Positions 1 through 64,000 of a stretch of DNA of 64,000 nt are shown piece after piece. The stretch is taken from positions 54,109,365-54,173,364 of the forward strand of contig OY294047.1 of NCBI GenBank assembly GCA_958510825.1, read 5' to 3'. The translations under genes and the position numbers were made by a program. How positions within the stretch are numbered: the stretch's first letter is position 1; the number at the start of each line of letters is the position of its first letter. The notes under the pieces are model-generated. The model was not told the DNA's origin and did no database searches. It worked only from the letters and a program-made list of their open reading frames with translations. The DNA comes from Brachypterus glaber. Lineage: Eukaryota; Arthropoda; Insecta; Coleoptera; Kateretidae.

Positions 1-684
1 GTGAACCTGTATGTGCGACGCCAGAGATGTTGTTGTGAAAAACAATTTTTCACAAACAGTGCAAGAAAATTGTTTTTTGACTTGTTCAATTTTAAAACTT
101 TTATCGAGAAAAACGTAAAGTTCCTTTTCAAATTTTGTGCATTGAACAACTCGGTTTGGTGAAATTTTTGTTTTTTTAAGATATGTTCTTCTTGAAAATG
201 ATCTTTTGGAAATATCACAGGCGCATTTGTGAACCTGTATGTGCGACGCCAGAGATGTTGTTGTGAAAAACAATTTTTCACAAACAGTGCAAGAAAATTG
301 TTTTTTGACTTGTTCAATTTTAAAACTTTTATCGAGAAAAACGTAAAGTTCCTTTTCAAATTTTGTGCATTGAACAACTCGGTTTGGTGAAATTTTTGTT
401 TTTTTAAGATATGTTCTTCTTGAAAATGATCTTTTGGAAATATCACAGGCGCATTTGTGAACCTGTATGTGCGACGCGAGAGATGTTGCTGTGAAAAACA
501 ATTTTTCACAAACAGTGCAAGAAAACTGGTTTTTGACTTGTTCAATTTTGAAACTTCTATCGAGAAAAACGTAAAGTTCCTTTTCAAATGTTGTGCGTTG
601 AACAACTCGGTTTGGTGGAGTTTTAGGTTTTTTAATTTGTGAATTTTTCTCAGTCCTATTTTCTAAAATATCCAATAAGGGTTT
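1..684 (-). repeat. Three 228-bp coding module repeats in gene A
   Basis: The sequence beginning GTGAACCTGTATGTGCGACG recurs at 1, 229 and 457, an exact 228-bp period. This is 76 codons, so the copy number can change without breaking the frame. The array may extend left of the window. Confidence 0.9.
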
Positions 685-1152
685 ACTCTCATTATCTGAA
701 CACAGTTCATTTTCTTCTATCTGAATTATACTGCTTTTAATTTCGTCTTCAGAATCTACTTTATCATCTTCTATTTTATCTCGACCACTTTCTTTTTCTA
801 AATTAATTGTTTTGGCAACTATTTTATCGGTAATTTCCTCAATTTCAACTATTATACTTCTATTTTCATTTTCTAGATCCGATTCAGCTTTTATTTCTTC
901 ATTTGGCCAGCCTGTTTTTTCATTTTTTAAATAAAACTCATCATCAATGACCCTAACTTCTTTAATAATATTGTCTTCAGTGAAATCCATGTTTCCTGCT
1001 TCCCTTTTGATTTCAGTATTTTTCCAGGGAGTGGAACTTTCTTCATCTGATTTTAATTCACCAGAACTACCATCAGCTTCTTGGATTTGGAATTCTTCTT
1101 CGTCCTCTTCTTCTGGTTTACCAGATCTTTTAACAGGTTCTTTGTTTGCCAT
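1..1152 (-). CDS. C2H2 zinc-finger gene A, N-terminal part
   Basis: The ATG is at 1150-1152 and the frame stays open to the window edge (384 codons), so the gene is cut at its 3' side. The first 170 or so residues are acidic and rich in Glu, Asp and Ser, and nearly identical to genes B and C. Three 76-codon modules follow, each with one C2H2 finger of the CxxC-x12-HxxxxH type, a half finger with only the Cys pair, and a linker with the motif KELYVFLD. Both half fingers visible here read CDIS where B and C read CDIC, so the second zinc-binding Cys is lost. The family binds DNA in the nucleus; the target is unknown. The start matches genes B and C. I cannot tell from this window whether the 3' part is intact. 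Confidence 0.8.
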   Translation of the reverse strand, partial: MANKEPVKRSGKPEEEDEEEFQIQEADGSSGELKSDEESSTPWKNTEIKREAGNMDFTEDNIIKEVRVIDDEFYLKNEKTGWPNEEIKAESDLENENRSIIVEIEEITDKIVAKTINLEKESGRDKIEDDKVDSEDEIKSSIIQIEENELCSDNESKPLLDILENRTEKNSQIKKPKTPPNRVVQRTTFEKELYVFLDRSFKIEQVKNQFSCTVCEKLFFTATSLASHIQVHKCACDISKRSFSRRTYLKKTKISPNRVVQCTKFEKELYVFLDKSFKIEQVKKQFSCTVCEKLFFTTTSLASHIQVHKCACDISKRSFSRRTYLKKTKISPNRVVQCTKFEKELYVFLDKSFKIEQVKKQFSCTVCEKLFFTTTSLASHIQVH

Positions 1153-1294
1153 TTTGAAAAAAAAATCTGAAATTCAAAATTTCAAGTTAGGGGCGTTTTT
1201 ACCTTTACCACGTTCCACATAATCTAAGCGGCATCGTCGCGTTTTTATTCAACCGTTTGTTTTCGTATTATTTTGTTTTGAATAAATACTCTTA

Positions 1295-1432
1295 GGCCCA
1301 GTTTATCAGTGTACAGTTAAAACTTTATCTAAAAGATAAAGTCTCAGTTAAGAGCAAATTCTGGAATTTGGTTGGAGTTGCTATGGTTATTACGTGTCAG
1401 CTTAATTTAGCTGCACTTTGATAAACTCGGCC
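1295..1432. mobile_element. 138-bp MITE with TTA target duplication
   Basis: The ends are GGCCCAGTTTATCA and TGATAAACTCGGCC, an imperfect inverted repeat. TTA lies on both sides (1292-1294 and 1433-1435). A 3-bp TWA duplication is typical of PIF/Harbinger-related MITEs. It sits 140 bp upstream of gene A's start codon, is present upstream of A and B, and is absent upstream of C. Confidence 0.75.
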
Positions 1433-1458
1433 TTATTCAGTCTGACTAACCGGCACAA

Positions 1459-2475
1459 GTGGGTGTGTCTAAATTATTTTTCCTATTAAAATTATTGGAG
1501 CTTCCACAAAATATTAGTTTTGTAACTGAAACAAAGTTTTTGGGGACCTTCATTGATGCAAATTTAAGTTGGGAACCACACATTGATAGTTTATGTAAAA
1601 AAATAAACAAAGCGTATTTTGCTATACGTCAGCTCAAAAGCTCGCTACACAAACCAGCCATTCTTAATGTATATTACTCACTTGCCTATTCACATATCTC
1701 GTATAACATTTTAGCTTATGGTTCTGCGGTCTCCATTTTAAGAGTTTTTATATTACAAAAGAGACTGATTAGATTAATTTTTAACCTTGACTATAGGGAA
1801 ACATGCAGAGATACCTTTAAATTGAACAAATTGTTAACTGTACCATCAATCTATATTTTAAAATGTGTGCTTTACGTGAAAAATAATTTCTCTAATTTTG
1901 ATCAAAATTGTAAGTGGCACACGTATAATACAAAGAACAAGGACATGTTAATGGTTCCTCGTCATAATACTGCAAAATTTAAAAGATCTCCTTTTTATAA
2001 TTGTCTATCATTATACAATGCTTTACCCAGTCACATTAAAAATATAAATAATGTCAATATATTTAAAAATAGGGTAAAAACAATGTTGATCAATGGATGT
2101 TTTTATGATTTAAATGAGTTTTACTCTTATAATTTTGATGTATAATCTCTAAGCATTTTATTATTTTTATTTTAATTAAATCTATATACTTAGGTATCTA
2201 TGTTTACATATTTGAATTTTATTATTGTACTGTACTAATATAATGTGTAGTGTATAATGTTCAGTGTTTAAGTTTTTTTTTTTTTTTTACTTTTAATTTT
2301 AATTTTTTTCTTAAGCAAGTATGGATTGTTGTACTCTACATCTTATATTTTTTATTTTGTATTATATTTACTTTTTATAAAATTTTACATAAAAGTGTAA
2401 AATAGACCTGACTTGCCATATGTACTTTGTATCAAAATGGTGTTAAATAAATGATTTGATTTGATTTGATTTGAA
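1459..2475 (+). mobile_element. 5'-truncated LINE, reverse transcriptase C-terminal region
   Basis: An open frame at 1459-2145 (228 aa) contains the segment KFLGTFIDANLSWEPHI and a downstream basic, aromatic-rich tail. This is the layout found after the catalytic core of non-LTR reverse transcriptases (Jockey/CR1/RTE-like elements). The YADD catalytic box is missing, so the copy is 5'-truncated and dead. The 3' end at 2455-2475 is a TTGAT-type tandem tail, as LINEs often have. The first 40 or so codons probably come from flanking sequence, because similar bases occur upstream of gene C without the LINE. The clade is uncertain. Confidence 0.75.
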
Positions 2476-2759
2476 TGTTTTAAAATACTTTAACGTCATT
2501 TTACAAACATGATAGGTATTTTTTATAATAATTTGGTATAGTTTGTTATATTCTCTATTGGTACAGAGAGATTTTACCGAGTTATTGTTATCGTTATATG
2601 TTTCAAAAACGTAAAACGAAAAATAGGTTCTTAATTTGAAATTATACTAGAAAAGGTATTATGAAATGTATAAAAATACGTCTAGATGTCCATTGAAGAT
2701 GTGTTTAAAGAATGTTAATGGAGGCAGATGTTAAAGGTGGAAAGAAACTAAAGAATAAT

Positions 2760-3980
2760 AATAAACCATAGAAAAAAATTTTATCTCTCCAAAATATAAA
2801 TTTATTGTCTATTAAACAAACATTACAGCGACAATTGTTTCGACTTTTTTAACATAAAGTCATTTTCAAGCTACAAATAATGAAAAATTAAGTTGAAAAT
2901 GGTACAATTCCTTTTAGAAAAACTTACTTTTTAAATTTATAAACAAATTAACCTGAGTACACATTATTAGAAATGTCATACTGACCTTAACTGTATTATC
3001 TTTATAAAAACTTAAAAATTTAAACAAAAAGAAAACTACAATAAATTAAAATAAAATAAATTAATGAAATCTAAAATTTAAAATTGAATAAAAGTCTGGG
3101 ACATCTATCATAAAATAATCCAAACTATATTTCAAACAGACTAAAGGAATTATCTTTAAACTGCAAGAAAGTAGTTAAATATAAAAAAAAAAAACGAAAA
3201 AGATTAATTTATATTTAACTTGGTAATTGGAATAAAATTGGAGAGGTGGCAGCAAATTCACATCAAAAACTCAAAAACAAACCAAAAAGGGAACAAAATT
3301 TTAGGAACAGTTTTTAAACAAAAATATTTATTCCAAAGATTAATGCTCTGTAAGGGGACAGGCAACAATCTCCGGTCTAACGTTGCCTGTCCCCTTACAG
3401 AGCATTAATCTTTGGAATAAATATTTTTGTTTAAAAACTGTTCCTAAAATTTTGTTCCCTTTTTGGTTTGTTTTTGAGTTTTTGATGTGAATTTGCTGCC
3501 ACCTCTCCAATTTTATTCCAATTACCAAGTTAAATATAAATTAATCTTTTTTTTTTTATATTTAACTACTTTCTTGCAGTTTAAAGATAATTCCTTTAGT
3601 CTGTTTGAAATATAGTTTGGATTATTTTATGATAGATGTCCCAGACTTTTATTCAATTTTAAATTTTAGATTTCATTAATTTATTTTATTTTAATTTATT
3701 GTAGTTTTCTTTTTGTTTAAATTTTTAAGTTTTTATAAAGATAATACAGTTAAGGTCAGTATGAAATTTCTAATAATGTGTACTCAGGTTAATTTGTTTA
3801 TAAATTTAAAAAGTAAGTTTTTCTAAAAGGAATTGTACCATTTTCAACCTAATTTTTCATTATTTGTAGCTTGAAAATGACTTTATGTTAAAAAAGTCGA
3901 AACAATTGTCGCTGTAATGTTTGTTTAATAGACAATAAATTTATATTTTGGAGAGGTAAAAATTTTTTCTATGGTTTATT
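2760..3980. repeat. 1.2-kb near-perfect hairpin (foldback element), copy 1
   Basis: Left arm 2760-3366 and right arm 3382-3980 are reverse complements with very few differences, around a 15-bp centre. The inner ends are GGGGACAGGCAAC and GTTGCCTGTCCCC. Because of the symmetry both strands encode the same spurious 62-codon frame near the centre. Transcription would give an RNA hairpin with a stem of about 600 bp. No transposase is present. Confidence 0.92.
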
Positions 3981-4080
3981 TAAATCAACTCCAATATGAG
4001 TAAGGATCAAGAATTTCTTAATTTAAAGAATAATAAGGTGAAGTTTTCCTAAATTTGCTGTATGGTTATATTTATTATCA

Positions 4081-4200
4081 TTTTCTTTCTCAAAATTAAT
4101 AGAGAGCCTCTAGCACAAGCTTAGGCTTATTTGGGGCTCTCCATGACTTACCGTGTATAGTATCATATAAATAAATAAATAATAAATAAATTTATTATAA
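4081..4200. repeat. Element tail with AAAT-type repeats
   Basis: A short unique-looking stretch (GAGAGCCTCTAGCACAAGC) leads into ATAAATAAATAAATAATAAA at about 4165-4192. This resembles the 3' end of a LINE or SINE. It is repeated at 14821-14940. Confidence 0.35.
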
Positions 4201-4314
4201 ACATATAGATACTCAAAAACTGTTTGGTAAGTAGCAAGCAGTATGCATACTTAGACCTTTAGAGTTTAGAATTTTATAAATTATAATTTAATTATAATAA
4301 ATAATACACATAAT

Positions 4315-4465
4315 CAGGCCTATTCACATGTACCATTGATATTGAGATTTGTGGCAATATTGACGAAAATTGCAAGGTCATTTAAGTCAACTGTATTAAA
4401 ACTGCATGGGATTGTAATTTTTGTCAATATTGAATAGATTTCAATGGTACATGTAAATAGGCCTG
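4315..4465. mobile_element. 151-bp palindromic MITE, copy 1
   Basis: The ends CAGGCCTATTCACATGTACC and GGTACATGTAAATAGGCCTG form an inverted repeat of about 25 bp. The middle holds weakly complementary CAATATTGAC motifs. The second copy at 15055-15205 came with the segmental duplication. Confidence 0.75.
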
Positions 4466-4543
4466 AATAGCATAGCATGTTACTGAAGAACGATGGACAA
4501 CATTTAAATACCTAGTCGTCAGTAGCTGGTGAGATTGTACATA

Positions 4544-5714
4544 CAGGGTGTATTTGAAATAGCGTAGGAAATTTTAACGGGTGATTCTACATGATAAAAT
4601 ATGACAAAAAGTTCCTATAAACATATGTCTAAAAATGCGTCATAAGTGAGCTACGCCCCTTTGAAAGTGGCTAAAAAAATCGGTTTTTATTTAAACTCAG
4701 GAACCCTTTTAGATATATTAACGAGGTTTTGCACGTGAATTAATCCTAATAAGGCCCATCTTTGTATGTCATTTTCACGTACTTATTTAAACCAGGGGTC
4801 TGCGAAACGGGAGGGCCTTATCAGTTTTTTGTCCCAAACTTTTTTCTGTGTAACTTTTTTGCAATTTTATTTTTGAAATATGATTCTTCAGGTCAAAATA
4901 CATAAAAAAGGTACTCTTGTTGTAATACTGTAGGATTAACCGTTTTCGAGAAAAGTTCATTTGAAGGTGAAATTTCACGGTTCGAGGACGAAAAATTAAA
5001 TACTAAAATGTCGAAAACCAAAATTTTAATGATGCAATGTTATTCTACATAAAAAACTAAGAAAAAAGTTTCCATACATGTAGGTCGAAAAAACGCTTTT
5101 AAAGCTAGCATAGCCCTTTAAAAATGGTGCATATTTAGGAGACCATAGCTCCATTAAGGTTGATTTTTGGAAGTACCTGTATATGAGGTTTTTTTCTTAA
5201 TTTTTAATGTACATTCGCCCTGCATCATTAAAATTTTGGTTTACAACATTTTAGTATTTAATTTTTCGTCCTCGAACCGTGGAATTTCACCTTCAAATGA
5301 ATTTTTCTCGAAAACGGTTAATCTTACAGTATTACAACAAGAGTAGCTTTTTTATGTATTTTGACCTGAGAAATCATATTTTAAAAATAAAATTGCAAAA
5401 AAGTTACACAGAAAAAAGTTTGGGACAAAAAACTGATAAGCCCCCCCGTTTCGCACACCCCTGGTTGAAATAAGTACATGAAAATAACACATAAAAACGG
5501 GCCTTGGTAGGATTAGTTGATGTGCAAAACCTCGTTGATATATCTCAAAGGGTTCCTGAGTTATTAAATAAAAACCGATTTTTTTAGCCACTTTTAAAGG
5601 GGCGTAGCTCCCATATGACGCATTTTTAGACATATGTTTATAGGAACTTTTTGTCATATTTTATGATGTAGAATCATCTGTTAAAATTTCCTACGCTATT
5701 TCAAATACACCGTG
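4544..5714. mobile_element. 1.17-kb foldback element, copy 1
   Basis: Two arms of roughly 550 bp are inverted copies of each other. The ends are CAGGGTGTATTTGAAAT and ATTTCAAATACACCGTG, flanked by TA at 4542-4543 and 5715-5716. TA flanks suggest a Tc1/mariner-type insertion, but no transposase is present. Short frames inside (for example around the motif NFSRKRLILQYYNKS) appear in both arms and are by-products of the symmetry. Other copies are at 15284-16453 and 49669-50842. Confidence 0.82.
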
Positions 5715-6660
5715 TATGTTAAATGATAAGTAGATGAGAGATGAAATTTAGGCATGTGCATCAGCTAATATTAATTAGAAATGGCACTAACCTATTTTCG
5801 TAACAGTAGGGGGAGATACCCATGAATGGGGCACTTTTCTTTAAACGGCTGCCAAAATTTTATTTTTGATCTTCTATACGTATTTTTATTTTAGTTATCA
5901 TATTTTGAAGTAAAAGAACATAGTCCAAGTGTTAAACCTGAATAACATTTATTTTTACCAAAACTAAAAGCATTTTAAGAAAAAACGCAACTTGTCCCAT
6001 TCAAGAACACGGTATTATTGATTGGGACAAAAACACAAAATTGCTATTAAAGATATCATATCGTGAAAATTGCTATTATTATCACTATTACTAATAACAA
6101 TAAACCTATAACGTCGTTACATAACAAAAAAATTGCTGTTAAAGTGTTACACTCTTGTTTTTACCTAGAATTTACTTTAAATAATTTGAATTGATTCATG
6201 TTTTCTTTTACATCTTAGTTTGTTTTGAGCTCCAACTGTTCCAAATTGTTGTATGGGTAATACCCTAGACACTTCTGTCCTTTTAGATTTATTTCTTATT
6301 TAAAAGAAATGAATAGTAAAGAAATATGCCATGAAATAGTTGTCCCATTCAAGGAAACGAATTTTTTTCCGTTCAAAAATACTAACAATACTAACTTTAA
6401 TAATATAATTTTACAAGCAGAATCTAGCATTCGAAATTAAACCGCAACAAATTTTAAATAGCAACGCAACAATTTTATAAATATTATGTTGCTTAGTTTT
6501 TTTATTGCACTCTTTATTTGTGCTTGTTTTTAGTAATACTTTAGGAAAACTTGTAAAAAAAACAAACTTTTTTTGTATTATTTATTTATTTATAATTCTA
6601 TGTGAAATCTTCTTAATAGAACAGTATATAGCAAAAATTTAAATTTAAAAAAAAACTATA
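5715..6660. other. AT-rich spacer without a gene
   Basis: It contains GGGGGAGATACCCATGAATG near 5808 and two copies of TTGTCCCATTCAAG near 5993 and 6340. This may be a decayed element whose ends I cannot define. No frame looks coding. Confidence 0.4.
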
Positions 6661-6662
6661 CT

Positions 6663-6705
6663 TCTTCCAACGTTTCGAGTATTATTGTGTACTCTTCTTC
6701 AGGGA
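6663..6705 (-). ncRNA. Hammerhead-like motif, probable Penelope/retroelement remnant
   Basis: Read on the minus strand, CTGAAGA is followed by GAGTA, an 8-nt loop, TACTC, and then GAAAC. This is the order of the hammerhead core around a perfect 5-bp stem II. One extra A between CTGAAGA and the stem departs from the strict consensus. Similar CTGAAGA/GAAAC modules are carried by Penelope-like retroelements. No reverse transcriptase lies nearby. Activity is doubtful. Confidence 0.35.
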
Positions 6706-7306
6706 GATTAAAAATTACAAAATTATAAATTAAAAATTATAGACATTTGATAAAATATTATGACAATGTCAAAAAAAAGGTATAAAGGTAAAGGTGTGAA
6801 AATGTAAAAGATAGTAAGATTTGTATATGTGTATTAAAGAGTGAATTAAAAAACAAATAAATATAACAAAAAATGCAATAATTATAAATAAACACTAAAA
6901 ATACATATGTGCACAAATACATACAATCACATATAACCACATACAATTACATACAACTACATGTACATATATACATACATACAAAAAATCATTCACTAAT
7001 GTCAACATATACAGAAAATTGTACACATATATACTCACAGTATCATTCAATTATGCTATTGTACACTGAATTTAAATTTTGAGTATCTGTTCGAAAGTTC
7101 AAAGCATTTGGAGTAATTTTTATGTGGATCATTTCCAAAATATTTATAATAAATATTATTCGGGTAATATAACCTTAACCTATAAAATGTGTCTTAATTA
7201 TGATCTTTTGACAATAGATTATCGTAGTTAATAAACATAATTAAAAATAAACAGTAAGTCTTTAACAATATTTAAATTTATAAAAGTACATAAGTGTAAA
7301 AATATA
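6706..7306. other. Low-complexity AT-rich spacer
   Basis: Positions 6903-6985 are an irregular ACATACAAYYACATA repeat, followed by AT-rich sequence. I see no gene. Confidence 0.5.
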
Positions 7307-7307
7307 T

Positions 7308-7644
7308 TTATCCAATACATACAGATAATGAGACAATTACCAGCTTTATTTTAAATAGATAAACTCAATAATAACCCCCGCGTGGCTTTTACTTTATTGA
7401 GTGGATAATTAATTTATTTTACCCACTCAACTGACACTTGTCAATTTATTTTCTTGTAAATGTCATTAAAATTTTTAATAAAAATATAAATTCCTAAGCT
7501 ATTTATTGGATAAAACCTTGTATGGCACTCATGGGTAAGCCGATATTGCCCTCACGAAAATTAACATGCTTGGCTGACGCCCCGCTGGTTAATTTTCTCA
7601 TGGGCAATATCTTACATTACCCACTAGTACCATAAATAACTATT
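7308..7644 (+). mobile_element. 335-bp repeat family, copy 1
   Basis: It runs from TTATCCAATACATACAGATA to ACCATAAATAACTATT. The two ends are not inverted repeats. Inside, an arm from GGCACTCATGGGTAA and an arm ending TTACCCACTAGTACC form a large hairpin around a CTGACGCC loop. Other copies are at 18455, 28095, 39971, 43361, 45502, 47948 and 63955. The classification is open; a Helentron-like non-autonomous element is one option because of the hairpin and the lack of terminal repeats. Confidence 0.8.
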
Positions 7645-8245
7645 ATCCAATTCCTTATTATAAGTCCCCGTTTACTTCATTTATTTTAAATAAGTAAACT
7701 AACTGTTTTTCTTTTGTTATTACTTTACCCTACGTTGCTATAGGCAACGGGGTAAAAAATAGTAACTCACTCGTTTGGAGAAATATAATTGAAAAAGCTA
7801 CTAAAATAAATATCTATAAAGAAACTTTAAACTATGACCGTCCTAGTCATAGTATAACGTCTAAATTTTGTAAAATGTTATATAATCTATTAAAAAAAAA
7901 TATTTTCAGCAGAATAAACAGGCGCTAGATAAAACAATGTATGGTACACGTGAGTTAAGTGACATTACCCACTCAGTCCTAGCGTGACTCGTCAATTCTT
8001 CTTGTGGGTAATATCACATTTTTCTCACTTATACCGTAAAAGAACTATTATTATAATTATAATATAAAAAATAAGTTAATAAGATGAATACATTTCTGGA
8101 ATAAAAACTAATTAAAAAGAATTAAAACATCTAATTTTCATCCTTTCAACCAATGGCATTTAATTTACAGCAACAAAAGAAACAGTTTTTTTTACTAAGG
8201 CTTTTCTCAGGGGAAAGTAAAATAAAAACGTTGCTATTGAAGCTA
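7645..8245. other. Spacer with further hairpins related to the 335-bp family
   Basis: TACCCTACGTTGCTATAGGC pairs with AACGGGGTA near 7732-7757. A stretch at 7940-8035 (GACATTACCCACTCAGTCC to GTGGGTAATATCAC) is a diverged version of the family hairpin. No coding frame is supported. Confidence 0.45.
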
Positions 8246-8249
8246 CAAT

Positions 8250-8520
8250 GCAAAAACATAATTAAAATGCGGATTCATTCAACGTAGGTGTGCGCGCGTT
8301 GGTAAATCATAATTATCGGCGGCGGCGAGGTCACTCACGCCGATCAACTTTAATCGGCGGCGCAAAATATGTCGGCGTCGCGCTTTCTAGTGCGGTTTTT
8401 CTCGAAGCGGCTCATTTAACGCTGAAAACGACCATCCCCATTAAAACGCTACGCTACGTTTATGACAAAGAACTTTTACCACAAGAAGTAATTTCAGACC
8501 AATTTTTATGAAGTTGTCAT
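8250..8520 (+). other. CpG-rich block with a 73-codon open frame
   Basis: This stretch is clearly richer in G, C and CpG (for example CGGCGGCGGCGAGG) than the AT-rich surroundings. It carries an open frame at 8290-8511 that starts with a GTG, not ATG, so translation is doubtful. The block is kept almost unchanged at 19397-19667, as expected from the duplication, so conservation is not evidence of function. It could be an old gene fragment, a mobile-element promoter or a regulatory CpG island. Confidence 0.3.
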
Positions 8521-9130
8521 CTTTTTGTTTGTTTATTTACTAACAGAAACGCGATACAGCTTTCTGGTGTAAAATGTAGATGTCGCTAGTCGACTTTCAG
8601 GCTACCTAGTAGCGATGTTGCGTAGTTTCCACCTTATCATGAATTTAAATCATTATACTTAAATTAAAAATGTAAAAAACTGTACTGTGTATACTATAAT
8701 TATGTTTAATAATATAGTATATTTAAATCTATTAAAATTAAACTACTAGTTCATATAAAACAGTACAGAACTAATGTTTCTTAAAATTTACAATAAAATA
8801 TCCAAAGTATATGTTTCCAATCGGCAACACTGTACCCCTGTCAGTCATTTTACGAGATTAGACTGTGTGTTTACACATTCTTTCTCTCTCTTTACGCGTA
8901 CTAAGTGTAAACAATAGTCACTCCCCACCAGCCCCTCACCGTAGTTGGTTCACGCTTCAAACAAAGCATACGGTAGATTTCATCATGCTCCTTCTTGAGT
9001 TAAAAGTTCTTCGGTCTATGATTACACGTCGCGACGCGTCGGGAGGTAGCGATTATTCGAAAGTTTTAGTTGATCTATTTCAGCGACATAAATAAGTTTC
9101 TTTGTCAAAGCAGAGCTCAGTCATGAATCG
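8521..9130. other. 3' flank of gene B
   Basis: This lies downstream of the gene B stop, in the direction of its transcription. Positions 8865-8920 hold GTGTTTACAC and GTGTAAAC around a pyrimidine run, a weak hairpin. It probably includes the 3' UTR. No second gene is seen. Confidence 0.4.
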
Positions 9131-11899
9131 CTAGCTGTCGCTTTCTGATGATAATTGTTTATCTGCGTGTGTGTTTTTCTTATGTGAGTATAAACCAGAT
9201 CTCGAAGAAAACTTAATTTTACAAATATGACAGGAATATGGCTTAACTCCACTGTGACTTTTAACGTGGGTATATAACGATGAATTAGCAGTAAACGATT
9301 TTTGGCAAATATGACACGAATATGGCTTAGTTCCACTGTGAGTTTTAACGTGAGTCTGCCACCCTGAATAAACAGTAAACGATTTTTGGCAAATGTGACA
9401 AGAATATGGCTTTTCACCGGTGTGTATTCTTTTGTGCAATGTTAAGCTCCATTTCAAAGTAAAAGTTTTCGAACACACATCACACGAATAGGCTTTAATG
9501 TTGGAATGTATAACTTGGTGTCTAGTTAAAGTACATTTGCGACCAAATGATTTTTGACAAACTTCGCAAGTAAACGGTTTTTGATTAGAGTGAGTTTTAA
9601 GGTGCTTATTAAGTCTCGATTTTGTAAAAAATGCTTTTTCACAAACTTGACAAACATTACATTTGTCTAATTTCATGTGTTTTGTTTTAATGTGTTCGGT
9701 TAGACTATATTTTTCTTTATATGATTTTTCACATGCACTACACGTGAATGGTTTTTCGCCTGTATGGCTCATATTGTGTACAATTAACTTATGTTTTTTA
9801 TAAAAAGCTTTGGGGCAATGAGAACAGGTAAATGGCTTGTGGTCTATATGGGTTTTTAAGTGTTCTCTAAGGTAAGGTTTAAACGAAAATGATCTGTCGC
9901 AAATTTTACAAGTAAAGGGTTTTTTAGCTGTATGCACCTGAATGTGTCGGATCAAATCTTGTTTAGAAGCAAACCCCTTTGAGCATGTAGAACACAAATA
10001 CGGTTTTTCAGCATAATGGAACGCCATATGCTTTTTTAAACTTACTTTATAAATAAATTTTTTTAGACAAACATTGCAACTGTAAAGTGTCATACCCAAA
10101 TGGGCCATACTGTGTTTTTTTAAATTAATTTTACTCGTATAAGTTTTTGGACAAACAGAACATGAATACAGTTTGACGCCAGTATGCATGCATGCAGTAT
10201 GCGCATTTAAAAGTTGTTCGGAGCTAAAACTTTCCTTACAAATATGGCAATTATGTGAATTTTCACCTGTGTGTATTAGGTTGTGTTCTAACAAATTCTT
10301 CTCGAGTAAAAATGATTTTGGGCAAACCGAACATCGAAATACCTGATCGTGTGCTCGAACGTGATATTCTAGGGACAGCTTACTAGTGAACGATGTTTGA
10401 CATATATCGCACGTGAATATTTCTTTTTCCGCGTGATTTTCTATATGTTTATTCAATTGATATTTGTGGGGGAAAGATCTATTGCAAATTTTACACGTGG
10501 GCATTTTTCCCATGTGTTTTTTTCGGTGCTCATAAAGCAAGCTTCGACTACTCAATATTTGCTCACAAAAGTTACAAGGATATGGACGCCTTGTATCTGT
10601 ATGTGTTTTTTTAATGTGTTCTGTAAGATACCATTTTATTTTAAACGATTTTTCACATTCACTACATGTATATGGTTTTTTACTTGAATGTGTTTCAATG
10701 TGCTTCCTTAAAAGATACTTTTGTGTAAATGATTTTTGACACTCATGACATTTGTACGGTCTTACGCCCGTGTGTATTCTTAGGTGCAAGTTTAACTTTT
10801 TTTTACTAACAAAGGCTTTTTGACAAACAAAGCACGAAGTTTTAGTGTGCAAAATTTTGTGTGTGTCCAAATCACTTTTAGAGGGAAATAATTTTTCGCG
10901 ATTGTGGATAGCATTTTGCTTTTTGAGATATGTTCTTCTAGAAAATGATCTTTTGCAAATATCACAGGCGCATTTGTGAACCTGTATGTGCGACGCCAGA
11001 GATGTTGTTGTGAAAAACAATTTTTCACAAACAGTGCAAGAAAATTGTTTTTTGACTTGTTCAATTTTAAAACTTCTATCGAGAAAAACGTAAAGTTCCT
11101 TTTCAAATTTTGTGCATTGAACAACTCGGTTTGGTGAAATTTTTGTTTTTTTAAGATATGTTCTTCTTGAAAATGATCTTTTGCAAATATCACAGGCGCA
11201 TTTGTGAACCTGTATGTGCGACGCCAGAGATGTTGTTGTGAAAAACAATTTTTCACAAACAGTGCAAGAAAACTGGTTTTTGACTTGTTCAATTTTGAAA
11301 CTTCTATCGAGAAAAACGTAAAGTTCCTTTTCAAATGTTGTGCGTTGAACAACTCGGTTTGGTGGAGTTTTAGGTTTTTTAATTTGTGAATTTTTCTCAG
11401 TCCTATTTTCTAAAATATCCAATAAGGGTTTACTCTCATTATCTGAACACAGTTCATTTTCTTCTATCTGAATTATACTGCTTTTAATTTCGTCTTCAGA
11501 ATCTACTTTATCATCTTCTATTTTATCTCGACCACTTTCTTTTTCTAAATTAATTGTTTTGGCAACTATTTTATCGGTAATTTCCTCAATTTCAACTATT
11601 ATACTTCTATTTTCATTTTCTAGATCCGATTCAGCTTTTATTTCTTCATTTGGCCAGCCTGTTTTTTCATTTTTTAAATAAAACTCATCATCAATGACCC
11701 TAACTTCTTTAATAATATTGTCTTCAGTGAAATCCATGTTTCCTGCTTCCCTTTTGATTTCAGTATTTTTCCAGGGAGTGGAACTTTCTTCATCTGATTT
11801 TAATTCACCAGAACTACCATCAGCTTCTTGGATTTGGAATTCTTCTTCGTCCTCTTCTTCTGGTTTACCAGATCTTTTAACAGGTTCTTTGTTTGCCAT
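9131..11899 (-). CDS. C2H2 zinc-finger protein B, 922 aa
   Basis: A single open frame runs from ATG at 11899 to a stop at 9131. Residues 1 to about 185 are acidic (runs of Glu and Asp) with no recognised domain; I see no ZAD-type Cys pattern. Two 76-residue modules follow, each with a full finger (CTVC ... HIQVH), a half finger (CDICKRSF without the His pair) and a linker. After a degenerate finger come 20 C2H2 fingers, many joined by TGEKP-like linkers, to a short Ser/Asp tail. The family binds DNA in the nucleus, usually as transcription regulators; the target is not predictable. The shared finger array is near-identical to gene C. No intron is needed in the coding region. Confidence 0.92.
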   Translation of the reverse strand: MANKEPVKRSGKPEEEDEEEFQIQEADGSSGELKSDEESSTPWKNTEIKREAGNMDFTEDNIIKEVRVIDDEFYLKNEKTGWPNEEIKAESDLENENRSIIVEIEEITDKIVAKTINLEKESGRDKIEDDKVDSEDEIKSSIIQIEENELCSDNESKPLLDILENRTEKNSQIKKPKTPPNRVVQRTTFEKELYVFLDRSFKIEQVKNQFSCTVCEKLFFTTTSLASHIQVHKCACDICKRSFSRRTYLKKTKISPNRVVQCTKFEKELYVFLDRSFKIEQVKKQFSCTVCEKLFFTTTSLASHIQVHKCACDICKRSFSRRTYLKKQNAIHNREKLFPSKSDLDTHKILHTKTSCFVCQKAFVSKKKLNLHLRIHTGVRPYKCHECQKSFTQKYLLRKHIETHSSKKPYTCSECEKSFKIKWYLTEHIKKTHTDTRRPYPCNFCEQILSSRSLLYEHRKKHMGKMPTCKICNRSFPHKYQLNKHIENHAEKEIFTCDICQTSFTSKLSLEYHVRAHDQVFRCSVCPKSFLLEKNLLEHNLIHTGENSHNCHICKESFSSEQLLNAHTACMHTGVKLYSCSVCPKTYTSKINLKKHSMAHLGMTLYSCNVCLKKFIYKVSLKKHMAFHYAEKPYLCSTCSKGFASKQDLIRHIQVHTAKKPFTCKICDRSFSFKPYLREHLKTHIDHKPFTCSHCPKAFYKKHKLIVHNMSHTGEKPFTCSACEKSYKEKYSLTEHIKTKHMKLDKCNVCQVCEKAFFTKSRLNKHLKTHSNQKPFTCEVCQKSFGRKCTLTRHQVIHSNIKAYSCDVCSKTFTLKWSLTLHKRIHTGEKPYSCHICQKSFTVYSGWQTHVKTHSGTKPYSCHICQKSFTANSSLYTHVKSHSGVKPYSCHICKIKFSSRSGLYSHKKNTHADKQLSSESDS
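10976..11431 (-). repeat. Two 228-bp coding module repeats in gene B
   Basis: The module start GTGAACCTGTATGTGCGACG occurs at 10976 and 11204. The half finger preceding each start keeps CDIC, unlike gene A. Confidence 0.9.
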
Positions 11900-12041
11900 T
11901 TTGAAAAAAAAATCTGAAATTCAAAATTTCAAGTTAGGGGCGTTTTTACCTTTACCACGTTCCACATAATCTAAGCGGCATCGTCGCGTTTTTATTCAAC
12001 CGTTTGTTTTCGTATTATTTTGTTTTGAATAAATACTCTTA

Positions 12042-12179
12042 GGCCCAGTTTATCAGTGTACAGTTAAAACTTTATCTAAAAGATAAAGTCTCAGTTAAGA
12101 GCAAATTCTGGAATTTGGTTGGAGTTGCTATGGTTATTACGTGTCAGCTTAATTTAGCTGCACTTTGATAAACTCGGCC
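12042..12179. mobile_element. 138-bp TTA-flanked MITE, copy upstream of gene B
   Basis: This is the duplicate of 1295-1432, in the same place relative to the start codon. Confidence 0.75.
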
Positions 12180-12205
12180 TTATTCAGTCTGACTAACCGG
12201 CACAA

Positions 12206-13222
12206 GTGGGTGTGTCTAAATTATTTTTCCTATTAAAATTATTGGAGCTTCCACAAAATATTAGTTTTGTAACTGAAACAAAGTTTTTGGGGACCTTCAT
12301 TGATGCAAATTTAAGTTGGGAACCACACATTGATAGTTTATGTAAAAAAATAAACAAAGCGTATTTTGCTATACGTCAGCTCAAAAGCTCGCTACACAAA
12401 CCAGCCATTCTTAATGTATATTACTCACTTGCCTATTCACATATCTCGTATAACATTTTAGCTTATGGTTCTGCGGTCTCCATTTTAAGAGTTTTTATAT
12501 TACAAAAGAGACTGATTAGATTAATTTTTAACCTTGACTATAGGGAAACATGCAGAGATACCTTTAAATTGAACAAATTGTTAACTGTACCATCAATCTA
12601 TATTTTAAAATGTGTGCTTTACGTGAAAAATAATTTCTCTAATTTTGATCAAAATTGTAAGTGGCACACGTATAATACAAAGAACAAGGACATGTTAATG
12701 GTTCCTCGTCATAATACTGCAAAATTTAAAAGATCTCCTTTTTATAATTGTCTATCATTATACAATGCTTTACCCAGTCACATTAAAAATATAAATAATG
12801 TCAATATATTTAAAAATAGGGTAAAAACAATGTTGATCAATGGATGTTTTTATGATTTAAATGAGTTTTACTCTTATAATTTTGATGTATAATCTCTAAG
12901 CATTTTATTATTTTTATTTTAATTAAATCTATATACTTAGGTATCTATGTTTACATATTTGAATTTTATTATTGTACTGTACTAATATAATGTGTAGTGT
13001 ATAATGTTCAGTGTTTAAGTTTTTTTTTTTTTTTTACTTTTAATTTTAATTTTTTTCTTAAGCAAGTATGGATTGTTGTACTCTACATCTTATATTTTTT
13101 ATTTTGTATTATATTTACTTTTTATAAAATTTTACATAAAAGTGTAAAATAGACCTGACTTGCCATATGTACTTTGTATCAAAATGGTGTTAAATAAATG
13201 ATTTGATTTGATTTGATTTGAA
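12206..13222 (+). mobile_element. 5'-truncated LINE, duplicate copy
   Basis: The 228-codon frame at 12206-12892 is identical in protein to that at 1459-2145, and the 3' TTGAT tail is kept. It was copied as part of the segmental duplication, not by new retrotransposition. Confidence 0.75.
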
Positions 13223-13506
13223 TGTTTTAAAATACTTTAACGTCATTTTACAAACATGATAGGTATTTTTTATAATAATTTGGTATAGTTTGTTATATTC
13301 TCTATTGGTACAGAGAGATTTTACCGAGTTATTGTTATCGTTATATGTTTCAAAAACGTAAAACGAAAAATAGGTTCTTAATTTGAAATTATACTAGAAA
13401 AGGTATTATGAAATGTATAAAAATACGTCTAGATGTCCATTGAAGATGTGTTTAAAGAATGTTAATGGAGGCAGATGTTAAAGGTGGAAAGAAACTAAAG
13501 AATAAT

Positions 13507-14720
13507 AATAAACCATAGAAAAAAATTTTATCTCTCCAAAATATAAATTTATTGTCTATTAAACAAACATTACAGCGACAATTGTTTCGACTTTTTTAAC
13601 ATAAAGTCATTTTCAAGCTACAAATAATGAAAAATTAGGTTGAAAATGGTACAATTCCTTTTAGAAAAACTTACTTTTTAAATTTATAAACAAATTAACC
13701 TGAGTACACATTATTAGAAATGTCATACTGACCTTAACTGTATTATCTTTATAAAAACTTAAAAATTTAAACAAAAAGAAAACTACAATAAATTAAAATA
13801 AAATAAATTAATGAAATCTAAAATTTAAAATTGAATAAAAGTCTGGGACATCTATCATAAAATAATCCAAACTATATTTCAAACAGACTAAAGGAATTAT
13901 CTTTAAACTGCAAGAAAGTAGTTAAATATAAAAAAAAAAAAGATTAATTTATATTTAACTTGGTAATTGAAATAAAATTGGAGAGGTGGCAGCAAATTCA
14001 CATCAAAAACTCAAAAACAAACCAAAAAGGGAACAACATTTTAGGAACAGTTTTTAAACAAAAATATTTATTCCAAAGATTAATGCTCTGTAAGGGGACA
14101 GGCAACAATCTCCGGTCTAACGTTGCCTGTCCCCTTACAGAGCATTAATCTTTGGAATAAATATTTTTGTTTAAAAACTGTTCCTAAAATTTTGTTCCCT
14201 TTTTGGTTTGTTTTTGAGTTTTTGATGTGAATTTGCTGCCACCTCTCCAATTTTATTCCAATTACCAAGTTAAATATAAATTAATCTTTTTTTTTTTATA
14301 TTTAACTACTTTCTTTCAGTTTAAAGATAATTCCTTTAGTCTGTTTGAAATATAGTTTGGATTATTTTATGATAGATGTCCCAGACTTTTATTCAATTTT
14401 AAATTTTAGATTTCATTAATTTATTTTATTTTAATTTATTGTAGTTTTCTTTTTGTTTAAATTTTTAAGTTTTTATAAAGATAATACAGTTAAGGTCAGT
14501 ATGACATTTCTAATAATGTGTACTCAGGTTAATTTGTTTATAAATTTAAAAAGTAAGTTTTTCTAAAAGGAATTGTACCATTTTCAACCTAATTTTTCAT
14601 TATTTGTAGCTTGAAAATGACTTTATGTTAAAAAAGTCGAAACAATTGTCGCTGTAATGTTTGTTTAATAGACAATAAATTTATATTTTGGAGAGGTAAA
14701 AATTTTTTCTATGGTTTATT
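13507..14720. repeat. 1.2-kb near-perfect hairpin, copy 2
   Basis: The arms are 13507-14106 and 14122-14720. The centre matches copy 1. The left arm has lost a few bases in its A-run compared with copy 1, which makes the two arms of this copy slightly more alike there. Confidence 0.92.
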
Positions 14721-15054
14721 TAAATTAACTCCAATATGAGTAGGGATCAAGAATTTCTTAATTTAAAGAATAATAAGGTGAAGTTTTCCTAAATTTGCTG
14801 TATGGTTATATTGATTATCATTTTCTTTCTCAAAATTAATAGAGAGCCTCTAGCACAAGCTTAGGCTTATTTGGGGCTCTCCATGACTTACCGTGTATAG
14901 TATCATATAAATAAATAAATAATAAATAAATTTATTATAAACATATAGATACTCAAAAACTGTTTGGTAAGTAGCAAGCAGTATGCATACTTAGACCTTT
15001 AGAGTTTAGAATTTTATAAATTATAATTTAATTATAATAAATAATACACATAAT

Positions 15055-15205
15055 CAGGCCTATTCACATGTACCATTGATATTGAGATTTGTGGCAATAT
15101 TGACGAAAATTGCAAGGTCATTTAAGTCAACTGTATTAAAACTGCATGGGATTGTAATTTTTGTCAATATTGAATAGATTTCAATGGTACATGTGAATAG
15201 GCCTG
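15055..15205. mobile_element. 151-bp palindromic MITE, copy 2
   Basis: This is the duplicate of 4315-4465. Its right end reads ATGTGAATAGGCCTG, a better match to the left end than in copy 1. Confidence 0.75.
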
Positions 15206-15283
15206 AATAGCATAGCATGTTACTGAAGAACGATGGACAACATTTAAATACCTAGTCGTCAGTAGCTGGTGAGATTGTACATA

Positions 15284-16453
15284 CAGGGTGTATTTGAAAT
15301 AGCGTAGGAAATTTTAACAGGTGATTCTACATGATAAAATATGACAAAAAGTTCCTATAAACATGTCTAAAAATGCGTCATAAGTGAGCTACGCCCCTTT
15401 GAAAGTGGCTAAAAAAATCGGTTTTTATTTAATAACTCAGGAACCCTTTTAGATATATTAACGAGGTTTTGCACGTGAATTAATCCTAATAAGGCCCATC
15501 TTTGTATGTCATTTTCACGTACTTATTTAAACCAGGGGTCTGCGAAACGGGAGGGCCTTATCAGTTTTTTGTCCCAAACTTTTTTCTGTGTAACTTTTTT
15601 GCAATTTTATTTTTGAAATATGATTCTTCAGGTCAAAATACATAAAAAAGGTACTCTTGTTGTAATACTGTAGGATTAACCGTTTTCGAGAAAAGTTCAT
15701 TTGAAGGTGAAATTTCACGGTTCGAGGACGAAAAATTAAATACTAAAATGTCGAAAACCAAAATTTTAATGATGCAATGTTATTCTACATAAAAAACTAA
15801 GAAAAAAGTTTCCATACATGTAGGTCGAAAAAACGCTTTTAAAGCTACCATAGCCCTTTAAAAATGGTGCATATTTAGGAGACCATAGCTCCATTAAGGT
15901 TGATTTTTGGAAGTACCTGTATATGAGGTTTTTTCTTAATTTTTAATGTACATTCGCCCTGCATCATTAAAATTTTGGTTTACAACATTTTAGTATTTAA
16001 TTTTTCGTCCTCGAACCGTGGAATTTCACCTTCAAATGAATTTTTCTCGAAAACGGTTAATCCTACAGTATTACAACAAGAGTAGCTTTTTTATGTATTT
16101 TGACCTGAGAAATCATATTTTAAAAATAAAATTGCAAAAAAGTTACACAGAAAAAAGTTTGGGACAAAAAACTGATAAGCCCCCCCGTTTCGCACACCCC
16201 TGGTTGAAATAAGTACATGAAAATAACACATAAAAACGGGCCTTGGTAGGATTAGTTGATGTGCAAAACCTCGTTGATATATCTCAAAGGGTTCCTGAGT
16301 TATTAAATAAAAACCGATTTTTTTAGCCACTTTTAAAGGGGCGTAGCTCCCATATGACGCATTTTTAGACATATGTTTATAGGAACTTTTTGTCATATTT
16401 TATGATGTAGAATCATCTGTTAAAATTTCCTACGCTATTTCAAATACACCGTG
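15284..16453. mobile_element. 1.17-kb foldback element, copy 2
   Basis: This is the duplicate of 4544-5714, with the same TA flanks and a few substitutions. Confidence 0.82.
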
Positions 16454-16666
16454 TATGTTAAATGATAAGTAGATGAGAGATGAAATTTAGGCATGTGCAT
16501 CAGCTAATATTAATTAGAAATGGCACTAACCTATTTTCGTAACAGTAGGGGGAGATACCCATTAATGGGGCACTTTTCTTTAAACGGCTGCCAAAATTTT
16601 ATTTTTGATCTTCTATACGTATTTTTATTTTAGTTATCATATTTTGAAGTAAAAGAACATAGTCCA

Positions 16667-17072
16667 CACGGAATGAAATTAGTGGGCTCTGCGCTATACA
16701 TTATAAGATATTTGGTAACAGTGGCAAATTATAGGGATTTAAGCTATAGATTATAAGGGACACAATAACTAATAATGTTAAAAATAAATTGGAAACGATT
16801 ATATATATTACAGACACGATTATATTTATTACAGGCACTATTATAAATTTACAGAAATTTTATTATATTATAAAAATTATTAGCACGGACAATAATTAAA
16901 TCTATTTAAGCTATAAATGCCATACTATTTGTTATATTTTATTATTCACTAAACAATTAAAGTATTTCATATAAATTTTTACACTGACTGCCATAATTGT
17001 AAGAGAAAGCCTTGTATTTATATAATAAGCGATTATAATTTGCTTGGTATAGCTATAATTTTTTTTTCCGTG
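16667..17072. mobile_element. 406-bp AT-rich element inserted only in unit II
   Basis: The corresponding site in unit I (near 5925) reads AGTCCAAGTG without interruption. Here it reads AGTCCA, the element, then CAAGTG. The element starts CACGGAA and ends TTCCGTG, a 7-bp inverted repeat, and the filled site implies a 2-bp CA duplication. The inside is AT-rich with no coding frame. The superfamily is unclear. The empty site makes the borders exact. Confidence 0.85.
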
Positions 17073-17817
17073 CAAGTGTTAAACCTGAATAACATTTATT
17101 TTTACCAAAACTAAAAGCATTTTAAGAAAAAACGCAACTTGTCCCATTCAAGAACACGGTATTATTGATTGGGACAAAAACACAAAATTGCTATTAAAGA
17201 TATCATATCGTGAAAATTGCTATTATTATCACTATTACTAATAACAATAAACCTATAACGTCGTTACATAACAAAAAAATTGCTGTTAAAGTGTTACACT
17301 CTTGTTTTTACCTAGAATTTACTTTAAATAATTTGAATTGATTCATGTTTTCTTTTACATCTTAGTTTGTTTTGAGCTCCAACTGTTCCAAATTGTTGTA
17401 TGGGTAATACCCTAGACACTTCTGTCCTTTTAGATTTATTTCTTATTTAAAAGAAATGAATAGTAAAGAAATATGCCATGAAATAGTTGTCCCATTCAAG
17501 GAAGCGAAATTTTTTCCGTTCAAAAATACTAACAATACTAACTTTAATAATATAATTTTACAAGCAGAATCTAGCATTCGAAATTAAACCGCAACAAATT
17601 TTAAATAGCAACGCAACAATTTTATAAATATTATGTTGCTTAGTTTTTTTATTGCACTCTTTATTTGTGCTTGTTTTTAGTAATACTTTAGGAAAACTTG
17701 TAAAAAAAACAAACTTTTTTTGTATTATTTATTTATTTATAATTATATGTGAAATCTTCTTAATAGAACAGTATATAGCAAAAATTTAAATTTAAAAAAA
17801 AACTATATTTCTTCCAA

Positions 17818-17852
17818 CGTTTCGAGTATTATTGTGTACTCTTCTTCAGGGA
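17818..17852 (-). ncRNA. Hammerhead-like motif, duplicate copy
   Basis: Same CTGAAGA, GAGTA/TACTC and GAAAC elements as at 6663-6705. It was copied with the duplication. Confidence 0.33.
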
Positions 17853-18454
17853 GATTAAAAATTACAAAATTATAAATTAAAAATTATAGACATTTGATAA
17901 AATATTATGACAATGTCAAAAAAAGGTATAAAGGTAAAGGTGTGAAAATGTAAAAGATAGTAAGATTTGTATATGTGTATTAAAGAGTGAATTAAAAAAC
18001 AAATAAATATAACAAAAAATGCAATAATTATAAATAAACACTAAAAATACATATGTGCACAAATACATACAATCACATATAACCACATACAATTACATAC
18101 AACTACATGTACATATATACATACATACAAAAAATCATTCACTAATGTCAACATATACAGAAAATTGTACACATATATACTCACAGTATCATTCAATTAT
18201 GCTATTGTACACTGAATTTAAATTTTGAGTATCTGTTCGAAAGTTCAAAGCATTTGGAGTAATTTTTATGTGGATCATTTCCAAAATATTTATAATAAAT
18301 ATTATTCGGGTAATATAACCTTAACCTATAAAATATGTGTTAATTATGATCTTTTGACAATAGATTATCGTAGTTAATAAACATAATTAAAAATAAACAG
18401 TAAGTCTTTAACAATATTTAAATTTATAAAAGTACATAAGTTTAAAAATATATT

Positions 18455-18790
18455 TATCCAATACATACAGATAATGAGACAATTACCAGCTTTATTTTAA
18501 ATAGATAAACTCAATAATATCCCCCGCGTGGCTTTTACTTTATTGAGTGGATAATTAATTTATTTTACCCACTCAACTGACACTTGTCAATTTATTTTCT
18601 TGTAAATGTCATTAAAATTTTTAATAAAAATATAAATTCCTAAGCTATTTATTGGATAAAACCTTGTATGGCACTCATGGGTAAGCCGATATTGCCCTCT
18701 CGAAAATTAACATGCTTGGCTGACGCCCCGCTGGTTAATTTTCTCATGGGCAATATCTTACATTACCCACTAGTACCATAAATAACTATT
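18455..18790 (+). mobile_element. 335-bp repeat family, copy 2
   Basis: This is the segmental duplicate of 7308-7644, with minor substitutions. Confidence 0.8.
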
Positions 18791-20266
18791 ATCCAATTCC
18801 TTATTATAAGTCCCCGTTTACTTCATTTATTTTAAATAAGTAAACTAACTGTTTTTCTTTTGTTATTACTTTACCCTACGTTGCTATAGGCAACGGGGTA
18901 AAAAATAGTAACTCACTCGTTTGGAGAAATATAATTGAAAAAGCTACTAAAATAAATATCTATAAAGAAACTTTAAACTATGACCGTCCTAGTCATAGTA
19001 TAACGTCTAAATTTTGTAAAATGTTATATAATCTATTAAAAAAAAATATTTTCAGCAGAATAAACAGGCGCTAGATAAAACAATGTATGGTACACGTGAG
19101 TTAAGTGACATTACCCACTCAGTCCTAGCGTGACTCGTCAATTCTTCTTGTGGGTAATATCACATTTTTCTCACTTATACCGTAAAAGAACTATTATTAT
19201 AATTATAATATAAAAAATAAGTTAATAAGATGAATACATTTCTGGAATAAAAACTAATTAAAAAGAATTAAAACATCTAATTTTCATCCTTTCAACCAAT
19301 GGCATTTAATTTACAGCAACAAAAGAAACAGTTTTTTTTTACTAAGGCTTTTCTCAGGGGAAAGTAAAATAAAAACGTTGCTATTGAAGCTACAATGCAA
19401 AAACATAATTAAAATGCGGATTTATTCAACGTAGGTGTGCGCGCGTTGGTAAATCATAATTATCGGCGGCGGCGAGGTCACTCACGCCGATCAACTTTAA
19501 TCGGCGGCGCAAAATATGTCGGCGTCGCGCTTTCTAGTGCGGTTTTTCTCGAAGCGGCTCATTTAACGCTGAAAACGACCATCCCCATTAAAACGCTACG
19601 CTACGTTTATGACAAAGAACTTTTACCACAAGAAGTAATTTCAGACCAATTTTTATGAAGTTGTCATCTTTTTTTTGTTTATTTACTAACAGAAACGCGA
19701 TACAGCTTTCTGGTGTAAAATGTAGTCGACTTTCAGGCTACCTAGTAGCGATGTTGCGTAGTTTCCACCTTATCATGAATTTAAATCATTATACTTAAAT
19801 TAAAAATGTAAAAAACTGTACTGTGTATACTATAATTATGTTTAATAATATAGTATATTTAAATCTATTAAAATTAAACTACTAGTTCATATAAAACAGT
19901 ACAGAACTAATGTTTCTTAAAATTTACAATAAAATATCCAAAGTATATGTTTCCAATCGGCAACACTGTACCCCTGTCAGTCATTTTACGAGATTAGACT
20001 GTGTGTTTACACATTCTTTCTCTCTCTTTACGCGTACTAAGTGTAAACAATAGTCACTCCCCACCAGCCCCTCACCGTAGTTGGTTCACGCTTCAAACAA
20101 AGCATACGGTAGATTTTATCATGCTCCTTCTTGAGTTAAAAGTTCTTCGGTCTATGATTACACGTCGCGACGCGTCGGGAGGTAGCGATTATTCGAAAGT
20201 TTTAGTTGATCTATTTCAGCGACATAAATAAGTTTCTTTGTCAAAGCAGAGCTCAGTCATGAATCG
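18791..20266. other. Duplicate of 7645-9130: hairpins, CpG-rich block, 3' flank of gene C
   Basis: It contains the same hairpins, the CpG-rich block at about 19397-19667 with its 73-codon frame (19437-19658), and the probable 3' UTR of gene C. One 8-bp stretch present near 8582 is missing near 19725. Confidence 0.6.
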
Positions 20267-23200
20267 CTAGCTGTCGCTTTCTGATGATAATTGTTTATCT
20301 GCGTGTGTGTTTTTCTTATGTGAGTATAAACCAGATCTCGAAGAAAACTTAATTTTACAAATATGACAGGAATATGGCTTAACTCCACTGTGACTTTTAA
20401 CGTGGGTATATAACGATGAATTAGCAGTAAACGATTTTTGGCAAATATGACACGAATATGGCTTAGTTCCACTGTGAGTTTTAACGTGAGTCTGCCACCC
20501 TGAATAAACAGTAAACGATTTTTGGCAAATGTGACAAGAATATGGCTTTTCACCGGTGTGTATTCTTTTGTGCAATGTTAAGCTCCATTTCAAAGTAAAA
20601 GTTTTCGAACACACATCACACGAATAGGCTTTAATGTTGGAATGTATAACTTGGTGTCTAGTTAAAGTACATTTGCGACCAAATGATTTTTGACAAACTT
20701 CGCAAGTAAACGGTTTTTGATTAGAGTGAGTTTTAAGGTGCTTATTAAGTCTCGATTTTGTAAAAAATGCTTTTTCACAAACTTGACAAACATTACATTT
20801 GTCTAATTTCATGTGTTTTGTTTTAATGTGTTCGGTTAGACTATATTTTTCTTTATATGATTTTTCACATGCACTACACGTGAATGGTTTTTCGCCTGTA
20901 TGGCTCATATTGTGTACAATTAACTTATGTTTTTTATAAAAAGCTTTGGGGCAATGAGAACAGGTAAATGGCTTGTGGTCTATATGGGTTTTTAAGTGTT
21001 CTCTAAGGTAAGGTTTAAACGAAAATGATCTGTCGCAAATTTTACAAGTAAAGGGTTTTTTAGCTGTATGCACCTGAATGTGTCGGATCAAATCTTGTTT
21101 AGAAGCAAACCCCTTTGAGCATGTAGAACACAAATACGGTTTTTCAGCATAATGGAACGCCATATGCTTTTTTAAACTTACTTTATAAATAAATTTTTTT
21201 AGACAAACATTGCAACTGTAAAGTGTCATACCCAAATGGGCCATACTGTGTTTTTTTAAATTAATTTTACTCGTATAAGTTTTTGGACAAACAGAACATG
21301 AATACAGTTTGACGCCAGTATGCATGCATGCAGTATGCGCATTTAAAAGTTGTTCGGAGCTAAAACTTTCCTTACAAATATGGCAATTATGTGAATTTTC
21401 ACCTGTGTGTATTAGGTTGTGTTCTAACAAATTCTTCTCGAGTAAAAATGATTTTGGGCAAACCGAACATCGAAATACCTGATCGTGTGCTCGAACGTGA
21501 TATTCTAGGGACAGCTTACTAGTGAACGATGTTTGACATATATCGCACGTGAATATTTCTTTTTCCGCGTGATTTTCTATATGTTTATTCAATTGATATT
21601 TGTGGGGGAAAGATCTATTGCAAATTTTACACGTGGGCATTTTTCCCATGTGTTTTTTTCGGTGCTCATAAAGCAAGCTTCGACTACTCAATATTTGCTC
21701 ACAAAAGTTACAAGGATATGGACGCCTTGTATCTGTATGTGTTTTTTTAATGTGTTCTGTAAGATACCATTTTATTTTAAACGATTTTTCACATTCACTA
21801 CATGTATATGGTTTTTTACTTGAATGTGTTTCAATGTGCTTCCTTAAAAGATACTTTTGTGTAAATGATTTTTGACACTCATGACATTTGTACGGTCTTA
21901 CGCCCGTGTGTATTCTTAGGTGCAAGTTTAACTTTTTTTTACTAACAAAGGCTTTTTGACAAACAAAGCACGAAGTTTTAGTGTGCAAAATTTTGTGTGT
22001 GTCCAAATCACTTTTAGAGGGAAATAATTTTTCGCGATTGTGGATAGCATTTTGCTTTTTGAGATATGTTCTTCTAGAAAATGATCTTTTGCAAATATCA
22101 CAGGCGCATTTGTGAACCTGTATGTGCGACGCCAGAGATGTTGTTGTGAAAAACAATTTTTCACAAACAGTGCAAGAAAATTGTTTTTTGACTTGTTCAA
22201 TTTTAAAACTTCTATCGAGAAAAACGTAAAGTTCCTTTTCAAATTTTGTGCATTGAACAACTCGGTTTGGTGAAATTTTTGTTTTTTTAAGATATGTTCT
22301 TCTTGAAAATGATCTTTTGCAAATATCACAGGCGCATTTGTGAACCTGTATGTGCGACGCCAGAGATGTTGTTGTGAAAAACAATTTTTCACAAACAGTG
22401 CAAGAAAATTGTTTTTTGACTTGTTCAATTTTAAAACTTCTATCGAGAAAAACGTAAAGTTCCTTTTCAAATTTTGTGCATTGAACAACTCGGTTTGGTG
22501 AAATTTTTGTTTTTTTAAGATATGTTCTTCTTGAAAATGATCTTTTGCAAATATCACAGGCGCATTTGTGAACCTGTATGTGCGACGCCAGAGATGTTGC
22601 TGTGAAAAACAATTTTTCACAAACAGTGCAAGAAAATTGTTTTTTGACTTGTTCAATTTTAAAACTTTTATCGAGAAAAACGTAAAGTTCCTTTTCAAAT
22701 TTTGTGCATTGAACAACTCGGTTTGGTGAAATTTTTGTTTTTTTAAGATATGTTCTTCTTGAAAATGATCTTTTGCAAATATCACAGGCGCATTTGTGAA
22801 CCTGTATGTGCGACGCTAGAGATGTTGCTGTGAAAAACAATTTTTCACAAACAGTGCAAGAAAATTGTTTTTTGACTTGTTCAATTTTAAAACTTTTATC
22901 GAGAAAAACGTAAAGTTCCTTTTCAAATTTTGTGCATTGAACAACTCGGTTTGGTGAAATTTTTGTTTTTTTAAGATATGTTCTTCTTGAAAATGATCTT
23001 TTGCAAATATCACAGGCGCATTTGTGAACCTGTATGTGCGACGCTAGAGATGTTGCTGTGAAAAACAATTTTTCACAAACAGTGCAAGAAAACTGGTTTT
23101 TGACTTGTTCAATTTTGAAACTTCTATCGAGAAAAACGTAAAGTTCCTTTTCAAATGTTGTGCGTTGAACAACTCGGTTTGGTGGAGTTTTAGGTTTTTT

Positions 23201-23716
23201 AATTTGTGAATTTTTCTCAGTTCTATTTTCTGAAATATCCAATAAGGGTTTACTCTCATTATCTGAACACAGTTCATTTTCTTCTATCTGAATTATACTG
23301 CTTTTAATTTCGTCTTCAGAATCTACTTTATCATCTTCTATTTTATCTCGACCACTTTCTTTTTCTAAATTAATTGTTTTGGCAACTATTTTATCGGTAA
23401 TTTCCTCAATTTCAACTATTATACTTCTATTTTCATTTTCTAGATCCGATTCAGCTTTTATTTCTTCATTTGGCCAGCCTGTTTTTTCATTTTTTAAATA
23501 AAACTCATCATCAATGACCCTAACTTCTTTAATAATATTGTCTTCAGTGAAATCCATGTTTCCTGCTTCCCTTTTGATTTCAGTATTTTTCCAGGGAGTG
23601 GAACTTTCTTCATCTGATTTTAATTCACCAGAACTACCATCAGCTTCTTGGATTTGCAATTCTTTTTCTTCTTCTTCTGGTTTACCAGATTTTTTAACAG
23701 ATTCTTTGTTTACCAT
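20267..23716 (-). CDS. C2H2 zinc-finger protein C, 1149 aa
   Basis: A single open frame from ATG at 23716 to a stop at 20267. The layout follows gene B: acidic N-terminal region, then 76-residue modules, a degenerate finger and 20 C2H2 fingers. Here there are five modules, three more than B, and this accounts for the 227-residue length difference. The first 22 or so residues differ from A and B (for example MVNKESVKKS against MANKEPVKRS), while nearly everything after is the same. Upstream DNA is also clearly diverged from A and B, so its promoter is probably distinct. It is a presumed nuclear DNA-binding regulator with unknown target. Confidence 0.92.
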   Translation of the reverse strand: MVNKESVKKSGKPEEEEKELQIQEADGSSGELKSDEESSTPWKNTEIKREAGNMDFTEDNIIKEVRVIDDEFYLKNEKTGWPNEEIKAESDLENENRSIIVEIEEITDKIVAKTINLEKESGRDKIEDDKVDSEDEIKSSIIQIEENELCSDNESKPLLDISENRTEKNSQIKKPKTPPNRVVQRTTFEKELYVFLDRSFKIEQVKNQFSCTVCEKLFFTATSLASHIQVHKCACDICKRSFSRRTYLKKTKISPNRVVQCTKFEKELYVFLDKSFKIEQVKKQFSCTVCEKLFFTATSLASHIQVHKCACDICKRSFSRRTYLKKTKISPNRVVQCTKFEKELYVFLDKSFKIEQVKKQFSCTVCEKLFFTATSLASHIQVHKCACDICKRSFSRRTYLKKTKISPNRVVQCTKFEKELYVFLDRSFKIEQVKKQFSCTVCEKLFFTTTSLASHIQVHKCACDICKRSFSRRTYLKKTKISPNRVVQCTKFEKELYVFLDRSFKIEQVKKQFSCTVCEKLFFTTTSLASHIQVHKCACDICKRSFSRRTYLKKQNAIHNREKLFPSKSDLDTHKILHTKTSCFVCQKAFVSKKKLNLHLRIHTGVRPYKCHECQKSFTQKYLLRKHIETHSSKKPYTCSECEKSFKIKWYLTEHIKKTHTDTRRPYPCNFCEQILSSRSLLYEHRKKHMGKMPTCKICNRSFPHKYQLNKHIENHAEKEIFTCDICQTSFTSKLSLEYHVRAHDQVFRCSVCPKSFLLEKNLLEHNLIHTGENSHNCHICKESFSSEQLLNAHTACMHTGVKLYSCSVCPKTYTSKINLKKHSMAHLGMTLYSCNVCLKKFIYKVSLKKHMAFHYAEKPYLCSTCSKGFASKQDLIRHIQVHTAKKPFTCKICDRSFSFKPYLREHLKTHIDHKPFTCSHCPKAFYKKHKLIVHNMSHTGEKPFTCSACEKSYKEKYSLTEHIKTKHMKLDKCNVCQVCEKAFFTKSRLNKHLKTHSNQKPFTCEVCQKSFGRKCTLTRHQVIHSNIKAYSCDVCSKTFTLKWSLTLHKRIHTGEKPYSCHICQKSFTVYSGWQTHVKTHSGTKPYSCHICQKSFTANSSLYTHVKSHSGVKPYSCHICKIKFSSRSGLYSHKKNTHADKQLSSESDS
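22112..23251 (-). repeat. Five 228-bp coding module repeats in gene C
   Basis: Module starts are at 22112, 22340, 22568, 22796 and 23024. Neighbouring units differ by a few substitutions (DR or DK in the linker, TTTS or TATS in the finger). This fits recent unequal exchange or replication slippage. Confidence 0.92.
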
Positions 23717-23868
23717 TTTGCAAAAAAAAATCTGAAATTCAAAATTTCTAATTAGGTGCGTGTTTACTTAAAAAAAAAATCATACATAATGTTTTAAGTG
23801 GAACGGTTTTTATTCTACCGTTTGTTTTCGTATTATTTTGAATATGTATTCTGATTCAATTAGACTAA
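23717..23868. promoter_or_regulatory. Upstream region of gene C
   Basis: It is related to the upstream DNA of A and B but diverged, and it lacks their 138-bp MITE and LINE. Promoter function is inferred from position only; no TATA box is asserted. Confidence 0.35.
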
Positions 23869-24459
23869 GGGGCAGTCCATATATTACGTAACACAATTTT
23901 TCAAAAAAGTCCAAACCCCCTCCTCCCCCCTGTGTAACAAACTGTCACATTACCCAACACCCCCCCTCCCCCCTGTGTAACGCGTAACAATATATTAAAC
24001 GAAAAAATCACTCAAACTTTAAAAAAATATTCAGAATCAATATCACACAGGGTACCTCTTTTTACACCGAGTGTCACATATAACACGTATATTGTTTATG
24101 CACAGGTACACAAAATAGTACACACATTGGTGTTCTGTGAGTACACATTCACGCAAGAACAGGGCCGTAAGATTTTTTTTAATATCAATGTCAACAGTTT
24201 TTTTACTGATTAAAATATTATTTAAATATGGATAGTTTCGTCAATTTTTGTGTGAAAAGGGAAATTATGGGCCACTAAATAGTAATTTATGTTGAAATAA
24301 AAATACATCTGCCAAGCTTAGGAAATAAACATTAAATTTATTAAATTCCGTTACGTAACGTTTACCTAGACCCCCCCCTCCTCCCTGTCACAAACTGTAA
24401 CAATTTATCTGACCCCCTTCCCCCTCCCTAGGCGCGTTACGTAATATATGGACAGCCCC
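23869..24459. mobile_element. 591-bp MITE with TAA target duplication, upstream of gene C
   Basis: The ends are GGGGCAGTCCATATATTACG and CGTAATATATGGACAGCCCC, flanked by TAA at 23866-23868 and 24460-24462. The matching place upstream of gene A (TAA at 1447-1449) is empty and unduplicated, which confirms the 3-bp duplication. This is a PIF/Harbinger-like pattern. Confidence 0.85.
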
Positions 24460-24639
24460 TAACTGTCAGAAGAGTGTGTATCAAAATTATATTGCCTATT
24501 TAAATTTTTGGGGCTAGTGGAATTTTATAATAATTGGGTATATTTTGTTATATTCTCTATTGGTACAGAGAGATTTTAAAAATAGGTTCTTAATTTGAAA
24601 TTAGACAAGAAATTTAATCTTTAAATTAAAGATGACTTA

Positions 24640-26330
24640 CTAGAAAAAGCTTTCTTACAAATATGGACTTTTTAATATTTTATCACAAATGTCGCAGAGA
24701 TACGAACGCCTTTTAATACGTTGTGCAAGATATCTTTTTGTTTTATTGAATTTTCACATTCACTACACGTATATGGTTTTTTGATTGAATGTGTTTTAAT
24801 GTGCGTGCTTAAAAAATCTTTTTTTTTTAATGATTTTTGACACTCGCCACATTTATACGGGCGTATGTTCGTATGTCAACGTTAATTTTTGTTCACTAAC
24901 AAAGACTTTTTGGCAAACAAAGCACGAAGCTTTAGTGTGCACAATTTTGTGTGTATCTAAATTACTTTTAGGGGAAAATATTTTTTACATTTATACAGAG
25001 CGGTCCAAAAGTCACCCCCCTTTTAACTTTTGAACGAATTGAGATATCGACTTCAAATTTAGAACTCTTAAATAAGACAACTTAAACTATCTTTTAGCAT
25101 ATATTTAATACTTTCAGCTCTTAAAATGTGGGCAGGGGGCATGGGGGCACATTTTTTTAAATGGAAAGGGGGTCGTGTAATACATCATTTTAAAGATTAT
25201 AAAATTCTCCATTTAACTCCATATTTTTAAATTAAAAAAAAAAAAATTGGGTTTAAAATGGTGTTGAAAATGGGTATTAATGTCAAAATTCCTCTAAAAA
25301 AAACAAATAATTTTTTAAAAATGCCTAATTTCATCTTAAAAAAATGTTAATTATACTTTTAAACTAATTTTAGTTGACATAAATAAAAATTTATAAAAAA
25401 AAAACTTAAAAAATCGAATGTTTTAGCACAAAAAATTGAAAAATTAGAACCTTAAAAAACATTTTTTAAAAATTTAAAAATGTTAGTTTAAATAGAGAAT
25501 TTTATAAGCTTTAAAATGATGTATCACACGACCCCCTTTGCATTTAAAAAAATGTCCCCCCATGCCCCCCTGCCCACATTTTAAGAGCTGAAAATATCAA
25601 ATATATGCTAAAAGATAGTTTAAGTTGTCTTATTTAAGAGTTCTAAATTTGAAGTCGATATCTCAATTCGTTCAAAAGTTAAAAGGGGGAGACTTTTGGA
25701 CCGCACTGTATGTTTTAACGCTCGTTTTAACGCGATTGTGCTTCGAAAGATATTCGCTTCCCAAAAAAATTATTTTTTGTGCGACGCCAGAAATGTTGCT
25801 GCGAAAAACAATTTTTCACAAATGGTGCAAGAAAACTGTTTTCTGCCTGGTTCAATTTTAAAACATCTATAAAAAAACAAAGTTCTTTTTCAAATTTTGT
25901 GCCAGATTTTTGGTTTTTTAATTTGTGAATTTTTCTTCATTATATTTTCTGAAATGTTCACACTTCATTTTCTTCTATTTCGTTTTTACTGCTTTTATTT
26001 TCGTCTTCAGAATTTACTCCATCTTCTATTTTATTTTTAGCCCTTTCATTTTTTAAATACACTGTTTTACCGTTTATTTTATCGGTAATTTCTTCTACTT
26101 CATTTATTAAACTTCTATTTTCGTTTTCCAAATACAATTCAGTTTTTATTTCTTCATTATCAGTCAGATTTTCTTCATTGAAAAAAATATTTGTTTCTTC
26201 AGTTTTGATTTCACAGTTTTCCCAACTGGGAGTGAAACTTTCTTCATCTGATATTAAGTTATCCATTTCTTCTTGCATTTTTTCTTCTAAAGGTCTTTTT
26301 AATAACAGGTATATTTTCTTGGATTGCCAT
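24640..26330 (-). pseudogene. Decayed zinc-finger gene D
   Basis: Read on the minus strand, an ATG at 26330 aligns with the starts of A-C but soon reaches a stop. The acidic N-terminal region continues in another frame (25958-26278), so there is a frameshift near an A-run. One module (about 25780-25900) and remnants of the first four C-terminal fingers (24640-24980) can be recognised. The other 16 or so fingers are gone, and a MITE interrupts the finger region. This is a fourth, older member of the cluster with the ancestral single module. Many stops exclude a functional protein. Confidence 0.82.
24996..25709. mobile_element. 714-bp TA-flanked foldback in pseudogene D
   Basis: The ends CAGAGCGGTCCAAAAGT and CTTTTGGACCGCACTG are inverted, with arms of over 300 bp and TA on both sides. 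This resembles a mariner-type MITE. Fragments of the family are at 29870-29990 and 36395-36792. Confidence 0.8.
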
Positions 26331-26685
26331 CTTACAAAAAAAAAATCTGTAATTTAAAATGGCAAATTAGGTGTATTTTTTCACCTTAATTTAATATCTA
26401 ACCAGTCACCATGTTGAAAATAATTATTTTACCAGTCAACATGTTTCACCCAATACCATTGGGACAATAGGTACGTCACTTTTTTGCGTTTTATTTATTA
26501 ATACTGTACTAGGGCCCCTAAATATTTTAAAGAAACACAATAAACAATTAAGACACCAAAACCTATTAAAAGCAATGTATGATCAGATAATTTATTTTTA
26601 TTTTTTGTTCAGTGTTATTAGAGAAAAGCAATGTTTTTTAAATTATTTTTGTCGAAAATTTCAACGGAGCACGGTGGTGAATTCC
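26331..26685. other. Spacer between pseudogene D and the candidate peptide
   Basis: AT-rich sequence that includes the upstream side of D. I see no defined element. Confidence 0.4.
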
Positions 26686-26853
26686 ATGTTTTTTCTCGAT
26701 TACTTTTTCTACTGTCTGATTTTTCCAACTGTCACCTTAACAGAATGCAAGGAACGCAAACACGCCTATGGAACATGCACAATCTCATTCCCCGGGTGCC
26801 ATTTAGAAAAAGAATACTGTAAATCTATACTAAATTTACTGTGTCGCAAATAA
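26686..26853 (+). CDS. Candidate small secreted cysteine-containing peptide, 55 aa
   Basis: The frame starts ATGTTTTTTCTCGATTAC and codes for a hydrophobic stretch of about 19 residues (MFFLDYFFYCLIFPTVTLT) followed by a polar 36-residue part with five Cys. This is the shape of a signal peptide plus a small mature peptide. The stop overlaps an AATAAA-like polyadenylation signal. Alternatively the polar part is a last exon, since CACCTTAACAG just before it could be a splice acceptor. An odd number of Cys is unusual for a disulfide-bonded peptide. I do not recognise a family and there is no second copy for comparison. Confidence 0.28.
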   Translation: MFFLDYFFYCLIFPTVTLTECKERKHAYGTCTISFPGCHLEKEYCKSILNLLCRK

Positions 26854-27030
26854 AAGATTATAAATCATCGAAGAAGTCACGTGGCGATAGGCCAAAAATG
26901 AGAAAAATTGTGGTTAATTAGTGAAATCATTTTGCCTGACAGGGTTAAATAAAATCTGCCCGATTTCCAGAAAGTCACCAGACCAAAGTAATAACAGATC
27001 AAGAACCAAAGAAAGCCCAAATCAAGTGAT
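26854..27030. other. Spacer before the hAT-like element
   Basis: Short AT-rich stretch with no clear feature. Confidence 0.3.
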
Positions 27031-27038
27031 CCTATAGG

Positions 27039-27789
27039 CAGGGCTGGCAAAAAGACGGGATTTTCCGGAAAATCCCGGACAGGGTATTTGCCGGTAAAAA
27101 CCGGTAAAAACCAGGCCACAATTGCCCAAATGGTGGGAAAAATCAAGTGGGTTTTACCGGTATTTACCAGGGTAAACAACCGGGAAAAATTGGAAAAACT
27201 TACATTTTTAGTAAAAAATCTGAAATACAATACCTTTAATTTTCGTAGATACAAAACCAAGTTTTAAAATTTGCTCGTCCATAAAAGACGTCCGCTAAAA
27301 TTCCGGAATTTCAGACACCCCCCCTGCTTGTCCGATTTCCAGACGCCCCCCTCCCTCTAAAGGACGTCCAAAACACAGTAGGGTACCCCCCTTTTTTTCA
27401 GATTTACACTTTTTTATCATTATTGAATTTGGAAAAGTGGACGTCCGAAGATGGCTTGACTCCCCCCCCTCCTTGTCCGCTTTGGTCCGATTTTGGTTAC
27501 CCCCCCTGGCCCCCAACTGCGGACGTCTTTTATGGACGGCCCCTTAGTTACTGGGAACACAACTGTAAACCACAGTCTTTTTAAAAATCTATTTGAAAAT
27601 ATTTGTTTACCTCTCACTCTAGCACATCACAAAATCCCAGTGGGATTTTCATTGAGGTTTTTACCGGTATATACCAGTATTTACCAGGTAAAAACCATAT
27701 GGTATTTACCACCCGGGATTTTGCTCAGTGGTAAAAACCGATAAATACCACTGGTTTTTACCGCCCTGGTCAAAACCATGCCAGCCCTG
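27039..27789. mobile_element. 751-bp non-autonomous hAT-like element
   Basis: The ends are CAGGGCTGGC and GCCAGCCCTG, and the 8-bp sequence CCTATAGG stands on both sides (27031-27038 and 27790-27797). Both traits are typical of hAT elements. The inside has many copies of ACCGGTAAAAACC or its complement, and a second MITE is nested in it. No transposase frame remains. Confidence 0.88.
27276..27543. mobile_element. MITE nested in the hAT-like element
   Basis: CGTCCATAAAAGACGTCCGC at the left pairs with GCGGACGTCTTTTATGGACG at the right, which continues to GCCCCTTA. The left outermost bases are altered. C-rich and G-rich stretches lie inside. Confidence 0.65.
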
Positions 27790-27801
27790 CCTATAGGGTA
27801 T

Positions 27802-28883
27802 AGTACTCACGGCGGGCTTGGATCAAGTTTAAAACAAAAGTCCTTGCACCGACGGGATTTTTTCATAAATCTCTTCTACGATGTCTCACGAGTATTCTCA
27901 ATATGAAAATAATCGGTGGCGGAATTCGTGAGATAAATTGAATTTTATGTCTTTTAATATCTTTTTCAGTGTATTTTTAATTTTTATTACGGATTTCCAA
28001 AGAGTTTATTTTTTTATTTAAGAAATTTTGTAAAATATCTTTTTATTTTCATTTGTTTCCAAATTATTTAAAATCAAAATTGATAAAAGTCATTTATCCA
28101 ATACACACAGATAATAAGACAATTACCAGCTTTATTTTAAATAGATAAACTCAATAATAACCCCCGCGTGACTTTTACTTTATTGAGTGGATAATTATTT
28201 ATTTTACCCACTCAACTGTCACATGTCAAATTATTTTCTTGTAAATGTCATTAAATTTTTTAATAAAAATATGAATTTCTAAGCTATTTATTGGATAAAA
28301 CCTTGTATGGCACTCAGGGGTAAACCGATATTGCCCTCTCGAAAATTAACCTGCTTGGCTGACGCCTCGCAGGTTAATTTTCTCATGGGCAATATCTTAC
28401 TTTACCCACTAGTACCATAAATAACTATTTTTAATCAAGTAACTTGTTGCAATGTTTAAAAATTTTAAAATAATTTAAAATTTGCTTAACGCCATATACA
28501 AATTTTATTTTAGAATATTACTACAAAATGGCTCAAACTTAGTACCAACGCCAACTTAATTTTATTCAGATATTGTGTTCTGGCTCGGTTCTGGCACTTA
28601 GAGCCATTTTGTGGTAATTTTCTAACATAAAAAATAAAACTTGATTAAAAAAAAATTTAGAAACAAATACAAACAAAGATATTCTACAAAATTGATTAAA
28701 AAAATAAACTCTTTCGATATCCTTATAAACATTAAAGATACACTGAAAAAATATAAAAACAAATGAAATTCGATTTATCTCACGAATCCCTCTACCGGTT
28801 ATTTTCATATTAGAAGATATTTATAAAAAAATCCCATCGATGCAAGGACTTTTGTATTAAACTTGATCCAAGCCCACCGTGTA
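27802..28883. mobile_element. 1.08-kb foldback with a nested 335-bp element
   Basis: The left arm (from AGTACTCACGGCGGGCTTGG) and right arm (ending CCAAGCCCACCGTGTACT) are inverted and extend about 200 bp each. A 335-bp family copy sits in the loop. Confidence 0.72.
28095..28430 (+). mobile_element. 335-bp repeat family, copy 3
   Basis: Full-length copy nested in the 1.08-kb foldback, with both hairpin arms intact. Confidence 0.8.
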
Positions 28884-28936
28884 CTCTGCACACAATTTTT
28901 TTGCGTAAAATAAAATTTAAAAAAAAATGCACTCAC

Positions 28937-29028
28937 CTTGGTTGATTTTTTCTTGAAGTCTACACCCGACACTTATTTTCCACAACAGAGCTGACCCATT
29001 CCAGCAGCCCAGATTTTCTGTTTGTGAA
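28937..29028 (-). CDS. Candidate isolated internal exon, 92 nt
   Basis: On the minus strand this is bordered by CTCTTGCAG and by a strong donor, AAG followed by GTGAGT. One phase is open for 30 codons (beginning SQTENLGCWNGS); the exon would be phase 1 on both sides. It is less AT-rich than its surroundings. No partner exons are visible in this window, so it may be part of a long gene, a 5' UTR exon or a gene fragment. Function unknown. Confidence 0.28.
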
Positions 29029-29033
29029 CTGCA

Positions 29034-30138
29034 AGAGATTTTCTTTGTCAAAAGCAAAACAACGAAATCTCACGACATGTAGGTATTAATGAAAATGAAT
29101 TATGAATGATATGAACTTTTAAATATGGCCGCCATTAAAAGTCACATATTGCATTTATGATCTACTTTTTAAATTATATTTTTTTAATATGCCCAATCAA
29201 TTATAGGGACAGGCATAGCTCCCCATTAACATCAAAAACACCAAACAGGCGAAAAACCGACCTAAACCAAAGGTTAGCTAACCCTAGGTTATGTTACGTA
29301 AAATAAATAGTAATCGGTGTTTAAAAATAACATTTTTTTGCAATACAAGACAAAAAGGCTTTCCAAAATTTTGAAAATTTTCAAAATGGTAAAGCAAAAA
29401 CAAGTATTTAAAAAATACTAATGAAGCAATAATTTATTTAAAAAAAACTGGTTATTCCTATAATTTCTGAAGGTGTTTCTTTTTTCAATCAGCGCTGTAA
29501 AATTCATCCTGCAAAAGTTTATGAAATTATGTGTAAAGTTCCTGGAATATGACTGGAACTTTATGTGCTAGCGGGGTATAATAATAAAAAAAATACATAA
29601 TAAAAAAAATACATGCAAAAAAAACATAATGATGCACACTTAACCCCAGTGTGCCCAAGTGATCCTTGACAATGTTTAGGATTTTAAAAAGGCATTAGAA
29701 AAAGATTTTTTTCCGGAAAATTACGCGCAAAGCCAACAACTAATAAAAATGTATTATATATTGTAAGATAATGGCGCCACGCATTAAAATGTAGCTTATT
29801 TTTTCCTTATTCATAATATATACAGTCAATAAAGAATTTTATTTGCTTTAAAATTATGTATCCATTTAAAAAAAATGTGCCCCCATGCCCCCCTGCCCAC
29901 ATTTTAAGAGCTGAAAGTATCAAATATATGCTAAAAGATAGTTAAAGTTGTCTTAAAGAGTTCTAAATCGATATCTCAACTCGTTCAAAAAACCTATTTA
30001 CATAATAAACAAACAAGTTTGAAGTATGGCTGTCATAAAAGTCAAAGAGTGCTGCCGCCAGTGGTGGTTTTGCTAACTAACTTTTTTTACGGAGTCAACA
30101 ATGAACTCATTTTTTTACTGTAAAAAATAGATCACTTC
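29034..30138. other. Spacer without a supported gene
   Basis: It holds a fragment of the 714-bp foldback family at about 29870-29990 (GCCCCCCTGCCCACATTTTA). It also has GGCCGCCAT motifs near 29130. Otherwise it is AT-rich and uninformative. Confidence 0.45.
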
Positions 30139-30141
30139 TAA

Positions 30142-30636
30142 AGGCCACTTTACACGGAGCAATTTGTGCGCAAGTTTGATGCTATGCAAGTTTGTTGCAA
30201 GAATAATTCAGTCACGGCGCATGCCTTCAGGCAAGTTTGAGGCCATTTTCGTGCCATCAAATTATTTAGAACATATTCTATTTTTCGGCGATTTTCACGC
30301 AAGTCCAACCTGGAAAAAAAGTTACCAAATCGATTTCATTTTACTAATATAGTAGCAACTGCACATGTTAATAATTATTATTTTTAATAATAGGTCAGTC
30401 TGTCTAACTAAAAAACTTCCTTAAAAAAGCAAATGCTAGGTTATGTTTTTGTCAACAAACGCAGAGACACGTCAAAATTGTCTGGTTGGCAGCACTGTTT
30501 ACCTTGCAATATATAGCACCAAACTTGCGTACAACTTGCTCCGTGAAACGGCAAATCAATGTTAAATTGTCCTTATCTGGCAGCAAACTTGCATAGTATC
30601 AAACTTGCGTACAAATTGCTCCGTGTAAAGTGGTCT
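30142..30636. mobile_element. 495-bp MITE with TAA target duplication
   Basis: Terminal inverted repeats of about 58 bp begin AGGCCACTTTACACGGAGCA and end TGCTCCGTGTAAAGTGGTCT. TAA is on both sides (30139-30141 and 30637-30639). Confidence 0.85.
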
Positions 30637-32056
30637 TAACTAGTGTGTTCAGTTATAAAATATGAACATTTTAGTATGCTTGAAGTAAAATAGTATTTTG
30701 TGTTCCTAGTTCTCTGTGTAAGGTCGTATTTTGTGGACCGAAGTAGAGCTGATGTCCACAAAAGTGCGGAAAAGCCTCCTTACGCATGCGTTAGGAACAA
30801 TGTTTTTCCTATGAGCACAGTTAAAATAAAATAAATCTTATTTTTATTTATTTTTATATTTTTTCAATAAAAAAAACAATTAACAGCTAAGAAATTTGAA
30901 CATTTTTATAATATTATGAATAAATGTAACAAGAATAACACTACCCAATTAAGAAATTAGACAATATTTACGCGTGCGGAAAAGGACTTCTTTCCACACG
31001 CATATGCGTGCGGAAAGAGACATATTTCCGCACGCTCGTAGGAAAAGATTATTTTTATAATTTCTAAGGTAAAAAGACCCCTTGATTCGAAACTTTTGAT
31101 AAATTGTTGAATTTTTGGAAAAAAATTAATGAAGCTTTCAAAATTATTTTCGCGGGTTATCGTTAGCAAGCGAGAATTTTTTGTTAATCCAAATTTGGAG
31201 AAATTTAACCTTACATCACATTTTTTTATCAGAAATGTAAATTTTCTGGAACTAGGTATTGCAGAGTTAAACTAGTTTGTATAGAGCCAATGACCCCATT
31301 AAGGTGCTAAGGGCTAGAAAACTTGGTCAAATACCATCCCGAAGTTATTTAATTATGAAGTTATTATATTATGCATAATATAAACACAAAAAAAAATATT
31401 TAAATGACTTACCGACAAGCAGCTACCCCCAGCAGCCAAAACAACCAGCAAGAAGCAACGGGGCAGTCTATAAAACAGACAGAAGAAAAAGAACTATTAT
31501 TATACAAAAGAGAACAAGAAAAAAATAAACTTACGCAACGGAAGGTGGATGACAGCTTTTTGCTTGATTTTATTCGCGCAAACGTTATTAATATTCACAG
31601 AAAAGTTATTAACAATCACAAACACTAATCCAACTGTTGCTTATGAAATAAAAATGGCGTCACTGTGCAAAGTGCCGTGCAACGTTGCCATGTTTATCGC
31701 AGAGAAAACCGGACAAAATGTAACAAGCCGTGAAGATATGTAATTGGGAATACCAGGGAATATTAGACGTTGATAGACTTTTAAAAATATATCTCAAAAA
31801 ATGAAAAATATTTTTCCCAAAAGATTTTTTTTTTTTTTTAAGTGGGCCCAAAGTTTTTAATGTTTAAATATATAGGTATATTTTAAATTGGTCTGATTTA
31901 TACCATATGAATACTTTTATCATAATAAGTTTTCTGGAAATTTATAGGACTTTTGCTTTAATTTTGCGTTATTTTTTAAAAAAGTATTTTATTTTCTAAA
32001 GTTTTTTTTCTTCAAAAAATCTGATTTTCGGCGAAATTTTCATAAAATGTATTATA
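30637..32056. other. Spacer with short hairpins and one weak open frame
   Basis: Positions 30969-31040 are a double hairpin of GCGTGCGGAAA and its complement. Positions 31404-31628 hold an open frame of 74 codons, Gln/Asn-rich then Lys/Glu-rich, with no recognised domain. Nothing else is supported. Confidence 0.4.
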
Positions 32057-32059
32057 TAA

Positions 32060-32612
32060 GAGCATATCCACAGTCTCGTATAAGAACATAATACATAAGA
32101 ATGCGATGCCGTAATGGAGCTCTCTACAACTAGAATTATGAAACAAAAGACGTCTACCCTATCTCTATCTCATTTGTGCTACACTTTCCAGCCAACCAAA
32201 TAAATACTGTATTTGTTTTTCATACAACAAATACAGTATTTATTTGGTTGGCCGGAAAGTGTAGTAGTGAGCAGCACGAACGAACATAGCTAATGTGAAT
32301 CTTATTCTACGATAATACTACTAAAATTTAGATGGCGCCAGTAATTTCTTTAATAAAAATAATATAGTTACATTTTTCCCGGCCAAGTAAATATTGTATT
32401 TGTTCAACAAAGAACAAATACAGAATTTGTTTGGTTGGGTGGAAGTGGGAGTGTATGTATGTCTTCTATCCTTTTTGGGTAGAACTTTTGTCCCTGTCTA
32501 ATCTAACGGGAGAAATCTCCATTGGCTTGATGAGCTGCCATGTATCTTGTAAGCCAATCACGGCATCGCATTCTTATCTTTTATGTTCTTATGCAAGCTA
32601 CTGGATAGGCCT
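32060..32612. mobile_element. TAA-flanked MITE split by a nested element
   Basis: The outer parts match the intact 146-bp MITE at 56977-57122 (GCATATCCACAG to ATGCAAGCTACTGGATAGGC). TAA stands on both sides (32057-32059 and 32613-32615). A 411-bp element interrupts it. Confidence 0.78.
32113..32523 (+). mobile_element. 411-bp element with AATGGAG ends, copy 1
   Basis: It starts AATGGAGCTC and ends AAATCTCCATT, and contains a strong inner palindrome around ACTGTATTTG. An inverted copy lies at 34355-34750. I could not define a target duplication. Confidence 0.72.
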
Positions 32613-33478
32613 TAACTTGGTACTAGGTGCAGTTTTCCAAAATTTGTAGAAATAAGTACTAATTAATTGTTAGTCTTGAAATATAAAAAGGGTAAAATGC
32701 TACACCTGGCAACACAGGCTTATTTATTTCTTCTTGTCGCCATCTAATGAGCGGTAGAAATAATATTATCTATTTTCTACTTTTTTCATTTAAAATCTTT
32801 TTGATTACTAAAAAGTAAAATCAAAATCCATTTAAATGGATTTTGGTAAAAGCAAAATTGCTAGTATTAGCTAAAATCACAGATCTTTGGCTAAAATTTA
32901 CAGAATTTTAGTTAATACTAGGCTAGCAATTTTGCTAGATAGCTACAAAGCCATCTTAATTTCCTTCTGCGACCGTTAGGTGGCGCCACATGCTTGAAAA
33001 TGGAAGGTTGAAATTATTTAGGATTGTTTCATGATTTTCAAGTCCTTGTAAACGTTATTTTTAACAAACAGGACTATCTAAATTTATTATTTGGATTCAG
33101 CTACTGAATTTATGCGTATTTAAATCATAAAATTGATCAAAATGTTGTCAATATTTATTTAATTGATAAAATTTATTGAATGAAACAAGTGAATTCATTC
33201 ATAAACTTTTACTATAAATGGAATTTTTACTACCATAGTACTACGTTTGCGGTCTAGACTCCAAACGCCCTCATTCAAAAAATTGAAATAATTTAAATTA
33301 TTGTTTTTTTAGTTTTCATCCAATTTTTTGATAAAATATTATTTGTTTACTAAATTGGCCATGCTTAATCCAAAAATTAAGGTTAAAATGTTCTATCTTG
33401 TTTATTTTCGAAATTAAAATTTTTTTAACAAAAAATAAAAGTATTTTTCCGTTTTAATGTTTTTTTTTCTTGTTTCAG
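32613..33478. other. AT-rich spacer with one hairpin
   Basis: Around 32853-32940, AGCAAAATTGCTAGTATTAG pairs with CTAGCAATTTTGCT. No gene is seen. Confidence 0.45.
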
Positions 33479-33540
33479 ATTTAAGAAAAAGCATCTTTCA
33501 TGTATTTTGAGAAGTTTAATATATTTCAAGACATTTCAAG
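33479..33540 (+). other. Candidate exon by splice signals
   Basis: A strong acceptor (TTTTTTTTCTTGTTTCAG) and donor (CAAG then GTAAGTAG) bracket 62 nt. One phase is open, but joining it to the exon at 35014 in that phase meets a stop, so if used it is probably non-coding. Confidence 0.25.
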
Positions 33541-33566
33541 GTAAGTAGATAGATAACTATTCGTTT

Positions 33567-33706
33567 GGGAACGTTCAAGTATTACGTAACGCTCCTAGGG
33601 GGGAGTCATTTTGGAGTGTTACGCCCGTGTTAATGGTATAGGAAAATAGCGTTACGAGGGGGGCAAAATGATCAAAATTTGCGTTACTTAATACTTGAAC
33701 GTTCCC
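33567..33706. mobile_element. 140-bp MITE of the GGGAACGTTC family
   Basis: The ends are GGGAACGTTCAAGTATTACG and AATACTTGAACGTTCCC. A right half of a second copy follows at about 33765-33856. Confidence 0.8.
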
Positions 33707-33889
33707 TTAATCAAAAAATTTAGCATATAAAAAAAATAGGTACCTAGATCATAGATTCGCCCTAATTTTGGAGTTTTACGCCCATGTTTATACTATAGGA
33801 GGTGGGTGGGGGTCCAAAATGATCAAAATTTGCGTTACGTAATACTTGAACGTTCCCTTAAGGGCGCAACAAAAATAACCAGTTGTCTA

Positions 33890-34310
33890 GAATGAGCGAG
33901 AATACTTTCTCATAAAAAAAGTTATGTTCAATTTATAATAATTGGGAAGGGGGGGCGGTTTGTTAGGGAGAGTGATCTTTTAGGTGGTTTTAAAATATTT
34001 CTTATATTGTGAACACTGAAAAAGTTATGTCCAGAAACAATTTTTTACATTTTGGAGGGGGGGGGGTGATAATACATGTTGTGGTATTTTATTTTACCTT
34101 TTATGTGGTTTTTAAATTTTTCTCTTATTGTGAATAATAAAAAAGTCATGTCTAAAAAAGGTTTTTTTTGCATTTTGGCGGAAGGGGGGCGCAAGAAAAA
34201 AATTACAATAACATTTTTTGTGTATTTTATTTTACATTTCTTGTAGTTTTTAAACTTTTCTTCTCTTGTAAATAATTAAAATAAATACCAGCAAAACAAA
34301 AATTTTACCC
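33890..34310. repeat. Degenerate tandem repeat, about 125-bp period, three units
   Basis: Each unit has a (GT/GG)TTTTTAAA-type stretch, TTGTGAA, AAAAGT(T/C)ATGTC and a run of seven to nine G. The units are clearly related but diverged. Confidence 0.55.
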
Positions 34311-34354
34311 TCCTTTTACCTCTCTTCCCCCCAACCGATTTTGCTGAAATACTC

Positions 34355-34750
34355 AATGGAGATTTCTCCCGTTAGATTAAACAGGGACAAAAGTTCTACC
34401 CAAAAAGGATAGAAGACATACATACACTCCCACTTCCACCCAACCAAACAAATTCTGTATTTGTTCTTTGTTGAACAAATACAATATTTACTTTGCCGTG
34501 CGAAAAGTGTAAAGAAATTACTGGCGCCATCTAAATTTTAGTAGAATTATCTTATTCTACAGATTCACATTAGCTATGTTCGTTCGTGCCGCTCACTGCT
34601 ACACTTTCCGGTCAACCAAATAAATACTGTATTTGTTGTATGAAAAACAAATACAGTATTTATTTGGTTGGCTGAAAAGTGTAGCACAAATGAGATAGAG
34701 ATAGGGTAGACGTCTTTTGTTTCATAATTCTAGTTGTAAAGAGCTCCATT
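34355..34750 (-). mobile_element. AATGGAG-ended element, copy 2, inverted
   Basis: Reverse complement of 32113-32523 with small differences. The two copies could pair as a large inverted repeat with a loop of about 1.8 kb. Confidence 0.72.
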
Positions 34751-34980
34751 GTCCAAGATAATATAAAAATACATCTTTACATCTTCATACCAAATTTCAA
34801 GTCGCTAGCTCAAAGCATTCATAAGTTATCGTGGATAGAGACAGACAGACAGGCATCTTTTGTTTTGTTACTTATTTTGATTTTTTCTCAACGTTTCAAA
34901 AAAAAAATAAGATGATTTAAGCAAAAAAAAAATTGATTTTTTTTCCAATACTTTCTTTTATGAGAAAGTAAAAAACACAT
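34751..34980. repeat. Dispersed repeat tail with CAGACAGACAGG
   Basis: GAGTTATCG-like and CAGACAGACAG motifs, followed by an inverted CTTTC/GAAAG pair, recur at 38690-38945, 46960-47095 and 47754-47830. Probably the 3' part of a LINE/SINE-like family, but the type is not certain. Confidence 0.45.
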
Positions 34981-35062
34981 TATCTTCTTTGATTTAAAAT
35001 GTATTATTTTCAGATTATTACTAAAATCCCGTGAGCAAACCCCCACGTAATCCCTTGGAGAG

Positions 35063-35266
35063 CCACACCCCATCATCCCCTCTCCCACCCTGGCATCCGC
35101 CATTCTGGAAGAAAGGCTGTTGCGACTTCTCGGCCCCACCGTGGCGGGGACACACGTTCTGGGGGCCACGTCCCCCATGTCGCTGGCGATGCCCTTCATC
35201 GACAACGACTTACTCTGGAGCTCCGATCATGACGGGAAGATGGTGGATTTGTCCTCCTGCCTCCAG
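35063..35266 (+). CDS. Exon of a spliced gene, possibly HIF-alpha/Sima-like
   Basis: The exon ends at a good donor (CTCCAG then GTAAAT) in phase 0. The coding frame is much richer in G and C than its surroundings and reads ...LASAILEERLLRLL, then ...MSLAMPFIDNDLLW. MSLAMPFI loosely fits the LxxLAPYI prolyl-hydroxylation motif of HIF-alpha, and an acidic and LLW context follows as in insect Sima, but this is a weak match. The obvious acceptor (TATTTTCAG, exon from 35014) would bring an in-frame TAA at 35048-35050. I therefore start the coding part at 35063 after GGAGAG, a poor acceptor. A damaged gene, an alternative first exon or a sequence error are equally possible. Confidence 0.5.
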
Positions 35267-35285
35267 GTAAATATTAACATTAGTA

Positions 35286-35468
35286 CACTACAAAAAAAAC
35301 AATCTAAATTTACTTGATAAATCAGAGGTACCTCTGATTTATTACGTAATATGTTGCCAAACAGATGTACGTAAAATTTACGAGATATAACTTGTAAATT
35401 TTACGTGCACCTACTTGGCAACATATTACCTTTGATTTAGCATGTAAATTTACACATTTTTTACAGTG
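35286..35468. mobile_element. 183-bp TA-flanked palindromic MITE
   Basis: The ends CACTACAAAAAAAACAATC and TTTTTTACAGTG are inverted; inside, TAATATGTTGCC and its complement pair. TA lies on both sides (35284-35285 and 35469-35470). It sits in the intron right after the exon. Confidence 0.75.
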
Positions 35469-35470
35469 TA

Positions 35471-36283
35471 GGGGAAGTCGGGGTTAACTGGGCAACTTTT
35501 TTTCATATCGAGTTTTTGAAAAACCTCTAAACAATTTTCAAATATTTTTTATAGCAAAAGGTAGATTATTACTATAGTTAGAACATATTAATACTTCAGA
35601 CAAATATTATTTATATAAAAAAAGTTATTAACGATAAATCAGTTAACCCCGCTGAACCAGTTAACCCCTATGCCAGGGTTAACTGAACCACAACTGAGGG
35701 TTAACTAACAAAAATATAATGTATTTTAATTATTGTAAATAAAAACGATTTAAAATCAAATGAAATTTAATTCTAACATAAAAATAGACAACATAATATG
35801 TTAAATATTAGATATCTCATGATTAATTGGTCCGGGGTTAACTGGACATGGCCAAGTTAAGCCCGAACTAATTAATATTTAAGTGATTTTGACCATGTCC
35901 AGTTAACCCCAAACCAGTTAACCCTGAGTGACACCACTGAATGAAATCATAAAATTTTAATACTTAATAAGATGTTAGAAGGCGAAAATTATGCAGAATA
36001 ATTAACAAAATACTTAGTATGTTAAATAAAATATTAGTCTATATCCTCCTATTAATAATAAAGTATTAATTAAAAAATAAAAGTTACCTACTTTTCATCG
36101 AAAAAAATGAACTTTCTTTACTACAACTTACACGTGGGCAACACGGTCCGCCATAATACTTTAAACAATACTACTAACTAAATATCACTAGAATTTGCAC
36201 TAATGCGCCAATACTAATAAACAAACTTGATAAAATCCAGGTGGACCAGTTAACCCTGTGGCCCAGTTAACCCCGACTTCCCC
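35471..36283. mobile_element. 813-bp TA-flanked element with many GTTAAC motifs
   Basis: The terminal inverted repeat is GGGGAAGTCGGGGTTAACTG. TA stands on both sides (35469-35470 and 36284-36285). More than ten GTTAAC(CCC) copies in both orientations fill the element. No coding frame. Confidence 0.82.
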
Positions 36284-36394
36284 TACTAAAAAATCAAAAA
36301 GAAAAAAAGCAAGCTAACTTACTTTTTTAGCCCACAGAAGTCCTGGACTTAGGGGATGCTTAATTAAGTAGTACGAGGTTAAACAAACATGTAA

Positions 36395-36792
36395 CATGTA
36401 ACTCTTAATTTTTGAACGAGTTGAGTTATCGACTTTAAATTTACACGTAAATAACACAACTTAAACTATCTTTTGGCATACATTTGATATTTTTAGCTTT
36501 TAAAATGTGGTCAGGGGGTATGGAGGGATTTTTTTTTAATTTTTAAATGGAAAGGGGGGTCGTGTAACCCATCATTTTAAATTAAATAAAATGATCTATT
36601 CGACCGTATATGTATTATTAATTTTTTTAAACATATTTTTGAAGTTTGGACTTTTTCCAAACCAAAAAGTTTAATTTTCTTTTTTTTGCCAAAATTTGCA
36701 ATTTTTTGATTTTTTTTGAAATTTTTATTTAAAATTACTCAACTCAACTTGTTAAAAAAAAAACGAGGGAGTGACCTTTGGATCGCACTGTA
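36395..36792. mobile_element. Diverged fragment of the 714-bp foldback family
   Basis: TTGAACGAGTTGAGTTATCG near 36414 and GGATCGCACTGTATA near 36780 match both ends of the element at 24996-25709. The inside is partly deleted. Confidence 0.55.
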
Positions 36793-36990
36793 TATAGTAT
36801 ATAAAGAAATAAATAGTTTTTACCCCACCCCCTAACCTCAAGTTATACCAAAAAACAATCCTACTCAAGAGCTTTGCATAAGGAACCTATGGCCAAAATT
36901 AAAAGTCTTTAGCTCAAAGCAATAAAAAATTAAATCACAAAATTTTAGAATTTTTTCTTTTCAGTTTTAATCGACTTTTTTGTATTTTAG

Positions 36991-37206
36991 GACGCTTCAG
37001 TCGCGATTGGCCAACAAAACATCGGAGCAGGCGCAAACGGCGCCCTGGGCGAATTATCGCAGCAAGATCTCAGCACTCTGGTGCCTCAAATCCAGGAGGC
37101 GCAAATAAATGACCCCACCGACGACATTTTTAAACATTTGTCGGATACGACTGCCATCGAAATCGAAAATATCCTGAGCGAGTTTAGTGGAACTCAGTAC
37201 ATAAAG
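36991..37206 (+). CDS. Second exon of the spliced gene
   Basis: This exon of 216 nt (72 codons, phase 0 on both sides) lies between GTATTTTAG and a GTATGC donor. It codes for a polar, acidic segment (ASVAIGQQNIGAGANG, then DPTDDIFKHLSDTT and EIENILSEFSG), low-complexity-like as in transactivation regions. Codon use and base composition differ clearly from the AT-rich introns on both sides. It continues the frame of 35063-35266. Family assignment rests on the first exon only and is weak. Confidence 0.72.
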
Positions 37207-37249
37207 GTATGCAAAAAAAAATTAAAATTAAACATCCCGCATAGCACAA

Positions 37250-38050
37250 AATAGTTCTAAGAATATTGGGAATGTTGTATGATTCTAGGAATATGCCATG
37301 TTTTACGTAGAACGTTCTTAGAAGGTTTTATGACATTCAATGGATACCGTTTTAATCATGCGAAAGCTTCTTTGATCATTCTAAAAAAAAATCTTGCAGA
37401 ATATGCCCAACATCCAACTTGCAAAACTATCTAACCTGATTAATGATCTGTCAGATATAAAGTAGTCAATATTCAGAATAGTGACATGTGTAATAATGAC
37501 ATTGTGTGGTACAAAACAATGTTTTAAACTATTATATAATAGACAACATTTAAAATTCAGGAATATTAACATTTTCATGCATTAATTTGTTTGTATACAG
37601 GTACATACCTCTCTATGCTTACAATACAATCTTACATAGCTTACAAACACTAGACTTAATAAAATAACCAATCACTAGACTTAGGTCTATAATAATAATC
37701 AAATAATACACGATTGGAATCACCAAAAACAATTAAATGTATAATTTTTTATCGGCTACTGTAGAATTACAACTCCAACATGTCAAAAATGTATTGCAGA
37801 ACAACGGCAAATTCAAATAAACCTTTTATCAGAACATTCTTAGCATATGCATAATTTCTAAGACATTCTTAACAGAAATTTCTTAGAATATGCACTAAAA
37901 GAATGATATGAGAAAATTATAAGGATATGTCATGCATATATGCATAGATTATGCATCTTAAGCCCAAGTTTCAAGCATAACCATAGCATATCTAAAAGTT
38001 TATTCTAAGCATATTCCCAGTACAATAATTAGAGAATATTCTTAGATTAT
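37250..38050. mobile_element. Intronic element with repeated TCTAAGAATAT motifs
   Basis: Several copies of TCTAAGAATAT-like and GCATATGC-like motifs occur in both orientations, with the most related ends near 37262 and 38030. The borders are approximate. Confidence 0.45.
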
Positions 38051-38284
38051 ATGGCTATTTGGACACGGTGTACTGTTCAAAACGAGCATATCGCCATCTA
38101 TTTTTGATCGTCGTAACAAACATCAAAGCTTACCTAGTTTGTCCTTCGTCTAATAGATGGCGTGTGAGCACGTCCATCTATTGGCAAAAGATAAAATTAT
38201 GTGTAAGACTTTACCTGTTCATTAGATGGAGCCACACGTTTAAACCAATTAAATAGTAAATTGTAATGTGAAATCTACTTTCAG

Positions 38285-38501
38285 CAAGAAGAAAACAATA
38301 ACGTACCAGACGACTCGGTTTCTAGTTCAGAAATTCAGCAAAAGAGTGCGCAAGTGATGCTGGAAATGAGAAAATACAACATCGCGGCGGCGAACCCGAT
38401 CTTAGCCGAGAAACTGTCGACACCTGCCGAGCCAACTTTGCACAATTTGACTACTTCTTCTCGATCACAGCTGGCGCTGCTGACACCAAAGGTTGAAAAA
38501 G
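38285..38501 (+). CDS. Third exon of the spliced gene
   Basis: This exon of 217 nt follows CTTTCAG and ends in phase 1 before GTAAGG. It begins in phase 0, continuing the second exon, and codes for QEENNNVPDDSVSSSEIQ, an amphipathic stretch (QVMLEMRKYNIAAANPIL) and a Ser/Thr/Leu-rich end. All three junctions agree in phase, which strongly supports a real transcript. Later exons are not seen to the right in this window, where sequence is repeat-rich, so the gene probably continues after a long intron or ends beyond the window. Confidence 0.72.
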
Positions 38502-39130
38502 GTAAGGTTTTGTTTTTGATTTTACTTATCCTAAAAAATTCCTGCGTTGCTAAAAAAAACCGCTGCCAACAAAATAATATTTTCCAAGTTCATTAAAATC
38601 AAAAACAAAAAAAATTGAATAACAAAAAAATAAAAAATAAATTCAAAAAACTGTTTTTACCTTATTTATGGGTAAGCGGGTATTTTACCCACTTACCCAT
38701 ATCCGATTTTTACCAAAGACAATCCCAGCCTGGATAATCAACCTATGGTTTAAATTTAAAGTCCTTAGCCCGAAGCGTTCTTGAGTTATCGTGGTCAAAA
38801 ATTTCCCGGACACCCAGACAGACAGACCGACAGACAGATTTTTTTTACAGAAATAATATTTTTTGGATATAAAACGTCCAGAAACGTAAAAAAGCAATAA
38901 TTTTTTTTCCATTTTTTTTTACTGACGCAGGACTTTCCTTGGGGAAAGTAAAATATTTTTTACGTTCTCGACCACGCCTCATAATAAACCTCATACGACG
39001 GTTTAAATCAACTTTAAATTACCCCATTTCTGTTTTTATACGTCGATTCTATGCAGGCGCGCAGATATAGGGGGGGTAGACGGGGTATTTTATTAACCCC
39101 CCCCCCCCCCCCCAATAATCCTTATTTGTT
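38502..39130. repeat. Intronic or 3' repeats: CAGACAGACAG tail and a C-run
   Basis: Positions 38690-38945 match the dispersed repeat with TTCTTGAGTTATCGTG and CAGACAGACAGACCG, ending in GGACTTTCCTTGGGGAAAGT. Positions 39091-39112 are a run of C. Confidence 0.5.
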
Positions 39131-39149
39131 ATATTTAAAAAAATTAAAA

Positions 39150-39535
39150 CAATAGCGGGCGTTTTTTTTGTTTGGGTAGGGGCGCCAAATTATGTAGAAA
39201 CGCTCAAGGACAAAGCTTTTTTTCGGACGGTATTATTTTCATTATTTTAGTTTTTTTTTTTCGGAGGGTGTTTTTTGTTTTGGCAGGGGCGCCAGATTGT
39301 GTATGTAGAAATGCTCAGGGATAAAGCTTTTTTTTTGGAGGATGTTTTTTGCTTTCGGTGGGGGGGCGCCAAATTTTGTATAAACGCTCTGGGACCAAGC
39401 TTTTTTTTCGGAGCGTGTTTTTTCTTTTTTTCTTTCTTTCGGTAGGGGCGCCAAATGCCAAATTTTGTAGAACGCTCAGGGATAAACAAAGATTTTTTTT
39501 ATTCTGGTAGGGGCGCCAAGGGCCAAGGTGGGCGC
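39150..39535. repeat. Minisatellite, about five imperfect units of 75-85 bp
   Basis: Each unit contains (GT)AGGGGCGCCAAATT, a GTAGAAACGCTC-type stretch, GGGATAAAGC and a T-run with CGGAG. Small frames on the minus strand are by-products of the repeat. Confidence 0.75.
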
Positions 39536-39970
39536 AAAATTTTGACTAATGCAAAAAGATAGCTTGTTGTCTTATTTATGTATTTCAAAAGAAGTTATAT
39601 CTCAACTTGTTCAACATTTAAGAGGGAAAGGAGTTATAATAATTTTGCAGGGGCAAGTATTTTTTTGGTGTCAGTAATATTTTTTTGATTTAATAAGAAG
39701 TTTCAAGTTCAAGTTAGTATCAACTTATTAATAAATTATAATAATTAGGATATCTGTCTCTCCCAGATGCTTACGATACCTACCATGTAACAATTTTCTT
39801 TAAAAACATCATTACGTTTTATAACATCCTTCCTTCAGACAGGAGTGGCGTAATAAATTAAAGGGTTAGATCATTAACAAAAACTTCCATAAGGAATATA
39901 TTTTTATTATGTGAAAGTTGGAGAAAATAAGCATATTGTTTTAAATAAAGAATTTCGGGTTAAATCACAA
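39536..39970. other. AT-rich spacer
   Basis: GTTATATCTCAACTTGTTCAA near 39592 recalls the 714-bp foldback family. No gene is supported. Confidence 0.35.
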
Positions 39971-40306
39971 ATAGTTATTTATGATACTAGTGGGTAAAGT
40001 AAGATATTGCCCATGAGAAAATTAACCTGCGAGGCGTCAGCCAAGCAGGTTACTTTTCGAGAGGGCAATATCGGTTTACCCATGAGTGCCATACTAGGTT
40101 TTATCCAATAAATAGCTTAGGAATTCATATTTTTATTAAAAATTTTAATGACATTTACAAGAAAATCATTTGACAAGTGACAGTTGAGTGGGTAAAATAA
40201 ATAATTATCCACTCAATAAAGTAAAAGCCACGCGGGGGTTATTATTGAGTTTATCTATTTAAAATAAAGCTGGTAATTGTCTTATTATCTGTATGTATTG
40301 GATAAA
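39971..40306 (-). mobile_element. 335-bp repeat family, copy 4
   Basis: Full-length copy in the reverse orientation, from ATAGTTATTTATGATACTAG to TGTATTGGATAAA. Confidence 0.8.
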
Positions 40307-40604
40307 CTAATTTAATTTATTAATAAACAGTTTTGACATACTGACAAACCAAATCATTAGTATTTTTTTTGTTTGTTTTCACATCCAATTAAAAATAACA
40401 CGAAAATATCTATGAAGGTAGGTATCTCCCACGTACCATGGTATGCAGCCCTATGAGAATATTACACTCAAAATGAAGTGCCATAATATTTTTACTACTG
40501 CCCCACCCCTAAATATGTTCGTAGGAGATAATTTAGGGTAAAGTTTATCGTGTTTATACTCTTCACAGCTTTACAGGTACGCTAAAAAAATATTTATAAG
40601 TCGA
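40307..40604. other. Spacer
   Basis: No supported feature. Confidence 0.3.
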
Positions 40605-40855
40605 TTTTAAATGATTTTACCTGATTTTACATAAATTTACATAATTTTACATAATTTTACATAATTTTACATAAGTTTACATAATTTTACCTAATTTTAC
40701 ATAATTGTACATAATTTTACATAAGTTTACATAATTTTAAATAAGTTTGAATAAGTTTACATAATTTTACATAGTTTTACTTGATTTTAAATAATTTTAC
40801 ATAATTATACCTAATTTTACCTAATTTTACGAAAGTTTACATAATTTTACACTGC
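40605..40855. repeat. Decamer satellite ACATAATTTT, left block
   Basis: Tandem ACATAATTTT units with substitutions (ACATAAGTTT, ACCTAATTTT). A shared TTTTACATAAACTA flank follows near 40860. Confidence 0.85.
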
Positions 40856-40923
40856 AATATTTTACATAAACTATAACTAAATTTATAAAATCCCTTTAAA
40901 TATTTTTACCCGATTTCACATAA

Positions 40924-41175
40924 GGGAACGTTCAAGTATTACGTAACGCAAATTTTACCAAAATTCGTACACTTCATACCTCGGTTCTCGCGTTATTCAA
41001 GGCTGTAGAGATTTCATATTTTGGCTACCCCCCCTAATACACCCCCTATTAGGGGGGTAGCCAAAATATCATATTTTAAATATGACATCCCTATAATCTA
41101 TAATAACGCGAGAACCGGGGTATGAATTGTATGGATTTTGGTACAATTTGCGTTACGTAATACTTGAACGTTCCC
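40924..41175. mobile_element. 252-bp GGGAACGTTC-family MITE
   Basis: Inverted ends GGGAACGTTCAAGTATTACG and AATACTTGAACGTTCCC, with TAA at 40921-40923 and 41176-41178. Inside, GGGGGGTAGCCAAAATAT is mirrored. Confidence 0.85.
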
Positions 41176-41178
41176 TAA

Positions 41179-41414
41179 GGGGCTGTCCATAAATTAAGTC
41201 ATGCAAATTGACCAAAATTCATACATTTCATACCCCGTTTCTCGCGTTATTAAAGGTTGTAGAGATTTCATGTTTTGGCTACCTCCCAAATAGGGGGGGG
41301 GTGTTAGGGGGTAGCCAAAATACAATATCTCCACAGCCTTTAATAACGCAAGAAACGGGGTATGAAGTGCATGAACTTTGGTCAATTTGCGTGACATTAT
41401 TTATGGACAGCCCC
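41179..41414. mobile_element. 236-bp GGGGCTGTCC MITE abutting the previous one
   Basis: Inverted ends GGGGCTGTCCATAAATTAAG and TTATGGACAGCCCC. It shares TAA 41176-41178 with its neighbour and has TAA 41415-41417 on the right. Inside, CATACCCCGTTTCTCGC is mirrored. Confidence 0.85.
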
Positions 41415-41417
41415 TAA

Positions 41418-41545
41418 TATATAATAATTTTACATAATTTTATATAATTTTACATAATTGTACATAATTTTACATAATTTTACGTAATTAGATAATTTTA
41501 TACAATTTTAAACAATTTTACACAACTTTAAATAATTTTACACTT
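41418..41545. repeat. Decamer satellite ACATAATTTT, right block
   Basis: Same unit as 40605-40855, followed again by TATTTTACATAAACTA. The two MITEs lie between the two blocks. Confidence 0.8.
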
Positions 41546-42129
41546 CAATATTTTACATAAACTACAATTATATAATAGAAAAATACTTCGAAATTTGCAT
41601 ACTTTTTTACTATAAAAACCTCGATAAAAACTACAGAAAAATATTTAACCATATAAAAATAAACGTGTATTGTTTTTTATGTTTTTTTTCATAAAATTTT
41701 GTAACATTCAATGTAAATTAAGGAAGAATTTCAATGTAAAGTAACAAACTTTACTTATTGAAAATTACATTGTTTTCGATTTATTATACTCAAAACTACA
41801 CAATTTTCCTCTATGAAAATTCACTGTCAGGAGTATACAGTAAAACGTCAAGCATTTTACATATTTATGGCTTTTTTTTCCTAAAACGCATCTTTAAATA
41901 TTTAAGTACCGATTTACATCCCCTTGTTATATTTAATGAGGTTAATAATAATGAATGGCATTGTGACACCATGCAACTGGGAACATGTGTTTTTGGATTT
42001 ATGGGGTTTATGGTTTATGTCTATTTTCATAAACATTTTTTCTTCTATTTTTTTTATAGTACTTACCTTATAAATAAAATATGCTTGAAATGGAAATTTT
42101 ATGGTAAAAGTCTGTTTAATAGTTCATAA
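41546..42129. other. AT-rich spacer with a 123-codon frame of low credibility
   Basis: The frame at 41758-42129 is rich in Phe, Tyr and Ile, as random AT-rich DNA would be. I do not call it a gene. Confidence 0.4.
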
Positions 42130-42131
42130 TA

Positions 42132-42861
42132 CAGCCTGTTCCAGAACTCGCGTACCGAAATTTAAGAGGTGATTCTACATTTAAAAATATGAAAAAAAAG
42201 TTTCTATAAAGGTTGGTCCGGAAATGAGCCCTAAGGGAGCTACGGCCCTTCGAAGATGACGTATTGAATGGGGAACAAAAAAAAGCACCAATAAAATTTT
42301 AATGCTGCAGGGTGATTCTTCATTTAAAACTGAGCAAAAAAGTATTATACACCAAAACACCTAAATTTAATATTAAAGGAGTAATAGCCTTTTAAAAAGT
42401 AACGTTTTTGGTGGCACAAAATGTTACTTCCTCTTAATTGCATTTTTTTTTGATAACGGTTGCTCCTACAGTGTTACACTATATGATATTTTATATGTAT
42501 TTTTACTCTAGAAATCTATATTTTTTACAACAAATCCAAAAAACATACACATAGAAAAGTTTGGGGCGAAAATGTTTTAAGCCTCATATATTTTGTCCGT
42601 CTGGGCACGCCTCTGGATAAATAAAAATAAATTAACATAAACTTATTGCCCTTATTAATACTAGTATACATGCAAAAGCTCGCCGCTCTAGCTTAAACGG
42701 TAACCGAGTTAATAATTAAAAACCTTATTTTTATTACAATTTTAAAGGGCCCTAGATCCCTTAGGGCTCATTTCCGGACCAACCTTTATAGGAACTTTTT
42801 TTATATTTTTGGATCTAGAATCACCTCTTAAATTTTGGCATGCCAGTTATGGATCACCCTG
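42132..42861. mobile_element. 730-bp foldback, diverged relative of the 1.17-kb family
   Basis: The ends CAGCCTGTTCCAGAACTCG and GGATCACCCTG are inverted, and GAGGTGATTCTA lies inside both. TA is on each side (42130-42131 and 42862-42863). Its order of blocks is like 4544-5714 but the sequence is strongly diverged. Confidence 0.65.
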
Positions 42862-42863
42862 TA

Positions 42864-43360
42864 TATATAGCATATTATATGTTATTTTTGAAATTAAATA
42901 ATAATAATTATATACCAAGGTAGAGAAGACAAGCAGCTAGGGATTTAGGAGTGCGAAACTATAATAGTCTTCTCTACCGTAGTTTATATATTAGTTTTTT
43001 CACTACTAGCACTATTTAACTATTTTTATTCAAATGATAAAATAAATTATTAACAGAAATTATATTTATTGACATTTTCATAAAAATCAAGTAGCCTTGA
43101 TCAATGAAATTTGTTTAAATAAATACTTTGAACTGACATTTAAAAAAATTTAGTTTTTTTTTTTTCATTTTTTTCATAATATTTAGCTAATTATTGATTG
43201 TATTAATTGGTAATAATTATAATTTATTATATTTAATAAATAAAAAGTTATTTAAAGCTATTTTGTTGAGTTTAACTAGTAAAAATTGCACAAAGAACTG
43301 AAACATCTAAAGTGACAGAAATCACTTGTTTATAAGATTTTCTCCTACTAAGAAAGAAAA
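42864..43360. other. AT-rich spacer
   Basis: GGTAGAGAAGAC and GTCTTCTCTACC near 42921 and 42968 form a short hairpin. Nothing else is seen. Confidence 0.4.
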
Positions 43361-43833
43361 TAGTTATTTATGGTACTAGTGGGTAAAGTAAGATATTGCC
43401 CATGAGAAAATTAACCTGCGAGGCGTCAGCCAAGCAGGTTAATTTTCGAGGGGGCAATATCGGTTTACCCATGAGTGCCATACAAGGTTTTATCCAATAA
43501 ATAGCTTAGGAATTCATATTTTTATTAAAAATTTTAATGACATTTAGGGCCACTTGTACCAATGATGATTTAACTTTAAACTTGGATTAAATTGACGGCC
43601 GACCAATCAGAACGCAGCATTTTTAACTTAAACTCGGTTTGGCTGAGATAATCCCGTACTAAAAGTTGGTGCAAGTGGCCCTTAAAAGAAAATAATTTGA
43701 CATGTGACAGTTGAGTGGGTAAAATAAATAATTATCCACTGAATAAAGTAAAAGCCACGCGGGGGTTATTATTGAGTTTATCTATTTAAAATAAAGCTGG
43801 TAATTGTCTTATTATCTGTATGTATTGGATAAA
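43361..43833 (-). mobile_element. 335-bp repeat family, copy 5, with a nested MITE
   Basis: Reverse-orientation copy. A 135-bp MITE splits it at GACATTTA. Confidence 0.82.
43547..43681. mobile_element. 135-bp Tourist-like MITE with TTA duplication
   Basis: Ends GGGCCACTTGTACCAA and TTGGTGCAAGTGGCCC. TTA at 43544-43546 and 43682-43684. The uninterrupted copies of the host repeat give the empty site. GGGCC ends and a TTA target are typical of PIF/Harbinger. Confidence 0.9.
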
Positions 43834-43941
43834 AATATTATTGCTATAGGTGAAGAAAATTGATTTCACAGTCTGAAAACATGATAAATAATAGTATGTT
43901 ATAAAGCTAGTAGTGAAAAAAAACTCATTAAGTGCCTCTAA

Positions 43942-44065
43942 GGGAACGTTTAAGTATTACGTAACGCTTCTAGGGGGGGGGGTTCATTTTGGAGTATTAC
44001 GCTCATGTTAATAGTATAGGAAAATAGCGTTACAGGGGAAGGGTGGGGGTCCAAAATGATCAATT
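43942..44065. mobile_element. GGGAACGTTC-family MITE, right end missing
   Basis: It starts after TAA (43939-43941) and matches the copy at 33567 until GTCCAAAATGATCAA, where it stops. Confidence 0.6.
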
Positions 44066-44342
44066 TTTTTTTCCAACAAGCAATTCTCAGGCGGCCGCTG
44101 ATCGTGAAAGTAATGGCAAACGATCGAGTAAATTAAGCCATTGGCGTTGCGGTCATCACCTGGCCACGAGACGATTCTTTGCTGGGTTATTATTTTTCTT
44201 TAAACAGATTTTTTTTATTTAAATAAAATCAATTTTTTTTAACCTCTACGTTATAGGGCCTACATGTTTAACTGTTAACATCATTTCTCTGTGTCCACCA
44301 CTAAGATGAGAATTAGTGTTCCATGGCCGCCTGGCTGTAAAA

Positions 44343-44486
44343 CTAGGATTTCCCTTTCTTGGCTTCCTCCTTGTGGCGGTTCTCTCTCGGCACCGACACC
44401 GCGTGCACGTCCACCAGGTCTCTGGCGGCCATGACCCGCTTCAGAGAGGAAAAATACTCTCTATGCGTTTTATTTTTTTTTTTATT
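44343..44486 (-). CDS. GC-rich open frame, possible terminal exon of an unknown gene
   Basis: The minus frame is open for 47 codons up to a TAG at 44343-44345, after a TGA upstream. The reliable part reads EYFSSLKRVMAARDLVDVHA and then a basic end, KEEAKKGKS. The composition is charged and balanced, with G or C at many third positions, unlike the surrounding DNA. There is no good acceptor upstream; CGCATAG is a weak one. It may be the last exon of a gene lying to the right, or a processed gene fragment. I do not recognise the family. Confidence 0.35.
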   Translation of the reverse strand, partial: NKKKNKTHREYFSSLKRVMAARDLVDVHAVSVPRENRHKEEAKKGKS

Positions 44487-44599
44487 TCAAAGCCTAGATG
44501 AATTTTTTCTAAAACAAGGGGATTCTGCAAAAAAATTGGTGTCTCAGACTGTCAGAAAAATTTTGTGACCACGATAAGTTGAGAACGCTCTGAGACAAA

Positions 44600-45501
44600 A
44601 TTTGAACCATGGGTTCTCGAATGGGACTGATAAAAATTGGGTTGGGGTTAGGGGGTTAAAGCTTTGCAAAGGGGATACAACTACTACTTTACAATCCACA
44701 AATACTAGCTATATAACACAGCGTTTAATTAATTAAAATTTCATAGTAAACGATGTGGCACAATTTTTTTCGGCAAGTTAAAATAATACAGACCATCTAA
44801 AAAATATAATTTTAGGTATTACCAGCTCAGGTAATGTAAAATTTTATTTTAAAAGCACATTATGAACTAAAGTAAAAAACTTGGTTTTAATTTTTAACAA
44901 ATTTTGACGTGGACTTTATCTTTTTATAATTATTTTTAAGACCTAAAATGACAGTCACTAGGTAATAATAATATAACTAAAAGTTTTTTTTTTTAACCAC
45001 TAAAATAGCAGCCTTGATTCGGTTTTTTACTCGGATAGTTTTTGACAAAAGTATTGCTTTTTAGCAGCAGCTCTCTTCTAAAATGGGAGGATGTCCAAAT
45101 TAAGTATTATAGACACCGTCTATTAGACACTAGTCACATAAAAGGAAGGGTAGATTTGAATTTCAAGAAACATTAGGTGAGATCCGTGGTAATTTTCTCA
45201 ATTAGATAACGAGTTAATGAGACACCGACTTTGAGGTTATGTCAGGTTAAAAGGCGTAATATGCCATGTTCAATTACGATACCAACCCATAAAAAATATC
45301 TATAGGGAAGAAATATAATGTTGTTATTAAACTCATAGGCTCCCATAGACGGAGAGCATTTTCTGCCCTCCTCGGTTTATACCCGTTGCCAAAAACTGTT
45401 TTATTTTTCAGTTTGATAAAAAAGTATGCCTACCAAGTTTCCAAACAGGGACTTCTCATAGTTCACAAAAAAAAAAACGAAAAAGTTAAAAAATAAAATA
45501 T
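44600..45501. other. AT-rich spacer without a supported feature
   Basis: I see neither inverted ends nor a convincing coding frame. Confidence 0.5.
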
Positions 45502-45762
45502 TTTATCCAATACATACAGATAATGAGACAGTTACAAGCTTTATTTTAAATAGATAAACTCAATAATAACCCCCGCGTGGCTTTTACTTTATTGAGTGAA
45601 TAATTATTTATTTTACCCACTCAACTGTCACTTGTCAAATTATTTTCTTGTAAATGTCATTAAAATTTTTAATAAAAATATGAATTTCTAAGCTAGGTTA
45701 ATTTTCTCATAGGCAATATCTTACTTTACCCACTAGTACCATAAATAACTATTAACCCCTTC
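45502..45762 (+). mobile_element. 335-bp repeat family, copy 6, internally deleted
   Basis: The left arm of the hairpin and its loop are missing (CTAAGCTA joins directly to GGTTAATTTTCTC), a loss of about 75-85 bp. Confidence 0.78.
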
Positions 45763-45765
45763 CGC

Positions 45766-46868
45766 TCCAATCCCTAAAAGGTCCATATGCTAGATTAAAA
45801 TTTATATGGAAAATCCCGTATACGAATATGCAACTGTGGATATTGTGGTAAATTTTGCTATGCCTAAAAATATCCATGCGTGGATACCATCATTTTCATA
45901 GAAAACGCTCACATCACAGAACCCTGAGGTACCCCAACATTTTAAATATTTAGTTGTGGTATATGTACTTTACTAAGATTGACACTGACATTTTCCGTAA
46001 TAATTAAGTAAGGTTAAAGTACAGTCTATATTATATAGTCCTATAACTGTCTTTAAGCATATATGCTTATAAGCAAAAAGGTTAACAAATTTTATTATAA
46101 ATGATATATATACAGTATGTCTCCAGATAGAGTTACAAAGAGGAATTTATTTTTTATTTTTGATTTGATCTCAAAAAAAGTCACTTTTTATAACTTGCCC
46201 TGCTTGATTTTAAACTCCCAAAACACTAAGCGCTTTTTGTACAACTCTTACGGTTCATGAGATAATGTTTTTTTCTTCAAAATAGTGTCTTCAAAAATAT
46301 AAAGAAAAAAAAACATCATCAAGAGTGACTTATTTTAAGATATCAAAAATAAAAAAATCTTTTTTGTAATTCTAACAGTTGGTTTGTGTAATTTGGTGTA
46401 ATTTTTGCGTGCCAAGCCCTGTCGTAATTCTTCAGCATTATGACCCAGGAAAGTTAGTTTCTTCCCTCGCTCTGACTCCGGTATGGAAAGGGTTTTCCCG
46501 CAGATAATTCATTAATTGCATATCTTCTTCTGCACTACTCATTCTACTTTGAACAGAACCCCGCTTTCTGCTAATCTGTCCAGTTTCCTCAAGTTTTTTC
46601 TTTGCTCGCATTATAGTGCTGTTTGCAACATTTAATTCAGTGGCTATTTCACGTACACTTATCCCGTAATTTATTCTTGCTGTTATAATACATTTTTGAT
46701 AATTTGTAAGCTGCGGCATAACTAATGTGAATTATTTTGACAAGTAATGTCATAATAATATTTGACAAATAAATGTCAAAGAGACCTTGATAAAGTTCAA
46801 TATAATCTGTAACATTTTTAGGTGTAAGCGTTTATTATGAAAACGATGGTACAATGGAGCGGAAGGGG
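45766..46868. mobile_element. 1.1-kb TTAA-flanked piggyBac-like element
   Basis: The ends CCCCTTCCGCTCCAAT and ATGGAGCGGAAGGGG are inverted. TTAA is on both sides (45762-45765 and 46869-46872). TTAA targets and CCC-starting ends are the piggyBac signature. No piggyBac transposase is present; instead it holds a Tc1-type fragment and a foldback at about 46110-46380. It inserted at the very end of the 335-bp copy 6. Confidence 0.82.
46438..46719 (-). pseudogene. Tc1-type transposase, N-terminal helix-turn-helix fragment
   Basis: This 93-codon frame starts MPQLTNYQKCIITARI and includes GISVREIATELNVANSTI, a helix-turn-helix, then basic residues and ETNFPGS. The arrangement fits the paired-like DNA-binding part of Tc1-family transposases, which normally reach about 340 aa with a DDE catalytic domain. 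Here it stops right after NFPGS, so the catalytic part is missing. It is enclosed in the TTAA-flanked element. Either it is a relic of a nested Tc1 element or a captured piece; a domesticated DNA-binding peptide cannot be excluded. Confidence 0.62.
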
Positions 46869-46872
46869 TTAA

Positions 46873-47947
46873 AAATTTAAAATTTAAAACCTTTAAAATA
46901 ATAATTTTTGCCACGTGACCAATAATAAGGTAATAATTTTTACTCCGTTTGACCTCCTTCTCCGATTTTTAACAAAAAGAATCCTAGCCGAGAATTTTGG
47001 ATGATGAACCAATAGTCCAAACCCGAAGTCCTTATCCCAATGCATACTCGAGTTATTGTCATATTGTCCATGGCACACCGCCATGCCGACAGACAACCGT
47101 ATATAAGGATATGTGCAGCACATAACACATGTGGTATGGTTCAATCAACCATATGGTCTTGTTTAATCAAGTTAAATTGAAAAAAGTGTATGATTTGTGT
47201 GAATCGATGGGAAATCGTTTTCACCCATCATGGGTAATTCACTGTACGAAGTCCCTGTAGAAGTTTAGGAAAACCGTTGGGAAGTCCAAAAGTTCCGAAA
47301 ATCTCAACAAAAATCTCAGAAATCTTTTCGGAAATCTCAAAAATCTCTATAGAAATCTAAAAAAAATCGGAAATCATACAAGAATGTCAGAAGAACAATT
47401 TATTGGAAATGTTTTATCCCTGAGTTTACGTTTTGTGTGTGTATGCAAGGTCCTTTTTTGCAAGGAATGTCACAAATATTCTATAAACACTTTTAAGAGA
47501 AAAAAACGCAATTAAATTCTGAAATGAAGATTCGCATAATTAATTGAAAGGTAAGTAAGTCTATTAGGAAATTGGGGTCAACTAATGAGCCTGCAAGTGA
47601 AGATACTAGTAGTTTTGATAGAGATGGGACATGAAAACTATTTAACACAAAAAAAGGAAAAGAGATTTTAAACAGGGATGACCCTATGGGGATAGGGGGC
47701 ACCACCTTTCAAACACTCTTAAGGTGGGAGAATCCACTGACGGGTTGGAATAATTATAGAGTTGATGACAGACAGACAGACGGACGAAAAATTTTTTTTA
47801 CTGATTTCGACTCGGGAAGGTCTAAAACGTCGAGAAATGTGAAAAAACATGGTCAAAGATTTTGACTTTTCGGCGAAGATTTCAATACATCGGTACTCTT
47901 AGTAGCACTAAGTGCCGATGTAATAAAAACTAATTAATAAAAATAGT
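46873..47947. repeat. Dispersed repeat pieces
   Basis: 46955-47095 and 47754-47830 belong to the family with CAGACAGACAG and GAGTTATTG motifs. 47853-47922 is a module ending in a hairpin (ACATCGG...CCGATGT) shared with 63567-63630. No gene is supported. Confidence 0.5.
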
Positions 47948-48282
47948 TTATCCAATACATACAGATAAAAGACAATTACCAGCTTTATTTTATAAGATAA
48001 ACTCAATAATAACCCCCGCGTGGCTTTTACTTTATTGAGTGGATAATTATTTATTTTACCCACTCAACTGTCACTTGTCAAATTATTTTCTTGTAAATGT
48101 CATTAAAAATTTTAATAAAAATATGAATTCCTAAGCTATTTATTGGATAAAACCTTGTATGGCACTCATGGGTAAACCAATATTGCCCTCTCGAAAATTA
48201 ACCTGCTTGACTGACGCCTCGCAGGTAAATTTTCTCATGGGCAATATCTTACTTTACCCACTAGTACCATAAATAACTATTT
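47948..48282 (+). mobile_element. 335-bp repeat family, copy 7
   Basis: Nearly full-length copy; small deletions near the left end. Confidence 0.8.
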
Positions 48283-48657
48283 AGTCTAGAGATGACCCAT
48301 CTCTATTTTAATATATTTTTTTAGATATTTGCAATATGCACTTGAAGCTAGAGGAAAAAATACCTCTCTCCAAACCAAATACCATCGTCCATATACATAT
48401 TTATACATTTCGGTGACCGACTACTTGATGCTCTTTAAAAATCGGCTAATGATTCATTGATGCAATTTTTAAAGCTATTTCGGAAATACTAGTTTTTAAA
48501 TGCCACAACTGTGGGAATTTTTCAGATGGCAACAAGCTGTGAAGATACACTGACAGAATAATAGCGGTATTAATACAACAGCATAGTGTTATATATGCGC
48601 CAACCACAAATTGTACTATAGTATAGTACTATGATATGAGATAACATTTGTTGTTGT
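48283..48657. other. AT-rich spacer
   Basis: No supported feature. Confidence 0.35.
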
Positions 48658-48666
48658 ATTTATTAC

Positions 48667-48919
48667 AACGAACTAATTACTCTTCTTTCTAGAATACGCA
48701 TACCGTTAAAATAAAGTATCGCCAACATCTCGGTTTGTTTGTAAACAAATAGTAGGTATATTCAAGCCTGAACAATAACAATTACCAGTAACTGGTATTG
48801 TTGTCTCTGTTAAAACAAAGATGTGCGAGTAAGACAGACGAATGTTTATGTTGCCGACGTTTTTGTCAGTTTTAACGAATGAAATGCCTATTCTAGAGCG
48901 AAGAGTTATTAGTTCGTTG
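48667..48919. mobile_element. 253-bp Mutator-like MITE, copy 1
   Basis: Ends AACGAACTAATTACTCTTC and GAGTTATTAGTTCGTTG are inverted. The 9-bp sequence ATTTATTAC is duplicated on both sides (48658-48666 and 48920-48928). A 9-bp duplication is typical of Mutator-like elements. Confidence 0.88.
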
Positions 48920-49156
48920 ATTTATTACAATTTTGCGTTGTTTACCTCTTTGTTCTTGGTTGTTGTATCGTATAACATATTTACGTTATAACATATTACA
49001 AAAAAGGGTTGGCGCCTATATTACAACAACATTTCTATCAGTGTATATAAGTTTTCGGTTTTTCTTTTCCAAAACTTATATCTATCAGAGTACTGTTGAT
49101 TGTACTATTTTTATGATTTTTTTGTAAAATTGTTATAGATTTTTTCTGACAAACAA

Positions 49157-49186
49157 TATCTATCTATCTATCTATCTATCTATCTA
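49157..49186. repeat. TCTA microsatellite
   Basis: About seven perfect TCTA units. Confidence 0.95.
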
Positions 49187-49666
49187 CAAAAATTTAGAGG
49201 AAAATCATTTAATGACTGTTTTGGCAGAACTGCCGCAGACGTGTTTAGATTGTTTTCTTAAACCTCGCGTGCCAAGCCACAACAAATCGGGGCTATTTTA
49301 TCTATTATGAGAATTTATTTCCATCCAATTGCATTTTAATCTGTGCATTACACATGTTCGACAGTTTAAAGCCCCATTTGAGTATTAACGCCAGAAAAGA
49401 CATGCGTTTGTGGATATGGGGAAATTGAAAGCGTAAAAATTTACACTAGTTTGTAAAAATTCATAAAACTATAATTCTGGCATATTTTTTAAATTCGCGC
49501 TGTATTAAGCGAGTTATTTAATTGATAGATAATGCCTTATGTTAGGCCAGTTGGAAAAATTGGACCTTGTGGTTGGCAAAATATTGGACCTTACACCTGG
49601 GAGTGGAGGTGATGCTATTTTTCTAGTCGTCACTTTTTATTTGCGAAAAACGGCAAATTCGAGATA
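49187..49666. other. Spacer
   Basis: No supported feature. Confidence 0.35.
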
Positions 49667-49668
49667 TA

Positions 49669-50842
49669 CACGGTGTATTTGAAATAGCGTCGGAAATTTT
49701 AACAGATGCTTCTACATCATAAAATATGACAAAAAGTTCCTATAAACATATGTCTAAAAATGCGTCATAAGGGAGCTACGCCCCTTTGAAAGTGGCTAAA
49801 AAAATCGGTTTTTATTTAATAACTCAGGAACCCTTTGAGATATATCAACGAGGTTTTGCACGTCAACTAATCCTACCAAGGACCGTTTTTATGTGTTATT
49901 TTCATATACTTATTTCAACCAGGGGTGTGCGAAACGGGGAGGGCTTATCAGTTTTTTGTCCCAAACTTTTTTCTGTGTAACTTTTTTGCAATTTTATTTT
50001 TGAAATATGATTCCCCAGGTCAAAATACATAAAAAAGGTACTCTTGTTGTAATACTGTAGGATTAACCGTTTTCGAGAAAAATTAATTTGAAGGTGAAAT
50101 TCCACGGTTCGAGGACGAAAAATTAAATACTAAAATGTTGAAAACCAAAATTTTAATGATGCAGGGCGAATGTACATTAAAAACTAAGAAAAAAAACTCA
50201 AATACAGGTACTTCCAAAAATCAATCCTAATGGAGCTATGGTCTCCTAAATATGTACCATTTTTAAAGGGCTATGGTAGCTTTAAAATCGTTTTTTCGAC
50301 CTACATGTATGGAAACTCTTTTTCTTAGTTTTTGATATAGAATAACATTGCATTATTAAAATTTTGGTTTTCGACATTTTAGTATGTAATTTTTCGTCCT
50401 CGAACCGTGAAATTTCACCTTCAAATGAACTTTTCTCGAAAACGGTTAATCCTACAGTATTACAACAAGAGTACCTTTTTTATGTATCTTGACCTGAGGA
50501 ATCATATTTCAAAAATAAAATTGCAAAAAAGTTACACAGAAAAAAGTTTGGGACAAAAACTGATAAGGCCCCCCCGTTTCGCACACCCCTGGTTTAAATA
50601 AGTACGTAAAAATGACATACAAAGATGGGCCTTATTAGGATTAATTCACGAGCAAAACCTCGTTAACATATCTCAAAGGGTTCCTGAGTTATTAAATAAA
50701 AACCGATTTTTTTAGCCAATTTCAAAGGGGCGTAGCTCCCTTATGACGCATTTTTAGACATATGTTTATAGGAACTTTTTGTCATATTTTATCATGTAGA
50801 ATCACCTGTTAAAATTTCCGACGCTATTTCAAATACACCCTG
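49669..50842. mobile_element. 1.17-kb foldback element, copy 3
   Basis: Same ends (CACGGTGTATTTGAAAT, ATTTCAAATACACCCTG), TA flanks (49667-49668, 50843-50844) and arm structure as 4544-5714. It lies outside the tandem duplication, so the family is dispersed. Confidence 0.85.
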
Positions 50843-50859
50843 TATATGACCCTGCACAA

Positions 50860-51080
50860 TTTATTAAAGCTTAAAAGTCTGTATCTGCAAAGCGTTTTAA
50901 CGGCCCTAAAACAGCTTCCATTTAAAATATAATTTTTTGAAATCGAGTTATAATTAAATGAGATATGATAAAAAAAAACGTTTTACTGCTTTAAACGTCA
51001 ATATCTCGAAAACAATGCATTTTAGGAAAAAAATTATTTAACATGATGAAAAAATATTAATTGGATATTCAGTCAAAATC
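50860..51080. repeat. Dispersed repeat shared with 63245-63430
   Basis: TTTAAAATATAATTTTTTGA and AATATCTCGAAAACAATGC occur in the same order at both places. Part of it recurs inverted at 53170-53235. Confidence 0.6.
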
Positions 51081-51910
51081 AGTTTAATTTCTAATTATGG
51101 TACAGAGTTGGTAGAAAGTTGAGTTGGAAAATTGTATGTTCCCCCCTCATCTTACAGCTCCCCTCCTGAAGGTCGTTTTTTGGAAAACAACTTTAAAAGA
51201 TTTAAGGCTCGTTCTGAACCGAGTACACACACATTTTACATGGTCTACACGATTGGTAACCATTACGTGCAAAATCCCCTGAAACAACCAAATCATTATC
51301 TTGTCCCTTGCTGTAACTCTTTACAAAAAATAAATACTGTGCGAGAAAAAATAAGAAGATAAAAATAAATAGAAGGTGAGTGGATGGAAGTAATACAACA
51401 AAGTTTGATGTTTCAGATTATTATCTATTTACTCAAATTGGCATTTTTTAAAACTATAAAAAAGCAGGAAAAACTTTAAGCAAAACAGTGATAAGGACCC
51501 CCCCCCCCATTTCGCACGCCCCTGGTACATGAAAATAACAAAAGATTATAGGCCTTATTAAGAATAGAGTACATGCAAAACCTCGTTGCTAGAACACAAA
51601 GAGTTTTTGAGTTATTAATTAAAAATCGAATTTTTGCTGCCCCGTTTTTACGGATTCTATGGATTGACTTAATAGTTGGAGAGCTGGTGACAATTTTAAT
51701 GTCATTATTTTCTCCCGGCTGTATTAAATATGTTTTAAAGTTATTTCCAAATGGACAGGTTCTGGATTTAGTTCCTTTGTATCTTGCCGAGTCATATACT
51801 TTACATTTATTACATTCAAATCGTGCTATTTTGATATTTATACACAATAATTTTGGGGACAAGGGAACGTTCAAGTATTACGTAACGCAAATTATGATCA
51901 TTTTGGACCA
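51081..51910. other. Foldback debris and a half MITE
   Basis: Positions 51490-51640 look like a diverged arm piece of the foldback families (CATTTCGCACGCCCCTGG). Positions 51864-51910 are a left half of the GGGAACGTTC MITE. Two overlapping opposite frames of about 130 codons here are not convincing genes. Confidence 0.4.
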
Positions 51911-52850
51911 AAAAAACTCTCGTACAGGTCGATTTTTATTTTTAATTTTGCAAATTTTGGTGTAAAAAAAGTTACCAAAATCTTTCCCAATTACAAGTTA
52001 AAGAAAAAAAATGCCCAGACAGGTCGATTTTTATTTTTAATTTTGAAAATTTTGGTTTGGATTCACCTAAATTTTTTTTTTTAAATAGCCACTAATTTCT
52101 TTATAAGCCCTTTGCCAAGTAAGGCTTTATTATACACCGTTAGAAATCTTATTAAATAACCTTTTTAACGATATATCACAAGGGGTAGGTAGGTTTGAAA
52201 AAAAAAACAGTTGTGATGGGAGGGTGCAAGGAGGTGAAAATGTTGATAACTTTTTTTACGCCAAAATTTTCATAATAAGAAACAAAGATCGACTTGTCCG
52301 AGCGTTTTTTGAAAAGTCTTATGACTGAAAGGTTAATCGGGTGATTCCAGACTTAATGTAGGCACTGTATAAAATACAGCTGGAAGAAAACAATGAAATG
52401 GCAATGGTCACCAGACCTTAGACTTTAACTTCAATTAAGTAACTTAATGTTTCTCGACTGGATTATTCTCTAAAGCCTGCTAGGCATCCAGGAAATATTC
52501 TACAGGATAACACTATTTAGTCACCAGTGGAATTTCGCAAATCCATGTTTCCTGTTGTATAATATATTCAAAAAACTAACAAAGTAATAACGCCCAGAGA
52601 TATGGCAAGAAAAACGCCTGATGACACGCAAAGCTGCTGTCACTTTTTTTCGTAACTTTTTTTTTTCAAATAAATGAACATCAAACAAAAACAAATAGGG
52701 AACGTGATGTATTTTTCCTCAGTTATTATGAGCTATTTTTAAATTTTGAATGTTTTTAATTGTTTCTGTAAAGCAGTTTGTAAACAATGAGATAAGATCA
52801 ATATTAGAAAAGTTTGTTGGAAAAAAATGTGAAATAAAAATAGAAATACA
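51911..52850. other. Spacer with a short direct repeat
   Basis: ACAGGTCGATTTTTATTTTT occurs at about 51924 and 52020. No gene is supported. Confidence 0.4.
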
Positions 52851-52852
52851 AT

Positions 52853-53141
52853 GGCTGCGTTCAATGGAAACAGCAAAAACTAATCAAAAGTCATCAAATG
52901 AGAAGTTTTGCTAGCAAACTGCTGAACGGCTAATATCTGTCACTTGTCACAACCGCTATTTGAGGTTAGAAATACCCACAAAAAGTACATTCCCGCGCTT
53001 TTAAAAAATCAATCAAAATAATCATCTCAAAACGTTGATGAGGAATCATTGCCGCGACATCTGGCAATCGAAACTGATCATAGCGTAGAGTAGTGATTTG
53101 ACAGCTTTCGACGAGTTTTGCTGTTTTCATTAAACGCCGCC
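52853..53141. mobile_element. 289-bp MITE with GGCTGCGTTCAATG ends
   Basis: GGCTGCGTTCAATGGAAAC at the left pairs with GTTTTCATTAAACGCCGCC at the right. The target duplication is not clear. Confidence 0.68.
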
Positions 53142-53244
53142 AATGTCAAGAAAGCTGGGATGCTATATACAGTTTTTTGCTAGAATGTAACGTTTTGGAG
53201 ATACAGACTTTCAAACTTTAATAAATTGTGCAGGTGTATTAATG

Positions 53245-53870
53245 GTCGCCTATTCACGTGATCACACAACTTTCCTTTTCATAACGTTTCAAATTAGTGC
53301 CTAGTGCCGATGTTTTGACATGGTGCTTGCAACTGTTCAGCTGGTTTTTGAGTGTATTCATTAGTTTTAGGAATTAATAATTTGTATACATAAAGATAAT
53401 AGAAACTTAGCGAACTAGGTAATTGTTTTTTTTTAATTGCACATTATAATTGCTTTTAAATCTTCCGATGAAACAATTGAAAGTAGGCATTCAAACGATT
53501 TTCATTTTTTTTTCTGCACTTCTTTACAATCGCATGTTTGCAAAATGAAATTGTCTGCATATTATTTTTTTTTTAATATTTCTATTATTATTTTTATAAT
53601 GGGAACTTTTAATATTTATGTATAAAATTATAGTTATTTATAAATGTATGTGCCAAGGACTGGTAGTTAGTGTTAAGGTAGATGTTTTATTGAAAATTTA
53701 GCTAAGTATCGAAATATTAAGTCACCTAGTCAAAAAGTCACATATGTACACGCATACTTACAATGTAAGTGAGTTTTTATCTAGGGGTCATGCACAAATA
53801 ACGTAAGAATTTTATTAAGGATTTCTAACCCCCCTGTCCCCAACTTAATTTTTCGTACATAGGTACTTTT
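53245..53870. other. AT-rich spacer
   Basis: Around 53303 it carries TAGTGCCGATGTTTTGACA, related to the hairpin ends at 47900 and 63160. Positions 53790-53860 resemble a TTACGTAA-type MITE piece. No gene is supported. Confidence 0.35.
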
Positions 53871-53874
53871 TATA

Positions 53875-54420
53875 CAGGGTTATTTAGAAATAAGTTCGAG
53901 AATTTCTACGTTAAAAAATATAATAAAAAATTCCTATAAAGGTTGGTCCGGAAATGAGCTCCTAAGGAACTACGACCCTCCCAAGGGTACATCTGGACAG
54001 TAGTTTTTATTTATTATTTCTGGAACCCTATAAACCAGAGTAACCAATTTTTGCGCATGCCTAAAGATTGATAAAGGATATCATTTTATGTAATTTTTAT
54101 TTGGTAATTTTAACCAGGGACATGCAAAATGGGTGGGTGATGTCCCTTTTTTGTCCCAAACTTCTATAGATTTTTAGACTTTAAAAATTATCATTATCAT
54201 TATATCAGAAAGGTAATACTCTGACCGTTTTCAAGAAAATTGGAGTTAAAGAGAAAATTTCACGTTATGAGCATCAAAAATAGGGACTAAAAAATACAAC
54301 AATAAATATTTTAATAAAAAAAGCTCGTATACATCTAGGTTCGAAAAAAATTTGTTTCGTATTTAAATACTGATATGGTTGCCCTAACAGATCTTTTTTC
54401 AGTGTAATAATGTATTGAAA
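53875..54420. mobile_element. Partial foldback, relative of 42132-42861
   Basis: It starts CAGGGTTATTTAGAAATAAG after TA and contains GGTTGGTCCGGAAATGAG, as at 42212. The matching right end is missing. Confidence 0.55.
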
Positions 54421-55770
54421 AAAAAAACAAATTAAAAGCTTTATTTAATAATTTTTAATGAACTGTTTAGAAGGCATATTCCTGCAAAAATATACAGCCT
54501 GCATAAAACAGGAAGATTTATTACTCTCAATTATTTAAAATTTAACACATCCTGACCCTTTCGCTTCCCTAAAAATAACAAAGTCTAAAAAAACGACCCC
54601 AATAGACATTTTCTTGTACCCATTTTACAAAAACCCCATATTATCACATATAATCCCCGTAATTTCCGTAAAAAACTCTCAAAATACGTGCCGCACAAGC
54701 CCACTTGATCCAGATTATTTATATATCCTTTCAGATTTAAAAACAAAATCCTTGTATCACACTTCCTTTCGGAAATGTTGATTTTTTAAAGGAAATTACA
54801 CTGATTGGCAAAGTTTTTGCACGAAGAATTGCAGATTTTTAAAATGATATTATTAGGATAAAGTTTATATAATTTAAAATTTACGCTTACACTACTATTA
54901 TGTCTATTATGCAAAAATAACTACACTGAAAAAAAATGATGTTCTTGGCTCAAAGTAGCCAACACTCTTGGCAGTTATTCTTTTAGCTTAAAAGATGTGT
55001 ATCTTCAAACCAAAGTATTTATGTTGTCCCAAGAAAAGTGTCGCTTTTGAAATATTTTTAAAATTCTCTTGGAGCATTTAAGGCAAAAACCATTTATCTT
55101 GTTTTAAGATTGTTAAAAATTAAATAATTTTAAATACTTTGGCCCAAGAATTTTTCTTTTGAGACAAGACCACTTGCATTTCAGACAAGATCAAAGTATT
55201 TTAAGTTAAAGAATTAGAAAGATCTTGGCAAGTGAATTATATTTTCATGTTAAGAGAAGGCGCTTTTGGACGTATTCAAGAGTGCCAAGCATTTGACCTA
55301 ATTTCATATGCCATATTTGTATGTGTTATGAACCTGATTAAAATACCATTTTTGAGTAAAGTTTGTCAGACTGTGTTATTTCCAAAAAAACCTAACATAT
55401 GTTGTAAAAAAAGTAAAAAGTCGTAGTTTCGTGTCGCAGCTTGACTTTTGCACTTCGACGAGGGGATGAGACTCCCTAAACGGCGGCTTTTGTCATAAAG
55501 AGACCCAAACGCCACATGTTGCACTTGATTTGACTTACAAGTAATTTATTAAGTGCTAATGCATACTAAGTATGTTTTTTGGTTAAATAAAGCTTGTTTT
55601 TGAGGATTTTTCGATCTTACTGAGTATATTTAGTTCGACAAATACAGATTTATAACACGGAGAATCTTTTTAAATTAATTAATTAGGGACATCTATTTAT
55701 TAGATGTTTAAACAGCATCTAAAAAATAAATTAACTATTAACTAAAAAAATAGTTACACTAACTATTGCC
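54421..55770. other. AT-rich spacer without a supported gene
   Basis: CACTGAAAAAAAATGATG near 54934 looks like a MITE end with CTTGG motifs scattered to about 55220, but no partner end is found. Positions 55430-55520 are less AT-rich, with no long frame. Confidence 0.4.
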
Positions 55771-55771
55771 G

Positions 55772-55894
55772 ATTTTTTGTGGAGCAGCGGTTACTAACCA
55801 AGTTAGGGGAATATTTATTTCTCTCTCTTTTTAACTCATCAATTAAACAGAGAAAGAGTAACATACTGGTTAACCGGCGTTACCACAAAAAAAT
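55772..55894. mobile_element. Short palindromic MITE
   Basis: TTTTTTGTGGAGCAGCGGTT at the left pairs imperfectly with AACCGGCGTTACCACAAAAA at the right. Confidence 0.5.
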
Positions 55895-55959
55895 GACTTA
55901 TATTTTCGCAACGAATTGTAGTTGTAGTTATTAGTTAAGGAAAGCCCTGAAATAGTTAT

Positions 55960-56391
55960 TTGCGCTCCTAAAGTTTATTTTTTTAAGGTATAGTTATTTT
56001 AAACCTTCCCGCTTGTAAACAATCTCGAAATTACCATAGCAACGTAAGATACGCATGCGTCGTAAGCGAAATGACTAGGCCCAATTTACACAACCGTAAA
56101 ACGTGCCATTAACAATGGTTTATCCCTCTAAATTATTGGAATAAAAGCGATTTTATAAGCAAATTTTGTTTCTACAGGAATACAAAAGTGTTTTTAGCAA
56201 TAGCTTTATCAATTCTCTTTTTTTACATCAAAACATCATAAGAACAAAGTAAGTAAACAAAAATTATAAATTTTGGTTATGTTGACATTCAAAACAAGCC
56301 ACATGCTTCAGTGTAAATCGGACTTTGTGGAGTATTTAGCGGCAAATTTAAAATAACTATACCTTAAAAAAATAAACTTAGTAGAGCCGCA
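55960..56391. mobile_element. About 430-bp element with 31-bp inverted ends
   Basis: AAGTTTATTTTTTTAAGGTA near 55970 is the exact reverse of TACCTTAAAAAAATAAACTT near 56360; the repeat extends to GCGCTC and GAGCCGC outward. Confidence 0.75.
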
Positions 56392-56970
56392 AGCGGCTCG
56401 TTTTCTAAACTTGTGCGCTAAAAACGTATGTTATTAAACTAGTACTTTAATATACTATTTAATTGTCCTGGATTTTTATGAGCCTTGATAGTATAAATAA
56501 GTATTTTCATTATTCTTAAAAAAAATAAACGCATTAAAAATGTAGAAGCTTCATTATAGATTGCGCCACCGCGTTTCGTCTTTTCGTCGAATGCGATTAA
56601 TTAAAATGCGTAGACGCATTTGGATCGGCTAATTAGGCACAAGGATGTCTCTAACAATCGCCATTATGGTTTCGATTTTATGGGTCGAAATTAACAAACA
56701 AATTAATACGAGAACGATGTCTGCAGGGACGGGTTTATTTCTGTAGATGCCCATATTTTGAGAAAAACAAAGTGTTAACATACCTTTTTATTATTTTCCT
56801 TTTACAAAGACCCAAATATTTTTTTTTGTTTTCTTTTATTTGTATAAATATGAAATATGCATTTGTTACGTGACATTTTTTTTACAAAAAGTAAACTAAA
56901 AGGAAAATTTGCTTTAAGGTTTAAACCGGTTTTTAACCGGTTATTGCATCCGTGTTTTAACCAAAAACCG
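56392..56970. other. AT-rich spacer with a less AT-rich block
   Basis: Positions 56560-56700 are richer in CpG (GATTGCGCCACCGCGTTTCG) but have no coding frame. Confidence 0.35.
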
Positions 56971-56976
56971 GTCTAA

Positions 56977-57122
56977 AGGCATATCCACAGGCTCGCATAA
57001 CAACATAGTACATAACAATCCGATGCCGTGATTGGCTTGATGTGCCGCCATGTATCTTGTAAGCCAATCACGGCATCGCATTCTTATGTTTTATGTTCTT
57101 ATGCAAGCTTATGGATATGCCT
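56977..57122. mobile_element. 146-bp palindromic MITE, intact copy
   Basis: AGGCATATCCACAGGCTCGC and GCAAGCTTATGGATATGCCT are inverted. TAA precedes; TGA follows, probably a mutated duplication. This copy defines the element split at 32060-32612. Confidence 0.8.
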
Positions 57123-57425
57123 TGAGGTAATTTCCGCAACCAGTTATTGCCTATGGTTTTCTATCTCTATTTTTTTTGTTTAGAGGATTTAGTGAACGCC
57201 GTGTGCAATAAAATTTGCAACGAATCAGTATCTTAAACCTAGATAATTGTTAAAAACGTGATCCAATAAACATTTTAAAAGTTTATAAGTTTTTAAGTTT
57301 TACGAAACATTTTTAATGACACCCACTCTATAACGCGGCGTAACGTTTTCGAGACCCCCCCCCCTAGCGCGTTACCTAATATTTGAACGTTTCCTTAGTC
57401 CTTATCAAGGACATATAAATATATG
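57123..57425. other. Spacer with a half MITE
   Basis: 57345-57396 is a right half of the GGGAACGTTC family (CGCGTTACCTAATATTTGAA). Confidence 0.45.
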
Positions 57426-57671
57426 AACGAACTAAGAACTCTTCTTTCTAGAATAGGCATACCGTTAAAATAAAGTATCGCCAACATCTCGGTTTGTTTG
57501 TAAACATATAGTAGGTATATTCAGGCCTGAACAATAACAATTACCAGTAAGTGGTATTGTTGTCTCTGTTAGAACAAAGGTATGCGAGTAAGACAGACGT
57601 ATGTTTATGTTGCCGACGTTTTTGTCAGTTTTAACGAATGAAATGCCTATTCTAGAGAGAAGAGCTATTAG
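57426..57671. mobile_element. Mutator-like MITE, copy 2, right tip lost
   Basis: Matches 48667-48919 but ends at GAGCTATTAG. AAATATATG before and AAATATATA after agree in 8 of 9 bases. Confidence 0.75.
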
Positions 57672-57678
57672 AAATATA

Positions 57679-57815
57679 TACCGTGCGAATATAAAGTGCC
57701 GAACACTTTTTAATGCAAAACTGGCATTAGCGATAAGTAAAGTGCAAGAAAGCTGTGTGCGTTTTACTGGCCACCGAGCTGTTGTACATAGCAATCACAT
57801 GGGCTTGTCAAAAAA
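57679..57815. mobile_element. Part of the CCGTGCGA mariner-like MITE
   Basis: TACCGTGCGAATATAAAGTG and the following 100 bp match, inverted, the element at 59214-59422; the far end is missing. Confidence 0.65.
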
Positions 57816-58307
57816 AAACTTTAGAAAATTTTAATAAAGTACTGTCCTGTAAGTTGATCTAAATAACAATAGTTGCATTATGGAAATGACGACGATTTGT
57901 TAAATGCATCGGATTCTTTTTGTTGATTTATCGGTCTAAGGACGAATCGTTAAATAAAAGGTGGATGAACCTAATGCAATAATTTTCCTTTGCAACATTT
58001 GTTTTTTTATTTATTTAAAAGGAAATTTTTTGGTATCGAACAATTTAACCATACATTTTTCGTGTTGAACAATGTAAAATTTAATTTACTCAAGGTTTGG
58101 ATGTTTTTTGTTTTATTTGCATAAAATTTAACTGATCCTTTTTTCAGTGAAAATTTTGCCACCTCTACTTTTAAATATTAAAAATATTGAAAAAATTTGA
58201 GAAAAGGTCCTTTTTAAAAGGAATGTATTTTATGAAGAAAATTTTTTTTAAGGTATTTCTAAAAATAATAAATCCGGAAAATAAATAAAGTATTGTACAG
58301 ATGTATG
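57816..58307. other. AT-rich spacer
   Basis: No supported feature. Confidence 0.35.
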
Positions 58308-58606
58308 TATAGTCCGTCCAATTATGCAAGATAGTAGTTTAAAATTCCCGCGATTTTTAAGCTACATCATTGTTTACAAACTCGTACCTTTTAATATATA
58401 AAATATTGTGACATTTTTTGTCTATGACGGTCGTTAAAGCTAATAAAAGAAGAGAAAGTTACATAAAAAAAAATGTTTATACTTAATGTTATTTTGTATG
58501 GTATTGAAAAAGGTACTTTTTTGGTTCATTCTTCATACACTCACACTAAATTAGCATATTCTACATATTGTACAAACGTAAATTATATTAAACACAAGGA
58601 AAACGT

Positions 58607-58859
58607 ATCGAACTAATAACTCTTCTCTCTAGAATAGGCATTTCATTTGTAAAAACTGACAAAAACTTAGCCAACATATACATTTGTCTGTCTTACTCGC
58701 ACAGCTCTGTTCTAACAGAGACAACAATAACAGTTACTGGTAACTGTTATTGTTCAGGCCTGAATATACCTACTATTTGTTTACAAACAAACCGAGATGT
58801 TGGCGATACTTAATATTAACGGTATGCGTATTCTAGAGAGAAGAGTTATTCGTTCGTTG
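58607..58859. mobile_element. 253-bp Mutator-like MITE, copy 3
   Basis: Inverted in orientation to copy 1 and of the same length. The 9-bp GGAAAACGT stands on both sides (58598-58606 and 58860-58868). Confidence 0.88.
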
Positions 58860-58897
58860 GGAAAACGTCAAATTTTTAGGTTACAATTACAACTTAA

Positions 58898-59013
58898 GGC
58901 CTACCCAGAGGCTCGCATAACAACTATTACAAGATACATGACGACACATCGAGCCAATCCTGGCATGGCATCCTTATGTACTATGTTTGTTATGCGAGTC
59001 TTTGGATAGGCCC
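58898..59013. mobile_element. Diverged copy of the 146-bp MITE
   Basis: GGCCTACCCAGAGGCTCGCA and GCGAGTCTTTGGATAGGCCC resemble the ends of 56977-57122. TAA precedes it. Confidence 0.6.
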
Positions 59014-59213
59014 TTTCCAGGAAAACAGTACCGACATCTGTTAAATTTTTGATACACTACGATTTATGCATAATTATGCTATTTATGCGCTCTGTGGTGT
59101 AAAACAGGCCGCGTCCCTTACTATCTTGCATAACTGGACGGAGTATAGGTAAAGTGATAAATGGAAAAAGATAGGTTTATTTTTTACATTAACGTAAATT
59201 TCTAGAATATATA

Positions 59214-59422
59214 CAGTGCGATTATAAAGTGCCGAACAGTTTGAAAAGAAAATACTCTTCGTTTGAAGCCACGCCTCTGTTAGAGTTGTGCGCGACAAGC
59301 CCATGTGATTGCTACGTGCAACATCTCGGTGGCCAGTAAAACGCACACAGCTTTCTTGCATTTTACTCATCGCTAATGCCAGTTTTGCATTAAAAAGTGT
59401 TCGGCACTTTATAATCGCACGG
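59214..59422. mobile_element. 209-bp TA-flanked mariner-like MITE
   Basis: Ends CAGTGCGATTATAAAGTGCC and GGCACTTTATAATCGCACGG; TA on both sides (59212-59213, 59423-59424). Confidence 0.82.
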
Positions 59423-59424
59423 TA

Positions 59425-60719
59425 CTTGAGTGGTGTCTTAAAACTTAAATTTTTTTTTTTTTGCAGGTATGTTTTAACATTAAACACGCTTTTAGAAAAA
59501 GACGACAAAATAAGTAAGTAGTAAATTAAATAAATAAAATAGTAAAAGGCAGCTAATAAATATTTAAACAATTGTCATATTTACAAGAAACTGAAAATCA
59601 AATTATTTTAAAACGAAAAGCCAAACCTTATTTTGTGCCTTTTCTAATTTCGTTAAAATATTGCTACATAGGTTAAAATTGAACGTCGCTTCTAGCAAAT
59701 AACGAAACTTTGCTGTTTTAGATTAAGAAAAAATAATTAGGTTCTTATTCGAAATGTTTTTCTTAAACTTTCCTAACATTTATTTGACATTTTAAACTAG
59801 GTATTAGCAACACTTCCATTCTCATTTTAAATAAAACAAAATAGTGTCACAGAAATTAAAATATCTACATAAAGAGACAGACTTTATTACACCGAAAAAA
59901 AATTAACTATAAAATGCGTAATAACATTTTTTTTACTGACTAATATTATACAATTTTGAAATCATAAAAATGAAGGGTAAAACACCTATTTAAAAGTTTA
60001 TTTTATAGTAAAATAGTTAATTGTCTTCTTGTTTTTATAGTTTTTTCACGCTTTTTAAACTGCCATTGTTTTGTTTTTTGCTTTATAAAAATAGAACCTT
60101 AGGCATTTAAGTAGGTATTGGCATTTTTTTACAATAACATGGTCTCTATTTAGATTAATTGTTATTCCATTAAAGTTTGTTGTCTAAGGTTACTCCTAGA
60201 AATTGTAATTTATTATTGTATTTTTATACCTAAGTATTAATGACAAAAACATATTTCGTCTGTTTTAATTTAATTAAAAAATGCGTTTATTATGAATACA
60301 TACTTGTCAATTAATAATATCATAATAAATAAAATATATAATAAATTATTATTTATAATTGTTGTTTTACCGGCGAGGTGACATAAATAATTTGCCATTC
60401 CATTAGAGTTTGTGGTCTATAGTTACTACCAAGCAAAAAATAAAATAAAAAAGTTGATCCACACATAATTTTTAGGTCAGAAAAAAAATAATATTTTGTC
60501 GCCTGTCGTGATTAAATGTTAAAATGCGTTAACATCCTGTTTATTATGTTTATTCTTGACCTTATTACACAACACCTCTCGTAGATTTTAATCTGACTTA
60601 TTCCACCAGGTAGATTAGGTATTACCGACAGTTTATAATAAATACTAATTTTTTCCGTTGCTTATTGTGACAGTACTAAGCCAGTTAATATAGACAAAAT
60701 AAAAACATATAAAAAACGT
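59425..60719. other. AT-rich spacer without a supported gene
   Basis: A stretch near 60625-60680 (CCGACAGTTTATAATAAAT) recurs at about 61218-61270, so it belongs to a repeat. Confidence 0.45.
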
Positions 60720-61095
60720 ATAAAGGCATGTAACTTAATAATTAAGACGCGGACTTAACTATTAGTTTAAAACTTAATAATTAGAACAGTTACTTAATAA
60801 GTTATAAATTAATAATTAAATTATTGATACCTCTTAATAATTAAGACAATCTATTAATAATTAAGTTATAACTTAATAATTAAGATATTCACTTATCTCT
60901 TAAATTACAACTTAATAATTAAGAAACTGACTTAACTATTAGGTTAAAACTTTAAGACAATAACTTAATAAGTTAGTTATAACTTAATAATTAAGCCATT
61001 GACTCATCTCTTAAATTAAGACACTAACTTAACTGTTAAGTTATAACTTAACTGTTAATTTATAACTTAAATATTATTAATTAAGATACTAAGAA
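60720..61095. repeat. Palindrome-rich satellite (CTTAATAATTAAG)
   Basis: At least eight copies of (A)CTTAATAATTAAG or one-base variants, at irregular 20-70 bp spacing, joined by GTTATAACTT-type linkers. Confidence 0.75.
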
Positions 61096-62487
61096 CTTAA
61101 TAGACGCTGCGTTAATAGCTCCGCTCTTATTCAACTCCATAGGTTTTAATATTAAAAACTTTTGCTTTTGCTTATTTTGTTTTGTTTTTAAACTATTTTG
61201 ATTGGCCTATAAGCATTGCCGACTGTTAATAATAAATCCGATTTTTTTCGTCGCTTGTAGTGGCAGTACTGCAAAATCCCAAAACGGTACGTTTACAAAT
61301 TCGGACCAAGGCGAACACCTCTCAATTACTCAACCGGCACCAAGAAGATTGATAGTCCGCGGTACTTACCATGATGGGTGTGGAGAACTTTTATCACAAA
61401 TTTTATTATGCGTATTGCTTTTGCAAATGATAATATCACTGATATAAATTATTTTCTTATGTATCTACAAATTAATCAAAAACTTTTAAAATATGTCCCT
61501 TTAATTTTAGGGTGAATGTCCCAGTTAGTGGCACACCCAGGATTTTTCTTGGGAGCGTGTCTTAAGCCATACAGAAACAAACAAAAAAAATATTTTATTT
61601 ATTTTTGTAATTAAAATAGTTAAATAAACGTAAAAATAAATAAATTTGAGGGGTTTGTGGGGGGGGGCATACATCACCTTTTAGTTTTTTGTCACTTCTG
61701 TTTAGTTTTTCACCGGGTGGCTCTTGAAGTTCTCTATAAGTTTCATATGTTATACATTTTCATAGGTACTTTGGTACGGTTACAAAGGGCCCAACTTTCA
61801 GCGCCCACTGTAACCGTAACAAAATACTTACAAAAATGCATTATACATAAAACTTGTAGAGAATTTCAAGGGCTACAAGTTTGCTCATATCCTCCAAAAA
61901 ATAATTTGAAAATCGAAAAAAACAATTTCACCCCCAACATGGCCATTTTTGAATATTTATAACTCGATTGTTATTAATATATTAAAAAAATGATCCCAAG
62001 AAAAATTGTTTAAATGCATTTTTATCGTAAGAAGCATATTTAGCGAGAAAACCGCACTCACCCCTAAAATTCAAGCGGATACCCCTTACGCAAATCACCT
62101 GGTGAAAAACTAACAGGAGTTACTATCCACTACGACCCTCTAAAATATCAGCCCCTGTAAATTTATTGCATTTAACATATGATAAGTAGGAATTTTTCTA
62201 TATTTGACTGGACTTTATTAAATTTCTCCCAAGTATTGGGTATTAAACGCTACGAGTCAAGTAATAAAACGTTTTTGTAGAACCACATTCGCTTTCTATA
62301 AAGAATGCAACCTCCTGCAGCAGCATCATCTTTTCCTGCACAATAATAAACAAAAGCCAGCGGAGCGTGAAACAAAAGTGAATCGTCTGAAAACACAAGC
62401 GGTGCCGAGGAGGTGGTGGTGGGGCACCAGGAGTGGGCACACTGGGGGACTAGGCAACGAGACCAAGCGATGACAGCACTGCCCATC
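61096..62487. other. Spacer with weak open frames
   Basis: Positions 61260-61375 are less AT-rich and one frame is open, but this overlaps a repeat boundary. Positions 62395-62460 are rich in GGT/GGG. I call no gene. Confidence 0.4.
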
Positions 62488-62489
62488 TA

Positions 62490-62968
62490 AGGCAAGTTGT
62501 CCTATCTGCAAAAATTCATTTTTTAAGCACACCATTGTATTGCTTTACACTAGCCCCGTGTGCCTACTAAAAAGAAATGTCCTATCGTAAAGCCAAATCC
62601 TAAAAATTAGCCTAAGATGTTTGTCCTATGTGGAAATTTTCAATGTTTTCTAAATAAAATTGTCCTAACTAGTCTTTTCTAGACGAATAATTCAGGACTA
62701 GGACAAACTTTACAGATCTTAGTAATTTTATTGCACCTTTTAGATCATTTTGTCCTAGTTTTCTCAGATAGAACATTTAGTATGAAAATTTAATGTTCTG
62801 ACAAAAAAAAAAACATTTTTTTTTTCAAAGGATATCACGTATTTTTGATTTAAAATAAAGCAAAAACCAACGCCATGTTTATTTAAACATGTTTTCAAAA
62901 AGTGCAAACAAAAACAATAAAACTGGCTATATCTCAAACATCTAATTTGCAGATAGGACAACTTGTCT
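62490..62968. mobile_element. 479-bp TA-flanked element with TGTCCTA motifs
   Basis: AGGCAAGTTGTCCTATCTGC and GCAGATAGGACAACTTGTCT are inverted at the ends; TA lies on both sides (62488-62489, 62969-62970). TGTCCTA occurs repeatedly inside in both orientations. Confidence 0.82.
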
Positions 62969-62970
62969 TA

Positions 62971-63954
62971 GCAGGGCAGAGCACCAGTTAATGGGATTAT
63001 GCGGTCAAGGACCACGCACTTCGATAAATAATGCTGCTTGGGCCCCCTTTTTGCGGTGTTGCCTATTTCACAACTTTTGCTTTCATTAAATAAAAAAAAT
63101 ATAAAAGTAAAAAAAGAAAAAACCAGGCTATAAATTATAAACTAGATGAAACGTTGCAAGCACCCTGTCAAAACATCGGCACTATTGTACACTAGAGCCA
63201 TCTAGTTTGCAAATTTCAAACTAGGTGTTTTGTTTGATTTTAAATTCTGTATCTTTAAAACATTATATTCTAGCAAAAAACTGTATATAACATTTTTTAT
63301 AGGGCTTAAAAAGAGCTTTTATTTAAAATATAATTTTTTGAAATCGGGTTATAAATATGTGAGATATGCTAAAAAACCTTTTACTGCTTTAAACGCCAAT
63401 ATCTCGAAAACAATGCGTTTTAGGAAAACGTTGTTTATAACATTTTTTGACCAAATTAAAATTATCTTTTATATAAGTGCTAAATTAACCAAATACAAAA
63501 AGTCCAAACTGATTTCGACTCGAATGGTCTAAAACGTTGAGAAACGTGAAAAAAACGTGGTCTAAGATTTTGACTTTTCGGCGAAGATTTCAATACATCG
63601 GCACTCTTAGTAGCACTAAGTGCCGATGTAAAATAGTAGATTTTTACACACCCGTTATGAAAAATATAAAAATGTCATGAAACGTCGAGAAAATGTGAAA
63701 AAAGGGGGTGTTAAAAAAATGTCTGTCTGTCGGTCTGTATGTAAACTTTTTAACCGAATGTCCGATTTGAAAAATTCTTTTATCAAAAGATTCAGGGCCT
63801 TTTCTATTTGCGTCACATTAAATATTCTTAACATTAGCTTAGGGCAAGGGGGGCAAAATGGACAAAAACTGTAATTTTTAGCGATATCTCATTTATTATT
63901 TTTAGTGGGACAAAATTTTACCTAAATGAAAATAATGTTTAATTTCATACAAAA
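62971..63954. repeat. Dispersed repeat pieces
   Basis: 63245-63430 matches 50860-51080. 63510-63630 matches 47800-47922 (TTGACTTTTCGGCGAAGATT) and ends in the ACATCGG/CCGATGT hairpin. No gene is supported. Confidence 0.5.
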
Positions 63955-64000
63955 TAGTTATTTATGGTACTAGTGGGTAAAGTAAGATATTGCCCATATT
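63955..64000 (-). mobile_element. 335-bp repeat family, copy 8, cut by the window end
   Basis: TAGTTATTTATGGTACTAG and GGGTAAAGTAAGATATTGCC match the reverse-orientation start of the family. Confidence 0.8.

What the first reader, a model, noticed from the sequence alone, without database searches (positions are those of the whole stretch)
10976..23251. Copy number of a 76-residue finger module differs among neighbours
D has one, B two, A at least three, C five modules of exactly 228 bp, while the 20 C-terminal fingers of B and C stay the same. The period is a multiple of three, so each change adds or removes one finger, a half finger and a linker without frameshift. This is a coding minisatellite that can quickly change DNA-binding or spacing.
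Basis: seen in the sequence. Interest (0 to 1): 0.75.

Follow-up and report, generated by a model that had tools for sequence, protein, structure and literature searches.

The report
Zinc-finger genes with varying repeated module
Three neighbouring zinc-finger genes, probably of a beetle, carry six, two and five copies of the same 76-residue block, and the two-copy gene reads as an exact splice of its two neighbours, so the block looks like a place where these genes recombine and change length.

Summary
Three near-identical minus-strand poly-C2H2 genes lie in tandem. A, B and C carry 6, 2 and 5 in-frame modules of exactly 228 bp, each array followed by 20 C2H2 fingers. A runs off the window; its rest was read from the same assembly. 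D is a decayed relic with one partial module. A DNA search of the 648-Mb assembly listed these 13 modules plus D's fragment and nothing else.

Best explanation: unequal recombination (crossover or conversion) between paralogues inside the module array. B's whole 2,769-bp coding sequence equals A up to module 1 joined to C from module 4, with 0 mismatches; other single joins tried leave 2 to 5. B's 3' flank does not fit one simple crossover.

"Quickly changes DNA-binding" is not supported: all 13 module fingers have the same predicted contact residues, so copy number can change dose, spacing or length only. Speed and polymorphism were not testable here. A 200-N gap cuts the cluster beyond A, so gene number is a minimum.

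Kind: insect poly-zinc-finger cluster with an unusual composite repeat unit. Interest moderate.

The parts
1..1152 (-). Gene A, 5' part of the coding sequence (ATG at 1152). It runs off the window; the stop lies at G000:C10:54106836, 1,226 aa in all.
1..615 (-). Modules A1 (388-615), A2 (160-387) and the first part of A3 (1-159); A3 to A6 continue left of the window
9131..11899 (-). Gene B, 922 aa, 2 modules and 20 further C2H2 fingers
10907..11362 (-). Modules B1 (11135-11362) and B2 (10907-11134)
11236..11273 (-). Interval in module B1 (positions 90 to 127) where B changes from A-like to C-like sequence
9131..10918 (-). C-terminal finger part of B; identical to that of C, 2 of 1,788 bp different from A
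20267..23716 (-). Gene C, 1,149 aa, 5 modules and 20 further C2H2 fingers
22043..23182 (-). Modules C5 (22043-22270), C4 (22271-22498), C3 (22499-22726), C2 (22727-22954), C1 (22955-23182)
20267..22054 (-). C-terminal finger part of C
24600..26330 (-). D: decayed relic of a related gene, one partial module at 25778-25902, interrupted by an insertion with inverted ends (24993-25711)
1276..5295 (.). Spacer between the units of A and B; matches 12023-16034
12023..16034 (.). Spacer between the units of B and C
16665..17072 (.). 408-bp segment in the 3' flank of C, present in the 3' flank of A, absent from the 3' flank of B

Best explanation
A small tandem cluster of poly-C2H2 zinc-finger genes carries a 228-bp coding tandem repeat in its N-terminal part. 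The repeat was probably born when a stretch holding one finger and the first half of the next finger was duplicated at an A-rich junction, which left the second finger without its histidines. The repeated modules let the paralogues pair out of register; crossover or conversion inside the array changes module number in frame and makes hybrid genes. B is such a hybrid: N-terminal half as in A, C-terminal half as in C, joined in module 1 of A and module 4 of C, which leaves two modules. The proteins presumably bind DNA through the 20 C-terminal fingers. The modules add identical fingers with long non-canonical spacers, so copy number most likely alters length, spacing or avidity and may be nearly neutral. 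Shown: modules, their numbers, the mosaic, the identical contact residues. Inferred: the recombination mechanism and its direction, the birth of the repeat, DNA binding, near-neutrality.
For: B's coding sequence equals A (to module 1) plus C (from module 4) with 0 mismatches in 2,769 bp (join tested at position 110, limits 90-127). Other joins: A module 2 to C module 5, 4 mismatches; best contraction of A alone, 3; best contraction of C alone, 2, and best C-front/A-back, 5, the last two with the first codons, where C differs, left out. A and B show 0 differences over 663 coding bp plus 1,738 flanking bp where 9.3 are expected from the rest of the alignment. The 24 substitution sites outside the modules form 5 runs by which pair agrees, against a mean of 14.9 in shuffles (0 of 100,000 as few, sites). 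Six of 13 modules are exact chimeras of two other modules, six more are identical to another module. Entry, internal and exit junctions share an A-rich tract.
Against: One crossover should give B the 3' flank of C, but B differs there at 13 private sites and 5 indels, and lacks the 408-bp segment that A and C share, so a conversion tract or a later A/C exchange is needed. A's finger part differs from B and C by only 2 of 1,788 bp, so the C-like half of B rests on few marks (two there, plus the marks in the module). Four-gamete and chimera results can also come from repeated mutation. No outgroup roots A, B and C. No expression, binding or population data.
Confidence: 0.7

Rival explanations
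1. Assembly artefact: B, or the module numbers, were produced by mis-joined reads or mixed haplotypes in a nearly identical tandem array.
For: B's coding sequence is an exact splice of its neighbours, as a false join would be; the cluster ends in a 200-N gap left of A.
Against: Both flanks of B are distinct from those of A and C: 24 substitutions and several indels between the two intergenic regions, 13 private sites in B's 3' flank.
Confidence: 0.17
2. Module numbers changed by slippage or contraction inside each gene alone, without exchange between genes.
For: Adjacent modules share private marks: serine 60 in A1, A2, A3 and A5; the 138A mark in C1 and C2.
Against: No contraction of A alone (best 3 mismatches) or C alone (best 2, first codons left out) gives B, while an A/C join gives 0.
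Confidence: 0.13
3. Selected module number (compatible with the best explanation): the count tunes a protein contact or the reach of the finger array, and the genes were kept for their different counts.
For: Frames of A, B and C are intact; the four zinc ligands of the finger are intact in 13 of 13 modules.
Against: Replacement and silent changes in the module (6 and 4) do not differ from neutral, p = 0.11 on few sites; the half finger loses a cysteine in 4 of 6 A modules; the copies are too young for intactness to say much.
Confidence: 0.15

Closest known systems
Insect ZF271-like (APEZ) poly-C2H2 clusters of Oncopeltus and pea aphid (PMC6444547, passages read)
   Same: Tandem clusters of recent copies, many C2H2 fingers and no other Pfam domain, pseudogenes, differing repeat numbers
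   Different: Here the number of ordinary fingers is constant (20) and a 76-residue composite module varies; orthology was not tested
Prdm9 zinc-finger array, a coding minisatellite (PMC3890296, passages read)
   Same: In-frame coding repeat that holds a zinc finger, differing copy number, modules shuffled among copies
   Different: In Prdm9 the repeat is the zinc-finger array itself and diversity is mostly at contact positions -1, 3 and 6; here the unit is 228 bp with long spacers, contact residues are constant, variation is among paralogues only, and no SET or KRAB domain is found
Mammalian KRAB and other poly-ZF clusters (PMC5363842 and PMC2604467, passages read)
   Same: Duplication by unequal crossing over or conversion is invoked; conversion among paralogues is reported
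   Different: No KRAB found; what varies is not the main finger array

Membership tests
Insect ZF271-like (APEZ) poly-C2H2 class | Many tandem C2H2 fingers and no other domain | tested here: met
   Only C2H2-type Pfam families in B and C at E <= 0.001; A has 26, B 22, C 25 motif matches
Insect ZF271-like (APEZ) poly-C2H2 class | Tandem clusters of similar genes with pseudogenes | tested here: met
   Three intact frames and one relic; gene number is a minimum because of the gap
Insect ZF271-like (APEZ) poly-C2H2 class | Placement within the class in a phylogeny | not tested
   No close relative was found; no tree was built
Prdm9-type coding minisatellite | In-frame tandem repeat holding a zinc finger, with differing copy number | tested here: met
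   6, 2 and 5 modules of 228 bp among paralogues
Prdm9-type coding minisatellite | Variation concentrated at DNA-contact positions -1, 3, 6 | tested here: not met
   13 of 13 module fingers carry T,T,S,S at -1, 2, 3, 6
Prdm9-type coding minisatellite | Copy number differs among individuals | not testable with these tools
   One assembly held; no reads
ZAD-ZNF insect transcription factors | N-terminal ZAD domain (PF07776; accession recalled) | tested here: not met
   Not among the Pfam hits of B and C at E <= 0.001; an upstream coding exon is not excluded

The most novel reading that the evidence does not exclude
The coding module array acts as a recombination platform: out-of-register exchange between neighbouring paralogues inside the array both sets module number and swaps N-terminal halves between finger arrays, so that hybrid zinc-finger genes with graded N-terminal reach arise in single steps and are sorted by selection.
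Probability: 0.2. Interest if true: 0.6.

Novelty: new variant of a known kind. Interest (0 to 1): 0.42.

Why it matters
It is a case of a coding repeat that sits outside the main finger array of a poly-zinc-finger gene and coincides with the joint of a hybrid paralogue. If confirmed in reads and populations it gives a tractable system for how insect zinc-finger clusters gain length variants and hybrid genes, and it shows how a duplication joint can freeze a half finger into a protein.

Tried and rejected
Close orthologues: a full-length search with B gave 311 hits, 120 listed, with only the 7,987 candidates sharing most words scored; a search with residues 1-345 gave 23 hits. The listed hits are generic zinc-finger proteins (top: Diabrotica, 29% identity over 65%). 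Of the 120 sequences I printed four in full (P0001, P0004, P0005, P0021) and saw no 76-residue module by eye; a BLAST of the module against the 120 was viewed only in its first 6,000 characters. Absence of the module in other species is therefore not shown.

Structure prediction of residues 170-420 of B without an alignment: mean pLDDT 43.6, so nothing was taken from it.

Other clusters of the same genome: on contig C17 three ORFs have 18 fingers each; on C12 ORFs have 17, 20, 20, 9 and 8 fingers, the last cut by the end of the stretch. C12 shows 84-bp periodicity with 82-87% match; other periods (such as 142, 152 and, on C17, 366 bp) also occur in these stretches, and only the 366-bp one was compared with ORF positions (it lies between ORFs). 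No 228-bp row appears for these 78 kb.

Plain triplication of one unit: rejected, because C's 5' end differs from A/B (28 of 46 bp at -90 to -45, 4 of 46 just before the ATG, 6 of 60 in codons 1-21) and then agrees over 423 bp, and because which pair agrees changes along the unit.

My first expectation that A's finger part would differ from B and C by several percent was wrong: 2 of 1,788 bp.

Copy number of the 408-bp segment, and naming the species by a mitochondrial gene: not answered.
Full report
What is there. The window (GC 31%) lies on a 55-Mb contig of a 648-Mb assembly in 842 contigs. The finger protein's best database hit is from the beetle Diabrotica (29% identity; the next hits come from many animals), and the ORF at 1459-2145, which resembles reverse transcriptases of its hits, has its only two named hits in the beetles Leptinotarsa and Callosobruchus (18 hits). 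A beetle is likely (inference). Three minus-strand genes follow one another: A (ATG at 1152, running off the window), B (11899-9131, 922 aa) and C (23716-20267, 1,149 aa). The left flank of the contig completes A to 1,226 aa without an internal stop. Each has an acidic N-terminal part of 178 or 179 residues, then 76-residue modules, then 20 C2H2 fingers. Pfam finds only C2H2-type families in B and C at E <= 0.001.

The modules. A has 6, B 2 and C 5, each exactly 228 bp. One module as a DNA query listed these 13 and one partial match in D, 14 places in all (that search skips very common words, so it is not proof of absence elsewhere). Over their first 192 bp the 13 modules differ by 3.9 sites on average and 9 at most. 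First modules (A1, B1, C1) share five private marks (positions 19, 26, 66, 87, 90); last modules (A6, B2, C5) are identical to each other and lead into the fingers. A module holds one finger (CTVCEKLFFT(A/T)TSLASHIQVH), then CACDICKRSFSRRTYLKK, the first half of a finger, then a spacer. In the last module the half finger continues as LKKQNAIH, with Q where the first histidine would stand. In the other modules its second half is replaced by TKIS-PNRVV. Entry, internal and exit junctions share an A-rich tract, so the half finger is best explained as the scar of the first duplication (inference).

What copy number can change. The predicted base-contact residues of the module finger (-1, 2, 3, 6; numbering recalled from Zif268) are T, T, S, S in 13 of 13 modules; the one variable finger residue (A/T) is at +1. 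The finger's four zinc ligands are intact in 13 of 13; the half-finger cysteine is serine in 4 of 13, all in A. Silent and replacement changes in the first 64 codons (4 and 6, on 38.3 and 153.7 sites; position 138 counted twice for three states) do not depart significantly from neutrality (Fisher p = 0.11, few sites). More modules mean more of the same finger and more length; new specificity is not indicated.

How the numbers arose. Many pairs of sites inside the module show all four combinations. Six of 13 modules (A4, B1, C1, C2, C3, C4) can be written as exact chimeras of two other modules; six others are identical to another module, and A1 is neither. Repeated mutation could mimic part of this. 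The strongest evidence is at gene level. B's coding sequence equals A from the ATG to module 1 joined to C from module 4 to the stop, 0 mismatches in 2,769 bp (join placed at position 110, limits 90-127). A module 2 joined to C module 5 gives 4 mismatches; the best contraction of A alone 3; the best contraction of C alone 2 and the best C-front/A-back hybrid 5, these two with the first codons, where C differs from B, left out. A and B show no difference over 663 coding bp and 1,738 bp of 5' flank, up to 2890, whereas the rest of that intergenic alignment has 24 substitutions in 6,218 bp, so 9.3 would be expected. B and C agree over the 1,788 bp of fingers; the 3' flank, with 13 differences in 3,835 bp, would predict 6 (coding constraint may explain part). 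Along the unit the agreeing pair changes from A and C (3' flank: 13 sites and 5 indels, one site contrary) to B and C (2 finger sites) to A and B (8 coding sites of the N-terminal part). The 24 substitution sites form 5 runs against 14.9 in shuffles, 0 of 100,000 as few. The modules were left out of this count. The last group is partly an older difference: C's 5' end is about 9% different from A/B from 45 bp before the ATG to codon 21 (10 of 106 bp), more so further upstream (28 of 46 bp), and then identical for 423 bp, itself a sign of exchange.

What does not fit a single step. One crossover would also give B the 3' flank of C. Instead B has 13 private substitutions there and lacks a 408-bp segment that A and C share. 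Read by eye, that segment begins CACGGAA and ends TTCCGTG, like a small transposon, so B probably has the empty site and the A and C flanks share a later ancestor (inference). Either the C-like part of B is a conversion tract that ends near the stop codon, or A and C exchanged their 3' flanks later. The direction cannot be told without an outgroup.

Artefact. The unit left of A ends at a run of 200 N; in the roughly 13 kb beyond it that I fetched no match to the unit longer than 400 bp was found. The cluster may continue in the gap, so three genes is a minimum. A misassembled B cannot be excluded without reads. Against it, both flanks of B are distinct from those of A and C.

It keeps the intron-end-like sequence before the ATG that A, B and C have, so it was copied as DNA, not from RNA (inference). 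One module fits a state before the repeat arose, but decay cannot be excluded.

Comparison with the known. Insect poly-finger clusters with recent tandem copies, pseudogenes and varying finger number are described for Oncopeltus and the pea aphid (PMC6444547, passages). In-frame copy-number change of a finger repeat is known from Prdm9, with diversity mostly at contact positions (PMC3890296, passages). Unequal crossing over and conversion are invoked for KRAB clusters (PMC5363842, passages), and conversion among poly-ZF paralogues is reported (PMC2604467, passages). Six literature searches (listings only) showed no paper whose title or abstract start describes a composite module of this kind, but the library is partial and the species unnamed. 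Two other clusters in this genome show constant or ordinary finger numbers and no 228-bp row. This is a variant of a known kind: the unit that varies is a composite N-terminal module, and it coincides with the joint of a hybrid gene.

Noticed in passing
G000:C12:120001-180000 (L027-L032): Another zinc-finger cluster with two ORFs 98% alike (at 140170 and 165872) and two identical over the 265 aa compared (153866 and 179205), about 25.5 kb apart in each case, which looks like a recent segmental duplication.
   Followed up: no
window 24993-25711: Insertion in relic D with inverted ends of 250 bp (93% alike), like a miniature inverted-repeat transposon.
   Followed up: no
window 16665-17072: 408-bp segment with short inverted ends (read by eye), present in the 3' flanks of A and C and absent from that of B; its copy number in the genome was asked for but not answered.
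   Followed up: partly
window 1459-2145 and 12206-12892: Identical 228-aa ORFs like the end of a retrotransposon reverse transcriptase, one in each spacer.
   Followed up: partly
window 10792-11352 and 21928-22785 (minus strand): A second reading frame through the 228-bp modules is also free of stops; probably chance, since one 76-codon unit is repeated.
   Followed up: no
window 7274-7644, 18443-18790, 28061-28430, 39969-40322, 45486-45695, 47931-48282: Dispersed repeat of about 200-350 bp, 92-97% alike, in both orientations.
   Followed up: no
window -6960 to -6761 (G000:C10:54102404-54102603): Run of 200 N that cuts the zinc-finger cluster left of gene A.
   Followed up: partly
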